A stretch of 57,798 bases of DNA from Chloroflexota bacterium (lineage in GTDB: Bacteria; Chloroflexota; Anaerolineae; CG2-30-64-16). The notes under the pieces were generated by a model, which saw only the letters and a program-made list of their open reading frames with translations, did no database searches and was not told the DNA's origin. A program made the translations under genes and the position numbers. Positions 1 to 57,798 of the stretch are shown here, piece after piece; within the stretch, counting starts at the first letter, position 1, and each line of letters begins with the position of its first letter. The stretch spans positions 1-57,798 of the forward strand of contig VGOD01000008.1 of assembly GCA_016876015.1 (NCBI GenBank), read 5' to 3'.

Positions 1-62
1 AGACGGGGTATGTCTCATAGTGAGGCTTTGCACCGACCGCCGGTCAGCGCATGAACTTCGAT

Positions 63-3612
<3,550 letters not shown>

Positions 3613-3654
3613 TCGCATCTCCCAGTCAGCGTTGTCGGCATTCCGACCAGACGC

Positions 3655-3684
3655 AGTATACCGCGAGTTCGGGCGGCAGATCAA
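3655..3684 (-). promoter_or_regulatory. Sigma70-type promoter for the S8 protease at 193-3612
   Basis: On the minus strand: -35 TTGATC (3679-3684), 18-bp spacer, -10 TATACT (3655-3660). The predicted start near 3648 leaves a leader of about 36 nt before the ATG at 3612, whose RBS GGGAG is well placed. Confidence 0.65.
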
Positions 3685-3747
3685 ACAGAGAGGGGCAGAT
3701 CACGAGGGGGTCGAAGCGGGAGGCCGCGGTCAGGCACGAAACACACT

Positions 3748-3909
3748 ACGCGCCAGGCGCTCTGCCAGCGTCTGGCGCGTAGGGGGAGATTCTCATGTGT
3801 CAGGCGGTCGAAAGCGCCTGGGTAGCTTCTCAGCATTCCGAGGTAGTGACCTGTCAGGTCGTAAACCTGACAGGTCTACTCCATGGCCAGGCGCTGACGA
3901 AGCGCCTGG
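3748..3909. repeat. Cluster of three intergenic hairpins (two families)
   Basis: Three inverted repeats lie between the two protease genes. (a) 3748-3780: 14-bp arms around AGCGTCTGGCGCGT with one mismatch. (b) 3848-3876: GACCTGTCAGGT / ACCTGACAGGTC, perfect 12-bp arms with a 5-nt loop. (c) 3887-3909: CCAGGCGCT / AGCGCCTGG, perfect 9-bp arms. Hairpins a and c share a core. Hairpin b belongs to the same family as 8707-8741 and 50702-50735. Any of them may act as a transcript 3' end for the protease at 3927. Confidence 0.85.
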
Positions 3910-3926
3910 CGCGTCACGGGTGCTTC

Positions 3927-6900
3927 TTACGGCACGCGGTAGGTGACGATGAGCTCTGGTCGCTTGGTCGCATCCCAGTAGTTGCGGCTGGCGAGAGAGA
4001 ACCACGAGTAGGCCACACCGTCCAATGCGCGCAGCGCCAGGCCCTGGTTCATCCACGGATGCCAGACCCAGTGCTTGGCCAGGTTGGTCACATCGAACTC
4101 GACCCAGGTACCCACCAGGTCCATGCTGATCGGTGCGGAGCCCAGCGCGGTGGCGCCGAAGTCGCCGCCCGGCGTGGTCCACGGCGTCACCCACGTAACC
4201 GTGGATTCCGCGAAGTTGGTGTTCAACCCGTAGGCTTTGAGGCTGTGCGGCGCGCCGGTGCTGCCGAAACCGGTCACATAGAAGCGCGCCTTGGCCGACA
4301 CCACCGGGTACATCGACGCGATGCTGCTGGTGTCGAACCGCACCACCGAGCGCGCCATGTCGCCCGCGCCAGTATACAGGAAGTACTCGGTGCCGTAGTT
4401 GGTGGTCGGGTAGTTCACGTTGATCGTGGAATCCGCGGCCGCCCCCACGGTCTTTGTCGCCGTGCCAGTCGTGATGTTATGCAGTCGCACGGGGATCTGC
4501 AACGCGCCCGGTGCGCCCGGAGGCCCCGCCAGGATCAGGCCTTCCGCGGCCTCGCCCTCGGCGATCGTCTTGGTCCAGTTGACGTTGAAGGCGATCACCT
4601 GGTGCGGCTGGAACGGCCCGGCCGGCAGGCCAGCCACGGTCATGTCATTGCCCTGCACCGCGTTGATCACCAGATCGAACGGCGTGGCAGCGGTCGCCCA
4701 ACCGTGCACCCACACCTGGTAGTTGCCATCGCGCGGCATCTTCAGGCTGATGAACTCGTCCGCCGTGCTGGTGGTCGAGGAGCCGACCGCCTCGCTCGGA
4801 TAGCTGAACTGTCCATCGCCATTGAAGTCGTACAGCAAGAAGAGGTCAATGTCGCCCGCTGCGCTGGTGGTGGTGGCTTCCAGCTTGGCGCCGTGACTAA
4901 TGGTCACGGGGAACCGGTAGCTCGAGGTGCTCACGTCGTTCGGGTTGTCCTGAATCTGGGGCAGGCCCAAATGTTTCTCGGGCAGGCCCAGGCCAAAGGC
5001 ATCCACCGTGAGACCAGCCAGCGGCAGCGAGGAGCGAATCTGGACTGGGAACGTGCCGGTCGGCGCCATGCCGACGAACAGATCCACCGCTGGCGGCATG
5101 GCAGTGATCGTGCCGACCTGGCCCTGGAACCGCTCTGCGGTCATGGTACCGTTGTACGACACGTTCTGCAACGCCACCAGGTTCAGGCCAGGCGCGGCGG
5201 TCGCGGCCACGATCTCACGCGGGCCGCCCGTCGAGGTCTGGCGCATCCACTTGCCGGAACCCATGTAGTTACGCGAGCTGCCGCCGACAGGCGCCAGGGT
5301 GTAGGGGCCATAGGTGGTCGGATCGCCGGGGAACCTGCCGAACGGCCACGCGCAGCCTACGCCGTTGCTGAAGCAGTCCTTGGTCGGCCCCATGATCACG
5401 GTGTCAATGTCGCTGCGGGCGCCGGTCCAGCGATTGTCAACCAGCAGGCTCGTGCCTGCGGCCGTGCCGTCCGGCACGTCCACGAAGTAGAAGCGCCAGT
5501 CGCCCGACTCGGCGCGCCAGGCCCAGTCGAAGTAGCCGTAGACCTGACCGTTGTCATAGGGGGTCGTAGCATCGGGCGGGCCGCCGAACAGGAAGTCGGC
5601 GCTGAAGGCCGCCACATTGGCCACCACCGGGATACTGGTCACGTTCACGCCGTCGTTCAGGCGGATGAAGCCGTTGTACATGCCGATCCCGGCGAGCGCC
5701 GGAACGGACATGGTGGCGTTGAAGGTCGCCATGCCGCCGGCCGGTACCGTCACCGAGGAGTCGGTGGTCAGCCAGCCGAAGTCGGCGGTCTTGTAGAAGT
5801 TGAGCTGGATCTTAGCGTTTGTGATGGGCACGATCTGCTGGCCGGAAATCGCCCGGTCGCGATGGAGCAAGCCCAGGAAGATGCCGTCGTGCTTGCGCTC
5901 CAGCGGCTTCTTGACGCGAGTTTGCAGCGCGGTGCCCATGTTGTAGCCGTAGCTGAACCGCATGTACTCGCCCTTCTGGATTTCGCAGGTCGGGTCGTTG
6001 TAGTTCGGCAGACCAGATGCGACCGGGCAGGTCACCGCGCCGTCGCCGTTCTTGTCGGTCCACAGCGCACCGTCGCCGTTCACGTCGGTCCAGTCATAGA
6101 TCAACACACGCCAGGAGTTGTTCTGGCGATAGTCCCCTTCTGGATCGAACTGATCGAACGGGAAGACCACCTTGGCCTCTACCAGGTCCGTCCCGGCCGG
6201 AATCTTCTTGGTGATGTCGAACAGATAATCCGGCTTGCGGTGCTGGTAGGGCGATTCCTTGGTGCGATCCAGGCTGGTGAACTCCCACTCGGTCGAGCCG
6301 ATCTTGTTCAGCCGATCATCGCTGATGGCGACGGTCTTCGCCGTGGCGCCGCCGTTGTAGACGGTGAAAGTCTTGGTGGCGCTCTGGCCGGGGTGCAGGA
6401 TCTTGGTGAAGCTGTCGTACTCCACCCCCCGGTAGCTGCCGAAGGTCCAGCTTTCCGGCGTGGCGAAGATGCCGTCCAAACCCGCGGCGATCTTGACTGC
6501 GCGCTCGGCGTTGACGGTTCCTGAGCCCTGCACGAAGCCATCATAGGAGGCGTTGTCCGCGCCGGCCATCAGGATGGCACGCGCTTCGACGTTCGTAGGC
6601 CAGCGGCCGTACTTGTCCTTGAACGCGCCATAGACCAACCCCAGGTTGCCGGCCGCAATCGGCGCGGAGCGGCTGGTGCCGCCCCAGTTCGTCCAGGCGC
6701 GCCAGCCGTTCAGCACGGCGTTGAGCTCTGCATCGCCCGCGCCCCAGGCGCCGTTGGCCGCCACACTCACGCCGTTGTCGCCCACGGCTGTGGGGCCGCG
6801 GTTCGACCAGGGCTGAATGTCGTTGTACTGGATCTGGTTGACGCCGGTGATGCTATCGAAGATGTTGTCGCTGTCGTAGAGGGTCGAGGCGGCGACCGAG

Positions 6901-8609
6901 AGCTGGAGCGACTCGCCCGGCGAGGTGACGGTTCCGTAGCCCGCTGCGCCGTTGCCCGCCGAGTTAGAATCGGTCAGCGTCGGATTGATGTAGCGCAGGA
7001 CAGCGTCGGCTGCGCGGGAGTAGTAGTCCCAGCCGTCGTTGTCAATGGCGCCCTGGCCCCAGCTATTGCTGATGATCTGCACGTCATCGTCTGTGCCAGC
7101 TCTGCCATCGTAGCCGAGGGCCGCGAACAGAAAGCCCTCGGTCTGGTCCACCGAGACGTAGAAGTTGCCCGAGGCGACCAGTTTGACGTTCCGGCCGCCG
7201 CCCTGCACCATGCCGGTGAACGGCGTGCCGTCGCCCACAGGCTTGAAGGCCGGCGCGTTGCCGTCAATGATGCCCTGCGCTGCCACGGCCGAAGCGCAAA
7301 GCTGGCCATGGTTGCCGCCGCCCTCCGTGGAGTCCATCACCACGAAGGCTACCAGGTTGCCTGGCCCCGCCACATCCGGGCCGATGCCCCACAGCCAACC
7401 GGAGACGGGCAGCGAGTTCACACCGTCGCTGATCCAGTAGATCATGCCGCCGGAGAGGTCGGCGTAGCCGTCGCCGTTCAGGTCCTGGAAGATGATCTCA
7501 TCGCCCTTGACGGCCTTCTTCTCGTTGGTGAAGTCGTAGTCGCCGTCAATATCAGCGTAGACGGTATCATATACGCCAGCGGTGTGCTCGTCCACCACCA
7601 GCACGGCCGCGCGCTCCTTCAGCAACCTGGCCAGCAGGAGATCGGGATGCGAGCCGAAGTGGTAGACGCCGCTCTTGCTCGTCGGCTTGAACTTGTAGAT
7701 GTGACCGCCGGGCGCGGTGCTGCCGATCGGCGCAAAGATCGCGCTGTAGGTGCCGTCACCGTTGTCGGTCAGCTCCCCGCCTGAGCGGGTGGTGCTGGTG
7801 TCGGCATAGTCGGGCGCGGCGCCGCCGATCCCCACGCCGTCCTTGATGAAGGTCGTGCCCAGGTAGTAGTCATAGGCCAGGTTGAGCATCGAGTAGGAAT
7901 CGAATGCCATCGGCCAGCCGTAGTAGGGGGAGGCTGGATTGGTGACGCGCGCCTGGGTCCCTTGCAGGTCCGGGTGGGCGAAGTCAATGCCGGAGTCGTT
8001 GACCATCACCTTGACGCCGACGCCGGTGTAGCCCAGGTTCCAGGCCGCTTTCGATTTGTGTACGTCCAGCACATCGAACCAATCCGCGATGGACGCCAGA
8101 TCGGCCGGCGCACGTTCGACGGTGGGCTTCAGTTGGCCTGCACGCGCCGCGGCCAGGGTGGCCCGCAACGCCTCGATGTCGGGTTTAGCCTGCGCCAGGT
8201 CAGGATCGGCGGCGGCCGGGGCCTCCGCGACGCTCTTCATCTCCTGGACGTAAGCCACGGTCGGCAGCGATGCGACTTTGCCGACCGCGCCGGCCCGGAT
8301 TTTGCCGAAATAGGCTTGCGTGCCGTTGGGCGACACATAGGGGCGCACAAGCAGTGGCTTGAGATAGGCGCTGAGATCGCTGCCGGCCACTGCATGGACC
8401 ATGACGCCGATCTCGTCGGATGCTGCGGACGCGGCGGCTGTCGCGCGCAGTTGCGGGTGGATCTTGTAGGTGAAGGCGTCACTGGCGGACTGCACATCAC
8501 CCATCTTGGCCTCGGCAGTCGGCGCTGCGCCCGAGGGAACCAGGAACAGCGGCACGATCAGAACGAAGGCCATCAGGACGGCGAAGAACTTCGGGGAACG
8601 CGGGTTCAT
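3927..8609 (-). CDS. Very large secreted S8 serine protease with C-terminal DNRLRE domain
   Basis: A 1560-residue predicted secreted protease. A signal peptide (LMAFVLIVPLFLVPSGAA region) is followed by a propeptide and an S8 domain with Asp in VNDSGIDFAHPD, a His candidate in NHGQLCASAV and Ser in GGTSRSAPIAAG. The His motif departs from the usual HGTxVAG. The catalytic domain is interrupted by a long insert between Asp and His containing DxDGD-type, calcium-binding-like loops. Downstream come beta-sandwich-like regions, a possible pre-peptidase-C-like segment, and a final ~165 residues resembling the DNRLRE domain of secreted proteins. Start: ATG at 8609 with AAGGAG ten bases upstream; a TTG two codons earlier is also possible. 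Transcription probably starts near 8758 from a perfect consensus promoter. Confidence 0.92.
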   Translation of the reverse strand: MNPRSPKFFAVLMAFVLIVPLFLVPSGAAPTAEAKMGDVQSASDAFTYKIHPQLRATAAASAASDEIGVMVHAVAGSDLSAYLKPLLVRPYVSPNGTQAYFGKIRAGAVGKVASLPTVAYVQEMKSVAEAPAAADPDLAQAKPDIEALRATLAAARAGQLKPTVERAPADLASIADWFDVLDVHKSKAAWNLGYTGVGVKVMVNDSGIDFAHPDLQGTQARVTNPASPYYGWPMAFDSYSMLNLAYDYYLGTTFIKDGVGIGGAAPDYADTSTTRSGGELTDNGDGTYSAIFAPIGSTAPGGHIYKFKPTSKSGVYHFGSHPDLLLARLLKERAAVLVVDEHTAGVYDTVYADIDGDYDFTNEKKAVKGDEIIFQDLNGDGYADLSGGMIYWISDGVNSLPVSGWLWGIGPDVAGPGNLVAFVVMDSTEGGGNHGQLCASAVAAQGIIDGNAPAFKPVGDGTPFTGMVQGGGRNVKLVASGNFYVSVDQTEGFLFAALGYDGRAGTDDDVQIISNSWGQGAIDNDGWDYYSRAADAVLRYINPTLTDSNSAGNGAAGYGTVTSPGESLQLSVAASTLYDSDNIFDSITGVNQIQYNDIQPWSNRGPTAVGDNGVSVAANGAWGAGDAELNAVLNGWRAWTNWGGTSRSAPIAAGNLGLVYGAFKDKYGRWPTNVEARAILMAGADNASYDGFVQGSGTVNAERAVKIAAGLDGIFATPESWTFGSYRGVEYDSFTKILHPGQSATKTFTVYNGGATAKTVAISDDRLNKIGSTEWEFTSLDRTKESPYQHRKPDYLFDITKKIPAGTDLVEAKVVFPFDQFDPEGDYRQNNSWRVLIYDWTDVNGDGALWTDKNGDGAVTCPVASGLPNYNDPTCEIQKGEYMRFSYGYNMGTALQTRVKKPLERKHDGIFLGLLHRDRAISGQQIVPITNAKIQLNFYKTADFGWLTTDSSVTVPAGGMATFNATMSVPALAGIGMYNGFIRLNDGVNVTSIPVVANVAAFSADFLFGGPPDATTPYDNGQVYGYFDWAWRAESGDWRFYFVDVPDGTAAGTSLLVDNRWTGARSDIDTVIMGPTKDCFSNGVGCAWPFGRFPGDPTTYGPYTLAPVGGSSRNYMGSGKWMRQTSTGGPREIVAATAAPGLNLVALQNVSYNGTMTAERFQGQVGTITAMPPAVDLFVGMAPTGTFPVQIRSSLPLAGLTVDAFGLGLPEKHLGLPQIQDNPNDVSTSSYRFPVTISHGAKLEATTTSAAGDIDLFLLYDFNGDGQFSYPSEAVGSSTTSTADEFISLKMPRDGNYQVWVHGWATAATPFDLVINAVQGNDMTVAGLPAGPFQPHQVIAFNVNWTKTIAEGEAAEGLILAGPPGAPGALQIPVRLHNITTGTATKTVGAAADSTINVNYPTTNYGTEYFLYTGAGDMARSVVRFDTSSIASMYPVVSAKARFYVTGFGSTGAPHSLKAYGLNTNFAESTVTWVTPWTTPGGDFGATALGSAPISMDLVGTWVEFDVTNLAKHWVWHPWMNQGLALRALDGVAYSWFSLASRNYWDATKRPELIVTYRVP

Positions 8610-8706
8610 CTTCAAGCTACTCCTTCCTTGAGTGTGAAGTGAGACAGAAGCATGATCGGAGTGATTAAGGGATAGTCACCTCCTTCTGATGGCAGACCTG
8701 TCATTC

Positions 8707-8741
8707 AGACCTATCAGGTTTCCGAAAAACCTGACACGTCT
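8707..8741. repeat. AGACCT-type hairpin in the 5' leader of the S8 protease
   Basis: Arms 8707-8721 and 8727-8741 match at 13 of 15 positions. It lies between the predicted transcription start (~8758) and the ATG (8609) of the protease, so it should be in the mRNA leader. It resembles the hairpins at 3848-3876 and 50702-50735. Confidence 0.8.
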
Positions 8742-8764
8742 CCCCACGGACGACGTAGAGCACC

Positions 8765-8793
8765 ATTATAAGTCGAACGTGAACGGCTGTCAA
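8765..8793 (-). promoter_or_regulatory. Perfect consensus sigma70 promoter (TTGACA-N17-TATAAT)
   Basis: Minus strand: -35 TTGACA at 8788-8793, 17-bp spacer, -10 TATAAT at 8765-8770. Both hexamers match consensus at all positions. It faces the S8 protease whose ATG is at 8609, giving a leader of about 150 nt that contains the hairpin at 8707-8741. Confidence 0.85.
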
Positions 8794-8828
8794 TTGAAGC
8801 TCTGACAATTTTGGGAGTACCAGATGCC

Positions 8829-9533
8829 TCACTCCCCCAGATACAAAATGCGTCCGCAGTTGTCGCAATAGACCAACTCGTCGCCGTCGCGCACGGCCTG
8901 CAGCAGACTGGGGGGAACTGCTACCAGACAGACGCCGCACGTGTCGCCATCCAGCTCGGCCACCGCGCGACCTGCGCGGCGGGGGCGCAAGGCGTCGTAG
9001 ACCGCCAGCAGGTTTGGCGGGACAGTCCGCCGCGCCGTCGTTTGGCGAGGGGTTTCGATCGCCAGGCGCTTGGTCAGCCGCGCCTGTTCACCGCGCAACT
9101 CCGTCTGGGTGGCTTCCCACGCGGCGGCCAGGCGCGTCAGCGTTGCGCGGCGTTCGGTCACCGCGGCCGTGGCCTCCTCATAGCCGATCATCGCCTCCAG
9201 CAGCTCGTCCTCCGCCTGGCTGAACTGCCGGCGGATTTGCTGCACGTCCTTCTCGGAGTTTTCCAGCTCCCTGGGGTCGAGCACCTGGCCGCTGTAGAGA
9301 CGCCGTTCGGCCTGCGCCAGCCTGTCGGCGAGGCGCTGCTGCACGCCAGTCTGCTCCCGCTGCGCCGCCTGGCAGCGTGCCAGATCACGCTCGGCCTGGG
9401 CCAGGCTGCGCCGCGCGCTCACCAGGTCGGCCGGCTCGCGCAGTTCCGCGGCGATTTCGGCCAGCCGGGCCTTCGCAGCATCCACGGCCAGGTCAATCTC
9501 GTTCAACTGCGCCAATGACGCGACAAGTCGCAT
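8829..9533 (-). CDS. C4-type zinc ribbon, coiled-coil protein (COG1579-like)
   Basis: A 234-residue protein: a long Glu/Arg/Ala-rich helical coiled coil (about residues 5-170) followed by a zinc ribbon with CGVC and CDNC pairs at the C-terminus. This is the layout of the widespread COG1579 family, thought to act in nucleic-acid or ribosome-associated processes, but no precise biochemical role is established. Start: ATG at 9533, preceded by a strong GGGAGGGGG ribosome-binding site; the longer ORF reaching 9605 lacks one. It is divergent from the sugar transferase at 9678, with about 145 bp between the starts. Confidence 0.85.
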   Translation of the reverse strand: MRLVASLAQLNEIDLAVDAAKARLAEIAAELREPADLVSARRSLAQAERDLARCQAAQREQTGVQQRLADRLAQAERRLYSGQVLDPRELENSEKDVQQIRRQFSQAEDELLEAMIGYEEATAAVTERRATLTRLAAAWEATQTELRGEQARLTKRLAIETPRQTTARRTVPPNLLAVYDALRPRRAGRAVAELDGDTCGVCLVAVPPSLLQAVRDGDELVYCDNCGRILYLGE

Positions 9534-9616
9534 GAAGCCCCCTCCCTGGTTCCCATTATGCCTCACTGTCGCCCCCTTGTCAATCAGCAATGGTAGCTGA
9601 CTCACTCTCTCGCTGT

Positions 9617-9645
9617 TTGTTGGGCTGGGCAGTCTGTGTTACAAT
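9617..9645 (+). promoter_or_regulatory. Promoter for the polyprenol-phosphate glycosyltransferase
   Basis: -35 TTGTTG (9617-9622), 17-bp spacer, -10 TACAAT (9640-9645). A start near 9652 supports use of the GTG at 9678 rather than the upstream GTG at 9636, which would lie upstream of the transcript. Confidence 0.6.
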
Positions 9646-9677
9646 GTTATTATTCACTTGGTCAGAGGACAGCTTGC

Positions 9678-10427
9678 GTGCCGAACGCTGACGAACCGCG
9701 GACATTCCTGGTTCTGCCCACCTATAACGAACGCGAGAATCTGCCGGCGCTGATCGCTGCAATTCAAGCGTTACCTGATAAAATCTATATCGTCATCGTA
9801 GATGATGGCTCGCCCGATGGGACTGGCGACCTGGCCGATGATCTGGCAGGCCGGCAGCCCACGGTGCAGGTGATCCATCGGCCCGGCAAGCTGGGGCTGG
9901 GCACCGCGTACACGACCGGTTTCAGCAAGGCGCTGGAACAGGGCGCCGATCTGATCGTGACGATGGATGCCGACTTCTCACACGATCCGAAATACCTGCC
10001 CGCGCTGCTGGCCGCCAGCCGGCGCTACGATCTGGTGATCGGCTCACGCTATGTGCCGCAGGGCGGTGTGGTTGACTGGGGTTGGCGACGCAAGGCGCTG
10101 AGCCGGGGCGCGAACGCCATCGCCCATCTGTTGCTGGGGCTGCACGCTCGAGATTGCACGGCTGGGTTTCGCTGCTATCGGCGAGCGGTGTTGGAGAAGG
10201 TTGACCCGACAGCCATCGTGGCCGACGGTTATTCATATCTCATCGAGATGTTGTATCGCTGTCAGCACTGTGGTTTCAGCGTGGGAGAAGTGCCTATCGT
10301 CTTCACAGATCGTCGCCTGGGTCGTTCTAAGATTTCCCAGCGCGAGATTCTGAAGGCACAGTTCACAGTCATGCGATTGGTGGTTCAGCGCCTGGCCAGC
10401 AGGCTGCCGCGCAACCATCGAGGTTAG
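9678..10427 (+). CDS. Polyprenol-monophosphate mannosyl/glucosyltransferase (GT2, DPM1-like)
   Basis: A 249-residue GT-A fold enzyme expected to move mannose or glucose from a nucleotide sugar to polyprenyl phosphate at the cytoplasmic membrane face, supplying glycan assembly. Visible motifs: LPTYNERENLPAL at the N-terminus, VDDGSPDGTGD, MDADFSHDPKYLPAL, and GSRYVPQGGVVDWGW followed by R..LSRGAN. It lacks the C-terminal membrane helices of some bacterial relatives, so it resembles soluble DPM1. Start: GTG with GAGGA 8 bases upstream. The donor sugar cannot be read from sequence. Confidence 0.88.
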   Translation: MPNADEPRTFLVLPTYNERENLPALIAAIQALPDKIYIVIVDDGSPDGTGDLADDLAGRQPTVQVIHRPGKLGLGTAYTTGFSKALEQGADLIVTMDADFSHDPKYLPALLAASRRYDLVIGSRYVPQGGVVDWGWRRKALSRGANAIAHLLLGLHARDCTAGFRCYRRAVLEKVDPTAIVADGYSYLIEMLYRCQHCGFSVGEVPIVFTDRRLGRSKISQREILKAQFTVMRLVVQRLASRLPRNHRG

Positions 10428-10501
10428 TTGTCAGACGGCATCTTGTTTCCTCCGTACAGCCACGCTGTTTGCGGGGCATCGCAGGTGAGTCAGGAGGCTC
10501 T

Positions 10502-11203
10502 ATGCCCGGTTCCACGATCAGGATCATGATTGTCGAAGATCACCCGCTTTTTCGGCAGGGGTTGCGCCGCGTGGTAGAAGCGGAGGCTGATCTCAAGGTC
10601 ATCGCGGAGATAGACGATGGCGAGCAGGCGGTTAAGAGCGCGGCCGAAGTCAAGCCTGACGTGATCTTGATGGACATCAATCTCCCCAAGCTCAACGGTC
10701 TCCAGGCCACGCGGCAGATCACATCCTCGCTGGAAGACACCGCCGTGATCGTCTTGACGGCCTATCACGACGACGAGCAGTTGTTCCATGCCCTGAAGGC
10801 CGGGGCGGCTGCCTACTATCCCAAGGCGATAGACCCCAAAACCCTCCTCACCGCCATTCACGCCGTGCACGCGGGCAACTATGTGATCGGCGAGGAGGTG
10901 ATGGCCAAACCGCAGGTGGCTTCATGGCTCATCAAGCAGTTCGAGGAGCTGGCCGTCTTCGATGAGAGCCCCAGCGAGATGTTCGCGCCGCTCTCCCCGC
11001 GCGAGATGGCCATCCTGCAATTGATCGCGCGCGGGGCCAGCAATAAAGAGATCGGCCGCGAGCTGAGCATCAGCCGGCAGACGGTCAAGAATCATATGAG
11101 CTCGATCCTGCGCAAGCTGGCGGTCAACGATCGCACCCAGGCCGCGGTGCTCGCCTTGCGCCGCGGCTGGATTCGACTGGAAGACACCAAGCCGCTGCAA
11201 TAG
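10502..11203 (+). CDS. NarL/FixJ-family response regulator, orphan
   Basis: A 233-residue two-domain regulator. The receiver domain (about 5-125) has the acidic pair at Glu12/Asp13, phospho-acceptor Asp58 in LMDINLPKLNG, the T..A switch region and the conserved Lys in a YYPKAI context. The C-terminal LuxR-type HTH (about 165-230) reads LSPREMAILQLIARGASN, then KEIGRELSISRQTVKNHMSSI. ATG at 10502 follows AGGAGG closely. No histidine kinase lies in the window, so its signal is unknown. A tiny Flp-pilin-like gene starts 53 bp downstream on the same strand. Confidence 0.93.
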   Translation: MPGSTIRIMIVEDHPLFRQGLRRVVEAEADLKVIAEIDDGEQAVKSAAEVKPDVILMDINLPKLNGLQATRQITSSLEDTAVIVLTAYHDDEQLFHALKAGAAAYYPKAIDPKTLLTAIHAVHAGNYVIGEEVMAKPQVASWLIKQFEELAVFDESPSEMFAPLSPREMAILQLIARGASNKEIGRELSISRQTVKNHMSSILRKLAVNDRTQAAVLALRRGWIRLEDTKPLQ

Positions 11204-11256
11204 CGACCCGTTCGCCTTGCGGCGCAAGATCACCTTGAGGAGATCTCTTTCACCCT

Positions 11257-11415
11257 ATGCACCAAAACCAGGGTTCCAGCGCCAGCCTGATCGAGCTGGC
11301 GCTGATCGTCGTGCTGATCGCGATCATCGTGGTGTCCATCCTCTTGATCATCGGCGACGATCTGCGCCTGTGGATCGTCAATACATTGCAGGGGCTTCTG
11401 TCGGGGAACCGCTAG
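11257..11415 (+). CDS. Flp/Fap-type pilin-like small membrane peptide (52 aa)
   Basis: This 52-codon gene encodes a short polar N-terminus (MHQNQGSSA), then SLIELALIVVLIAIIVVSIL and a short amphipathic tail ending LSGNR. The placement of SLIExALIVxLIA resembles class IVb (Flp) pilin subunits, in which the Glu after the leader is conserved. GAGGAG lies upstream, but with a long spacing of about 14 nt. No prepilin peptidase or tad genes are nearby. The stop codon TAG (11413-11415) coincides with the CTAG end of a repeat element that follows. Pilin identity is inference from a short sequence; it could be an unrelated single-span peptide. Confidence 0.55.
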   Translation: MHQNQGSSASLIELALIVVLIAIIVVSILLIIGDDLRLWIVNTLQGLLSGNR

Positions 11416-11700
11416 GACGTCAGTCAAGTAATCCGCCACGGGCGACCGAGGCTTCGTCGTGAGCTCAGCCGAACGGTCGCTGCAACGCTGGCGAAGACGC
11501 CCTGCGGCGACGAGATCCAGCCGACGCAGAGCCTGTCCTGAGCTTGCCGAAGGATTGGCTTTGCAGTGGTGGCCGCGGTTTTCAACCGCCCGACCGTCGA
11601 GGGCCCGCCGGAGGGTGGAACCCATCCGGCTACCCAACGTTCATCAACGGGAGAGAAACCGCGTTCACTCGCGCTCGTCCGCGTCCCATTTTCAGGCAAC
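11412..11700. repeat. Mosaic of dispersed repeats, no gene
   Basis: This stretch between the pilin-like peptide and the ComF-like gene is built from pieces of several repeats. 11412-11511 matches the element at 44699-44807, starting with CTAGGACGTC and GTCAAGTAAT, with a ~23-bp insertion after GCGACCGAGG. 11530-11555 contains GAGCCTGTCCTGAGCTTGCC, related to the motifs at 14888 and 54869. About 11590-11635 carries a GAGGGCCCGCCGGAGGGTGG segment resembling a common dispersed repeat. Long ORFs running through it are not credible genes. Confidence 0.75.
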
Positions 11701-11707
11701 GGCGACG

Positions 11708-12466
11708 ATGTCCCTACGACCATCCTCCGTTCTCCGCGCGCCGGCCTGGCTGAAGCGCCTCGGGCTGGCGTTGCTTGACCTGCTCTTTCCCCCACGCTGC
11801 GCCGGGTGCGGCCGCGTGGGGGTTCTGTTTTGCGCACTCTGCCAGGCGCAGATCGAGCCGATTGCGTTGCCGGTATGTCTTCACTGTGGCCGGCCCTATC
11901 GCGGCGCTGGCCTTTGCGCGGACTGTCGCCGCTCAGCCTCTTGCCTGGACGAAATCGCCGCCACTGCGGTGTTCGCCGGGCCGCTGCGCCACGCCATCCA
12001 CGTTTTCAAGTATGACAACGGCCGCGGCCTGGCGCCGATCCTCGGTGCGCGCCTGGCGGAAAACTGGCGCGTTGCCCGCCGCTCGGCCGACGTGATCATC
12101 CCTGTGCCTCTTCATGCGGCCCGCCTGGCCGAGCGCGGCTACAACCAGAGCGCGCTCCTGGCCCGCATCCTTGCTGAAGCGACCGGCGTCCCGATCCGCG
12201 AAGATGTGTTGGTGCGCCACAAAGCCACCCAGCAACAGGCCGTGCTGAACGCGGCAGAGCGCCGCGCCAACGTCAAGGACGCGTTCATCTGCCAGGGCGA
12301 TGTAGGCAATCTGCGCGTCGTGCTGGTAGACGATGTCTGCACGACCGGCTCGACGTTGGAGGCGTGCGCGGAAGCCTTGCGCGGGGCGGGGACCGCCAGC
12401 GTGTGGGCGCTCACGCTGGCGCGGGCGCGGTGGGAGCCGGGGCAGCCAGCGCCCGACAGGATGTGA
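11708..12466 (+). CDS. ComF family phosphoribosyltransferase-like protein
   Basis: A 252-residue member of the ComF/amidophosphoribosyltransferase-like family. The N-terminal third has four Cys pairs or triplets (CAGC, CALC, CLHCGRPY, CADC) forming a zinc-binding region. The C-terminal type I PRTase domain contains VIIPVPLHAARLAERGYNQS and the PRPP-binding loop VVLVDDVCTTGSTLEA. Homologues in competent bacteria assist DNA uptake, but here no other competence genes are visible. Start: ATG at 11708, where homology begins; the RBS is weak. The upstream 83 codons of open frame are repeat-derived. Confidence 0.85.
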   Translation: MSLRPSSVLRAPAWLKRLGLALLDLLFPPRCAGCGRVGVLFCALCQAQIEPIALPVCLHCGRPYRGAGLCADCRRSASCLDEIAATAVFAGPLRHAIHVFKYDNGRGLAPILGARLAENWRVARRSADVIIPVPLHAARLAERGYNQSALLARILAEATGVPIREDVLVRHKATQQQAVLNAAERRANVKDAFICQGDVGNLRVVLVDDVCTTGSTLEACAEALRGAGTASVWALTLARARWEPGQPAPDRM

Positions 12467-12529
12467 GGAGTTCGGCAATAGGAACGGCGCCTTGCGCCCA
12501 CGCCAAGGCGACTGCGAGGGATCGCCCTA

Positions 12530-13120
12530 CTATGCCAAATCGTCGCCTGCGGCGGTCTTCGGTGTGTATCGCTGCCAGTGGCCGCGCTGCGCGTCGTACT
12601 GCGTGCGGGGCGGCTTGCTCTCGGCCGCGTAGCCGATCCAGATCAGGCACATGGGGATCACGCTCTCTGGGATGCCCAGCACGCGGCGGAGGATCTCTGC
12701 CCGTTCCATCCCCGGATAGCCGCCCGTCCAGACCGTGCCCAGCCCCAGGCCGGCGGCCGCGAGCAGGATGTTCTCGGTCGCTGCGCCGAGATCCTGCTGC
12801 CAAAAACGCTCGCTGGCCGGGCTGCTCGCCAGGCTCAGGTTCGCGCAGACCGCGATGGCCGCCTGGCCGTTGTAATGACCGGGCAGCGCCTCGCGCAGCT
12901 CGGCCAGGACGACCTTGTCGGTCACGGCCACGAACTCCCAGGGCCGACCGTTCGCAGCCGAGGGCGCGGCCATCGCCGCCTCCAGCAGCCGCGTGACCGT
13001 CTCCTGCGACACTTCCTGTTCGGTGTATTGCCGGATGCTCCGGCGCTTGAAGATGAGATCTAATACGTCGGCCGTTTTCTGGTCTCTCCTTGTGATATGA
13101 ACCGCCGTGACTCTCACCAC
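12530..13120 (-). CDS. Nitroreductase family protein (FMN-dependent)
   Basis: A ~196-residue NAD(P)H:FMN oxidoreductase of the nitroreductase fold. Visible: FKRRSIRQYTEQEV near the N-terminus (FMN phosphate-binding Arg/Ser), AAPSAANGRPWEF, and AAAGLGLGTVWTGG for the flavin-binding glycines. The reading frame starts at GTG codons 13120 or 13117, neither with a convincing RBS. A good RBS (AAGGAGAG) lies inside the ORF near 13085 but is followed by no usual start codon, so the N-terminus is uncertain. It is convergent with the ComF-like gene. Substrate unknown. Confidence 0.85.
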   Translation of the reverse strand: MVRVTAVHITRRDQKTADVLDLIFKRRSIRQYTEQEVSQETVTRLLEAAMAAPSAANGRPWEFVAVTDKVVLAELREALPGHYNGQAAIAVCANLSLASSPASERFWQQDLGAATENILLAAAGLGLGTVWTGGYPGMERAEILRRVLGIPESVIPMCLIWIGYAAESKPPRTQYDAQRGHWQRYTPKTAAGDDLA

Positions 13121-13127
13121 AGGACTC

Positions 13128-13176
13128 GAGGCTTTAGCCGGTTGCTGTCGTTAACCACCAAACCGGCTAAAGCCTC
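13128..13176. repeat. Hairpin repeat, GAGGCTTTAGCCGGTT family, copy 1
   Basis: Perfect 16-bp arms (13128-13143 and 13161-13176) around a 17-nt loop, in the 88-bp gap between rhamnosidase and nitroreductase genes (both minus). Related copies lie at 43769-43849, 48706-48770 and 53480-53517. Confidence 0.88.
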
Positions 13177-13208
13177 CAAACCAGCGCGGTTTGGTGAGTT
13201 GGTGGAGA

Positions 13209-16169
13209 TCAGAGCGCGATCAACTCCGCCTGGATCGCTTGCAGCTTCTCCGGCGTCAGCAGTTGCGGCGCCATGCGCGCCATCGAATCGAGCGTCTGAT
13301 CGCCGACCCACGGCGGCACGCGCATTGCGGTGATGGCGTCGCCCACGTGTTTGAGCAGGATCGCCTTCACCCGCTCATCCGCCATCAGCTCACGCACGCC
13401 GCAGCCGATGTCGAGCCGGCCGGCCACGTGGCGGACGTTGGCGAACGCTTGCGCCCGGTTCAGCCCGGTGCTGGCGAAGCTGTACTGCCCCGCCTCGATC
13501 TCGACCACGGCCGCGCCGTCCGCGATCTGCGCCGAGATCACGCCCGCCGCCTTGCCGAGCGGCACACCCATCTCCGTGACCTGATCCAAAGTCTGCGCCG
13601 GAATCCGCACGGTGGCCCGTGTGTTAGGCGGGATCGTCACGTGCAGCCGGAAATCGCCTTCATTCAACTGCCACGCTGAGATGATCTCGCCGTAGGGCGA
13701 GCGGAGCGCGGCGCGGACGTGCGTCAGGCCGCCGCCCGGCTGCGGCTGGATGGTCACGTGCTTGTAGCCGGGCGCGTCCTCGGCGGTGTCAATGCCCGCG
13801 GCCACGCGGTACATCCAGTCGCCGATTGCGCCGTAAGCGTAGTGGTTGAACGAGTTCATCCCCGCGTCCTGGAAGCTGCCGTCCGGCTTGATGCCATCCC
13901 ACCGCTCCCAGATCGTCGTCGCGCCCTTCTTCACCGGGTAGAGCCACGACGGGTAGCTCTCCTGGTTCAGCAGTTCGTAGGCCAGGTCGTTGTAGCCGAA
14001 GCGCGAGAGCACGTGGCACAGGTAGGGCGTGCCCACGAAGCCGGTCGTCAGGTGATAGCCGAACTTGCGCACCTCTTCGGCCAGGCGGGCCGCGGCCGAT
14101 GGCCGCAGCGCCTCCGGCAGCAGGTCGAAGTGCAGCGCCAGCACGTAGCTGGTCTGACTGTTTGGCCCGACGCGGCCGTTGGCCGAGACGAACTCCGCGA
14201 CCCAGGCGGCCTTGACCTTGCGCACGATCTCGGCGTATTTCACCGCATCCTCGGTTTTGCCCAACACCTCGGCCGCCTTCTGCAGCAGGCTGGTCGAATA
14301 GGCGAAGAACGCGCTGGCGATCAGCTCTTTGTCGGTCATCGGCGTCGTGTCGAAGCCGCCGCGGCCGCGGTAGTCGAGCCAGTCGCCGAAGTGGAAGCCG
14401 GTCGTCCACAGATAGCGGTCGCCCGCTTGCCCGGCCATGTAGCCGACCCACGCGGCCATGCTGGCGTATTGCTGCGCCAGGATGCCCTTGTCGCCATAGG
14501 CCAGATAGATCGTCCACGGGCAGATCGTCGCGGCGTCGGCCCACGCGGCCGACCCGCCGGCCGTGCGGCCAAACACGCTGCGCTTCATCGGGTCGGGGAT
14601 CACCATCGGCACGCCGCCGTTGGGATGCTGCTCCGCGGCCAGGTCGGCCAGCCATTTGGTGAAGAAGCCCGCTACATCGCGGTTGAAGCAGGCGGTGCGG
14701 ATGAAGACCTGCGCGTCGCCGGTCCAGCCCAGCCGCTCGTCACGCTGCGGGCAGTCGGTGGGCACGTCCACGAAGTTGCCCTTCTGCCCCCAGACGATGT
14801 TGTGCTGCAACTGGTTGATGAGTGGGTTGGAGCACTCGAACGCGCCGGTCGGCGGGATGTCGGAATGCACCACCACGCCGGTCAGGCTGAGCCCTGAGCC
14901 TGTCGAAGGGCTGTCGAGGGTCGGCTCGCCCGGCCAGCCTTCCACGGAGACGAACTGGAAGCCCATGAAGGTGAAGCGCGGCTCGTAAGTTTCGATGCCG
15001 TCACCCTTCAGCGTGTAGGTCAACGCTTGCTGCGCCTTGCGCAGGTTGGTGAGGTAGACGTTGCCTTGCTGGTCGAGCACCTCGAAGTGGCGGAGCGTCA
15101 CCGTCGCGCCGGCCGGCCCCTGGACGTGCAGCCGCACCCAACCGACCATGTTCTGGCCGAAGTCGAAGACCGTCTCGCCCGCGGGCGTGCGGATGATCTT
15201 GACCGGCTTGATCTCCTCGTGGCGGATGATGGCCGGGCCATCCTGGGCGATGAGCGCGGATTTGGGATGATCGAGCTGGCGGACGCCTTGCCACGCGCTG
15301 GCGTCATAACCCGGCGCATCCCAGCCCGGCAGCTCCAGCCGGGCGTCGTATGCCTCGCCGTTGTAGATGTCCGACATGCGGATCGGGCCGAGCGTAGCGC
15401 GCCACTGCTCGTCGCTCGTGATGACCGCGGTGCGGCCGTCCGCATAGGTGACGTGTAGTTGCAGCAGCAGCCCCAGCCGGTCGCCCCAGGTGTTGCGGTT
15501 GCCCTCGAAGCCGAGCCAGCCGCGATGCCAGCCGTCGCCCAGCAGCGCGCCGATGGCGTTCTCGCCGCTGCGGAGCAGCCCGGTCACGTCGTAGGTCTGA
15601 TATTGCAGGCGCTTGTCGTAGGCCGTCCAGCCGGGGGTGAGCACGCCGTCGCCGACCTTTTGGCCGTTGAGGTGTAGCTCATAGAGGCCCAGGCTGGTGA
15701 CATAGACGCGGGCGCGCTTCACCTGGCCGTCGAGTTCGAACGTCCGTCGCAACACTGGCTGCGGCTGCGACTGCGTCGTGTCCTCCTCCCAGTCGGGCGT
15801 GATCCACCCGGCCTGCCACTCGGCTGCGTCGAGCAGCCCCATCTCCCACCAGGCCGCTTCGCTCCAGGGGGCGGCCGCGCCGGTCTCGTCCCAGGCGCGC
15901 GCCTGCCAATGGACGCGCTGGCCGGAGACGAGCGCCGGGCCGCCGTAGGGGACGAGGATGGATTGGTCGGATGCGACTTTGCCCGAATCCCACAACAGGT
16001 TGCGTCCCGCGGCCAAATCCGCCGCATCGCCGGCCGCGCGGAGCTGATACGCGGTCTGCGCCGCGCCGCGGCGGTCGGATGCGAGCTGCCAGCTCAGCCG
16101 CGGCTGGCGCACGCCGATGCCCAACGGGTTGGTTTGGTATTCACAGAGCAGATTGGTGATAGTGGTCAT
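13209..16169 (-). CDS. Alpha-L-rhamnosidase, GH78
   Basis: A 986-residue glycoside hydrolase releasing terminal L-rhamnose. The order fits the family: N-terminal Ig-like domain, beta-sandwich regions, an (alpha/alpha)6 catalytic barrel from roughly residue 440, and a C-terminal beta domain. The hallmark acid motif DCPQRDERLGWTGDA is near residue 477. No signal peptide follows the ATG at 16169 (RBS AAGGGAG), so it is probably cytoplasmic, acting on imported rhamnosides. Oddities: near residues 420-430 a short repeat-derived stretch (SPSTGSG) is inserted in frame, and the region upstream of the start overlaps an MFS fragment on the other strand. The product could enter the rhamnulokinase pathway encoded at 53.6-57 kb. 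Confidence 0.94.
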   Translation of the reverse strand: MTTITNLLCEYQTNPLGIGVRQPRLSWQLASDRRGAAQTAYQLRAAGDAADLAAGRNLLWDSGKVASDQSILVPYGGPALVSGQRVHWQARAWDETGAAAPWSEAAWWEMGLLDAAEWQAGWITPDWEEDTTQSQPQPVLRRTFELDGQVKRARVYVTSLGLYELHLNGQKVGDGVLTPGWTAYDKRLQYQTYDVTGLLRSGENAIGALLGDGWHRGWLGFEGNRNTWGDRLGLLLQLHVTYADGRTAVITSDEQWRATLGPIRMSDIYNGEAYDARLELPGWDAPGYDASAWQGVRQLDHPKSALIAQDGPAIIRHEEIKPVKIIRTPAGETVFDFGQNMVGWVRLHVQGPAGATVTLRHFEVLDQQGNVYLTNLRKAQQALTYTLKGDGIETYEPRFTFMGFQFVSVEGWPGEPTLDSPSTGSGLSLTGVVVHSDIPPTGAFECSNPLINQLQHNIVWGQKGNFVDVPTDCPQRDERLGWTGDAQVFIRTACFNRDVAGFFTKWLADLAAEQHPNGGVPMVIPDPMKRSVFGRTAGGSAAWADAATICPWTIYLAYGDKGILAQQYASMAAWVGYMAGQAGDRYLWTTGFHFGDWLDYRGRGGFDTTPMTDKELIASAFFAYSTSLLQKAAEVLGKTEDAVKYAEIVRKVKAAWVAEFVSANGRVGPNSQTSYVLALHFDLLPEALRPSAAARLAEEVRKFGYHLTTGFVGTPYLCHVLSRFGYNDLAYELLNQESYPSWLYPVKKGATTIWERWDGIKPDGSFQDAGMNSFNHYAYGAIGDWMYRVAAGIDTAEDAPGYKHVTIQPQPGGGLTHVRAALRSPYGEIISAWQLNEGDFRLHVTIPPNTRATVRIPAQTLDQVTEMGVPLGKAAGVISAQIADGAAVVEIEAGQYSFASTGLNRAQAFANVRHVAGRLDIGCGVRELMADERVKAILLKHVGDAITAMRVPPWVGDQTLDSMARMAPQLLTPEKLQAIQAELIAL
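14888..14917. repeat. In-frame CCCTGAGCCTGTCGAAGGG repeat inside the rhamnosidase gene
   Basis: The motif CCCTGAGCCTGTCGAAGGG and flanks encode SPSTGSG within the rhamnosidase. Similar sequence occurs in the rhamnulokinase gene (54869-54887, encoding PSAGSG) and, more diverged, in the intergenic region at 11530-11555. Confidence 0.8.
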
Positions 16170-16221
16170 GGATTCTCCCTTGAAAATAGGTAACGACGGA
16201 CTAAAGCGGGGCGAAAGCGGC

Positions 16222-16404
16222 CTGGCGTCCCTGTTCGGCTGGCTGGTGGGGATCGGCCCTGGCGCGGGCATGGGCCTGCTGATGGTCATCTGCGGCCTCG
16301 GCGGCATGCTGGTGGCTGGGGTCAGCGTCTTCGTGCCGGCCATCCGCAACGCCGAGGCGATCCTGCCCGATCACGACCAGCCGCCGCCGGCGGCCAGCCT
16401 TTGA
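16222..16404 (+). pseudogene. C-terminal fragment of an MFS transporter
   Basis: About 60 residues (LFGWLVGIGPGAGMGLLMVI, then a second half-helix and VPAIRNAEAILPDHDQPP) resemble the last transmembrane helix and cytoplasmic tail of major facilitator superfamily permeases, where a helix with GIGPGRG-like sequence precedes a P.LR..E..LPDH tail. Everything upstream is missing; the frame runs into the promoter region of the divergent rhamnosidase gene. An ATG at 16168 could open the frame, but a functional protein is unlikely. Assignment is from pattern only. Confidence 0.6.
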
Positions 16405-16455
16405 CACGCAGCGCAGAGGTGCTGTAGGGCTGTGTCTCGAACTGAGGGGCAAGGA

Positions 16456-19311
16456 TCACATCGGCTGCGCGGCTGCGCGTAGCGCGGCCTGTATCATCTC
16501 GGCCGTCGCGGGCGTGCGGCGAATGCGCACCCCGATCGCGCGCGAGACTGCATTGATCACCGCCGGCGGGGTCGGCAGGATCGTCGCCTCGCCCAGACCC
16601 TTTGCGCCGAATGGGCCGTACCTGGCGGGCGTCTCGACCAGCCGGACGCTGATCTCGGGCATCGCTGTCAAGGTGGGGAGCGCGTAGCCGGCAAACCCGC
16701 GGCTCTGACCTGGGCGATACTCCTCGACGAGCGCAGAGCCGATCCCCATCATCACGCCGCCCTGCACCTGGCCGACGGCATCGCGAGCATTGATGATCTT
16801 TCCCACGTCGTGCGCCGCGACGACGCGCAGCACTTGCACCTGACCGGTCTCCAGGTCAACTTCAACCTCAGCCAGGTGCGCGGCGGTGAGGAAGAACGGC
16901 AGATAGGGCGAACGGCCGGCCGCCGGAAATTCACGCGTGAGGTCGTGCACTCCGCGAATGCGGCGCGGCTGGCCAGAGCGTTCCATTTCAGCCGCCACCG
17001 CGGCCAGCGAGGTCCGCACGGCCGGCTCGCGGGCCACGATCACCGCCTGGTCCGTCAGCTTCAGGGCCGTTGGCGGCCGATCAAGCAACTCGGCTGCGGT
17101 AGAGAGGATGGCAGCCGCCAGCCGCCGCGCCGCGTCCGCCACCGCGCCGCCCACCCAATAGGTCGCGCGCGAGGCGCCGGTGACGTCGCCATCGAGCGTG
17201 TGTGCGGTGTCCGCATTGACGAGCTGCACGACGCTGCGCGAAACCCCCAGGCACTCCGCGGCCATCTGCATGAAGACCGTCTCGATGCCTTGCCCGAACT
17301 CTCCCGCGGACGCATAGATGACGATGCGGCCATCGAGCGCCAGCTCAGCCTCAGCCTGACTGCGCGCCACGCCGAACTTGCCGAAGCGGTACATCATCCC
17401 CGCCAGCCCCACGCCCCGCCGCCGGCCGGCCCGGGACCGATCGGCGTTAGAAGCCGCCGCAGACGCGAGGGTCACACGGTAATCGTCAGCCAGCGCCTCC
17501 AACACCTGGCGGAAGCCGATCGTCTCCCCTGGCAAGACGCCCAGGCCATTCGGCTCGCCATCGGCCAGCGCGTTGCGCACCCGGAACTCCCACGGGTCCA
17601 GGTCGAGCTGCTGGCACACCTCATCCAACATGCACTCCATCGCGAAGGCCGCTTGCGGCGTGCCAAAGCCGCGGAACTGTCCTGCCTTCGGCCCGTTGGA
17701 GTAGATCACCTGCGCACGGACGTGCGCCGCCTGCCAACGATACGGCCCAGGGCTGGCCGCCACGGCGTAGTCGGCGATGTAGCGGCCCGCCGAGTCATAG
17801 GCGCCGGTGTTGACTTTTATGTCCACCTTCATGCCGGTCAACTGTCCGTCAGCCTGTGCGCCCACCGCACACTGCATGGTGTACGGGTGACGCTTCGGCG
17901 CGGCCTCCATCACCTCGCGGCGGGTGTAGGCCAGCTTCACCGACGCGCGCACATGGTAGGCCGCCAGCGCGACTGCAGCCAGCGGATAGACATCCTGCCG
18001 GCCGCCGAAGCTGCCGCCCATCGGCGGCGTGACCACGCGGATTTGTTCCGCCGGCAACGCGAGGATCGTCGCTAGGTAGTCGCGGTTCCAGTGCGGCTCA
18101 TGGCTGCCGCAGATAACGGTCAAGACATATGGCGTCTCCCAATACGCTACCGCAGCCTCGCGCTCCATCGCCATGTGCGCCTGGAACGACGTGCGATATG
18201 TCTCCTGCACCACCACAGCCGAGCCAGCCAGCGCCGCATCGAGGTCGCCGCGCCGCGCCGCCTCGCTAACGAGCAGGTTGCCGCCATCGTGAATCGGGAT
18301 CGCGTCAGGCGCCAGCGCGTTCTCGATCTCGGTTGTGTGCGGCAGCGGCTCATAGGCCACCCGCACCGCAGCCGCGCCGGCGCGCGCGGTCTCCGGGTCA
18401 ACCGCCACGACCATCGCCACCGGGTCGCCGATCATGCGCACCATGCCGCCGACTGGCGCCAGCAAGTGCTCGCCAACCGAATAGCCGCCCAGACCGATGT
18501 TTTCGCCCGGCACGTCGGCGGCGGTCAGAACACGCGCAACTTCCGGCAGCGCCAGCGCGGCCGCGGGGTCAATGCTCAGCACGCGCGCGTGAAAATGAGG
18601 GCTTCGCACAAAGGCGATATGGTGCATGTCAGGCAGGACGATGTCCTCGGCATAGAGCGCCGCCCCACTGACGCGCTCCCAACCCCGATGCCGCGTGAGA
18701 TCGCCGCCGATGACGGGCTGCCTGATGCTGGATGCCCTTTCCACGTCTCCCGATGCCTGCGGGCCATCTTCCGCCAACATCGCGGCCGCCCGTTCCACCG
18801 CCTCCACGATCTTCACGTAGCCGGTGCAGCGACACAGATTGCCCGCCAACGCGGCGACGATCTCGCCGTGGGTGGGGCGCGGGTTGCGATCGAGCAGCGC
18901 CTTGGCCGACATCACCATGCCAGGCGTGCAGTAGCCGCATTGGACTGCGCCAGCCTCCAGAAAGGCGATCTGGAGCGGATGCGGACGGCCAGATGCAGCC
19001 AATCCTTCGACCGTCTCCACCGCGCAGCCTTCCACCTCGCCGGCCAGCACCAGGCACGATCGCTGCGCCACGCCGTCCACGATCACGGTGCACGCGCCGC
19101 ACTCCCCTTCCATGTCGCAGCTTTGCTTGACCCCCGTCAGCCGCAAATCCTCGCGCAGCACGCGCAGCAGCGGTTTGGCAGGATCAACGGCCAGGACGAG
19201 CGGCCGGCCGTTCACCATGAAGCTGATGCGGGACGCGGGGGATGCGACAGCAGCAGAAGGCTCTAGCGAGCCCTCGGCGCGTTCCGCAAGCAGACGTGTG
19301 TGTTGTATCAT
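16456..19311 (-). CDS. Molybdenum hydroxylase: fused 2Fe-2S and molybdopterin subunits
   Basis: A 951-residue xanthine dehydrogenase/aldehyde oxidoreductase family enzyme. Residues ~30-175 form the two-cluster Fe-S module: Cys65, 71, 74 and 86 (plant-type ferredoxin) and Cys125, 128, 160 and 162. Residues ~205-951 are the molybdopterin domains, with the putative catalytic Glu908 in AKGLGE. There is no FAD domain and no adjacent FAD subunit gene, so the layout resembles single-chain Mop aldehyde oxidoreductases, which lack FAD. Electron acceptor and substrate (aldehyde, purine or other N-heterocycle) are not readable. ATG at 19311 has a weak RBS; Met32 is an alternative start. Cofactor maturation genes are not in the window. 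Confidence 0.9.
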   Translation of the reverse strand: MIQHTRLLAERAEGSLEPSAAVASPASRISFMVNGRPLVLAVDPAKPLLRVLREDLRLTGVKQSCDMEGECGACTVIVDGVAQRSCLVLAGEVEGCAVETVEGLAASGRPHPLQIAFLEAGAVQCGYCTPGMVMSAKALLDRNPRPTHGEIVAALAGNLCRCTGYVKIVEAVERAAAMLAEDGPQASGDVERASSIRQPVIGGDLTRHRGWERVSGAALYAEDIVLPDMHHIAFVRSPHFHARVLSIDPAAALALPEVARVLTAADVPGENIGLGGYSVGEHLLAPVGGMVRMIGDPVAMVVAVDPETARAGAAAVRVAYEPLPHTTEIENALAPDAIPIHDGGNLLVSEAARRGDLDAALAGSAVVVQETYRTSFQAHMAMEREAAVAYWETPYVLTVICGSHEPHWNRDYLATILALPAEQIRVVTPPMGGSFGGRQDVYPLAAVALAAYHVRASVKLAYTRREVMEAAPKRHPYTMQCAVGAQADGQLTGMKVDIKVNTGAYDSAGRYIADYAVAASPGPYRWQAAHVRAQVIYSNGPKAGQFRGFGTPQAAFAMECMLDEVCQQLDLDPWEFRVRNALADGEPNGLGVLPGETIGFRQVLEALADDYRVTLASAAASNADRSRAGRRRGVGLAGMMYRFGKFGVARSQAEAELALDGRIVIYASAGEFGQGIETVFMQMAAECLGVSRSVVQLVNADTAHTLDGDVTGASRATYWVGGAVADAARRLAAAILSTAAELLDRPPTALKLTDQAVIVAREPAVRTSLAAVAAEMERSGQPRRIRGVHDLTREFPAAGRSPYLPFFLTAAHLAEVEVDLETGQVQVLRVVAAHDVGKIINARDAVGQVQGGVMMGIGSALVEEYRPGQSRGFAGYALPTLTAMPEISVRLVETPARYGPFGAKGLGEATILPTPPAVINAVSRAIGVRIRRTPATAEMIQAALRAAAQPM

Positions 19312-19385
19312 CGGGTTGCGTGATGGCAGTTGTGTGATGGCGCGGGATGAGGCGCAGTGGAACGGCGCTCTGGCAGACGCGTTGC

Positions 19386-19415
19386 AGTATCGTGCAAGTG
19401 CGCCGGGTTTGTCAA
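19386..19415 (-). promoter_or_regulatory. Promoter for the molybdenum hydroxylase
   Basis: Minus strand: -35 TTGACA (19410-19415), 18-bp spacer, -10 GATACT (19386-19391). Start predicted near 19379, with a ~68-nt leader to the ATG at 19311. Confidence 0.6.
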
Positions 19416-19502
19416 GAACGACAGACGTGCATTATGTCTCATCTCCTGTGCAGAATCAACCATCTGGCCATCAGCCAGTGGCTGACTTCTCACGTATCCC
19501 GT

Positions 19503-19531
19503 TTGACAACTCATCCTAGCTGTGCTATTCT
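19503..19531 (+). promoter_or_regulatory. Strong promoter for the ABC importer/GH172 operon
   Basis: -35 TTGACA (19503-19508), 17-bp spacer, -10 TATTCT (19526-19531). Predicted start near 19538, about 355 nt upstream of the binding-protein ATG at 19893. It is divergent from the hydroxylase promoter at 19386-19415, so both could share regulatory sequence. Confidence 0.7.
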
Positions 19532-19892
19532 GTCGCCTAGTTTTCCCCGCACGGCGCCGATCAACGGAACATCAGTCGCGCTGCTAGAGAGAACGACCTG
19601 GCCGCCTCGTCGCCAGGAAAACGCCCTATCTCAGTCTGGAACGCCGCCCCAGACGTTCCTACGAGAAGAGTTGTCCCGTGTTCGAAGGGGGACTGATAGT
19701 ATGTTCGCTGCCTGGTTAAGGTGTCACATCTCGCCCGTCGCAAGACACGAGTCAAGTCCGCGCAATCTTGGGCGAGAGACACAAAGGAGGTCGCACCGCT
19801 TACTCGTCTCTGGCGAAGAGTCAACAGACCGGATTCCACGCTATAGGGTATGCTCAGCCCAAGAGAGAACATCCATTTCAGGAGGAATCAAC
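19532..19892 (+). other. Unusually long 5' leader without a gene
   Basis: No ORF here resembles a known protein. A short stem GGAACG / CGTTCC is present near 19638-19660, and an AAGGAGG-like sequence occurs near 19785 with no convincing start codon after it. I do not recognise a known riboswitch class. It ends in the strong RBS AGGAGGAATCAAC before the binding-protein ATG. Confidence 0.5.
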
Positions 19893-22037
19893 ATGTCCAA
19901 GAAAGTGAAGCTCGATCGCCGTGGATTCCTGTTCGCCTCTGCCGCGAGTGTGGTCGGCGTGGCGCTCTCGGCGTGCGGCGCGACGCAGCCCGCCCCTGCT
20001 CCGGCGACTGCGGTCCCCACCAAAGCTCCCGCGCCAGCGACTCCCAAGGCGCCTGTCGCAGCAGCGGCCACTCCCACCACGGTCGTCACCGCGGTACCTG
20101 CTACGGCCGTCCCCACGGTGGCAGCCGTGGGCGGCGAAGCCCCCATGTTGGCCGAGCAGGTGAAGGCGGGCAAGCTGCCACCGCTCACCCAACGTCTGCC
20201 GGCAAAGTCTCTTGTGATTGCCCCGATCACCTCCATCGGTGAGTACGGCGGCACGATTCGGACTATCGTCAATGCCCAGGGTGCGCATTGGGTGATGGCC
20301 CAGTACGGAAATTCGCCGCTGAGATGGATTGACGATGGTTTCGGCATCATCCCCGGCATGATCGAGTCTTACTCGAGCAATGCCGATACCAGCGAGTGGA
20401 CCCTCAACTTCCGCAAGGGTCTCAAGTGGTCCGATGGCCAGCCATGCACGGTTGATGACGTGATTTTCTGGTGGAAAGATATGGTGGTGGATCCTGATCA
20501 ATCGGACGCGCCGCCTGAATGGGCCACCGCGGCCGGCAAGCTGGCCGAGTTCATCAAGATTGATGACTTTACCCTCAAGATCAAGTATGCTGGGCCGGCG
20601 CCGCTGACCGCCAGGCAGCTCGCCATGTGGCCGAAAGGCGGCACGGGGCCACGTTGGATTGTGCCGGCACACTATGTCAAGCAGTTTCACCCGAAACACA
20701 ACAGCCAATACAAGGATTTCAAGGAGTTCGACCAGAAGATCCTCTGGCGTCAGAATCCTGACTGTCCCACACTGACTGCCTGGCGTTGTGAGAAGTTCGA
20801 GCCGGGCGTCGTCAGGATGTGGGCGCGCAATCCTTACTACTACGCCGTAGACACCAAAGGGAATCAGTTACCCTACATTGACTACGTCGAAGAAAAGATG
20901 ATCGCAGACCCGGAGGCTCAGAAGCTGACGGTGATGCAGGGAGGCGTTGATTTCGCTTGCCACGGTTACAACATCTACCTGGCGGACGTGGCCACGTTGA
21001 AGCAGAACGAAGAGAAGGGCGGCTTCGAGGTCCGTCTATGGGATAGCGGCGATGGCACAGGGCGCATCATCTACCTGAATCACGACCATCCCGATGCGAA
21101 AGTGCGCGCTCTGTTCCGCAACCCCAAGTTCAAGCAAGCCCTCTCCTATGCCCATGACCGCGCGACGATCCAGAAGACGGTCTACTTCAACACTGGTATC
21201 CTGAGCACCGGCTCCTACAGCCCCAAGGCCATTGAGTTCAATTTCAACGATGAGGCCAAGAAGCAGTTCCAGAGGATTCGCGACGCGTATGTGCAATACG
21301 ATCCGGAGAAGGCCAAGAAGCTGCTCGATGAGATCGGCGTTAAGGACGTCAACAACGATGGTTGGCGCGAGATGCCCGACGGCACGAAGCTGGAAATGCG
21401 GGTAGATATTTCGGCGACTGCCACGTCCGACGGCCTCAAAGTGCTGGAGATGTTCAAGAAGACCTGGAACGGGATCGGCTTGAATGTCATCGTCAACCAG
21501 ATGCCGGCGACCGAGTTCGGCCTCTTCTGGCAAAGCGGCAAAGGGATGGTGCGTACCGACTGGGAGGTGGGTGACGGACCAGATCACTTTACCTTCATCG
21601 CCTGGCATACGCCGGCTGAGGCCACGCGTTGGGCCCCGCTGTCTGGTAACATGTGGTTGTTCCAGGGCACGGAAAAGGAGAAACAGGAAGCCGACAAGAC
21701 TCCCTGGGATCGGCAACCGCCTCGCTTCCTGCCTGCCGAGAAGGATCTGATCGGTGAAACGGTCCTGAAATTGCAGGATATCTCACGTCGGGCCATGCTC
21801 GAGGTTGACGAGGTCAAACGCCATGCGATGGCGTGGCAGATCTACGATGTCCACATCAACGAGGGCCCGTTCCTCATCGGTTGTGTCGCCAACATCCCGC
21901 GCGTCATTATCGTCAGCAAGAAGCTGGTCAATGTCCCTCAAAGGGAGCAGTTGAAGACCGGCGGCTTTGTGACGCCGTGGATCATGGTGTATCCGGGTAT
22001 CACGAATCCAGAGACCTACTATTACAAGAAGGCGTAG
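19893..22037 (+). CDS. ABC transporter substrate-binding lipoprotein, SBP family 5
   Basis: A 714-residue extracellular solute-binding protein of the peptide/oligosaccharide (family 5) type. The N-terminus KLDRRGFLFASAASVVGVAL with Cys28 in the lipobox LSAC suggests Tat-dependent export and lipid anchoring. It is followed by a Pro/Ala/Thr-rich linker (residues ~30-85). The binding-protein body contains the typical YGGTIRT and WTLNFRKGLKWSDGQP segments. RBS AGGAGGAATCAAC is strong. It is the first gene of the importer operon. Family 5 proteins bind peptides, nickel or oligosaccharides; the downstream GH172 genes favour an oligosaccharide here (inference). Confidence 0.92.
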   Translation: MSKKVKLDRRGFLFASAASVVGVALSACGATQPAPAPATAVPTKAPAPATPKAPVAAAATPTTVVTAVPATAVPTVAAVGGEAPMLAEQVKAGKLPPLTQRLPAKSLVIAPITSIGEYGGTIRTIVNAQGAHWVMAQYGNSPLRWIDDGFGIIPGMIESYSSNADTSEWTLNFRKGLKWSDGQPCTVDDVIFWWKDMVVDPDQSDAPPEWATAAGKLAEFIKIDDFTLKIKYAGPAPLTARQLAMWPKGGTGPRWIVPAHYVKQFHPKHNSQYKDFKEFDQKILWRQNPDCPTLTAWRCEKFEPGVVRMWARNPYYYAVDTKGNQLPYIDYVEEKMIADPEAQKLTVMQGGVDFACHGYNIYLADVATLKQNEEKGGFEVRLWDSGDGTGRIIYLNHDHPDAKVRALFRNPKFKQALSYAHDRATIQKTVYFNTGILSTGSYSPKAIEFNFNDEAKKQFQRIRDAYVQYDPEKAKKLLDEIGVKDVNNDGWREMPDGTKLEMRVDISATATSDGLKVLEMFKKTWNGIGLNVIVNQMPATEFGLFWQSGKGMVRTDWEVGDGPDHFTFIAWHTPAEATRWAPLSGNMWLFQGTEKEKQEADKTPWDRQPPRFLPAEKDLIGETVLKLQDISRRAMLEVDEVKRHAMAWQIYDVHINEGPFLIGCVANIPRVIIVSKKLVNVPQREQLKTGGFVTPWIMVYPGITNPETYYYKKA

Positions 22038-22122
22038 TCTCGGGCGGGCGCGTTGGCGATGGGCGCCTCCTTCCTCGCGTTGTACGGCGGCATAGGAAGG
22101 AGAGATCACCGGTACCCACGCC

Positions 22123-22249
22123 CTGCCTAGCCCCATTAAGGTGGGGCCAGGCAGAGTCTGCAAAAGGGGTTCTCAGGTGGCGCTGGCGCCCGAAAACCCC
22201 ACGAAAGTGTATGCTCCATTTCTCCCCTGCCGCAGCGGGGGAGAAATGG
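22123..22249. repeat. Two intercistronic hairpins between SBP and permease genes
   Basis: The 307-bp gap between the binding protein and first permease holds no gene but two strong inverted repeats. The first is 22123-22135 / 22142-22154 (12 of 13 pairs). The second is 22216-22227 / 22238-22249 (CCATTTCTCCCC and its exact complement, 10-nt loop). Neither is followed by a T run. Position suggests 3'-end protection of the binding-protein message, or attenuation of downstream genes. Confidence 0.8.
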
Positions 22250-22344
22250 GTCGGGGGATTGCAGGGGAACCTCTGCGTTACCCTGACACTACCGACGTTC
22301 CCCAGGGTGAGCCTTTCTACAGCCGAGCTGAAAAGGGGGCAGGT

Positions 22345-23328
22345 ATGCTGAGATACATCGCGCGCCGGGTCGGGAATATGGCGGTCACGATGGTATTCAT
22401 CATTATCCTCGGATTTATGATCATCGAGCTGCCGCCGGGATCCTATCTGGAGTTCGAGATCGAGCGCTTGCGTATGGCGGGCGGCAACGTCTACCAGGAT
22501 CAGATCGAAGCCCTCAAGAAGACCTATGGAGTTGATGATCCGATTCCGCTTAAGTTCTGGAAGTGGGTTTCCGGGTTTGTGCAGGGCGATTTTGGGTTTT
22601 CATTTGAGTATATGAAACCTGTCAAGGAGATCATTTGGGCGCGGCTGGGTTACACCATGATTATCTCTGTGCTGACGCTTCTCTTCAGTTGGACGGTCGC
22701 CATCCTCATCGGTGTTTATTCGGCGACCCATCGGTACACCCTCCCCGACTATGCCATCACCGTGATACAGTTTTTTGGCCTGTCGGTGCCTGCCTTCCTC
22801 TTGGCTCTGGTGCTGATGGTAATCGCCCAGCAGGTATTCGGCATGCAAGTGGTGGGGCTTTTCTCGGATCAGTATCGCGATGCGCCGTGGAGCCTGGCGA
22901 AGTTCATTGACTTCTTGGCACACGTGTGGATTCCCGTTGTCGTCATCGGTCTCAACGGCACCGCATGGGTCAGCCGCGTGATGCGTGGGAACCTGTTGGA
23001 TGTGCTCGGCATGCAATACGTGCAGACGGCGCGAGCCAAGGGGCTGGCTGAGCGAAAGGTGATCTGGAAACATGCGGTGCGCAATGCCCTGCATCCCTTG
23101 GTGATGGTGCTGGGCACCAGCCTGCCGGCCATCGTCTCCGGTGAAGTGATCGTGGCGACCGTGCTCAACCTCCCCACCAGCGGGCCGATCTATTTCCGGG
23201 CTTTGATCCAACAGGACATGTACCTGGCGGGAACCTTTCTGGTTTTCCTGGCGATCATCCTGCTGATCGGCAACCTGCTGGCCGATATCCTTCTGGCATG
23301 GCTCGACCCGCGCATCCAGTTCGAATGA
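22345..23328 (+). CDS. ABC transporter permease, DppB/OppB-like
   Basis: A 327-residue inner-membrane permease with about six transmembrane helices. The N-terminus MLRYIARRVGNMAVTMVFII is typical of the OppB family. The EAA coupling loop reads YVQTARAKGLAERKVIWKH followed by AVRNALHPLV. ATG at 22345 is preceded by AAAAGGGGG. Its N-terminal periplasmic loop is longer than in many DppB proteins. It pairs with the permease starting at 23357 (28-bp gap) to form the translocation channel. Confidence 0.92.
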   Translation: MLRYIARRVGNMAVTMVFIIILGFMIIELPPGSYLEFEIERLRMAGGNVYQDQIEALKKTYGVDDPIPLKFWKWVSGFVQGDFGFSFEYMKPVKEIIWARLGYTMIISVLTLLFSWTVAILIGVYSATHRYTLPDYAITVIQFFGLSVPAFLLALVLMVIAQQVFGMQVVGLFSDQYRDAPWSLAKFIDFLAHVWIPVVVIGLNGTAWVSRVMRGNLLDVLGMQYVQTARAKGLAERKVIWKHAVRNALHPLVMVLGTSLPAIVSGEVIVATVLNLPTSGPIYFRALIQQDMYLAGTFLVFLAIILLIGNLLADILLAWLDPRIQFE

Positions 23329-23356
23329 GAGCCGTGCCAAAGAGAGGGCGTGAAAA

Positions 23357-24508
23357 ATGACTGAAGTCTTGACCCCTGCAGCAACCGCGCCGGGCATGAT
23401 GCGTGAGCCGGTCAGTGAAGTCGGGCAGATGTCGCAATGGCAGCTTATGCGGCTGCGTTTTGCCCGTAATAAGCTGGCCATGACCGGTGTCGTAGGCCTC
23501 GTCGTGATGTATCTCCTGGTCGTGTTGGCGCCGTTCCTGGCCCCCAACGATTATACCTTTCAGAATTCGGATTACCTGTACGGTCCACCCAGTCCAGTCA
23601 CCTTTATCAACCCCGATGGGCGGTTGGGACTGCGTCCCTATACGTATGGCGTCACGACCGAGCTCGATGTAAAGAACTTCAAGTATGTGTTCGCCCTCGA
23701 TGAGACTCAAAAGATTCCCGTACACTTCTTCGTGCGTGGCGATCCCTATCAGATGCTCGGCTTCATCAAGTCGGACATCCATCTGTTCGGCATCGAGCCA
23801 CCGCAACGCCTCTATCCTTTTGGCGCGGATGACCTGGGGCGGTGTATGATGGCGCGTGTGCTGATGGGCGGCCAAATTTCGATGACCGTCGGTCTGCTCG
23901 GTGTAGCGTTGACGATCATCTTCGGCTCCCTGATGGGCGGCGCATCCGGCTATTTTGGCGGCGTGATAGATGATATCATGCAGCGCATCATCGAGATCAT
24001 CATGGCGTTCCCCACGATTCCTTTGTGGGCCGCGTTGGCCGCCGCCTTACCTGACATCTCCGGCAGTTTCACGGCCTTGCACCGCTACTTCCTGATTACC
24101 GTGATCCTCTCTCTGGTGAACTGGACGGGGTTGGCGCGGCAACTCCGGGCAAAGGTGATGTCCTATCGCCAGGCCGATTTCTGTCAGGCGGCGCTGGCGG
24201 CAGGCGCATCCGATGCCCGGATCATCATCCAACACATGATCCCCAATGCTGCCAGCCACATCATCGTCGTCGGGGCGCTGGCGATTCCCGGCATGATCCT
24301 GGGCGAGACCGCGCTGAGCTTCCTGGGCCTGGGTATCCTGCCACCTCTGGTCAGTTGGGGGTCGCTCCTGCGGGGCGCCACCCAGGTATCAGCGGTGATC
24401 CTGCACCCGTGGCTGATGATCCCCGGTCTTGGGGTCGTGCTGACCGTTCTTTTCTTCAGCTTCTTGGGCGATGGCCTGCGCGATGCCGTTGATCCCTATT
24501 CGATCTAG
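23357..24508 (+). CDS. ABC transporter permease, DppC/OppC-like
   Basis: A 383-residue permease, larger than typical DppC (~300) because of a periplasmic insert between the first and second helices (about residues 65-160). The N-terminal cytoplasmic segment MRLRFARNKLAMTGVVGLVV fits the OppC N-terminal domain, and the EAA loop reads FCQAALAAGASDARIIIQHM then IPNA. It is in the same operon as the preceding permease and the ATPases, 30 bp ahead of the ATG at 24539. Confidence 0.92.
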   Translation: MTEVLTPAATAPGMMREPVSEVGQMSQWQLMRLRFARNKLAMTGVVGLVVMYLLVVLAPFLAPNDYTFQNSDYLYGPPSPVTFINPDGRLGLRPYTYGVTTELDVKNFKYVFALDETQKIPVHFFVRGDPYQMLGFIKSDIHLFGIEPPQRLYPFGADDLGRCMMARVLMGGQISMTVGLLGVALTIIFGSLMGGASGYFGGVIDDIMQRIIEIIMAFPTIPLWAALAAALPDISGSFTALHRYFLITVILSLVNWTGLARQLRAKVMSYRQADFCQAALAAGASDARIIIQHMIPNAASHIIVVGALAIPGMILGETALSFLGLGILPPLVSWGSLLRGATQVSAVILHPWLMIPGLGVVLTVLFFSFLGDGLRDAVDPYSI

Positions 24509-24538
24509 TCAGGATGGGAGAAGGTGACAGGGGGAGCC

Positions 24539-25609
24539 ATGAGTGAGCAAGCGGCATCCGCCAGTGATGGTCGCGATGTGATTCTGCAGATCAGGGATCT
24601 GCACACCTACTTTTTTACCGATCTGGGCATCTCGCGCGCGCTGAACGGCGTCAGCCTGGATGTGCCGGCGGGCAAAGTGATGGGCGTGGTGGGCGAAAGT
24701 GGTTGCGGTAAGAGCATGACCGCGCTCTCAATTCTGCGCCTGGTACCTAAGCCGGGGCGCATCGTGCGCGGTGAGATCGTGCTGCACCGCAAACAGCAGC
24801 AGGGCGCCTCACAGGTCATCACCGAGGTCAAGCTCACCGATCTGCATCCCCAGGGGCGTGAGATTCGCAGCATCCGCGGGGATGAGATCGCCATGATCTT
24901 CCAGGAGCCGATGACCTCGCTGAATCCGTCGTACACGGTGGGCGACCAGATCATGGAGACGATCCTGCTGCACCAGCAGGTGGACCAGGTGGAGGCAGAG
25001 GCTCGCGCCGTGAAGATCCTCGATCAGGTCGGCATGCCAAACCCATCCTCGCTGATAAAGCGCTATCCCCACGAGCTCAGCGGGGGGATGCGACAGAGGG
25101 CCATGATCGCGATGGCTCTCTCGTGCACCCCCTCGATCCTGATCGCAGACGAACCGACCACAGCCCTGGACGTGACCACCGAGGCGCAAATCCTGGACCT
25201 GATGCGTGAGCTGCAGGCCGAGATCGGGATGACCATCCTCTACATCACACATAATCTGGGGGTTGTAGCGCAGATGTGCGACACGGTGGCAGTGATGTAT
25301 CTGGGTCGAGTGGTAGAACTGGCCACGGTTGATGCGCTTTTCTATGATCCCCGGCATCCATATGCCAAAGCCCTGTTGCGCTCTATCCCGCACGTGGGCA
25401 GCCGCACCAAGGCGCGTCTGGAACCAATCCGCGGGGTCGTGCCTGATCCCTACACGACCGTAGCCGGTTGTCCGTTTCACCCGCGCTGTGACATGATCCG
25501 GCCCGGCGTCTGCGATGTGCGTGTGCCGACTCTGACAGCCGTGACAGACGAACACTCGGTGCGTTGCTTCCTGTACTCTGACCAGGCGGAAGAAAACCAT
25601 GAAGGCTAA
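24539..25609 (+). CDS. Oligopeptide/oligosaccharide ABC transporter ATPase, OppD/DppD-like
   Basis: A 356-residue ATP-binding subunit. Walker A GESGCGKS, Q-loop FQEPMTSLNP, signature LSGGMRQRAMIAMAL, Walker B ILIADEPTTALD and the H-loop THNLG are all visible. The C-terminal oligopeptide-transporter region has the Cys-containing motif GCPFHPRC. ATG at 24539 follows AGGGGGAGCC; an upstream GTG at 24524 is less likely. It overlaps the next ATPase gene by 11 bp. Confidence 0.95.
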   Translation: MSEQAASASDGRDVILQIRDLHTYFFTDLGISRALNGVSLDVPAGKVMGVVGESGCGKSMTALSILRLVPKPGRIVRGEIVLHRKQQQGASQVITEVKLTDLHPQGREIRSIRGDEIAMIFQEPMTSLNPSYTVGDQIMETILLHQQVDQVEAEARAVKILDQVGMPNPSSLIKRYPHELSGGMRQRAMIAMALSCTPSILIADEPTTALDVTTEAQILDLMRELQAEIGMTILYITHNLGVVAQMCDTVAVMYLGRVVELATVDALFYDPRHPYAKALLRSIPHVGSRTKARLEPIRGVVPDPYTTVAGCPFHPRCDMIRPGVCDVRVPTLTAVTDEHSVRCFLYSDQAEENHEG

Positions 25610-26627
25610 CCTCAGTCATAACGAGTTACTGCTTGACATCAAGGGCCTTAAGAAGTATTTCCCAATTCGCCAGGGGCTGCTGCGACGAGGGGCCGGCGCG
25701 GTGAAAGCCGTGGACGGCATTGATTTCTTTGTGCGTCAAGGCGAAACGCTGGGTCTGGTGGGCGAGAGCGGCTGCGGCAAAACGACGGCAGGGCGCACAA
25801 TCATGCGTCTCCTTGCACCAACTGCCGGAGAAATCCGCTTCAATGATCCGAACCTGGGCTGGGTGAACCTGGAAAGGATGTCGCGCCAGGAACTGCTGAA
25901 GGTGCGCCCCAACATGCAGATCATCTTCCAGGATCCATTCTCCTCGCTGGACCCGCGCATGACAGTGCAAAGGATCGTGGCCGAGCCCTTGGTGATTAAC
26001 CGCGTGGCGCACGGCCAGGAGCTAAGAGATCGCGTCGCCGATTTGCTGCAGGTAGTCGGGATGCGGCCGGAGTATATGAGCCGCTATCCCCACGCCTTCA
26101 GCGGCGGCCAACGGCAACGATTGGGGATCGCCCGCGCTCTGGCATTGAACCCGAAGCTGATCGTCTGCGATGAACCGGTATCGGCGTTGGATGTCTCGAT
26201 CCAGGCGCAGGTGCTCAATCTACTTGAGGACTTGCAAGCGCAGTTCAACCTGACCTACGTCTTCATCGCGCACGATCTGAGCGTAGTCGAGCATATCTCC
26301 GATCGAGTCGCGGTCATGTACGTGGGCAAGCTGGTCGAGTTGGCCGACACGGATAAGTTGTACTATCATCCTAAACACCCCTATACCGAGGCGCTGATGG
26401 CGGCCCTGCCCAAGCCAGACCCGCGACATCGCGATCGGCCGATCCGGCTGCCCGGCGAAGTGGCCAGCGCAGCGAACCCGCCCTCTGGCTGCTATTTCCA
26501 TCCTCGCTGCCGTTACGCGCAGGCGCAGTGCACCCAAGAGACGCCGCAGCTCCGGGAGATCAGCGCGGGGCATTGGGTGAGCTGTCATCTGGCGGGTGAT
26601 TTACAGTTGAGAGGGGTGCTGGGGTAG
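25599..26627 (+). CDS. Oligopeptide/oligosaccharide ABC transporter ATPase, OppF/DppF-like
   Basis: A 342-residue ATP-binding subunit that would heterodimerise with the preceding OppD-like protein. Walker A GESGCGKTT, Q-loop FQDPFSSLDPRM, signature FSGGQRQRLGIARAL, Walker B LIVCDEPVSALD, H-loop AHDLSVVEHI, and the C-terminal CYFHPRCRYAQ. Its start overlaps the end of the previous gene by 11 bp, implying translational coupling. A hairpin begins at its stop codon. Confidence 0.95.
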   Translation: MKANLSHNELLLDIKGLKKYFPIRQGLLRRGAGAVKAVDGIDFFVRQGETLGLVGESGCGKTTAGRTIMRLLAPTAGEIRFNDPNLGWVNLERMSRQELLKVRPNMQIIFQDPFSSLDPRMTVQRIVAEPLVINRVAHGQELRDRVADLLQVVGMRPEYMSRYPHAFSGGQRQRLGIARALALNPKLIVCDEPVSALDVSIQAQVLNLLEDLQAQFNLTYVFIAHDLSVVEHISDRVAVMYVGKLVELADTDKLYYHPKHPYTEALMAALPKPDPRHRDRPIRLPGEVASAANPPSGCYFHPRCRYAQAQCTQETPQLREISAGHWVSCHLAGDLQLRGVLG

Positions 26628-26666
26628 TTGCACTGGTGCTGAAGCAGCACCTGCGTGGCCGCAACT
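26626..26666. repeat. Hairpin at the end of the ATPase gene
   Basis: Inner stem GGTGCTG / CAGCACC (26635-26641 / 26645-26651) and outer stem AGTTGC / GCAACT (26626-26631 / 26661-26666). It is placed between the importer genes and the GH172 genes. There is no T run, so it may be a processing or attenuation point rather than a classical terminator. Confidence 0.6.
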
Positions 26667-26745
26667 CCAAGCGCGCAAGGCGAGACAATAGGTGAGTTGT
26701 TATCCGACGGATTCCCAGAATCTCACAACTCAAGGAGAGGATATC

Positions 26746-27840
26746 ATGGCAAAGGGTTACAACGGTCTGGGCCTAAGCCTGGGCACGCTGTCGTTGTTGT
26801 CGAACGCCAAGACGCGCTCGATCAGCCCGGAGAATTTCACCGGCGAGAAGGGCAAGGGCGGCATGGCGACCGAAGGCACGGGTGCGGCCCGGGCGCGGGA
26901 TCTCGGCCAGGGCTGGAAGATCTCCCCTTCGATCCGCATCGCGGCCGGCCAGACGTTCGAGCTGGCGAACATCGCCGGCCCCGGCGCCATCCAGCACATC
27001 TGGATGACCCCGACGGGAAACTGGCGCTTCAACATCCTGCGCATCTATTGGGATGGCTCCGATACACCGGCTGTGGAATGTCCGGTGGGCGATTTCTTCG
27101 CCTCTGCCTATGGCCGCTATGCCCAGATCTCCTCGCTGGCAGTCTGCGTCAATCCGCGCAGCGGCCTCAACTGCTATTGGGAGATGTCCTTCCGCAAGGC
27201 ATGTCGGATCACCATGACCAACATCGCCAACGAAGATATGGTGCTCTACTACCAGATTGATTATACGTTGACGGACGTGCCGGACAATGCGGCCTATTTC
27301 CACGCCCAATTCCGGCGCACTAACCCCTTGCCTTACAAGCAAGTCTATACCATCCTGGACGGTGTGCAGGGACAGGGGCACTTCGTCGGCGCCTACATGG
27401 CCTGGGGGGTCAACAACTGCGGCTGGTGGGGCGAAGGGGAGATCAAGTTCTACATTGACGGCGACGAATGGCCGACGATCTGCGGCACCGGGACCGAAGA
27501 CTACTTCTGCGGTTCCTATGACTTCGATCTGGGCAAGGAGAACGGCGGCTATCGCGAATTCACCACGCCTTACGCGGGTCTCTCGCAGGTGATCCGCCCC
27601 GACGGGCTGTACGACTCGCAGACGCGCTTCTCCATGTATCGCTGGCACATCATGGACCCGATCCGCTTCGAGCAGGATCTGCGGGTGACAATCCAGGCGC
27701 TTGGCTGGCGCGGCTCGCGCACCGATCGCCAATATCTGCCGCTGCAGGATGACATCGCCTCGGTGGCCTTCTGGTATCAGACGCTGCCGGCCGCGCCATT
27801 CCCCAAGCTGCCGGATCGTGACTATCTGGAGATCATCTGA
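26746..27840 (+). CDS. GH172 / DUF2961 glycoside hydrolase, paralogue 1
   Basis: A 364-residue DUF2961 protein, the family now classed as GH172. Characterised members act on alpha-D-fructofuranosides or alpha-D-arabinofuranosides, and the related fold forms hexamers resembling viral capsid jelly rolls. Conserved-looking segments: FTGEKGKGGMATEG, WGVNNCGWWGEGEIKFYIDG and CGTGTEDYFCGSYDF, with acidic residues suited to catalysis. No signal peptide, so it likely acts on imported sugars. Start: ATG at 26746 after AAGGAGAGG. The stop overlaps the start of a close paralogue by one base (TGATG). Substrate is inferred only from family. Confidence 0.9.
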   Translation: MAKGYNGLGLSLGTLSLLSNAKTRSISPENFTGEKGKGGMATEGTGAARARDLGQGWKISPSIRIAAGQTFELANIAGPGAIQHIWMTPTGNWRFNILRIYWDGSDTPAVECPVGDFFASAYGRYAQISSLAVCVNPRSGLNCYWEMSFRKACRITMTNIANEDMVLYYQIDYTLTDVPDNAAYFHAQFRRTNPLPYKQVYTILDGVQGQGHFVGAYMAWGVNNCGWWGEGEIKFYIDGDEWPTICGTGTEDYFCGSYDFDLGKENGGYREFTTPYAGLSQVIRPDGLYDSQTRFSMYRWHIMDPIRFEQDLRVTIQALGWRGSRTDRQYLPLQDDIASVAFWYQTLPAAPFPKLPDRDYLEII

Positions 27841-28925
27841 TGTTCAATGGGTTGGGCATGAACCTGGGTACCCTGGCCCGGCTCTCGAACGCCAGGACGC
27901 GTTCGATCAGCGCCGAGAACTTTACCGGCGAGAAGGGCAAGGGCGGCATGGCTACCGAGGGCCAAGGGGCTGCCGCGGCGCGTGACCTGGGCCAGGGTTG
28001 GAAGGTGTCGCCGAGCGTGCCAGTGGAGCCTGGGCAGACATACGTCGTGGCCGACATCGCAGGGCCGGGCGCGATTCAACACATGTGGCTGAGCGGCGAC
28101 TTGGCGCGCAAGGGGCCGTTGGCCCGCAACTACATCGTGCGCATCTACTGGGACGGGCAGGAGCAGCCGTCGGTCGAGTGCCCGGTGGCCGACTTCTTCG
28201 CGTGCGGCTGGGGCCAGTATGCGCAGGTGAACTCGCTGCCGGTGGCCGTCAACCCCAATCGCGGCTACAACTGCTTCTGGGAGATGCCCTTCCGCAAGCG
28301 CTGCCTGATCACGCTCGAAAACCGGCACACAGACCCGATCCGGTTCTATTACCAGGTCGATTACACGCTCACCGACGTGGGTGCTGACCTGGCCTATTTC
28401 CATGCCCAGTTCCGGCGTACCAATCCGCTGCCCTACATGCAGCCCTACACCATCCTGGAGGGCGTGCGCGGAAAGGGGCAATACGTCGGCACAGCCATGT
28501 CCTGGGGGGTCAACAACAACGGTTGGTGGGGCGAAGGCGAGATCAAGTTCTACATTGATGGCGACCGGGACTTCCCCACGATCTGCGGCACCGGCACCGA
28601 GGACTACTTCGGCGGGGCGTACAACTGGGACGTTGATGGGCAGTACGTGCCCTACTCGACCCCCTTCATGGGGATGCACCAGGTCATCCGGCCCGATGGT
28701 CTCTACAAGGCCCAGCAGCGGTTCAGCATGTACCGGTGGCACATCATGGACCCGATCCGCTTCGAGGAGGATTTAAGCGTAACGATCCAGGCGTTGGGGT
28801 GGCGTGATGGTCGGCGTTACTTGCCGCTCCAGGACGACATCGCGTCGGTCGCCTACTGGTATCAGACGCTGCCGACCGCGGCCTTCCCGACGCTACCGAG
28901 CAAAGACTACCTCGAGATCATCTGA
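27840..28925 (+). CDS. GH172 / DUF2961 glycoside hydrolase, paralogue 2
   Basis: A 361-residue protein very similar to the preceding gene over its whole length: both have NLGTL/SLGTL, TRSIS, FTGEKGKGGMATEG, WGVNN.GWWGEGEIKFYIDG and CGTGTEDYF. It starts at the TGATG junction with no separate RBS, so it is probably translated by coupling. Differences cluster around the YN/YD loop after CGTGTEDYF and at residues ~85-100, where this copy has an extra segment. The two may form mixed oligomers or split substrate range (inference). Confidence 0.9.
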   Translation: MFNGLGMNLGTLARLSNARTRSISAENFTGEKGKGGMATEGQGAAAARDLGQGWKVSPSVPVEPGQTYVVADIAGPGAIQHMWLSGDLARKGPLARNYIVRIYWDGQEQPSVECPVADFFACGWGQYAQVNSLPVAVNPNRGYNCFWEMPFRKRCLITLENRHTDPIRFYYQVDYTLTDVGADLAYFHAQFRRTNPLPYMQPYTILEGVRGKGQYVGTAMSWGVNNNGWWGEGEIKFYIDGDRDFPTICGTGTEDYFGGAYNWDVDGQYVPYSTPFMGMHQVIRPDGLYKAQQRFSMYRWHIMDPIRFEEDLSVTIQALGWRDGRRYLPLQDDIASVAYWYQTLPTAAFPTLPSKDYLEII

Positions 28926-29291
28926 ATGGAAGGCCGTTCACCAGGCTGCGGACTGACGCTGGCGCAGGTCGCAGCCTGGCTCTCATCCTCTGCACTTGTC
29001 TTGACGGACATTCTGCTCGTGCGCGGAGCGCTGCTCAGCGTGCTGACTTGGCTTGGCGCTCGGCAGGGGCACGCGCCGACATCCTATAGCCAGTTCGGCT
29101 GGACGCTTGAATTCGTGGATCGCGCGCTGCTGTTGATCCTGGGCTGTGTCGGGATCGGGCTGGCCGTGGGGCTGGAATACTACTACCGCCGGGGAGCCGA
29201 GACGGGCGACTTGGCCCGGCGGGCGATTCGCGGTCTGGGCAGCCTGCTCGCCGTGGGTCTGGCGGCTCTAGCGTTGCAGTTGGCGTTCTAG
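28926..29291 (+). CDS. Small membrane protein, unknown function
   Basis: A 121-residue protein with three hydrophobic segments (about residues 12-43, 65-88 and 103-120). Its ATG directly follows the stop codon of the second GH172 gene (TGAATG), suggesting co-translation. I recognise no family. Position at the end of the importer/GH172 operon suggests a role in membrane organisation of that system, or simple read-through expression. Confidence 0.65.
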   Translation: MEGRSPGCGLTLAQVAAWLSSSALVLTDILLVRGALLSVLTWLGARQGHAPTSYSQFGWTLEFVDRALLLILGCVGIGLAVGLEYYYRRGAETGDLARRAIRGLGSLLAVGLAALALQLAF

Positions 29292-29321
29292 TACAGCCAC
29301 ACGTAGGTGCAGACAAGGTTC

Positions 29322-29347
29322 GTAGTAACGACTTCAGTCGTTACTAC
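29322..29347. repeat. Perfect hairpin GTAGTAACGACT / AGTCGTTACTAC
   Basis: Arms of 12 bp separated by 2 nt, downstream of the small membrane protein gene. The sequence type is a known dispersed palindrome in several bacterial phyla. Only one copy is seen in this window. Confidence 0.85.
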
Positions 29348-29385
29348 CAGGCCTCAGCGCTGACACATGCGATAGATCACGAGAC

Positions 29386-29419
29386 AACAGACCGGGGGCG
29401 CTCATGCCTCCGGTCTGTT
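29386..29419. terminator. Terminator-like hairpin between convergent genes
   Basis: Arms 29386-29399 and 29406-29419 pair at 13 of 14 positions (AACAGACCGG core). It lies between the end of the importer operon (+) and the stop of the hypothetical gene at 29424 (-), so it could end transcription from both sides. No T run follows on either strand. Confidence 0.5.
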
Positions 29420-29423
29420 AGTA

Positions 29424-29909
29424 TCACACCTCGAAAGTCATCATCGTATGATAGAACATGGGCAGCCAGTAGTCGAACTCAGCCGACGTAGAACCCTGCG
29501 CGATGAACACGATCTGGAGCTTGCCCCAGTAGATGTTGCGCACCCATCGCTTTCTCTTGGCCTCTCCCTCCACAAAAGTGAAACGGGCATCAAACCCGAT
29601 CAGCGTCGGCGTCACCGTTTCGTCTTGGGATTCAACGTCGACCCCCGGCAGCGCCTGGAGTCCGGCATTGAAGCCTTCGCGCAACACCGGAACATCCTGT
29701 TCTGTCACAGCGAAACGCAGCTTGAAGCTCTCACACGAGAAGTAGGTGTCCTGCGCCTCCGATTCGGGGAAGAAGACGGCGCCTTTATGGCCCTTGCCCA
29801 TTTTCAGCCCGGTCCATCCCACCGGCAACCAGACGGCATAGCCGGCCTTGGCGTCGGCGTGTTTGAACATCCCATAGTAGAGGGGTTCGCCTTGTCTCGA
29901 TTCAGTCAC
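29424..29909 (-). CDS. Conserved hypothetical cytoplasmic protein
   Basis: A 161-residue protein, rich in aromatic residues, without signal peptide or membrane segment. Near the N-terminus it reads GYAVWLPVGW and near the end TMMTFEV, reminiscent of small PsbP/LpqN-like alpha-beta proteins, but I cannot assign a family. Start: GTG at 29909, because the promoter at 29941-29968 puts the transcript start near 29934 and GGAG precedes it. The upstream ORF start at 29987 would overlap the promoter and the divergent gene. Confidence 0.65.
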   Translation of the reverse strand: MTESRQGEPLYYGMFKHADAKAGYAVWLPVGWTGLKMGKGHKGAVFFPESEAQDTYFSCESFKLRFAVTEQDVPVLREGFNAGLQALPGVDVESQDETVTPTLIGFDARFTFVEGEAKRKRWVRNIYWGKLQIVFIAQGSTSAEFDYWLPMFYHTMMTFEV

Positions 29910-29940
29910 GGTGTTATAGTGCTCCTTGCGAGATGGGCCG

Positions 29941-29968
29941 ATTATAGCATAGCGCGGCCTCCTGCCAA
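29941..29968 (-). promoter_or_regulatory. Promoter with perfect -10 for the hypothetical gene
   Basis: Minus strand: -35 TTGGCA (29963-29968), 16-bp spacer, -10 TATAAT (29941-29946). It fixes the gene start at the GTG at 29909. Confidence 0.7.
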
Positions 29969-29985
29969 ATTGGGAGATCAAGAAC

Positions 29986-31269
29986 ATGAAATGCGGAGCG
30001 AGTCAGGTATCCATCACACCGCCTGTCGGCATCGAGCTGTCCGGTTATGCAGCTCGTATTCAGCCTTCTGTCGGCCTGTATGACGATCTTTACGTGCGCG
30101 GCCTCTTCCTGGAAGCGGGCGCCGAGAAGCTGCTCTGGTTGCACGCCGATCTGATCGGCTTCGACCACGCATGGACATGCGCGTTGCGCACCGCGCTGGC
30201 CGCCGAGCTGCGGCTGGAACCCCGGCAGATCCTCTTCAGCGCAACCCATACCCACGCGGGCCCAGCCACGGTCACGACCCTGCGCGAGACCGGCGCCGTG
30301 GATGCGGGCTATCTGGCCGGGCTGCCAGACCGGTTCCATCAGGCCGCACTGGCAGCCGCGGCGCAGCCCGCGGTCACGACGCTCGAATGTGGAAGGGGAA
30401 TGTGCTACCTGGCGGCCGACCGCCGCCCCCTCAGTCCGCATTCGCACATGGATCCCGCGCTCCCCCTCCTGGCCTGGCGTAAGGAAGACGGCGACTACGT
30501 CGCCGTCCTCGTAAACTATGCCATGCACAACACGACGCTCGGTCCCGACAACCGGCGCATCTCCGGCGACGCGGCGGGCGCGGCCGCAACTCTGATCGCC
30601 CAACGCTTTCCCGGCTGCCCGCCCGTCCTGTTCACCAATGGCGGCTGCGGCAACGTCAACCCGCCCGCGCAGACGCCTGACTATCGCGTGGTCGAGCAGT
30701 TCGGCCAACGGCTTGCCAATTCGGTCGTGTACACGGCCAAGACGAGCGCTGTGCGGTTTCCCGATGCTGGCCTGGCGAGCGCCCAGGAGACCCTCGATCT
30801 GCCCCTGGCGATGATGACGCCGGCTGAGGTCGAGCAGGAGTACGAACGAGCGATCGCCGAGTGCGTTCCTGGCGTGCTCTTCTGGGAGAGGGCGCGGCGG
30901 GCCTATGACGTGTGGCACGCTGAGGCGTTGGCGGCCCTGGCCGCCGGCCGCGCGGCTACTCAGGTTACGACCGATCTGCAGGTCGTGCGGATCGGCCCGG
31001 CCCGTTTCGCGGCGATCGGCGGCGAGGTGTTCTCGCGCCTGGCCACCGATGTGCGGGCGGCCTGCGGTCCACACGTCTATGTGGTCGGCTACGCCAACGG
31101 CGACATCGGTTATCTGCCGCCGCGAGAGGTCTACGCGGAGGGCGGCTACGAAGTGGACATGGCCTACAAGTTCTACGGCGGCAATTTCATGGTCGCCGCG
31201 GGCGGTTTCGAGCTGCTGCGCGATCGTGCGATCGCACTCCTGCACGAGATGAAAGCCTCTGGCGGGTGA
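29986..31269 (+). CDS. Neutral/alkaline ceramidase N-terminal-domain hydrolase
   Basis: A 427-residue protein of the neutral ceramidase-like superfamily. Visible: QVSITPPVGIELSGY at the N-terminus, SATHTHAGP (zinc-binding His pair in ceramidases), VNYAMHNTTLGPDN and FTNGGCGNVNPP. It lacks a signal peptide and the C-terminal Ig-like domain of true ceramidases, which argues against a secreted sphingolipid hydrolase. Bacterial homologues are mostly uncharacterised, so an amide substrate is only a guess. RBS GGGAGATCAAGAAC. Divergent from the hypothetical gene at 29424. Confidence 0.82.
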   Translation: MKCGASQVSITPPVGIELSGYAARIQPSVGLYDDLYVRGLFLEAGAEKLLWLHADLIGFDHAWTCALRTALAAELRLEPRQILFSATHTHAGPATVTTLRETGAVDAGYLAGLPDRFHQAALAAAAQPAVTTLECGRGMCYLAADRRPLSPHSHMDPALPLLAWRKEDGDYVAVLVNYAMHNTTLGPDNRRISGDAAGAAATLIAQRFPGCPPVLFTNGGCGNVNPPAQTPDYRVVEQFGQRLANSVVYTAKTSAVRFPDAGLASAQETLDLPLAMMTPAEVEQEYERAIAECVPGVLFWERARRAYDVWHAEALAALAAGRAATQVTTDLQVVRIGPARFAAIGGEVFSRLATDVRAACGPHVYVVGYANGDIGYLPPREVYAEGGYEVDMAYKFYGGNFMVAAGGFELLRDRAIALLHEMKASGG

Positions 31270-31321
31270 AATCCAGCCTCCGGCGGCTGGATCTGAACTG
31301 CCGTCGTGCGCCTTTCCGTTC

Positions 31322-31351
31322 TTGCGGGCAGTCCAGCAGTCGTGCTACAAT
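31322..31351 (+). promoter_or_regulatory. Probable promoter for the CoA-lyase-like gene
   Basis: -35 TTGCGG (31322-31327), 18-bp spacer, -10 TACAAT (31346-31351), giving a leader of ~55 nt to the ATG at 31412. Confidence 0.5.
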
Positions 31352-31411
31352 CTGGGCTGCCTGACCAACCTGCTCTGTTCTTGGTGCACACTCGTGATAC
31401 GCAGAATCGCC

Positions 31412-32281
31412 ATGCCTGCCATTCTCCGGCGCTCGTTGCTCTACGTCCCCGGCGATCGGGAGGCCATGCTGGCCAAAGCGCCCCAGCGCGGGGCCGACGG
31501 GCTGATCCTGAACCTGGAAGACGCGGTCGCGGCCATCTACAAAGAGCTGGCGCGAGAGACCGTCGCGCGCGCGCTGCAAACCGTGGACTTCGGCCCCGCC
31601 GAGGTCATCGTACGCATCAACGGGCTGGAGACCGACACGGGCTATCGCGACCTGCTGGCGATCGCGGCGCTCGGGCCGCACGCGATCTTGCTCCCGAAAA
31701 CGCGGTCGGTCGAGGAGGTACGCTTCGCAGCCTGGACCATCGGCCGCCTGGAGAGCCTGCACGGCGCGGCCGCAGACGCCATCGCCATCATGTGCATGAT
31801 CGAATCGGCCGCGGGCGTGTTGGCGGCGGCCGAGATCGCCGCGTGTCACCCGCGCGTGACCGCTCTGGTCTTCGGCGCGGCTGACTTCTGCGCGGAGATC
31901 GGCTGCACGCCCGCGGCGGATGATCTCGCGCTGCTGCACGCTCTGAACCAGGTCGTGTTGGCTGCCCGGGCCGCGGGGATTGACGCCATCGACGCGCCGC
32001 ACATGCGCCTGGACGATCCTGCGGGCCTGGCGCGCGGCGCAGAGATAGCGCGTAACCTCGGCTTCGCGGGCAAGTCAGCCATCCATCCGGCGCAGATCGC
32101 GGCGATCAACGCTGCCTTCTCGCCCACCACAGAACAGATCATCTGGGCCAGGCGCGTCATCGAGGCGCTGGGCGACGACGAAGCGAGAGCTGGCGCGACG
32201 TTGCTCGACAACCAACTGATCGAGACGCCTCACTTGCGGCGCGCCAGGCGCATCCTGGCCGCGGATCGCCGCGCTGCTTGA
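31412..32281 (+). CDS. HpcH/HpaI aldolase / citrate lyase beta-like (CitE-like) enzyme
   Basis: A 289-residue TIM-barrel C-C lyase. Typical features: RSLLYVPGDREAMLAKA at the N-terminus, LNLEDAVA (metal-binding Glu/Asp), VRINGLET, CMIESAAGVL (second metal-binding Glu), LVFGAADF and GFAGKSAIHPAQI. Stand-alone CitE-like proteins cleave malyl-, citramalyl- or hydroxyacyl-CoA; no citrate lyase alpha or gamma subunits are near. ATG at 31412 has only a weak RBS. It is followed 43 bp later by the serine hydrolase gene, likely co-transcribed. Confidence 0.88.
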   Translation: MPAILRRSLLYVPGDREAMLAKAPQRGADGLILNLEDAVAAIYKELARETVARALQTVDFGPAEVIVRINGLETDTGYRDLLAIAALGPHAILLPKTRSVEEVRFAAWTIGRLESLHGAAADAIAIMCMIESAAGVLAAAEIAACHPRVTALVFGAADFCAEIGCTPAADDLALLHALNQVVLAARAAGIDAIDAPHMRLDDPAGLARGAEIARNLGFAGKSAIHPAQIAAINAAFSPTTEQIIWARRVIEALGDDEARAGATLLDNQLIETPHLRRARRILAADRRAA

Positions 32282-32324
32282 GCGTGCGGCTCGAAGACTA
32301 CCGAGGCTACACGGTTCCGATGCC

Positions 32325-33083
32325 ATGACCGATCTGCCAGCCGCTATCGCGGCCGAGCTGCAAGCCCTCTCTTGCGACTATGCGTTCTATTACCATCGTC
32401 GCGGACAGGAGCCGCTCAGCTTCCACAACTGCGAACGCTTCAGGTCGGCGTCCATCATCAAGACGCCGATCCTGTTCGCATGGGCTTACCTGGAGCGCAC
32501 AGGCCGCGCCGATCGCGCCGAGATGTGCGAGCTCGACCTGGAGCCGCAAGTGCAGGGCGCGGGGCTTTCGTGGCTGCTGCGCACACGTCGCTTGCCCTTC
32601 GGCGATGTGCTGCTGCTGATGACGGCGCTCTCCGATAACCTGTGCACCAACCTGGTGATTCGCCGGATCGGCCTGGAGCGCCTCAACGCGATCTTTCGCG
32701 GCCCACTGGGATTGCAGGACACGCGGCTGGAACGGAAGTTGATGGACTACGCCGCACGCGCGACGGGCCGCGAGAATTGGATTTCGCCGCGCGACTGCGT
32801 TCAGTTCTTCAGGCTGCGCGATCAACTCTCTGCGGGCGAGCGCCAGTGGATCGAGCCGATGCTGCTTGCGAACACGGACCTGGGCCTCTGGCTGCGCAAC
32901 ATTCCACGCGACACTGTGGCATTTAGCCACAAGACCGGTTCGATGGAGGGGGTCTTACACGATTGGGGCTACACCGAAGACGCCGATCTGTTCTTGCTCA
33001 CGCAGAACGTCGGCGATGAACGCGAAGTATACCGGGCGCTGGACGCCCTGGGCCCGCTGCTACTCGGGCGCAGCGAGCCCTGA
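32325..33083 (+). CDS. Class A beta-lactamase-like serine hydrolase, no signal peptide
   Basis: A 252-residue penicillin-binding/beta-lactamase fold protein. All main motifs are present: Ser43-Ile-Ile-Lys46 (SxxK), Ser103-Asp104-Asn105 (SDN), Arg134-Leu-Glu136 with LM in place of LN (omega-loop RxExxLN), and Lys203-Thr-Gly (KTG). There is no export signal, so the protein is probably cytoplasmic and may hydrolyse an amide or ester other than beta-lactams. Antibiotic resistance is not supported by position alone. Its 3' end nearly meets the convergent gene at 33091. Confidence 0.87.
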   Translation: MTDLPAAIAAELQALSCDYAFYYHRRGQEPLSFHNCERFRSASIIKTPILFAWAYLERTGRADRAEMCELDLEPQVQGAGLSWLLRTRRLPFGDVLLLMTALSDNLCTNLVIRRIGLERLNAIFRGPLGLQDTRLERKLMDYAARATGRENWISPRDCVQFFRLRDQLSAGERQWIEPMLLANTDLGLWLRNIPRDTVAFSHKTGSMEGVLHDWGYTEDADLFLLTQNVGDEREVYRALDALGPLLLGRSEP

Positions 33084-33090
33084 CATCCGA

Positions 33091-33390
33091 TCAAATCTGA
33101 AAGCGGCCGGTGGCCTGCACGACCTTGTGGCTGAAGTTGGCCACATACTCGAGCAGGCGATCCCGCAATTCCCGCCAGTCGCCGCCATTCAAGATCGCGC
33201 GCATGGTCTCCAGGTCAGCCGTCACCGCCCCGGTCAAGATCTGCGGGCTCTTGCCGTAGACGGTGTACCAGACTTCCGTGGGCTGGAGTCCAAGCCGCAT
33301 CAAACCGGGCGCGAATTCTCGCACCACGAACTCGAAGTAAGACTGCTCTCGCCCAGCCTTGATGTCCCAACTCATCAGCAACTTGACCAT
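33091..33390 (-). CDS. Small conserved hypothetical protein, possible dimeric alpha-beta barrel
   Basis: A 99-residue protein starting MVKLLMSWDIKAGREQSYFE, then VVREFAPGLMRLGLQPTE and ending VVQATGRFQI. The opening beta strand plus helix suggests a ferredoxin-like (ABM/NIPSNAP-type) fold, but I cannot assign a function. The start is an ATG with a poor RBS. It is convergent with the serine hydrolase (7 bp apart) and divergent from the anchored protein at 33422. Confidence 0.6.
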   Translation of the reverse strand: MVKLLMSWDIKAGREQSYFEFVVREFAPGLMRLGLQPTEVWYTVYGKSPQILTGAVTADLETMRAILNGGDWRELRDRLLEYVANFSHKVVQATGRFQI

Positions 33391-33421
33391 GCGTCACCAT
33401 CCTCGGAGTACTCTGGCTGCC

Positions 33422-35536
33422 ATGCAGCATACCAGAAGGGGCCATTTAAGGCAAGTCGCTGGTCAGTGGACTGCTAGCCGCAGTCGCCGGCAGCTCGCTG
33501 GCCGTCTGTGGCGCTTTCTCTTTGCCCTCGCCGGCATTCTCATCTGCGTCGCGCCGATCGGCGCACAAAGCCAGAGGATGACTGTGGCCAGCTCAGCCGT
33601 AACGAGCGTCCCGGCCCCCTCGTCTCCGGCGGGCAGCACGCCCGCAGGCTCGAAGGCCGCCTCGCGCGGGGTCGAGCTGCGTGTGCAAACCGTGGATGCC
33701 CTGATCGTCCAGGATGCGACCGCCGTTTGGGCCGATACGCAGGTCTGGATCAGGCTTCTGAACCCCGCCACCCAAACCGTCACGATCACCCTCTCGCTAT
33801 CGGCCGCGCACCTGGCGCGGGCCGATCTACCCTCCGATCTCCAGGCAACGCTTGACGAAAAGCCACTGCCCACGCATCCCGCAGCGTCCGATCCCAACCA
33901 GGACTGGCCGGGTTTGACCGCCGAGCACGTGTTAGCTCCGCGCGGAACCGCGTCGCTGCGGCTAAGCTATCGCCAGGCGCTGTCGGAGACGGCCGGTCTG
34001 ACCCAGTTCGCCTATCCGTTGTCCGCGGCCAGCCGTTGGGCGGGCGCGCCGGAGTCGCTGCGCGTGACTCTCAAATTCGCTGCACCACTGGCGCGCGAGC
34101 AGATCCTCGGCCACTCGCCGCCGATCCAAAAGCAGACCGATACGGCCCTCACCTGGGAGTGGGAGGGCCAGCCAGCCTCAAGAGATGTCTGGCTGGCGTT
34201 CATGGCGCCCCGCTGGTGGGCGGATTTCGCCGCAGCGCGCAGCGCGGCGACCGCGGCCGGAGCCGGCCCGGCCGAGCATTTGGCACTGGGGGAACGCTAT
34301 GCGCAACTGGCCGGCCTGCCGGCCCTGCCGTTTCAGAGCGACGCCGACTTCTTTGCCCGTTACTACCCGCCGGCCGTGGCCGAGCTGCAGGCGGCGCTGG
34401 CGGCTGGCGACCGGCGACCAGCCACAGCCGGTCAGACCGTGGCCGCTCACCTGCTGCTGGCCAACCTTTACCGTCGGCAGGCCGACCGGCTTGGCCGGGC
34501 CGGAGAAAGCTTCTGGCAGCTTGTCGCGACCGAAGGCCAGGCTGCACTGGCCCAGGGCGCGGCCGCAGCCGCCGTGCGCGATCTGCTCAGCGAAGCGTAC
34601 ACCCGGCTGACCGAACTGGCCCAGGCCAGTGGCGACGCGGCCGGGGCAACAGAGTACCGCGGCCGGCTGGCTGCGCTGCAAGCCGTCTCGTCTTCCGCAG
34701 CAGACTCGCGGACCGCGCGCCTGGCTCAGGCCGGCCAGGCCATTGCGCGGCGCGATTTCGATGTCGCGCGGCAGATCATCGCGGAGACCTTTGGGGCGGA
34801 CGCCGCGGTGTTCCCTGGCAGCCGGCCGCCCCTGGCAAATCAGGCCCTGCTGATCGTCACGACAGAGCCTCACGCACGGGTCTTCAGTCTGACGCTGGCA
34901 GATGGCGGACAGCCAGCCGCGGTCGAGGCGCTCCTGCGCCAGGCTGCGGGCGCCGCCATGCGCGTGCCCGGCGCGCAGGCGCTGGCGGCGGCCGACCGGC
35001 TCACCATCACCCTGCTGATGGAGGGTGGGCTGGCGGAGGCGCAGGCTCGGCTAGCCGCCGCGCTGCCGACCGCGCCGGAATTGGCGCTGCTGTCCGCGGC
35101 GCTGACGCAGGACAAGACCGCCTGGCAAAACGAAGATCGCGTGGTGCAGACATTCTGGCGTTATGTCGAGCAGGTTGATCTACGGTCCGCCGAGTCCACG
35201 TGGCAACAGCTCGCGGACCGGTTGACTGCGGCTGGCCTGCGTCTGCCGGCCCCAGATGCTCCGGTTCAGACCGTCGAAGAGCGGCTCGGACAGATTCAGC
35301 GCGGCCTGTGGTCGGCCGATGCGAGCGCGTGGCGCAGCCTGGCGGCCGAAAGCCGCGTGACCTATCGCGTGGCATGGTGCGACCCCGACGTGACCAGGGA
35401 ATGGCAGGTTCCGGTCGGGTCGGCGCGGGTTTTGACCGCCGAAGCGACACGCTGGCTGCCCGAACGTCTGAAATGGCTTGCGCTGGGCGGCGCTGCGTTT
35501 CTGTTGTTATTGGCCTTGCTCGTCTGGCGTCGCTGA
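33422..35536 (+). CDS. Secreted, C-terminally membrane-anchored protein of unknown function
   Basis: A 704-residue Ala-rich protein. Residues ~28-48 form a signal peptide (RFLFALAGILICVAPIGA); a polar linker, beta-rich region (~75-250) and long alpha-helical region resembling tetratricopeptide-type repeats (~270-640) follow. It ends in WLALGGAAFLLLLALLVWRR, one transmembrane helix plus Arg tail. This gives an outward-facing protein held in the membrane. The start is ambiguous: ATG at 33422 chosen, upstream ATGs at 33359 and 33389 overlap the divergent gene. No catalytic motif recognised. The next gene has the same anchor style. Confidence 0.7.
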   Translation: MQHTRRGHLRQVAGQWTASRSRRQLAGRLWRFLFALAGILICVAPIGAQSQRMTVASSAVTSVPAPSSPAGSTPAGSKAASRGVELRVQTVDALIVQDATAVWADTQVWIRLLNPATQTVTITLSLSAAHLARADLPSDLQATLDEKPLPTHPAASDPNQDWPGLTAEHVLAPRGTASLRLSYRQALSETAGLTQFAYPLSAASRWAGAPESLRVTLKFAAPLAREQILGHSPPIQKQTDTALTWEWEGQPASRDVWLAFMAPRWWADFAAARSAATAAGAGPAEHLALGERYAQLAGLPALPFQSDADFFARYYPPAVAELQAALAAGDRRPATAGQTVAAHLLLANLYRRQADRLGRAGESFWQLVATEGQAALAQGAAAAAVRDLLSEAYTRLTELAQASGDAAGATEYRGRLAALQAVSSSAADSRTARLAQAGQAIARRDFDVARQIIAETFGADAAVFPGSRPPLANQALLIVTTEPHARVFSLTLADGGQPAAVEALLRQAAGAAMRVPGAQALAAADRLTITLLMEGGLAEAQARLAAALPTAPELALLSAALTQDKTAWQNEDRVVQTFWRYVEQVDLRSAESTWQQLADRLTAAGLRLPAPDAPVQTVEERLGQIQRGLWSADASAWRSLAAESRVTYRVAWCDPDVTREWQVPVGSARVLTAEATRWLPERLKWLALGGAAFLLLLALLVWRR

Positions 35537-35544
35537 GATATAAT
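35516..35544 (+). promoter_or_regulatory. Promoter for the LysM protein
   Basis: -35 TTGCTC (35516-35521), 17-bp spacer, -10 TATAAT (35539-35544). The -35 and spacer lie within the end of the preceding gene. Start near 35551 leaves a short leader to the GTG at 35585. Confidence 0.6.
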
Positions 35545-35584
35545 ACATCCCAGCATGGCTCGTATCCCGAAACAGGAGGGAACC

Positions 35585-36796
35585 GTGAACGCGCACAATC
35601 GTCGTCGACTCGTTTCGCTCGTGGCTTTATGTCTTTTCGTGGCCCTGTGCGTAGCCCCCTTGATCGCGACTGCCAGTCCCACCCAACCGCCTTCAGGTGG
35701 GTACTACTATACCGTGTTACGCGGTGATAGCTGGAGCAGCATCAGCCGGCGCACGGGCATCACCGTCGCCGAACTCAAGGCCCTCAACCCGGCCGCGGTC
35801 CGCCCGCGTGCCTGGCTGTGGATCGGCGAACGGTTGTACGTCCCCGCGCAGCCATCGCTGCCGCCCCAAGAAGCAGGCGACTCGCCCTGCGGCTACTGGT
35901 ATCAGGTGAGCCGGGGCGATAGCTGGCACCGCCTGGCGCAGAAGACAGGGGTTCCCCTGGCCGAGCTATGGCGCGTGAACCCGCTCCAGGTGAGTCGCGT
36001 CCTCTGGCTGTACACCGGCCGGTGGTTGTGGATTCCGGGCCCATGCGGCGTGCAGCCAGATTTCGTCGGCCCGGTGGCCCCGGCGCCGGCCGGCCCGGTC
36101 GCCGTCCAGCCGGCCGCGACGCAGGCGCCGGCCGCGATCCCGCCTGCGGCCGCCCCTGGCGCCAGCCCTACTCTGGCCGTGAAAGCGACCGGCGTGTTGA
36201 CGCCGACCGCGCCAGGGGTCGCGCCCGCCGCGGCCATCACCCCGATGGCCACAACTGCGCCGGAGGTTGCGCCCGCCGCGCCTGCGGCTGCGACTGCTCA
36301 ACCAACCGCAGGGGTCAGCGCGCCTGGCCTGGCTGTCACGCCGACCATGCCGATCACGCCGGCGCTGCCAGCAGCCACAGTGATCGCGCCAGCCGCCCCA
36401 CTGACAGGCACGCCCCCTGCCCGCACGCCGGTTGCGGCCGCGCCAGTCACGGCGACTGTCCAGGCTGCTGCTACCCCGCCGGTTGGCGCAACCGCTTCAC
36501 CAATACGCCCGGTGACGGCGACGGTCGCCCCAGGCGCGGCGACAGCCGTGTCGCCAACCCCGGCAACCGGAACCGTTCCGACAGTCACGTCTGTCGTTGC
36601 CGCGCTGCCCACGGTCACTGCCACGGCCAGGGCCACACCTGCGGCTGTCGCGGCCGCGACTAAGGCTGCGCCCGCGCCCGGTCAGGCTGCACAACCTCAA
36701 GGACTGCCGATCGGCTGGCGCATCGTCATCGGGGGCGGGCTGGCTGCGGCGGCCGGAGGCGGCGGCTATGCCCTCTGGCGGCGCCGAAGAGCGTGA
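35585..36796 (+). CDS. Surface LysM protein with Ala/Pro/Thr stalk and membrane anchor
   Basis: A 403-residue secreted protein. Signal peptide ~10-30 (VSLVALCLFVALCVAP), two LysM modules (YYTVLRGDSWSSISRRTGIT and YQVSRGDSWHRLAQKTGVPL) that bind peptidoglycan or other GlcNAc glycans, then ~220 residues of low-complexity Ala/Pro/Thr, probably an extended stalk. The tail has a Gly/Ala-rich transmembrane stretch and RRRRA. Start: GTG at 35585 with AGGAGGG just upstream, rather than the ATG at 35555 which nearly coincides with the predicted transcript start. A glycan-binding surface fibre is plausible. Confidence 0.82.
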   Translation: MNAHNRRRLVSLVALCLFVALCVAPLIATASPTQPPSGGYYYTVLRGDSWSSISRRTGITVAELKALNPAAVRPRAWLWIGERLYVPAQPSLPPQEAGDSPCGYWYQVSRGDSWHRLAQKTGVPLAELWRVNPLQVSRVLWLYTGRWLWIPGPCGVQPDFVGPVAPAPAGPVAVQPAATQAPAAIPPAAAPGASPTLAVKATGVLTPTAPGVAPAAAITPMATTAPEVAPAAPAAATAQPTAGVSAPGLAVTPTMPITPALPAATVIAPAAPLTGTPPARTPVAAAPVTATVQAAATPPVGATASPIRPVTATVAPGAATAVSPTPATGTVPTVTSVVAALPTVTATARATPAAVAAATKAAPAPGQAAQPQGLPIGWRIVIGGGLAAAAGGGGYALWRRRRA

Positions 36797-36828
36797 GACG
36801 GCGACTGCTCTGAACACAAGGATAATCT

Positions 36829-37506
36829 GTGACTGATACGAATACGCTTCTCCCCGCTGCGGCCCCGGAGACGCCAGCCTCCGATGCCAGACAGGCGGAA
36901 CCGGTGTCGCTCCTGGGTGTTATCTGGGAGCTCGTGCAGACGGTCGTGATGGCGGTCGTGATCTTCCTGCTAATCCGCAATGTCATCCAGAACTACCGCG
37001 TCGAGGGGATCAGCATGGAGCCGAACTTCCACAACGGCCAGTTCTTGATCGTCAATCGTTTCGCATACTGTCCCGGCGCTCATCTGGAGATCAAGCCGCT
37101 CGACATCCATCTCGAGCGGGTCTGGTGCGTGCGCCAGCCGCAGCGCGGGGATGTGATCGTGTTCGAGTACCCGCGTGATCCGAGCCGCGACTTCATCAAG
37201 CGCGTCATCGGTCTGCCTGGCGAGACGATCGAGGTCAAGTCTGGCAGGGTCTACGTCAATGGCAGGCTGATGCCAGAGCCTTTCGGGCCGAACCCTGGCA
37301 GCTACACGGCCGGCCCGGTGGTCGTCCCACCCGGCGAAGTCTACGTGATGGGCGACAACCGCAACAACTCCAGCGATTCGCACATGTGGGGCCCCCTACC
37401 GCAGCGTTTGATCATCGGCAAGGCTCTGGTATCGTATTGGCCGCCGCAGCATTGGAGCCTGGTGCCCAGCTACGATCTGAACAACTTCGCTGTGGCGCGA
37501 CTGTGA
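36829..37506 (+). CDS. lepB: Signal peptidase I
   Basis: A 225-residue type I signal peptidase that removes leader peptides from exported proteins. One transmembrane helix (about 35-50) precedes the periplasmic catalytic domain. Ser62 in GISMEPNFHNGQ is the nucleophile, Lys124 in DFIKRVIGLPGE the general base, and GDNRNNSSDSHMWG (~175-188) is box E. GTG start at 36829 after AAGGATAATCT. The 32-bp gap from the LysM gene and 9-bp gap to deoC suggest one transcript, linking it to the two anchored proteins upstream. Confidence 0.95.
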   Translation: MTDTNTLLPAAAPETPASDARQAEPVSLLGVIWELVQTVVMAVVIFLLIRNVIQNYRVEGISMEPNFHNGQFLIVNRFAYCPGAHLEIKPLDIHLERVWCVRQPQRGDVIVFEYPRDPSRDFIKRVIGLPGETIEVKSGRVYVNGRLMPEPFGPNPGSYTAGPVVVPPGEVYVMGDNRNNSSDSHMWGPLPQRLIIGKALVSYWPPQHWSLVPSYDLNNFAVARL

Positions 37507-37515
37507 GGTGTCTCG

Positions 37516-38196
37516 ATGACGTTGAACCTGAACGCGGACGGCCTGGCGCGGATGATTGATCATACCCTGCTGAAGCCCCAGGCCACCGAGGAGCAAATCC
37601 GCCAGCTCTGCGCCGAGGCCCGCGGCCACGAATTCGCCAGCGTCTGCGTGAATCCGACCTGGGTGGCGCTCTGCGCGCGGCTGTTGAAGGACAGCCCTGT
37701 GGCCGTTTGTACGGTGATCGGCTTTCCCCTGGGCGCGAACACGCCGGATGTCAAGGCATTCGAGGCGGAGCGTTGCATCGGCCTCGGCGCGACCGAGCTG
37801 GACATGGTGCTCAACATCGGCGCGCTGAAGTCGGGCGACGACCAGGCGGTCGAGGATGACATCGCCGCGGTGGTGAGCGTTGCGCACGGCCAGGGCGCGA
37901 CCGTCAAAGTCATCATCGAATGCGCCTATCTGTCCGCTGCGGAGAAGGTCAGGGCCTGTGCGTTGGCCGCGGCGGCCGGCGCAGATTTCGTCAAGACCTC
38001 GACCGGCTTCGGGCCTGGCGGCGCGACCGTCGAGGATGTGGCGCTCATGCGCCAGGCCGTGGGGCCTGCGCTGGGCGTCAAGGCGGCCGGCGGGATCAAA
38101 ACTGCCGCTGATGCGCGCGCGATGATCGCGGCCGGCGCCAACCGCCTCGGCGCAAGCGCCGGCGTGCAGATCGTCCGCGAGTGGCAGGCTCAGTAG
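37516..38196 (+). CDS. deoC: Deoxyribose-phosphate aldolase
   Basis: A 226-residue class I aldolase converting 2-deoxyribose-5-phosphate to glyceraldehyde-3-phosphate and acetaldehyde. The Schiff-base Lys160 is in [14 protein letters not shown], Asp97 in ELDMVLNIG, and the second lysine Lys189 in [10 protein letters not shown]. Length matches the family. It starts 9 bp after lepB, with AGGTG-type RBS, and is likely in the same operon. No thymidine phosphorylase or phosphopentomutase gene is near. Confidence 0.95.
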
Positions 38197-38226
38197 TCAG
38201 TCGCCTCCGGCAGGAAGGCTTTGGAC

Positions 38227-38478
38227 ATGTCTCAACGCGAGGTATTGCTCCTGCTGGCGCACGTGCAGTTCTGTGCGCCGTGCCGGCGCCGGCTGTTGGC
38301 CGATCCCGACGCCGTGTTCACGGGTCGGGCGCTCACCAGCGCCGAGAAGGAAACGCTGAAGAAGATCAGCGAGGACGATTTCCTGACGCCCGATCTGTTG
38401 GCGCGCGCCGCAGGCGCGGCGGCTGCCGAGCTGGATGAGTACAAGGATCACCCGATAGCTCGACTCAGGCATCTGTAG
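38227..38478 (+). CDS. Small CxxC protein of unknown function
   Basis: An 83-residue protein with a CAPC pair near residue 16 followed by RRRLLADPDAVFTGRALT and a charged helical tail. The pattern of a helix ending in LLADP plus a following LT..E helix is reminiscent of small leader-like helical domains seen in some RiPP precursors, but no RiPP enzymes are nearby, so I keep it unassigned. RBS AGGAAGG precedes the ATG at 38227; an upstream TTG at 38221 is less likely. It lies between deoC and ppa. Confidence 0.6.
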   Translation: MSQREVLLLLAHVQFCAPCRRRLLADPDAVFTGRALTSAEKETLKKISEDDFLTPDLLARAAGAAAAELDEYKDHPIARLRHL

Positions 38479-38490
38479 AGGAAACCGGCC

Positions 38491-39039
38491 ATGCCGATGC
38501 AAAACCTCTGGCGCGAACTGCGCCCAGGACCCCGAACGCCCGACATCGTCTACGCCATCATCGAGATCCCCAAGGGCTCCCGCAACAAGTACGAGTACAA
38601 CAAGGAGACGGGGGTCATCGTGCTGGACCGGGTGCTCTTTTCTTCGCTGCACTATCCCGGCGACTACGGGCTGATCCCGCGCACCTTCTACGACGACGGC
38701 GACCCGCTGGATATCCTCCTGATGACCAATGAGCCGACTTTTCCCGGCTGCATCATCCAGGCCCGGCCGATCGGCATCTTTCGGATGTTGGATCGGGACC
38801 TGAACGATGACAAGATCCTGGCCGTGCCCGCCACCGACCCGCTCTTTGCCGAGTACCACGATCTGAAAGATGTGCCGCCGCACTTCCTGCGCGAAGTGGC
38901 CCACTTCTTCGACGTGTACAAAGACCTGGAAGGCACCCGCACCAAGCCGATCGGCTGGGAAGAGGCGGCCGCGGCCAAACAGGAAATCCTGCGTTCCATC
39001 AAGCTGTTCGATGATCGCTTTGGTCTGCCGGGGCTGTGA
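38491..39039 (+). CDS. ppa: Inorganic pyrophosphatase, family I
   Basis: A 182-residue soluble enzyme hydrolysing pyrophosphate to drive biosynthesis. Visible: IIEIPKGSRNKYEYNKETG, HYPGDYGLIPRTF and the signature DDGDPLDIL with metal-binding aspartates; KDLEGTRTKPIGW near the C-terminus also fits. Length matches the family. Start ATG 38491 with an AGAGGAA-type RBS, 12 bp after the small CxxC gene. Confidence 0.96.
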   Translation: MPMQNLWRELRPGPRTPDIVYAIIEIPKGSRNKYEYNKETGVIVLDRVLFSSLHYPGDYGLIPRTFYDDGDPLDILLMTNEPTFPGCIIQARPIGIFRMLDRDLNDDKILAVPATDPLFAEYHDLKDVPPHFLREVAHFFDVYKDLEGTRTKPIGWEEAAAAKQEILRSIKLFDDRFGLPGL

Positions 39040-39043
39040 TCGG

Positions 39044-39105
39044 GTTTTGGATTTTAGATTTGCGATTTTGAATTTCGGATTTCAGATGCGAAATCGCGGA
39101 TTCCA
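39044..39105. repeat. AT-rich degenerate repeat
   Basis: Imperfect units of GGATTTTAGATTT type (such as GCGATTTTGAATTT and CGGATTTCAGATGC) fill the gap between ppa and the nitroreductase gene. This base composition is unlike the flanking GC-rich DNA. Confidence 0.7.
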
Positions 39106-39120
39106 CTGATGGAGCGTTGC

Positions 39121-39888
39121 ATGACCAACACGACCCTGGATCTGATCCGTTCCCACGGTTCGGTCCGCCGCTACAAGCCCGATCCGGTCCCCATCGAGAT
39201 GACGGAGGCGATCGTGGCCGCAGCGCAGCGGGCTTCCACATCATCCAACCTGCAAGTCGTCAGCGTCGTGGCAGCGACCGACCCCGCAGTGCGCGAACAT
39301 CTCTCTGCGATCTGCGCCAACCAGCAGCACGTGGCCCAGGCGCCGCTCTTTCTGACCTGGTGCGCCGACCTGGCGCGACTCGATCGCGCCTGCGAGCTGC
39401 GCGGCTATACCCAGTCCACCGATTACGTCGAGAGTTTCCTGGTCGCCGCCCTCGATGTGGGGATCGCGGCCCAGAACGCCGCGCTGGCCGCGGAGTCGTT
39501 GGGATTGGGCATCTGCTACATCGGCAGCCTGCGCAACGATGCCCAGGCGGTGATCGAGCTGCTCAAGCTCCCCCGGCTGGTCTTCCCGATCGTCGGCATG
39601 ACGGTGGGCTGGCCAGTCGAAGAGCCGCGCGTGCGCCCACGTCTGCCCCTCTCTGCGGTCCTGCACTGGGGCGTCTACGATCCACAGCCCAAGGATGCCG
39701 AGCTGGCCGAATACGACAGGGTGATGGCGGCCACCGGCATCTACGAAGGCCGCCAGGTTCCCGTCCCCGGCCGGCCCGGCGAGCTGGAAGACTACGGGTG
39801 GACCGAGCACTCGGCGCGGCGTGCAGCGCAGGCATTACGCACCGATCTTCGCGAGGCGCTCAGGCAACAGGGGTTTGGACTCAGATAA
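39121..39888 (+). CDS. NfsA-like NADPH-dependent nitroreductase/flavin reductase
   Basis: A 255-residue FMN oxidoreductase of the NfsA/FRP type. SVRRYKPDPVP binds FMN phosphate; AAESLGLGICYIGSLRNDAQ and VFPIVGMTVGWPVEEPRVRPRLP is the family's signature central region (read in two pieces). ATG at 39121 follows GGAGCGTTGC; an ATG at 39109 is possible. It differs from the shorter nitroreductase at 12530. Its stop is 38 bp before the restriction-modification gene, which appears to have entered just downstream. Confidence 0.92.
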   Translation: MTNTTLDLIRSHGSVRRYKPDPVPIEMTEAIVAAAQRASTSSNLQVVSVVAATDPAVREHLSAICANQQHVAQAPLFLTWCADLARLDRACELRGYTQSTDYVESFLVAALDVGIAAQNAALAAESLGLGICYIGSLRNDAQAVIELLKLPRLVFPIVGMTVGWPVEEPRVRPRLPLSAVLHWGVYDPQPKDAELAEYDRVMAATGIYEGRQVPVPGRPGELEDYGWTEHSARRAAQALRTDLREALRQQGFGLR

Positions 39889-39926
39889 GGCAGAAAGCCC
39901 AGGGTGTGGAGCTCAGACCGACCGAC

Positions 39927-42434
39927 ATGATCGAGGCTACGAGGCATCCCCCGCAGATAGGGCTGGTGGAACGCGTTGATCTCTATCGCGTCTCGGCCGT
40001 CCGCCAGCTCGATCCCGACCGCCGGGTTGAGCTGGGACAGTTCCTGACTCCGCCGCCGATCGCGCGCTTCATGGCCTCTCTGTTCAGCATCCCAGGAGAC
40101 ACGGTCCGGCTCCTCGATGCCGGCGCAGGGGTTGGAACCCTGACGGCCGCGTTCGTGGAGAGGGCCTGCGCCAGTACGAGCAGGCCGCGACGTATCGAAG
40201 CCACAGCGTATGAGCTCGATCCTGTGCTGGCCGAATCGCTCCGCTTTGCCCTGAGAGGCTGTCAAGAACTCTGCCAGCAGCGCAACATCGAGTTTGGGAG
40301 TGAGCTAAAACAGGCCGACTTTATTGTAGAAGGAGTAGCGCAGTTACGCCAGGACCTGTTCGCGCCTGCCACACACACCTGTAATCGGGCTATCCTCAAC
40401 CCACCCTATCGGAAGATCCGCAGCGATTCCCCTTATCGCATGCTGCTCCGCGAGATCAATGTCGAGACGAGCAATCTCTATGCTGGCTTTCTAGCCATCG
40501 TGATCGGTTTGTTGGAACCAGAGGGCGAGCTTGTCGCCATCACGCCGAGGAGTTTCTGCAACGGCCCATACTTCAAGCCCTTTCGCAGACTTCTCCTGGA
40601 GAACATGGCGCTGAAGCGCCTCCACGTCTTCGAGACTCGTGATAGGGCCTTCAGTGATGACGAGGTGCTCCAAGAGAACATCATCTTCCTTGCAGTCAAG
40701 AATGGATCACGCGACAGCGTCATCATATCGAGGGCGCAGGCAGTAGATGACGATACACTGTCAGTCCGAGAGGCGGCATACGATGAAGTCGTATACGCCA
40801 ACGATCCGAACTCGGTGATTCACATCGCGACAAGCGAGGTGGATTCTCTCGTCAAGGATCGCATCGGAGCGTTTGAGGCGACTCTTGGCGACATCGGTTT
40901 GGCCGTCTCGACCGGCCGCGTCGTAGACTTTCGAGTCAGAGAGCTGCTGCGAGCAGACCCCGGGCCCGGCGCCGTGCCGCTCGTCTATCCAGGGCATTTC
41001 GATGGGGGAATCGTTCGCTGGCCAAATCGCGACCTCAGAAAGCAACAGGCCATCAGCCTGTCGCCGGCTTCCAAACCTCTCTTGCTGCCGGCTGGCTACT
41101 ATGTGGTGGTGAAACGGTTCTCCGCAAAGGAGGAGCCGCGCAGGGTGGTGGCCGCGGTCTATGACCCCAGCCTGGTGGCCTCGCCATTCGTGGGGTTCGA
41201 GAACCACCTCAACTACTACCACATCAATGACGCCGGCCTGCCTGCGAACCTGGCGAAAGGGTTGGCCCTGTTCCTCAATTCCACCCTGGTTGACGTCTAC
41301 TTCCGCCAGTTCAGCGGTCACACGCAGGTCAACGCCGCAGACTTGCGCATGCTCCGATACCCCACTCGCCAGACGCTGGACCGGCTGGGCGCGCAGGCGG
41401 AGGCGTCGTCTCTGACACAGCGCGAGATAGACGCGCTTCTGGAACAGGAGATTCGCAGAATGGCAGTCATACACACCCCGGATCCGATCGCTGCCAGACA
41501 GAGGATAGAGGAGGCCATTAGCATCCTCAGAATGCTGGGATTGCCTCGGGGGCAGTTGAACGAGCGGTCCGCCCTGACCCTGTTGGCACTCCTCGGGCTT
41601 ACGCCTGACGCATCTTGGAACCAGGCGACCAATCCTCTGATCGGGATCACGCCGATCATGGACTTCTGCCGCGATCACTACGGCACGAGATACGCCCCGA
41701 ACACGCGCGAGACCTTTCGCAGACAAACCATGCATCAATTCATGGAAGCCTGTCTCGCCATCGCGAACCCCGACCACCCCGACCGACCGATCAATAGTCC
41801 AAAGTGGTGTTATCAGATCGAACCGAGGGCGCTCAGACTAGTCAGGAGTTTTGGGTCTCCGAAATGGGATGCTGACCTGTCGGAATGGCAGTCATCTGTC
41901 GAGTCACTCAAGCGCCGCTATTCACGGGAGCGCGCGATGAACAAGATCCCTTTGCAACTAGCGGAGGGACGTGAGCTCTACTTGACGCCTGGAGGCCATG
42001 GCAAGCTCATCCGCGCTGTGGTCGAAGAATTCGCGCCGAGGTTCGCACCAGATGGCCAGGTGATCTATGTAGGTGATACTGGCGAAAAGTGGGCATACTT
42101 CGACTCGGAAGCACTGCGTGGTCTGGGGGTTATGATAGATCACCACGGCAAGATGCCAGACGTAGTGATCTACTACAGCGCCAAGGACTGGCTACTGCTC
42201 ATTGAGGCGGTCACCAGCCACGGGCCGGTTGATGCCAAGCGTCGCAACGAGCTTGCAGAACTGTTTCGAGGCTCGCGAGCAGGGCTGGTGTTCGTCACCG
42301 CGTTCCTCAATCGCAACGATATGGCTAAGTACATCGGCGACATCTCCTGGGCCACAGAGGTATGGGTTGCAGACTCAGAGACACACCTGATCCACTTCAA
42401 TGGAGAGCAGTTCCTGGGACCCTACGAGCAGTGA
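39927..42434 (+). CDS. Single-chain restriction-modification enzyme: BsuBI/PstI-type methyltransferase fused to endonuclease
   Basis: An 835-residue fusion. Residues ~1-510 are a DNA adenine-N6 methyltransferase of the M.BsuBI/Eco57I-like type: GQFLTPPPIARFM (motif X-like, 37-49), SAM-binding LLDAGAGVG (62-70) and catalytic NPPY (158-161). Residues ~525-835 match the entire BsuBI/PstI restriction enzyme, with an N-terminal helical domain (NERSALTLLALLGLTP, GITPIMDFCRDHYGTRYAPN, TRETFRRQTMHQFMEA) and catalytic domain (YVGDTGEKWAYFDSEAL, MPDVVIY, LLIEAVTSHGPVDAKR, FVTAFLNR, IHFNGEQFLGP). In classical PstI/BsuBI systems these are two genes. Target CTGCAG is only an inference from the family. ATG chosen at 39927; GTG at 39906 is possible. 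Codon use looks less GC-rich than its neighbours. No integrase nearby. Confidence 0.92.
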   Translation: MIEATRHPPQIGLVERVDLYRVSAVRQLDPDRRVELGQFLTPPPIARFMASLFSIPGDTVRLLDAGAGVGTLTAAFVERACASTSRPRRIEATAYELDPVLAESLRFALRGCQELCQQRNIEFGSELKQADFIVEGVAQLRQDLFAPATHTCNRAILNPPYRKIRSDSPYRMLLREINVETSNLYAGFLAIVIGLLEPEGELVAITPRSFCNGPYFKPFRRLLLENMALKRLHVFETRDRAFSDDEVLQENIIFLAVKNGSRDSVIISRAQAVDDDTLSVREAAYDEVVYANDPNSVIHIATSEVDSLVKDRIGAFEATLGDIGLAVSTGRVVDFRVRELLRADPGPGAVPLVYPGHFDGGIVRWPNRDLRKQQAISLSPASKPLLLPAGYYVVVKRFSAKEEPRRVVAAVYDPSLVASPFVGFENHLNYYHINDAGLPANLAKGLALFLNSTLVDVYFRQFSGHTQVNAADLRMLRYPTRQTLDRLGAQAEASSLTQREIDALLEQEIRRMAVIHTPDPIAARQRIEEAISILRMLGLPRGQLNERSALTLLALLGLTPDASWNQATNPLIGITPIMDFCRDHYGTRYAPNTRETFRRQTMHQFMEACLAIANPDHPDRPINSPKWCYQIEPRALRLVRSFGSPKWDADLSEWQSSVESLKRRYSRERAMNKIPLQLAEGRELYLTPGGHGKLIRAVVEEFAPRFAPDGQVIYVGDTGEKWAYFDSEALRGLGVMIDHHGKMPDVVIYYSAKDWLLLIEAVTSHGPVDAKRRNELAELFRGSRAGLVFVTAFLNRNDMAKYIGDISWATEVWVADSETHLIHFNGEQFLGPYEQ

Positions 42435-42457
42435 TACCATCGCACATGGAGGCAACC

Positions 42458-43654
42458 ATGACCCATCACGATAATGACGTTGTACTTCTCAGCGCCGCGC
42501 GCACCCCGATCGGCAAGTTCCAGGGCGCGCTGAGCGCCATTCCCGCGGCGCAATTGGCCGCAGTCGCGATCCGGGCCGCGATCGAACGCGGCGGCGTTGA
42601 CCCCGCGATCCTCTCCGAAATCATCATGGGCAACGTGGTGCCGGCCGGCGAGGGGCAGGCCCCGGCGCGCCAGGCCGCGATCGCGGCCAGCATCCCGCCG
42701 CAGGTAGGGGCGATGACCATCAACAAGGTCTGCGGCTCTGGGCTGAAGGCGGTCATGTTGGCGGCCGCGGCCATCCGCGGCGGCGATGGCGATTTCTACG
42801 TGGCTGGCGGCATGGAAAACATGAACCTGGCCCCCTATCTGCTGGCCAGGGCGCGCTTCGGCTATCGCCTGGGCAACGCCGAGCTGCTGGACGCGGTCGT
42901 CCACGACGGGCTGTGGTGCCCGTTCGAGAAGCAACACATGGGGCTGGCGGCTGAATGGATCGCTGTGGAGTACGATGTCAGCCGCGCCGCGCAAGACGAG
43001 TTCGCCCTCCTGAGCCACCAACGGGCCGTCGCCGCCCTGGATGCCGGCCGCTTTCGCGCCGAGATCGCGGCCGTGCCGATCCCTCAGCGCAAAGGCCCTC
43101 CGACCCTCGTTGACGCAGATGAGAATCCCCGCCGCGACACATCGCTGGCCGCGCTGGCCGCGCTCAAGCCAGTCTTCAAGGATGGCGGTACGGTCACGGC
43201 CGGCAATGCGCCGGGCATCACCGACGGCGCAGCCGCGCTGGTCGTGGCGCGACGCGCGGCCGCGGCCGCGCTGGGTTTGCGGCCGCTGGCCCGCGTAACA
43301 GGCTATGCCCAGGCCGCAGTCAAACCGTTGGAGCTGTTCACTGCCCCGATCTTCGCGGTGCGCGCGCTGGCCGGGAAGCTGGGCATGGCGCCGACCGATT
43401 TCGACCTGGTGGAACTTAACGAGGCGTTTGCGGCCCAGGCGGTGGCCGATATTCGCAGTCTCGGTCTGGATATGGCAAAGGTCAACATCAACGGCGGTGC
43501 GGTCGCCCTGGGCCATCCCATCGGCGCCAGCGGCGCGCGCGTGTTGGTCACGCTGCTCTATGCGCTGCGTGACCGCAACCTGTCCACCGGCATCGCGTCC
43601 CTCTGTTTGGGAGGGGGCGAGGCCGTCGCCCTGGCCGTGGAGCTGGAACCGTGA
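42458..43654 (+). CDS. Acetyl-CoA acetyltransferase (thiolase)
   Basis: A 398-residue thiolase joining or cleaving acyl-CoA. The nucleophile Cys92 is in INKVCGSGLKAV, His353 in GGAVALGHPIGASG, and the second Cys383 in SLCLGGGEAVA. Length fits the acetoacetyl-CoA thiolase group. ATG at 42458 after GGAGGCAACC; ATG at 42446 is upstream of the RBS and less likely. It begins 23 bp after the restriction-modification gene. Confidence 0.95.
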   Translation: MTHHDNDVVLLSAARTPIGKFQGALSAIPAAQLAAVAIRAAIERGGVDPAILSEIIMGNVVPAGEGQAPARQAAIAASIPPQVGAMTINKVCGSGLKAVMLAAAAIRGGDGDFYVAGGMENMNLAPYLLARARFGYRLGNAELLDAVVHDGLWCPFEKQHMGLAAEWIAVEYDVSRAAQDEFALLSHQRAVAALDAGRFRAEIAAVPIPQRKGPPTLVDADENPRRDTSLAALAALKPVFKDGGTVTAGNAPGITDGAAALVVARRAAAAALGLRPLARVTGYAQAAVKPLELFTAPIFAVRALAGKLGMAPTDFDLVELNEAFAAQAVADIRSLGLDMAKVNINGGAVALGHPIGASGARVLVTLLYALRDRNLSTGIASLCLGGGEAVALAVELEP

Positions 43655-43663
43655 CACGACGAA

Positions 43664-43849
43664 CCCACCAGGCGTCGGCGCCTGAGAGGATGCCTGGCGC
43701 TTGGTGGGCGATTACCAGGATAATTGTTCATGCCGCGGCCGGCGCCACGGCCAGCGAGAGAATGTCCCGGTTTGGAGGCTTCAGCCGGTTACATTGTTGG
43801 CGAGAGTGACCGGCTAATCCTAGAGGAGGCTTCGCACAGCCTCGAAACC
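43664..43849. repeat. Two intergenic palindromes (CCCACCAGGCG and GGTTTGGAGGCTTC families)
   Basis: 43664-43674 / 43698-43708: CCCACCAGGCG pairs with CGCTTGGTGGG (10 of 11). 43769-43849 is copy 2 of the GAGGCTTTAGCCGGTT family, degenerate, with GGTTTGGAGGCTTCAGCCGG on the left and ACCGGCTAA plus GCCTCGAAACC on the right. Its left 38 bp is nearly identical to the reverse complement of 53480-53517. Confidence 0.8.
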
Positions 43850-43882
43850 AGAGCGATGGGCGTTGATTTTCAGGACCGACAC

Positions 43883-44680
43883 ATGAAGAAGATATTCATC
43901 GTCACCGATCTGGAAGGGGTGGCCGGGGTCGTTTCGTTCAGCGATCAATCCTCGCCGGACGGCCGCTATTATGATGCAGCCAGGAAGCTGCTCACCGCCG
44001 AGGTGAATGCCGCGATCGAGGGAATGCTGAGCAGCGGCGTGGAAGAGATCCTGGTGTGGGATGGCCATGGCGCCGGCGCCATCAGCTTCGAGGATCTCCA
44101 CCCCGCGGCCACTCTGCTGCATGGCCGGCCTATGCCGCCCTGGTCGCGACTCCGCGAGGTGATCAGGCGCTATGAGGCCGTAGTCATGATCGGCCAGCAC
44201 GCGATGGCGGGTACGCTCACCGGCAACCAGAATCACACGCAGAACAGTCGGACGATAGACTACTACAGGCTCAATGGCCGGCCCATCGGCGAGACTGCGC
44301 AGATCGCGCTCTACTTCGGCGCGTTGGGGCTGCCGCTGATCTTTCTCAGCGGCGACCTGGACGCCTGTCGAGAGGCGCAAGAGCTGGCGGCAGGCATCAG
44401 CGTCGTGGCCGTGAAGGAGGGGGTCGGCCGTGCGGCCGCGATCTCGCTGTCAGCCCCCGAAGCCCGGCGGCGCATCTGCGCGGGGGTCAGGCAGGCGATC
44501 GAGCAGCAGAGGGCCAATCCCATCCCGCCGTTGGTCTGGGAGGGCCCCTACGTCCTGGAGAAGCGTTACTTCCACACCGATGTGGCCGATGCCGCGGCCG
44601 CCCAACCTGGCGTCGAGCGCGTGGACAGCCAGACCGTGCGCATCCGCGGGGACGACATCCTGGAGCTCATCTATCGTTGA
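43883..44680 (+). CDS. M55 family D-aminopeptidase (DppA-like)
   Basis: A 265-residue zinc peptidase removing N-terminal D-amino acids from peptides, as in Bacillus DppA. Zinc ligands fit: VTDLEGVAGV (Asp8, Glu10), WDGHGAGAISF, GQHAMAGT and NHTQNS. Start: ATG at 43883 with AGGA upstream. In Bacillus dppA sits with a peptide ABC transporter; here the importer is 14 kb away. D-amino acid peptides from peptidoglycan are a likely substrate (inference). Confidence 0.92.
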   Translation: MKKIFIVTDLEGVAGVVSFSDQSSPDGRYYDAARKLLTAEVNAAIEGMLSSGVEEILVWDGHGAGAISFEDLHPAATLLHGRPMPPWSRLREVIRRYEAVVMIGQHAMAGTLTGNQNHTQNSRTIDYYRLNGRPIGETAQIALYFGALGLPLIFLSGDLDACREAQELAAGISVVAVKEGVGRAAAISLSAPEARRRICAGVRQAIEQQRANPIPPLVWEGPYVLEKRYFHTDVADAAAAQPGVERVDSQTVRIRGDDILELIYR

Positions 44681-44698
44681 GGTCAGGTGTCGGAACCC

Positions 44699-44807
44699 CT
44701 AGAGCACCGGTCAAGTAGTCCGTCACGGGCGACCGAGGTCGCTGCAACCCCTGCGAAGTCGCCCTGCGGCGACTGAATTCAGCAGCATTACTTGACCGAC
44801 GTTCTAG
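44699..44807. mobile_element. 109-bp MITE-like element with CTAG ends, copy 2
   Basis: Inverted ends 44699-44719 and 44787-44807 match at 17 of 21 positions, each terminating in CTAG; core GGTCAAGTA is perfect. The interior carries CGTCACGGGCGACCGAGG and GCGAAGTCGCCCTGCGGCGA. A mosaic copy lies at 11412-11511 and begins CTAGGACGTC. The right-hand CTAG supplies the stop codon TAG (44804-44806, minus strand) of the class II aldolase. No transposase in the window. Confidence 0.7.
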
Positions 44808-45562
44808 ATCCCCAACTTCTCGCGGCGATAGAGCTCATCTGGCCGCGTGTGAATGCGCGCCACATCCTTCGGCGACAGAAAGCGCGGGCCGCCGGCCGCG
44901 TACGTGCCCACCAGGATGCGCGCCGTCTTGACTGCCATCGCGGTCGTGTCGGCCACCTGCTGCGCGGTCTTGCCGAGCGCGATCAACCCGTGATTCTGGA
45001 TCAAGATGATGCGCGGAAGGTCATTGTGCTCCCGGATATAGGTTTGGATACGACCATAGGTCTCGCGCGCCAATGGCACGCCGGGGTCGGTGTAGGGCAC
45101 GGTCACGGGCGCGGGCCCACACAGGACGATCTCATCCGGGAAGAGGCGTCCCGCAAAGGCGTTGTCGAAAGCGGCCGAACAGGTCACTGAGTTGACCGCT
45201 ACAGGATGCGTGTGGCCGACGAAATTGATGCCCGGCAGGTTCAGGCACAGACCGTGCAGGAGCGTCTCGACGGAGGGGTGCGACGGATAGGTTGGATCCA
45301 TCTTGGCCGCGATCAGCCCCGCCTTGACATCAGCATCCGAGAGGTCCTGGCGCTCCATCAGCGCCAGCACGCGCTGAAACGAGACATGCACGAAACCGCT
45401 GGCGGTGATGGTGCGCAGCTCGGTCCCGCTCGCCTTCACGTAGAAACTCTCGGCATCGGCGCGCGCCGATGTGTTCCCCTCGCCGAGGATCACGTAGTCG
45501 TTTTCGGGCCGGCCGAGCTGGTTAGAAAGCGCCACGAGTTGGGTCAGAATGTCGTTGTTCAC
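44804..45562 (-). CDS. Class II aldolase/adducin family sugar-phosphate aldolase
   Basis: A 252-residue zinc aldolase of the fuculose/rhamnulose-1-phosphate or ribulose-5-phosphate epimerase type. Visible: GEGNTSARADAESFYVKASG (phosphate-binding loop), zinc His pair in GHTHPVAVN, and third His in QNHGLIALG. The start is GTG at 45562 with AGAGGAA eight bases upstream. Its stop TAG lies in a repeat end. It could cleave the product of the rhamnulokinase at 53.6 kb, but sequence does not prove which sugar. Confidence in family high, in substrate low. Confidence 0.9.
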   Translation of the reverse strand: MNNDILTQLVALSNQLGRPENDYVILGEGNTSARADAESFYVKASGTELRTITASGFVHVSFQRVLALMERQDLSDADVKAGLIAAKMDPTYPSHPSVETLLHGLCLNLPGINFVGHTHPVAVNSVTCSAAFDNAFAGRLFPDEIVLCGPAPVTVPYTDPGVPLARETYGRIQTYIREHNDLPRIILIQNHGLIALGKTAQQVADTTAMAVKTARILVGTYAAGGPRFLSPKDVARIHTRPDELYRREKLGI

Positions 45563-45585
45563 TCTTAAAATTCCTCTGTGTCTTT

Positions 45586-45650
45586 TCAGAATACGATCTG
45601 CTGCACGCCGAACGCGGCGCAGATCGCACGGATTTCGTCTGTGGAACACT
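45586..45650 (-). pseudogene. Possible N-terminal remnant of a nucleotidyltransferase
   Basis: About 20 codons reading STDEIRAICAAFGVQQIVF then stop resemble the first strand-helix of MNT-type minimal nucleotidyltransferases (usually followed by FGSRARGE, here lost). It lies between the aldolase start and an acetyltransferase remnant. The match is short, so this is a weak assignment. Confidence 0.25.
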
Positions 45651-45655
45651 CCTCC

Positions 45656-46004
45656 TCAGCCCAGTTTGCTTTCCAACATGGCCTTGACCTGCGGCCATTC
45701 GGCGGCGATGATGCTGTAATAGACCGAATGCCGGACGATGCCTTCGGGTGTGATGATGTGGTTGCGCAAGATTCCCTCTTTCGTGGCGCCGAGACGTTCC
45801 AGCGCCGCCTGCGATCGTTCGTTGCGTAGATCGGCCTTGAACTGAACACGGATGCAGCCCAAGTCCTCGAACGCATGGCGCGGGAGCAAATACTTGCTCT
45901 CGGTGTTGACAGCGGTGCACGTGAGCCTCTGAAAGCGGCTCCAGGCGCACAACGCGACCGGTGAGGGTGACGGGTTGGACATTGATCTGGTTCGACAACT
46001 GCAT
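45656..46004 (-). pseudogene. GNAT acetyltransferase with internal deletion and frameshift
   Basis: The first 28 codons from ATG 46004 (INVQPVTLTGRVVRLEPLSE) match the start of RimJ/RimL-like GNAT acetyltransferases. In another frame the tail follows: SKYLLPRHAFEDLGCIRVQF, DLRNERSQAALERLGATKEG and YYSIIAAEWPQVK. The central ~100 residues, including much of the acetyl-CoA site, are missing and the frames do not join. A truncated 108-aa ORF from 45982 remains. It is decayed. Confidence 0.75.
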
Positions 46005-46016
46005 ACAGGTACTCCC

Positions 46017-46055
46017 TTGACAAACAGGTCATTGCGTGGTAGAATTTAGCTAAAT
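46017..46055 (+). promoter_or_regulatory. Consensus promoter with perfect 12-bp palindrome overlapping the -10 region
   Basis: -35 TTGACA (46017-46022), 17-bp spacer, -10 TAGAAT (46040-46045). The palindrome ATTTAGCTAAAT occupies 46044-46055, over the expected transcription start, and is a good candidate operator for the antitoxin encoded just downstream. The leader then has ATCTCC / GGAGAT around 46062-46078, able to pair with the RBS. Confidence 0.7.
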
Positions 46056-46084
46056 CAGCCAAGATCTCCATTCTGGAGATAACC

Positions 46085-46327
46085 GTGACTACCAAGACCA
46101 TCTCTTCCACTGAAGCGCAGAATAATTTCGGCCGCATCCTGGACGACGTCGTGCAGAATGATGCCCGCTATATCGTGAAGCGACGAAGTTCCTCACAGGT
46201 GATCGTCCTCAGCCTGGCAGACTTCAGGCAGTTGCTCGCCGCCAATGAAAACGAGCGCCGAGAGATCGGCAGGGTGATTCGTGAGCTAAGTCCCACCTAC
46301 GATTTGGGCGATGCCATTGGCGAATGA
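46085..46327 (+). CDS. Phd/YefM-family antitoxin-like protein
   Basis: An 80-residue protein of the Phd/YefM antitoxin family: KTISSTEAQNNFGRILDDVV is the DNA-binding/dimerisation start, and VKRRSSSQVIVLSLADFRQL follows. Such antitoxins repress their own operon by binding palindromes. GTG start at 46085 with GGAG six bases upstream. No RelE, Doc or other toxin follows; instead a DNA methyltransferase begins 8 bp downstream. It might be orphaned, or act as a regulator of the methyltransferase. Confidence 0.85.
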   Translation: MTTKTISSTEAQNNFGRILDDVVQNDARYIVKRRSSSQVIVLSLADFRQLLAANENERREIGRVIRELSPTYDLGDAIGE

Positions 46328-46334
46328 GGCATGT

Positions 46335-47306
46335 ATGGAAGCCAACCTACTCCGTCAGCACTATGCTCTGGATTACGAGTCAAGTGTTTTTTCGACATCT
46401 ATCGCCATCTTCGCCGATTGCTTCGAGTGGCTGCCCAGAATACCGGCTGACAGCATACACGCCATCGTCACCGATCCGCCCTACGGAGTGAAGGAATACG
46501 ATTTCGATCAGTTGGAGAAACGCGCCAACGGTAATGGCGGTGTATGGCGGATTCCGCCCTCATTCGATGGACACCAGCGCTCCCCCTTGCCGCGGTTCAC
46601 CGCACTCGATACGCAGGAAAGAAAGCGGATCCAGGAATTCTTCCACGGATGGGCTGCACTAACGCTGCGCACTTTGCGACCTGGCGGGCACCTCTTTCTC
46701 GCCTCGAATGCCTTTCTATGTCAGATGGTTTTCGATGCCATCGCAGACGCCGGTTTCGAGTTTCGGGGGCAGGTCATTCGCCTGGTGCAGACCCTGCGCG
46801 GCGGCGACCGCCCCAAGAACGCCGAACAGGAGTATTCTGACGTTTGTTCCATGCCCCGTGGATGCTACGAGCCATGGGGACTCTTTCGAAGGCCCTTGTT
46901 GAACGGCATGCGAGTCAGCGACTGCCTGAGGGAGTTCCAGACCGGCGGCCTGCGACGGAAACCAGACGGCACTCCATTCGAGGATGTCATCTCGAGTGAA
47001 CGAACGCCACAACGTGAGCGCAATATCGCCAACCACCCCAGCCTCAAACCGCAGTCATTCCTTCGCCAGATTGTGTATGCCTCCTTGCCGCTCGGCCAGG
47101 GTACTGTGCTCGATCCCTTCATGGGCTCTGGCTCTACTGTGGCGGCCGCTGAGGCTCTGGGCTACACAAGCATCGGGATCGAACGCCACAAAGACTACTA
47201 TATCATAAGCCAGAAAGCCATCCCCGCGTTCGCCCAGCTTCCCACTCGAGAGATGCAGATGAGTTTGGGGTTAAGGAGAACAGGCAGCCATCTCGTTGGC
47301 ATCTAG
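46335..47306 (+). CDS. Orphan DNA methyltransferase, N6/N4 class (beta order)
   Basis: A 323-residue amino-methyltransferase of the N6_N4_Mtase family. The catalytic motif TDPPYGV comes first (~residue 44) and the SAM-binding FxGxG motif [12 protein letters not shown] near the end (~residue 265), preceded by [14 protein letters not shown]; this permuted order is the beta class. Start: ATG at 46335 (RBS GAGG); ATG at 46311 would overlap the antitoxin gene. No endonuclease gene flanks it. It may protect against an absent partner or have a regulatory role. Its 3' end is 10 bp from a convergent glycosyltransferase. Confidence 0.9.
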
Positions 47307-47316
47307 CATACTCCAC

Positions 47317-48546
47317 CTATTTTTTCCCTCCCCGTGCACTTCTCCGGTATGCGGCCACCGTTCGCCGCGCGGCTTCTTCCCAGGTGAAGCTCTGGCCACG
47401 CGCCAGGCCGACCGCGATGAGCCGCGACCGGAGGTCGGCATCGGTCAGGCCGCGGCGCATGGCCGCGGTCAGGCCAGACGCGTCGGTCGGCGCGACCAAC
47501 AGTGCGGCCTCTCCTGCCACCTCTGGCAACGAGGAGGCGTTGCTGCACACCACCGGCGTTCCGCACGCCATCGCTTCGAGCACTGGCAGCCCGAAACCCT
47601 CGTACAACGTCGGAAAGACAAAGAGCTCCGCCAGGCTGTACAGCGCGGGCAGGTCGGCGTCATCTACGAAGCCGGTGATGCGCACCTGGCTCTCCAGTCC
47701 CAGCCGCCGGATCGTCGCATAGATGTCATCGTCCAGCCACCCCTTTCCGCCGGCCAACACGAGCCCAAGCCGGCCCTCTGTCCCCACGGCGTTTCGACCA
47801 AACCCCTCCCCCGCAGCGAGCAGGCCGGCGTACGCTTCGATCAGTCGCGGCAGATTCTTGCGCGGTTGCAGCGTGCCGACATGCAGGATGAACCGGCCGG
47901 GCAGTTCGTAGCGCGCCCGCACTGCCGCCAGCCGGTCGCGGTCCTCGACGCGGCGGAAGCAGGAATCCACGCCGTGATAGATCACGCTGATTCGCTCCTG
48001 GGCTATACCCAGCCAGGCCATCAGATCGCGCCGCGTGTGCTCTGACACGGCGATGATGTGATCGGCGCGGCGCACCGAGCGCGGCACGGCCGCGTGCAGG
48101 TGGCGCAACACCAGGGGGTGCACCGTCGCCGGATGAGTGACGAACGACAGATCGTGGATCGTCAGCAACGTCCTGGCGCCCCACACGGCCGGCAGCGTGA
48201 AGTCGGGCGAATGAAAGAGATCCACCCTGCCCGTGAACAACTCGACCGGGATCGGCAGCCGCAGCCGATGCCAGAGCGCAGCCATGCGGCGGTCAGAGAT
48301 GGGCAGCAGCCGCAGACGGGCGCGGCGGGGCAGACCGCCGACCGTTGGCGACCACAGCCCGCCCGCTCCTCCCGGCCGCGGGTCGCCGGCCGCCACCGGC
48401 CGATGGCGGAGACCGCCGGCTGCCGCGAAGAGACGATACTCGTCGTCGGTATCGTGCGCGAGCAGAGCGTTCACCAGCTCGCGCGTGTAGCGGCCAATCC
48501 CCGCGGCCTGGCAGATCGCTGATGTATAGTCTATGCCGATGCGCAT
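47317..48546 (-). CDS. Glycosyltransferase family 4
   Basis: A 409-residue GT-B sugar transferase. [24 protein letters not shown] at the start is the acceptor-side domain; the C-terminal donor domain has [20 protein letters not shown] and the signature [18 protein letters not shown], with a catalytic Glu. It likely transfers mannose or a similar hexose during polysaccharide assembly. ATG at 48546 has no clear RBS, and the open frame continues upstream through a Uma2 remnant that does have one, so a hybrid protein is possible. Confidence 0.9.
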
Positions 48547-48681
48547 GGCGAAGCATCCATGGGACGAAGCTCTACGACTCAGCCCCGCATCGAAGAACTC
48601 GTGCCTGGTCTCCGAGGCGCGCTCCATCACCAGGTATTGCGCCTCGGTGATCTTCTTCCGTTTGTGGATGTTGACCGACAT
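48547..48681 (-). pseudogene. Truncated Uma2-family (DUF820) endonuclease fragment
   Basis: From ATG 48681, with GGGAGG upstream, the frame reads MSVNIHKRKKITEAQYLVME then RASETRHEFFDAG, matching the N-terminus of Uma2 family proteins (usually ~190 residues). Homology ends after DAG and the frame runs into the glycosyltransferase gene without a stop. The rest of the domain, including the PD-(D/E)xK core, is gone. Confidence 0.65.
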
Positions 48682-48705
48682 CAGGCGCCTCCCCCTGTGT
48701 GACTG

Positions 48706-48770
48706 CTGGTTTCGAGGCTTTAGCCGGTCTCGTCCGGCAACGAAGCAACCGGCTAAAGCCTCGAAACCAG
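48706..48770. repeat. Hairpin repeat, GAGGCTTTAGCCGGTT family, best copy
   Basis: Perfect 23-bp arms (48706-48728 and 48748-48770) with a 19-nt loop, between the Uma2 fragment and the PNPOx-like gene. It is the most intact of four copies in the window. Confidence 0.92.
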
Positions 48771-48791
48771 GCATCAGAATTGCGATTCGAT

Positions 48792-49298
48792 TTACGCCTT
48801 CAATTCCAACGCGTTCCGCTTGCCCGTCATCTCGCTCACCTGCACCCGCCCCACGATCGTCTTCGTCAGCCGGCCGCGGACGAGAAGACGTTGGATCAAC
48901 GGCTCTGGGTCGGGTTCCATCTGGCGGATCATCAGGGTCAGCGCCTGGCGCTTCTCATCCTCATCTTCCAGGAAGACGACCCGGCCGGCGAAGTGCACCG
49001 AGCGATAGGCATGGTCGCACTTGCCCGTCACGTAGCCGCGATCCTCGATCACCTGGCCCCACACGTCGGGATTCGCGATCATGGCCGCGACCTTCTTCCC
49101 CGCGGTCGCGCCGTGGAAGTAGAAGCAATCGCGCGCGGCGTCGAAGCCGTAGTTCATCGTCGCCAGGTAGGGCCGACCGTCGGCGATCATCGCCAGGGTC
49201 ATCCACCGCTGCCCGGCGATGATCTCCAAAAGCTCAGCACGGTCGGTGAACATCTTTTCGGGGTGGTGGAAGTGATATTTCATACTCGGTTCTGTCAT
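48792..49298 (-). CDS. Pyridoxamine 5'-phosphate oxidase-like (FMN-binding split barrel) protein
   Basis: A 168-residue protein of the PNPOx-like/flavin reductase-like split-barrel superfamily. The segment QRWMTLAMIADGRPYLATMN and FYFHGATAGKKVAAMIANPD are typical of the FMN-binding nitroimidazole-resistance (NimA)-like branch. Start: ATG at 49298 with GGAG eight bases upstream. Likely binds FMN or F420; substrate unknown. Confidence 0.85.
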   Translation of the reverse strand: MTEPSMKYHFHHPEKMFTDRAELLEIIAGQRWMTLAMIADGRPYLATMNYGFDAARDCFYFHGATAGKKVAAMIANPDVWGQVIEDRGYVTGKCDHAYRSVHFAGRVVFLEDEDEKRQALTLMIRQMEPDPEPLIQRLLVRGRLTKTIVGRVQVSEMTGKRNALELKA

Positions 49299-49370
49299 TC
49301 AGAAGTCTCCGTCGCCAGCCCGATCCAGCGGCGAGTATTCTCGCTTCGGGCGATCCATTCGGCGTGCGTC

Positions 49371-49736
49371 TCATGCGTTCCCGATGAACTCCCGAAAGAG
49401 GGCCAGCACCGGCTCCGCGCCGCTCAACTGCTTGTGTTGGAAGGTCTTGAAGTATGCGCCCCAGGTCAACGACCAATCGCACGCGTCGCAGCGCAACACC
49501 TCAGCCTTGTCGCCGCTGTGAGGGATCTGCGCGCCACAAATCGGACAGCGCGCGCAGCCGGCCCACGCCTCGCACGCCTCGATGAAGCCCTGGCAGCGGG
49601 CGCGCAAAGCGTAGCCGACCTCTTGGATCAGCTCATCGTCGTAGATGCCTTGCGCGTCCAGCTCGTAAAGCTGGCGGATCTTGTGTTGGGGCACGCGCGG
49701 CGCCCATTGCGGCAAGGTTGGATGCTCTTCGGCCAC
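49371..49736 (-). CDS. Conserved hypothetical protein with zinc-ribbon-like cysteines
   Basis: A 121-residue protein. A helical N-terminal half ends in CEAWAGCARCPICG, followed by LRCDACDWSLTWGAY, giving two CxxC pairs likely to bind zinc. No known family can be named. GTG start at 49736 with a weak RBS; 29 bp after the stop codon of the upstream PHP gene (minus strand), so likely co-transcribed with it. Confidence 0.65.
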   Translation of the reverse strand: MAEEHPTLPQWAPRVPQHKIRQLYELDAQGIYDDELIQEVGYALRARCQGFIEACEAWAGCARCPICGAQIPHSGDKAEVLRCDACDWSLTWGAYFKTFQHKQLSGAEPVLALFREFIGNA

Positions 49737-49765
49737 GATCGTCTTTCGCCCCCGGCAAGAACAAC

Positions 49766-51100
49766 CTACAGACGCGCCAGGATCGCGACCGGCGACAACC
49801 CCGGATCGAGCGCGGCCAGCCGCGCGATCCCGGCCCTGCCTGGCGTCACCTGCTGGCCCACCGCCTGATAGAACACGTTTCGCTCTTTGCGCGCCGGCAG
49901 ATGGGTTTTCGCCCAGGCGCTCTGATACCCCAGGCCGCGCGCGCGCTGCATGACCGTGTGGCCGTAGATGAAAGCCGCGCCATCCAGGAACGCCTGGCGC
50001 ACCGGGGCCATCTCCGGCGCATCGAAGTCATCCACCAGCTTGTTGTCAGGCGCGTTCATCTCGGTGCCGACGTTGATCGGCAGATCGAGCTGCGCCGCGA
50101 TCTCCACGATCTGGTGCAGCTTGCGCACCTTCAGCGCCCGCGTGGCCGGGTCGGCGATGTTCCAGTTGCGATCGGGGATGATGTTAAGCGCGACCGCGCC
50201 CTGCTCGATCAGCAAGCCCAGCAGTTCGTCAATGGCTTGTTCGCCGGCCGAGGTTCCGTCCAGCCAGGTGGCCGTGGGCAGCGCGGCGCACGCGACGATG
50301 AAGCGGTGATACTCCTCAACCGTGGGGAACGATTCCGGTGTGGGGACGACGTAGCCGACGCCGCCCTTCTTCATCAGCTTGCCGCGCACCAGGTTCGAGA
50401 ATTTGGCATAATCGCCGATGATCGCTGTGATCTGCGCTTCGGGCGTGCTCAGCTTGTCGGCCCAGAAGGCGAGCAGTGCGTGCGACGGCGCAGCTTCCGG
50501 GCCGTCGTTCATCGCCTCGGCCGCCTTGCGGATGATCGCGACCAGCATGTGACGCTCGGTGGCGTTGCCCCCCGGCGTCAGAGGCAGCACGTCGGCCTCG
50601 TAGTCTACCGCGATCGGCGCGAGGTGCGCGTTCAGTCGCGCCAGCATGTCGCGGTTGCGGCGTTCGGCGCGGGCGCGCATGGAAACCAATGTCTGGGCTG
50701 GAGACCCTAAAGGTCTTTCGAGACCTTTAGGGTCTGGCGCCGTACCCGACGTAAACCCAATGCCCATGTGATAGTAGACCCCCGGCTCGCCCGGCGAGTT
50801 GATCTCCCGCGTGGCGAACTGGGGTATGAAGACGCGCGTCTCGATCCCCGCGCTGCCGCGCACGCCGACGATCTCGCAGGCATCCAGGAATTCATCCACC
50901 GCGTCGAGCACGTCGAAATCCACGATGCCGGCGGCCTGCCAGCCGCGCTGCTTCGCCAGCCAGGCCAGCCCCGCCGGCGAGTAGCCATAGGCGTTGAAGG
51001 AGAAGAACGTATGGCAGTGCATGTTGACCGCGGGGCGTTCGGCTGCGGTCTCGATCTTGCCGGCCTCGGTCAGCGCGGCCAGCTCGGTCAGCGCGGCCAT
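49766..51100 (-). CDS. PHP domain-containing metal-dependent hydrolase
   Basis: A 444-residue protein with a PHP-type N-terminal metal motif NMHCHTFFSFNAYGYSP and further His/Asp residues in AAGIVDFDVLDAVDEF and INVGTEMNAPDN. PHP proteins are phosphoesterases, but this long form is not characterised. The annotated start is ATG 51100, which lacks an RBS. An in-frame ATT at 51160 does have a good one (AGGAGA, 8 nt away), adding 20 residues of similar helical sequence. A perfect 15-bp hairpin repeat is inserted in frame near residue 125 (DPKGLERPLG). Confidence 0.8.
   Translation of the reverse strand: MAALTELAALTEAGKIETAAERPAVNMHCHTFFSFNAYGYSPAGLAWLAKQRGWQAAGIVDFDVLDAVDEFLDACEIVGVRGSAGIETRVFIPQFATREINSPGEPGVYYHMGIGFTSGTAPDPKGLERPLGSPAQTLVSMRARAERRNRDMLARLNAHLAPIAVDYEADVLPLTPGGNATERHMLVAIIRKAAEAMNDGPEAAPSHALLAFWADKLSTPEAQITAIIGDYAKFSNLVRGKLMKKGGVGYVVPTPESFPTVEEYHRFIVACAALPTATWLDGTSAGEQAIDELLGLLIEQGAVALNIIPDRNWNIADPATRALKVRKLHQIVEIAAQLDLPINVGTEMNAPDNKLVDDFDAPEMAPVRQAFLDGAAFIYGHTVMQRARGLGYQSAWAKTHLPARKERNVFYQAVGQQVTPGRAGIARLAALDPGLSPVAILARL
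50702..50735. repeat. Perfect AGACC-type hairpin inside the PHP gene
   Basis: AGACCCTAAAGGTCT (50702-50716) and its exact complement (50721-50735) with a TTCG loop. Inserted in frame in the PHP coding sequence, adding about 11 residues. Same family as 3848-3876 and 8707-8741. Confidence 0.9.
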
Positions 51101-51155
51101 ACGGGTCTTGAGATCGAACTGGTTAAGGGCCTGTTCAAGTCGGGTGACGTGAGCG

Positions 51156-51539
51156 TTAATGGTGAGATCTCCTGCCTTCTAATGTGATCTGCGCCTCGTC
51201 ACCCAGGATCGTCACCGGCTCTTCGCCCAGCTTCCAGGGATAGAGCCCGCCCGACCGATCCACCGAGAGCGCGCCGTCGTCGCCGATCTTGGTGACGACC
51301 ATGCCGATCTCATCCATGTGCGCGGCGAAGCAGGTGAGCGGCCCGGACGCGTCCCGGCCGGCCAGCCGCACCAACACGTTGCGCGCCGCGTCGGTCTCCG
51401 GTTGATAGCCGTAGCTTTGGAGCTTGGCCCGGATCACCTCAGCCAGCGCGTCCTCTCGGCTGCTGGGAGAGGGTACCGCGAGCAGCTCGGCAAACAGGGC
51501 GAGGACCGGATGATCGTTGATCGTTGGATACGTGGTCAT
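51156..51539 (-). pseudogene. Truncated M42 family aminopeptidase (N-terminal third)
   Basis: From ATG 51539: LFAELLAVPSPSSREDALAE, NVLVRLAG, CFAAHMDEIGMVVTKIGDDG and VDRSGGLYPWKLGEEPVTIL match the start of M42 glutamyl aminopeptidase/endoglucanase-like peptidases, including the metal His in AAHMDE. The family is ~350 residues; here only ~120 remain, ending LEGRRSHH just where the PHP gene's RBS lies. The second metal-binding half is lost. A good promoter precedes it (51587-51615). Confidence 0.75.
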
Positions 51540-51586
51540 GCGTTGCATCTCTCTTGGAGAAACTGACGCGCACAAATCTGGCGGTT

Positions 51587-51615
51587 AGTGTAGCATAGCT
51601 GGCGGATACCGTCAA
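51587..51615 (-). promoter_or_regulatory. Promoter for the M42 fragment and likely the PHP gene
   Basis: Minus strand: -35 TTGACG (51610-51615), 17-bp spacer, -10 TACACT (51587-51592). The remaining 51616-51905 holds no recognisable gene. Confidence 0.65.
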
Positions 51616-51905
51616 AGCAGTTGCCCTGCCGGGGTATATGCCGCCCGTTGTGCTCTGGGCGGAATCGCGCCAGAATAGGGCCATCTTGCGCAATGACATG
51701 CGAACGATCGCGTTCTTCGATAAGTATGTGATTCCTGATCTGGCATTGCCAGAGGATCTGGGTTTGACTTCGCGCCGCAGTGGTCTTATACTCCACTCGT
51801 TGGCGGCGTTTATCTTGTGCGAGCCAGACATGGAATCGTTGGAAATCATTGGTGAGATCAACGTCCCGCAGGCAATCCTGCTTGTTCGCTCCTCAGGAGT
51901 CCCCG

Positions 51906-52727
51906 ATGACCCGCGCCCAAACCGAATATCGCTACAATCGCCTGACCTGGCCCGAGATGAACGACGCCATCGCCATGCAGAAGGTGATCCTCCTGCCGAC
52001 CGGCTCCACCGAGCAGCACGGCCCGCACCTCCCGCTGGATGTGGATGTTTTTCTGGTGGAGAGCGTCTGCCTGGAAGCCGGGCGCCGCGCGGCCGACCGG
52101 GTGCTCGTGCTGCCGCCGGTCTCCTACGGCCTCAATCTGCACCACATTGACTTTCCGGGCACGATCCACATCGAGCCGGAGGTTTTCATCGCGTTCTGTC
52201 TCAACATCACCAAGAGCCTGGCCTATCATGGCTTCAAGAAGATCCTGCTGGTGAACGGCCACGGCTCTAACACACCGCTGGTGGATCTGGTAGCGCGCAA
52301 GACGGTGCTGGCAACCGAGTCGCTCTGCGCGGCGCTCAACTACTATTCGCTGGCGGTGGAGGCGTTCGAGCAGGTCAAAGAAACGCCGGTGATGGCCCAC
52401 GCCGACGAGTTCGAGACCTCGCTCTACCTCTACCTGGCAGGCGACCGGGTGCGCATGGAGCTGGTGGAGGCCGGCGACGACGTGATGGGGCGCTATCTCA
52501 GCTCGGACAGCACCAGCCCCTATGTGCGCTTCAACGATTTCTGGGGACGGTGGACGCAGCGAGGCGTGCACGGCGACGCGACGAAGGCTACGGCCGAGAA
52601 GGGCCGGCTCATCTTCGAGACCGCGGTGACGCGGCTGATCGAGGTGGTGGACGAGTGGCGCGGCTGGCCCCTGCCCCCGCGGGCCGACCAGCATCGTCTG
52701 CCTGTGCAAACACAGATCAAGTGGTGA
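51906..52727 (+). CDS. Creatininase family amidohydrolase
   Basis: A 273-residue metal-dependent amidohydrolase. The signature segments LPTGSTEQHGPHLPLDVDVF (Glu and His metal ligands), VNGHGSN and HADEFETSLYL are intact. Family members act on creatinine, formylated intermediates in cofactor synthesis, or other cyclic amides; substrate is not readable. ATG at 51906 after AGGAGTCCCCG. The NUDIX gene starts 48 bp downstream, on the same strand. Confidence 0.9.
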   Translation: MTRAQTEYRYNRLTWPEMNDAIAMQKVILLPTGSTEQHGPHLPLDVDVFLVESVCLEAGRRAADRVLVLPPVSYGLNLHHIDFPGTIHIEPEVFIAFCLNITKSLAYHGFKKILLVNGHGSNTPLVDLVARKTVLATESLCAALNYYSLAVEAFEQVKETPVMAHADEFETSLYLYLAGDRVRMELVEAGDDVMGRYLSSDSTSPYVRFNDFWGRWTQRGVHGDATKATAEKGRLIFETAVTRLIEVVDEWRGWPLPPRADQHRLPVQTQIKW

Positions 52728-52775
52728 AGTCGCCGCGCGTTGCGTGGTTGGCGTTGCGCGGGCGCATGGAGAAAC

Positions 52776-53333
52776 GTGAGCACAACTTCACTTGATTGGC
52801 TACGCCTCGACTCGCACTACGTGATCCGCGACCCCTGGTTCACGCTGCGCGCCGACAGCTACCGGCTGCCAAGTGATCGCGTCATCGGGCCGGTCTACAT
52901 CATGGAGTACGGCCCCTGGGTGAACGTCATCGCGCTGACGCCGGCCCAACAGGTTGTGCTCGTCAGGCAATACCGCCCTGGCCTGGGCCGCGCCATCCTG
53001 GAGCCGCCCGGCGGCGCGGCCGATCCTCACGACGCCTCGATGCTGGAAGCCGCCCGCCGCGAGCTGCTGGAGGAGACCGGCTACACGAGCGACGATTTCA
53101 TCGAGACCGGCGTCATCGCGCCGAACCCCGCCAGCCACAACAACTTGATGCACTGCTTCCTGGCGCGCAATGTCGAACGGGTGCGCCAGCCGCACCTGGA
53201 TGAGACCGAGCACCTCGAAGTCATTCTTGTCCCATTCGACGAACTGATCGCCATGGCGGGCAGCGGCGAGCTGCCCCAAGCGTTGCACGTTGCCTCACTC
53301 TTCTTCGCGCTGACGGCGTTGGGACGGGTATGA
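52776..53333 (+). CDS. NUDIX hydrolase, ADP-ribose pyrophosphatase-like
   Basis: A 185-residue Nudix protein. The C-terminal half of the Nudix box is intact (ARRELLEETGY), and the preceding PPGGAADPHDASMLEA differs from consensus by about two extra residues and lacks the first Glu, so metal binding may be altered. N-terminal VIGPVYIMEYGPWVNVIALT resembles ADP-ribose/GDP-mannose pyrophosphatases. Start: GTG at 52776 with GGAG just upstream. Probably in an operon with the creatininase gene. Confidence 0.88.
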   Translation: MSTTSLDWLRLDSHYVIRDPWFTLRADSYRLPSDRVIGPVYIMEYGPWVNVIALTPAQQVVLVRQYRPGLGRAILEPPGGAADPHDASMLEAARRELLEETGYTSDDFIETGVIAPNPASHNNLMHCFLARNVERVRQPHLDETEHLEVILVPFDELIAMAGSGELPQALHVASLFFALTALGRV

Positions 53334-53479
53334 ATGCGGGACTCCTGCATCTTCACGGCTCAGCCAACCGCCGCCGAGCTGGCCCTGGGCGATCTGCGCT
53401 GCGCTGACCCCACGCTTCGGTTGGAGCGGTGGCTTGCCGACGGGGTCGGCCTGGTGCAAGGCGCGTCCGCATGGCGCGA

Positions 53480-53517
53480 TCTCGCCAACAGCGTAACCGG
53501 CTGAAGCCTCCAAACCG
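53480..53517. repeat. Half copy of the GAGGCTTYAGCCGGTT repeat
   Basis: Reverse complement matches 43768-43806 at about 36 of 38 positions (GGTTTGGAGGCTTCAGCCGG then TTAC..TGTTGGCGAGA). It lies in the 266-bp convergent gap between NUDIX and rhamnulokinase genes, which contains no other recognised feature. Confidence 0.8.
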
Positions 53518-53599
53518 GAGCATTTTTCCACTGACCGTGGCGCAGCACCCGGCATGGGCGACTATCCTGAAAACGACCTGAAACGTGAGGCGGCCAACG

Positions 53600-55111
53600 T
53601 CATCCGGCCGTTGCGGTCAGCTTGCAAAATTCCGCGTACGCTTCCTCCCACGCGGCCGCATCCTGCGGCTGATAGGTCTCGGCGGCGCACGAGCGGCGCA
53701 CGAGGGTGCGGCCTTCGGCCAGCGAGCCGATGGCGCCGGTGGCGAGCAGTTGCATCAGCAGATTGCCGACCGCGGTCGCCTCGAACGGCCCCGCGATGAC
53801 CGGCCGGCCGATGGCGCTGGCGGTGAACTGGTTGAGTAACCGGTTCTGCGCACCGCCCCCGACGATGTGCAGCACGCTCACGCGGCGGCCCATCAGCGTC
53901 TCCATCATTGCCAGCACGCGGCGATATTTCAGCGCCAGGCTTTCATAGACCACGCGGGCAATCTCGCCGGCGCCCGCCGGCACGGTTTGGTCGGTGCGCC
54001 GGCAGAATTCGCGCACGCGGGCCGGCATATCGCCCGGCGCCAGGAAGTCGTGCGCGTCCACGTCAATCTGCGCGACGAATGGCTGCGCTTCGGCTGCATG
54101 GCGCACGATGTCATCCCACGAAAGCGCCTGTCCCTCGGCCGCCCATGTGCGCCGGCACTCCTGGATGATCCACAGCCCGGCGATGTTTTTCAGCAGCCGA
54201 ATCGTGTCGCAAACGCCCCCTTCGTTCGTCACGTTGAACGCCAGCGCCGTCTCGTTGATGATCGGTTTGGGGATCTCCACCCCCATCAGCGACCAGGTGC
54301 CAGAGCTGAGGTAGGCGTAGTCGGCGCTTTCGGCGGGCACGGCCGCGACCGCGCTGGCCGTGTCATGGCTGCCGGGCGTCACAACCTGCACGCCCTTTGC
54401 GCCGGTTTCTTCGATCACGGCCGGCAGCAGGCCGCCCAACATCGTCCCGGCCTCAACGATCCGCGGTAGATAGTGCGTCGGGATGCCCAGCCGCGCCAGC
54501 AGCCCCGTCGCCCAGATCGGCCGGCGCGGATCGAGCGCCTGGCTGGTGCTGGCGATGGTCCGTTCGCTCACCTTCTGCCCGGTGAGCCAAAAGTTCAGCA
54601 GGTCAGGCAGCATCAGGAGCGTGCGCGTGCGGGCCAGCACTTCGGGGTCTTCGATCTGCTGGGCGAGGAGTTGGAAGAGGGTGTTCAGTTGCATGAACTG
54701 GATGCCGGTGGCGGCGAAGATCTCCTCGCGCGGCACGCGGCGGAACGCTTCGGCCATCATCGTATCGTTGCGACTGTCGCGATAGTGATAGGGCAGGCCG
54801 ACGAGCCGGTCGTTGCGGTCGAGCAGGCCATAGTCCACGCCCCAGGTGTCAATCCCCAGGCTGACGATCCCTGAGCCTGCCGAAGGGCCGCAGCAGGCGA
54901 CGGCCTTTTTCAGCCCCTCCTGGATCTCGACGAACAGGCGCAGCGTGTCCCAGTGCAGGCTGTCCCCGCGACTGCTGGGGATGTGGATCGGACCGTTGGC
55001 GAAGCGGTGGACTTCCTCCAACGCCAGCCGCTCGCCGTCGAACCGGCCGATGATCGCCCGCCCCCCGGACGCGCCGAGGTCGAAGGCGAGGTAGTTGCGG
55101 GTGTGGGTCAT
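53600..55111 (-). CDS. rhaB: Rhamnulokinase (FGGY family)
   Basis: A 503-residue sugar kinase. LAFDLGASGGRAIIGRFDG is the N-terminal phosphate loop, GIDTWGVDYGLLD the substrate side, YLSSGTWSLMGVEIPKP the hallmark of rhamnulokinases, and HIVGGGAQNRLLNQFTASAI the ATP-binding C-terminal domain. It phosphorylates L-rhamnulose to the 1-phosphate (possibly L-fuculose also). ATG at 55111 after CCGGAGAG. A repeat-derived SAGSG is inserted in frame near residue 75-80. It sits downstream of the isomerase gene, separated by a MITE-like element. Confidence 0.93.
   Translation of the reverse strand: MTHTRNYLAFDLGASGGRAIIGRFDGERLALEEVHRFANGPIHIPSSRGDSLHWDTLRLFVEIQEGLKKAVACCGPSAGSGIVSLGIDTWGVDYGLLDRNDRLVGLPYHYRDSRNDTMMAEAFRRVPREEIFAATGIQFMQLNTLFQLLAQQIEDPEVLARTRTLLMLPDLLNFWLTGQKVSERTIASTSQALDPRRPIWATGLLARLGIPTHYLPRIVEAGTMLGGLLPAVIEETGAKGVQVVTPGSHDTASAVAAVPAESADYAYLSSGTWSLMGVEIPKPIINETALAFNVTNEGGVCDTIRLLKNIAGLWIIQECRRTWAAEGQALSWDDIVRHAAEAQPFVAQIDVDAHDFLAPGDMPARVREFCRRTDQTVPAGAGEIARVVYESLALKYRRVLAMMETLMGRRVSVLHIVGGGAQNRLLNQFTASAIGRPVIAGPFEATAVGNLLMQLLATGAIGSLAEGRTLVRRSCAAETYQPQDAAAWEEAYAEFCKLTATAG
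54869..54887. repeat. In-frame CCCTGAGCCTGCCGAAGGG repeat inside rhaB
   Basis: Differs by one base from the motif in the rhamnosidase gene (14888-14917). It encodes PSAGSG on the minus strand, in a surface-loop-like position. Confidence 0.8.
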
Positions 55112-55174
55112 GGTGTACTCTCCGGGGAAACAAGGAAACAAGTAGACAAGGAAACAAGTAGCACGGTTATACGC

Positions 55175-55282
55175 CTTGTTTCGTATCTTCTCAATTTGTA
55201 GGGGCGCACCTTCGCGGTCGCCCCGGCGGGCAGGCGCAAGACCGTGCCCCTACCCCGGATTATTGAGAGGATACCTTGTTTC
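55175..55282. mobile_element. 92-bp MITE-like element with 13-bp inverted ends and 8-bp flanking repeat
   Basis: The element spans 55183-55274. Its ends are GTATCTTCTCAAT (55183-55195) and ATTGAGAGGATAC (55262-55274), matching at 12 of 13. Inside, TTGTAGGGGC and GCCCCTAC form a second inverted pair. Directly outside, CTTGTTTC occurs at 55175-55182 and again at 55275-55282, as expected for a target-site duplication. The outer DNA also contains tandem GGAAACAAG/CTTGTCTAC-type repeats (about 55126-55161 and 55283-55316), so the duplication could be partly coincidental. Confidence 0.7.
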
Positions 55283-55311
55283 CTTGTCTACTTGTCTACC
55301 TGTCTACTTGT

Positions 55312-57030
55312 CTACTTCCTACCCAACATCAACTTCGCTGCGTTCTCCCCGCCATTCGCCAGATACAGCAGCGGGATGGGCCGATCAACGCCCTCGACGA
55401 AGCGCGGGCGCGCGGCCCAGTCGCAGACCGAGAGCACATTGTTCAGATCCATCCAGTATTCCAGCCGCGCGGGGCTGAGGCCCTGGATCATGTGGAGGTG
55501 GTTGGCCGGTGGGTAGTGCTTGTATTCGTACATCGTGGCGTACTTGGGCACGACGAAGGTGTGCGGCCATGCTGCGGTCGTTGCCTGGCAAAGGGCGGTC
55601 GCCATCGGCTCCGGCACGTCGGCGGTGGCGGCCTCGTCCCAGCTCATGGCGAACATGCCGGAGAGGCTGCTGTACATCAAGCGGCCGGCGATCCCTTCCA
55701 GCCCGCCCGGTGAGACGAACGTGACCGAGTTACCCATGCCAGGGAAATAATCAGGATCGGCCAGCGGCATGCTGACCTGCGCCATGATCTCGTCCACGCT
55801 GGCGCCCGGCTGCGCGGCCCAGTCGAACGACGCGCTGCCGGAGTTGTCGCCATCCACGAGGCCCTTCTCGGCCCAGGCTTCGCCCTTCGGCAGGGTGACA
55901 CCCAGTTTCTTTGCCAACGCTTGCAGTTCCCACGGCTCCCACACCTTGCGGAAGTCCATGAAGAGGGGCGGCGCGCCGCCGGTGAGGGACGAGAAGAAGA
56001 TCATTGTCAAGAGCGCCTGCACGTCCGCTTCGGTGGCGAACGGCAGCGGGATCTTCGGCCCGTTGTGATCGAACGAGGAGTTGAAGAACGACTCCATCGC
56101 ATCGGCGACGGGGAGCGGGATGCCGCGCAGGTCGGAACCCCATTCGAGCTGGCTCATGAAGCCGCCGCCGATGGCGTCCAGATCCTTGAGCAGGTCGCGC
56201 GTGATGAGATAGAGCGCCAGGCTTTGGTCGAAGCGGCCGGAATCCACTTCATCACGCAGGACGAGCCGTTTGCCCAGGTGACCGTCCACGAAGCCGCGCA
56301 GCGCCTTGAGTTCCTCGGCTTTGTACGCCTTCTTGGCGAGCATGTCGGCCAGCAGCTTCATGTCGAGCCGGGTGATCTCGATGCCGAACTGCTTGCGCGT
56401 GGGGATGATGTGCGCCAGCGCGGTCTCCATCCCCATCGAGTCGTGGCCGAAGACGACGACGCGGCGGCCCTTGAGCGCCTGGGTGGTGACGGCGGCCGCG
56501 GCCCAGTCCACGAGCGCGTCGGCGGTGCCCCCGGTCATCTGGGGGGTGAGGCCGGTGTCGGGCCAGGTGCCGACGTTGAGGTGCGTCAGCCGGCCATACT
56601 GCATGATCGCGCCGTTGACCGCGTGCGCGAAGACGACGCCCGGCTTCGGCCCGCTGTTGCCGCAGGTGAAGTTGATCGGCGTGTCGGCCCCGAACTGCGA
56701 CAGCAGCGAGATCACGCTGAGCTGCGGGAACGCCCAGGTATCGGGCGCGCAGACCAGCGCCTTAACGCCGGCGTCCTGGAACTGCTTGGCGACCGCGTCG
56801 GCCTGCGGTTCGCCGTCCACTAGCGTCGGCGCCCACACGACCTTGGCGGCCGAGCCGTCGGGCAGCTTGACCCGCGCAGCCAGCACGTCTGCCACCATTC
56901 TGCAGATATTCTGGCAGCGTTCGCGACTGGCCGCGTCGATCCGCGGATCACCCGCGACGAAGACGCCGATCGCCGGCGCGTTGCGTTGGAGAGTACCCAT
57001 TGCTTCTGAGAGTGCGATGGCTTTGCCCAT
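55312..57030 (-). CDS. L-fucose/L-arabinose isomerase-fold sugar isomerase
   Basis: A 572-residue isomerase similar in length and order to L-fucose isomerase. Metal ligands correspond well to E. coli FucI: Glu334 in FATEADVQAL, Asp359 in FMDFRKVWEPWEL and His511 in PPANHLHM. It interconverts an aldose and ketose (L-fucose, D-arabinose, or possibly L-rhamnose given the adjacent rhaB). ATG at 57030 after GGAGGAATCC. The upstream toxin gene ends 36 bp away on the same strand. Confidence 0.88.
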   Translation of the reverse strand: MGKAIALSEAMGTLQRNAPAIGVFVAGDPRIDAASRERCQNICRMVADVLAARVKLPDGSAAKVVWAPTLVDGEPQADAVAKQFQDAGVKALVCAPDTWAFPQLSVISLLSQFGADTPINFTCGNSGPKPGVVFAHAVNGAIMQYGRLTHLNVGTWPDTGLTPQMTGGTADALVDWAAAAVTTQALKGRRVVVFGHDSMGMETALAHIIPTRKQFGIEITRLDMKLLADMLAKKAYKAEELKALRGFVDGHLGKRLVLRDEVDSGRFDQSLALYLITRDLLKDLDAIGGGFMSQLEWGSDLRGIPLPVADAMESFFNSSFDHNGPKIPLPFATEADVQALLTMIFFSSLTGGAPPLFMDFRKVWEPWELQALAKKLGVTLPKGEAWAEKGLVDGDNSGSASFDWAAQPGASVDEIMAQVSMPLADPDYFPGMGNSVTFVSPGGLEGIAGRLMYSSLSGMFAMSWDEAATADVPEPMATALCQATTAAWPHTFVVPKYATMYEYKHYPPANHLHMIQGLSPARLEYWMDLNNVLSVCDWAARPRFVEGVDRPIPLLYLANGGENAAKLMLGRK

Positions 57031-57066
57031 GAGGATTCCTCCGCGGTAGATAGGTTGCACGAGCCT

Positions 57067-57414
57067 TTATCGAAGTGACATGACCAAACGCAGGCCATCT
57101 TCGACCTGCTCAAGAAGATTCGCGGGCAGTGACCCAATTCGTTCAGTCACAAAACCTTTGTCAACCGTGATTACCTGAGAGATATTGGCAACCGAGTCCA
57201 CGGCCAGGCCGGTTGATTTCTGGGGTAGTAGGACATTGCCCGGCGCTTGGGCCAATCTGAGGTTGGACGTGATGACCACGGCAATGACGGTAGCGATGCG
57301 GCTCCGATTGAAGTCGTTGGACTGGACAACCAAGATGGGACGGCGATAGCCAGGTTCGGAGCCGACAGGTTCCGGCAGGCTTGCCCACCAGATCTCGCCG
57401 CGCTGGATCACCAT
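57067..57414 (-). CDS. MazF/PemK-type endoribonuclease toxin
   Basis: A 115-residue toxin that would cleave mRNA and stop growth when freed from its antitoxin. MVIQRGEIWWASLPEP and GYRRPILVVQSNDFNRSRI, then VANISQVITVDKGFV, fit the SH3-like MazF fold. Start ATG at 57414 overlaps the end of the antitoxin gene by 7 bp (ATGGTGA). Intact by length. It lies directly upstream of the isomerase gene. Confidence 0.93.
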   Translation of the reverse strand: MVIQRGEIWWASLPEPVGSEPGYRRPILVVQSNDFNRSRIATVIAVVITSNLRLAQAPGNVLLPQKSTGLAVDSVANISQVITVDKGFVTERIGSLPANLLEQVEDGLRLVMSLR

Positions 57415-57659
57415 TCTTTGCCTCCCAATGTGGCAGCCTGGAAATCTATCAGCGCGGGATCCATCGCAGACGGCTCTGTCTCATAGACCTGGTTGAGAGC
57501 CGCTGTCACATCGCGTTCCTGTACGGCAGCTACATAGGCAGACAAGGCAGCGGTATAGAAATCACCAACCGACATCCCCAGTTTTCCCGCTAACTGCCTG
57601 GCGGCTTCAGAGAGCGGCGCTGGAATCACGATATCTGCTGTCAATGTCTGAGCTGTCAT
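57408..57659 (-). CDS. Antitoxin partner of the MazF-like toxin
   Basis: An 83-residue protein: a beta-strand-like start (TLTADIVIPAPLSEAARQL) and helical segments to AALSAYVAAVQE, followed by an acidic tail that typically wraps the toxin. It is a small ribbon-helix-helix- or MazE-like antitoxin; exact family uncertain. RBS GGAGGTGAACG before ATG at 57659. No clear promoter is resolved in 57660-57798, the end of the window. Confidence 0.8.
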   Translation of the reverse strand: MTAQTLTADIVIPAPLSEAARQLAGKLGMSVGDFYTAALSAYVAAVQERDVTAALNQVYETEPSAMDPALIDFQAATLGGKEW

Positions 57660-57798
57660 CGTTCACCTCCATTCTATGAATCTTATACTCACGAGAGCTT
57701 CCGGTCTGATGCCGATGAGGCGACCGGAGCGTTGTGTTCAACGTCCTCCCTGGCGCTGGGTTGCGACGCACCGCGCCCCGCAAGTATAGCATCTCAGA

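Follow-up and report, generated by a model that had tools for sequence, protein, structure and literature searches.

Two adjoining GH172 genes, called A and B here, belong to different branches of their family, are joined by a stop/start overlap and stand behind a complete importer of the Opp/Dpp type in the window analysed (the whole stretch of 57,798 nucleotides, from a Chloroflexota bacterium). The run of genes is probably an operon for the breakdown of short oligosaccharides or glycosides with a terminal alpha-D-arabinofuranose or close furanoside. It is an ordinary sugar-use locus of a known kind, and the uncommon part of it is the pairing of two GH172 branches.

The coupled gene pair

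26746..27840, + strand: GH172 copy A, 364 aa, PF11175/DUF2961
27838..27842, + strand: TGATG stop/start overlap of A and B, read from the sequence
27840..28925, + strand: GH172 copy B, 361 aa, PF11175/DUF2961

The start of A is preceded by AAGGAGAGGATATC, and the one base common to its stop TGA (27838-27840) and the start ATG of B (27840-27842) yields the TGATG. In a profile search both proteins cover the whole of PF11175 (E 3.7e-93 for A and 3.7e-97 for B), and they are 71% identical, so the two highly similar, overlapping DUF2961/GH172 genes of the initial annotation are borne out. The divergence between them (dN 0.23 against a dS of about 1.06) indicates purifying selection on both copies and, taken with the profile scores, a pair that is real and maintained rather than a chance one. 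The clade motif of A reads GTGTEDYFCGSY[N/D] and that of B GTGTEDYFGGAY[N/D]W. No secretion signal is apparent at the N-terminus of either protein, and NCBIfam returned no name for them. GC3 is 0.82 in A and 0.87 in B, and lower, 0.73 to 0.76, in the transporter genes.

The importer ahead of the pair

19893..22037, + strand: SBP_bac_5 solute-binding lipoprotein, 714 aa from its probable start (PF00496, E 5.7e-56)
22141..23328, + strand: OppB/DppB-type permease (PF00528, PF19300)
23357..24508, + strand: OppC/DppC-type permease (PF00528, PF12911)
24524..25609, + strand: OppD-type ATPase (PF00005, PF08352)
25599..26627, + strand: OppF-type ATPase (PF00005, PF08352)

The set is complete, with a solute-binding protein (SBP), two permeases and two ATPases with oligo_HPY ends, and it lies ahead of the pair on the same strand, just as the initial annotation had it. 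The reading frame of the SBP opens at 19347, and a Tat-like (twin-arginine) RRGFLF signal peptide followed by an LSAC lipobox puts the start probably at about 19893. Proteins of this SBP family also bind peptides and metals. The best solved relatives are 5IPW, which is merely named a putative oligopeptide-binding protein, then pectin-binding SPH1118 and an alpha-galactoside-binding protein, with the classic OppA/DppA proteins behind; the peptides-only kinship that the initial annotation had seen as fatal to sugar import is not what is found. SPH1118 of Sphingomonas sp. A1 is a family-5 (cluster C) saccharide SBP (PMC9314435) that scores 193 bits against the SBP here; its ligand is pectin, and the likeness is one of sequence family only. 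Such relatives are compatible with a saccharide ligand without proving one.

It is possible, though on the whole doubtful, that the importer carries peptides (or something else), has no functional tie to the GH172 genes and is a mere neighbour of theirs. Roseiflexaceae and others have orthologous SBP-BCDF sets without GH172 (identity of about 45% for the SBP and up to 74% for OppF), the gap between OppF and A measures 118 bp, and the GC3 of A and B stands above that of the transporter genes. Against this, all the genes share a strand and a terminator scan found no terminator-like site in the OppF-A gap, the SBP is nearest to saccharide-binding members among its relatives of known ligand, and DUF2961 genes are often found near solute-binding proteins and ABC transporters (PMC8812541). 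In L130, a relative in the same family, a GH172 gene sits between two Opp-type permease pairs, which is a weak parallel. GH172 relatives are mostly without an importer of the Opp/Dpp type. Since orthologous importers elsewhere lack GH172, and the source genome has many paralogous SBPs, the functional link between importer and pair is drawn from one locus. Reading the importer substrate from the context of its orthologues was tried and is uninformative. In the reading preferred here the importer would take up a sugar that is also the substrate of A and B.

Active site and predicted fold

GH172 active sites sit between subunits, with a Tyr donated by the neighbour (PMC8605356, PMC10509167). In alphaFFase1 the residues are W267, E270 (acid/base), E291 (nucleophile), D292, W298 and, from the adjacent subunit, Y187 (PMC8605356). 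Alignment to the characterised enzymes gives copy A E230 as predicted acid/base, E251 as predicted nucleophile, D252 and Y168 as trans Tyr, and gives copy B E232, E254, D255 and Y170. The acid/base Glu motif WWGEG and the nucleophile Glu-Asp motif GTGTED are kept in both, as is the family Trp (W267 in alphaFFase1), and so the loss of catalytic Glu/Asp residues from both copies, with which the sugar reading of the initial annotation would have fallen, has not occurred.

The surroundings of the −1 subsite are less conserved. The Trp there (W298 of alphaFFase1, W252 of ExoMA1) aligns with Tyr258 in A and Tyr261 in B, and the N253 site of ExoMA1, which is Gly299 in alphaFFase1, with D259 in A and N262 in B; Asn253 of ExoMA1 is said to exclude fructofuranose (PMC10509167). 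The loop flanking the subsite is altered in A (CGSYD). Given the Trp to Tyr change in both copies and the altered loop of A, specificity may differ from that of ExoMA1, and because the Trp252 site is kept in neither copy and the Asn253 site in B alone, A and B are not classed here as proven ExoMA1-type enzymes.

A model of A (pLDDT 72.6, pTM 0.80) predicts the double jelly-roll fold, and a structure search places 8IC8 first (TM-score 0.87, 57% identity), followed by alphaFFase1, 4KQ7, 8AH3 and then viral double jelly-roll capsid proteins, a likeness of the family fold that is already published (PMC8812541). The model of B is too poor to use (pLDDT 50), and the same fold is presumed for B from its 71% identity to A.

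Nearest characterised enzymes and likely substrate

Nearly full-length matches to ExoMA1 (8IC8) are the best solved ones of A and B, at 446.6 and 449.2 bits, with alphaFFase1 far behind at 143 bits for A and 139 for B, and this lead makes D-arabinofuranosides the likely substrate. In a tree rooted on alphaFFase1, in which long branches are noted, A, B and ExoMA1 come together within the main clade, and alphaFFase1 and 4KQ7 stand apart. As far as sequence can tell, the most likely role of A and B is to remove D-arabinose units from sugars that have been imported. The initial annotation had named furanosides as the substrate class, which agrees with the match to ExoMA1; the difructose anhydrides that it had in mind fit poorly with alphaFFase1 as a distant relative.

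ExoMA1 (MIAR_33200, PDB 8IC8) is the GH172 exo-alpha-D-arabinofuranosidase of Microbacterium arabinogalactanolyticum and has been proposed to work inside the cell following ABC import. It has in common with A and B full-length similarity, the double jelly-roll, the catalytic Glu pair, the trans Tyr, the lack of a secretion signal and an ABC importer in the locus, and B also keeps its specificity Asn. It differs in its Trp252, which is Tyr in A and B, and in N253, which is Asp in A, and its cluster carries GH183 and GH116 genes, whereas here there are two coupled GH172 genes in a genome without GH183. alphaFFase1 (BBDE_2040, PDB 7V1V), the difructose dianhydride I synthase/hydrolase of Bifidobacterium dentium, is like A and B in family, fold, catalytic residues and nearby importer genes, but unlike them in scoring about 140 bits, in having Gly299 in place of Asp (A) or Asn (B), and in its long C-terminal helix, for which A and B lack about 90 residues. 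PUL42 of Dysgonomonas gadei, a D-arabinan polysaccharide utilisation locus of a Bacteroidota, resembles the present locus in holding more than one GH172 gene (three, DgGH172a-c, together with GH183), but is without a coupled pair behind an Opp-type importer.

Action on a furanoside other than D-arabinofuranose, be it an alpha-fructofuranoside or the glycan portion of an amide- or lipid-linked glycoside, seems rather unlikely. The Tyr at the −1 subsite of both copies, the Asp of A at the N253 site, the genome without GH183 and a ceramidase-like gene that recurs beside GH172 in several lineages, the source lineage included, would all suit it; the bits to ExoMA1 are three times those to alphaFFase1, however, and homologues of a GH116 exo-beta-D-arabinofuranosidase are present in the source genome. 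D-arabinofuranosides are therefore kept as the preferred substrate, and the genes that could go with their use are as follows.

53600..55141, − strand: FGGY kinase of the L-fuculose/rhamnulose kinase kind, possibly a D-ribulose kinase (closest solved proteins FucK at 337 bits and RhaB at 319 bits)
55312..57060, − strand: L-fucose/D-arabinose isomerase-like protein (PF07881, PF07882)
C54:7979-10294 of the source genome (G000), − strand: GH116 protein L122, nearest to ExoMA2 and not to beta-glucosidases
C10:1-1161 of the source genome (G000): GH116 protein L123, nearest to ExoMA2 and not to beta-glucosidases

The isomerase-like protein is a divergent member (nearest solved L-fucose isomerase at 93 bits and D-arabinose isomerase at 82 bits). 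It and the kinase are encoded on the same contig as the pair, on the opposite strand and about 25-26 kb away, outside the operon; by sequence D-arabinose would suit them, though so would L-fucose or L-rhamnose, and an alpha-L-rhamnosidase gene lies at 13209-16349 of the same contig. The two GH116 genes are likewise outside the GH172 locus, and their proteins are nearest to the exo-beta-D-arabinofuranosidase ExoMA2 (8IC6; 367 vs 52 and 245 vs 35 bits). A profile search found no GH183 endo-D-arabinanase in the 98%-complete source genome. The same model matches 16 of 400 genomes of the phylum, in two of them with GH172 adjoining, and GH172 is present in 9 of these 16 and in 90 of the remaining 384 (Fisher p 0.006). 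The organism looks like a user of short D-arabinofuranosides and not a full arabinan degrader.

Several further genes came to light. GH172 and GH183 lie side by side or at most 7 kb apart in further genomes of the phylum, at G035:C149, G053:C362 and G031:C120, which are candidate D-arabinan clusters. After a third GH172 of the source genome (L121:9620-10747, on C26 of G000; 31% identical) come genes for a BNR-repeat (sialidase-like) protein and a glycyl-radical enzyme. At 39117-42434 (+ strand) of the window a single long ORF, a putative fusion, combines an Eco57I-type methylase match with both BsuBI/PstI restriction endonuclease domains at its end.

Subunit assembly

By family precedent a trimeric unit with an intersubunit active site would be expected for A and for B, and each has its trans Tyr. 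That A and B form an obligate hetero-oligomer, with mixed trimers in which an A and a B subunit together make each site, is improbable. The neighbour's Tyr in the intersubunit sites of GH172 (PMC8605356, PMC10509167), a translational coupling that favours co-assembly and the 71% identity of the two would make it conceivable, but relatives of A and of B occur as single genes in other genomes, and the GH172 assemblies compared from the literature are homo-oligomers. As each copy keeps both catalytic Glu residues and the trans Tyr, neither needs the other for a complete site. Two separate, homotrimer-based enzymes are the reading preferred here.

Origin and rarity of the pair

The main tree holds 48 GH172 proteins, and a larger quick tree was also built; the trees left out the characterised DgGH172a-c, NocGH172 and MycGH172. 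B groups with L031, L033 and L038 (98/90), which come from three further genomes of the phylum and are single-copy there. That phylum is taken to be Chloroflexota, since a protein from its group f62 is all but identical to one from a named Roseiflexaceae genome. The clade of A spans Armatimonadota, Chloroflexota, Bacillota, Lentisphaerota, Myxococcota, Pseudomonadota, Ignavibacteriota and others, and an Armatimonadota protein resembles A more (79% identity) than B does (71%). Other members of both clades occur as single genes, which goes against the "duplicated pair" of the initial annotation. A topology that makes sisters of A and B loses 45 log units, and its AU p of 0.023 is a weak rejection near the threshold.

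It is on these grounds very unlikely that the two genes are an ordinary tandem duplication of recent date, retained for dosage. Although A and B adjoin on one strand at 71% identity, and partial gene conversion could account for the raised identity at their ends (about 80% over 60 aligned residues at the start and 70 or so at the end), the tree placement in separate clades, the AU test and the dS of about 1 all tell against it. Wholesale gene conversion between A and B was also considered and set aside, the identity profile showing no clear conversion tract for all that the ends are more alike. From the sequences, two GH172 branches that came to lie together, or else a very old duplication, account for the pair better than a newly made tandem copy would.

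GH172 is present in 99 of the 400 genomes of the phylum, yet two full copies adjacent on the same strand were found in none of them besides the source genome; G251 has a convergent pair of fragments at the end of a contig, and no same-strand pair was found in the other nine genomes of the order. Two of 80 loci from other genomes have an A-clade gene and then a distant GH172 on the same strand; these loci were ranked by similarity to A, so that B-like pairs could be under-sampled, and many of their contigs are short.

L051:503-2823: A-clade gene and distant GH172, same strand (Bacillota)
L074:4330-6842: A-clade gene and distant GH172, same strand (Lentisphaerota)

The two pairs are independent and suggest that pairing of different GH172 branches arose more than once. 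At L126 a 31-residue GH172-like match, within a short ORF, lies just upstream of a relative of B. The A-clade loci (L041-L120) are about 66-79% identical to A across many phyla and mostly hold lone genes without conserved neighbours, and among the neighbours of GH172 relatives the commonest cluster, oxidoreductase-like by eye, appears in just 14 of 106 loci. No characterised member of this widespread clade was found among the solved structures and literature searched. It would be a long shot to take A for a member of an uncharacterised cross-phylum clade (identity about 70-80%) with a Cys-Gly-Ser-Tyr −1 subsite, no conserved neighbours and a substrate other than D-arabinan, coupled to B of another clade so that mixed trimers with hybrid sites gain a specificity that neither has alone.

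Downstream of the pair

28926..29291, + strand: 121-aa ORF with three hydrophobic stretches by hydropathy, its start abutting the stop of B (TGAATG)
29387..29418, + strand: strong inverted repeat ACAGACCGGGGGC...GCCTCCGGTCTGT, past the final coupled ORF

With the stop of B abutting the start of the 121-aa ORF, the coupled run may be three genes long, and this ORF may be the last gene of the operon; it has no Pfam family and no homologue in the loci searched. Strong hairpins lie at 29322 and 29387. The latter is without a T-tract and hence was missed by the terminator scan, and from its sequence the inverted repeat at 29387..29418 is a possible end of the transcription unit.

About 1.1 kb past B, at 29986-31269 (+ strand), there is a gene for a neutral/alkaline ceramidase N-terminal-domain protein, probably in a separate transcription unit. 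In at least three other lineages (loci L129, L132, L154, L130, L128 and L083) ceramidase-like genes share a strand with a neighbouring GH172, at distances of 256 bp to 3.6 kb. With two such genes in all of the 6.5 Mb source genome, the recurrence is suggestive.

Proposed function and its meaning

In the mechanism proposed for the catabolic operon, the Opp/Dpp-type importer would bring the compound in, and A and B, acting as cytoplasmic exo-enzymes, would free the terminal furanose by anomer-retaining hydrolysis, as the family literature has it. Each would probably be homotrimer-based, with its active site between two subunits as is known for GH172. As A and B are of different GH172 branches and have D259 and N262 respectively at the specificity site, each probably takes its own linkage or sugar, and the TGATG overlap would keep their amounts matched. 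Released D-arabinose could then enter metabolism by way of the isomerase and kinase whose genes lie at the contig's far end.

If this is right, D-arabinofuranoside use gains a lineage outside Actinomycetota and Bacteroidota, and the locus would offer a natural, coupled pair from two clades of GH172 with which to probe the intersubunit site and the effects of Trp/Tyr and Asn/Asp on specificity. The locus draws attention, too, to the widespread GH172 clade in which A falls.
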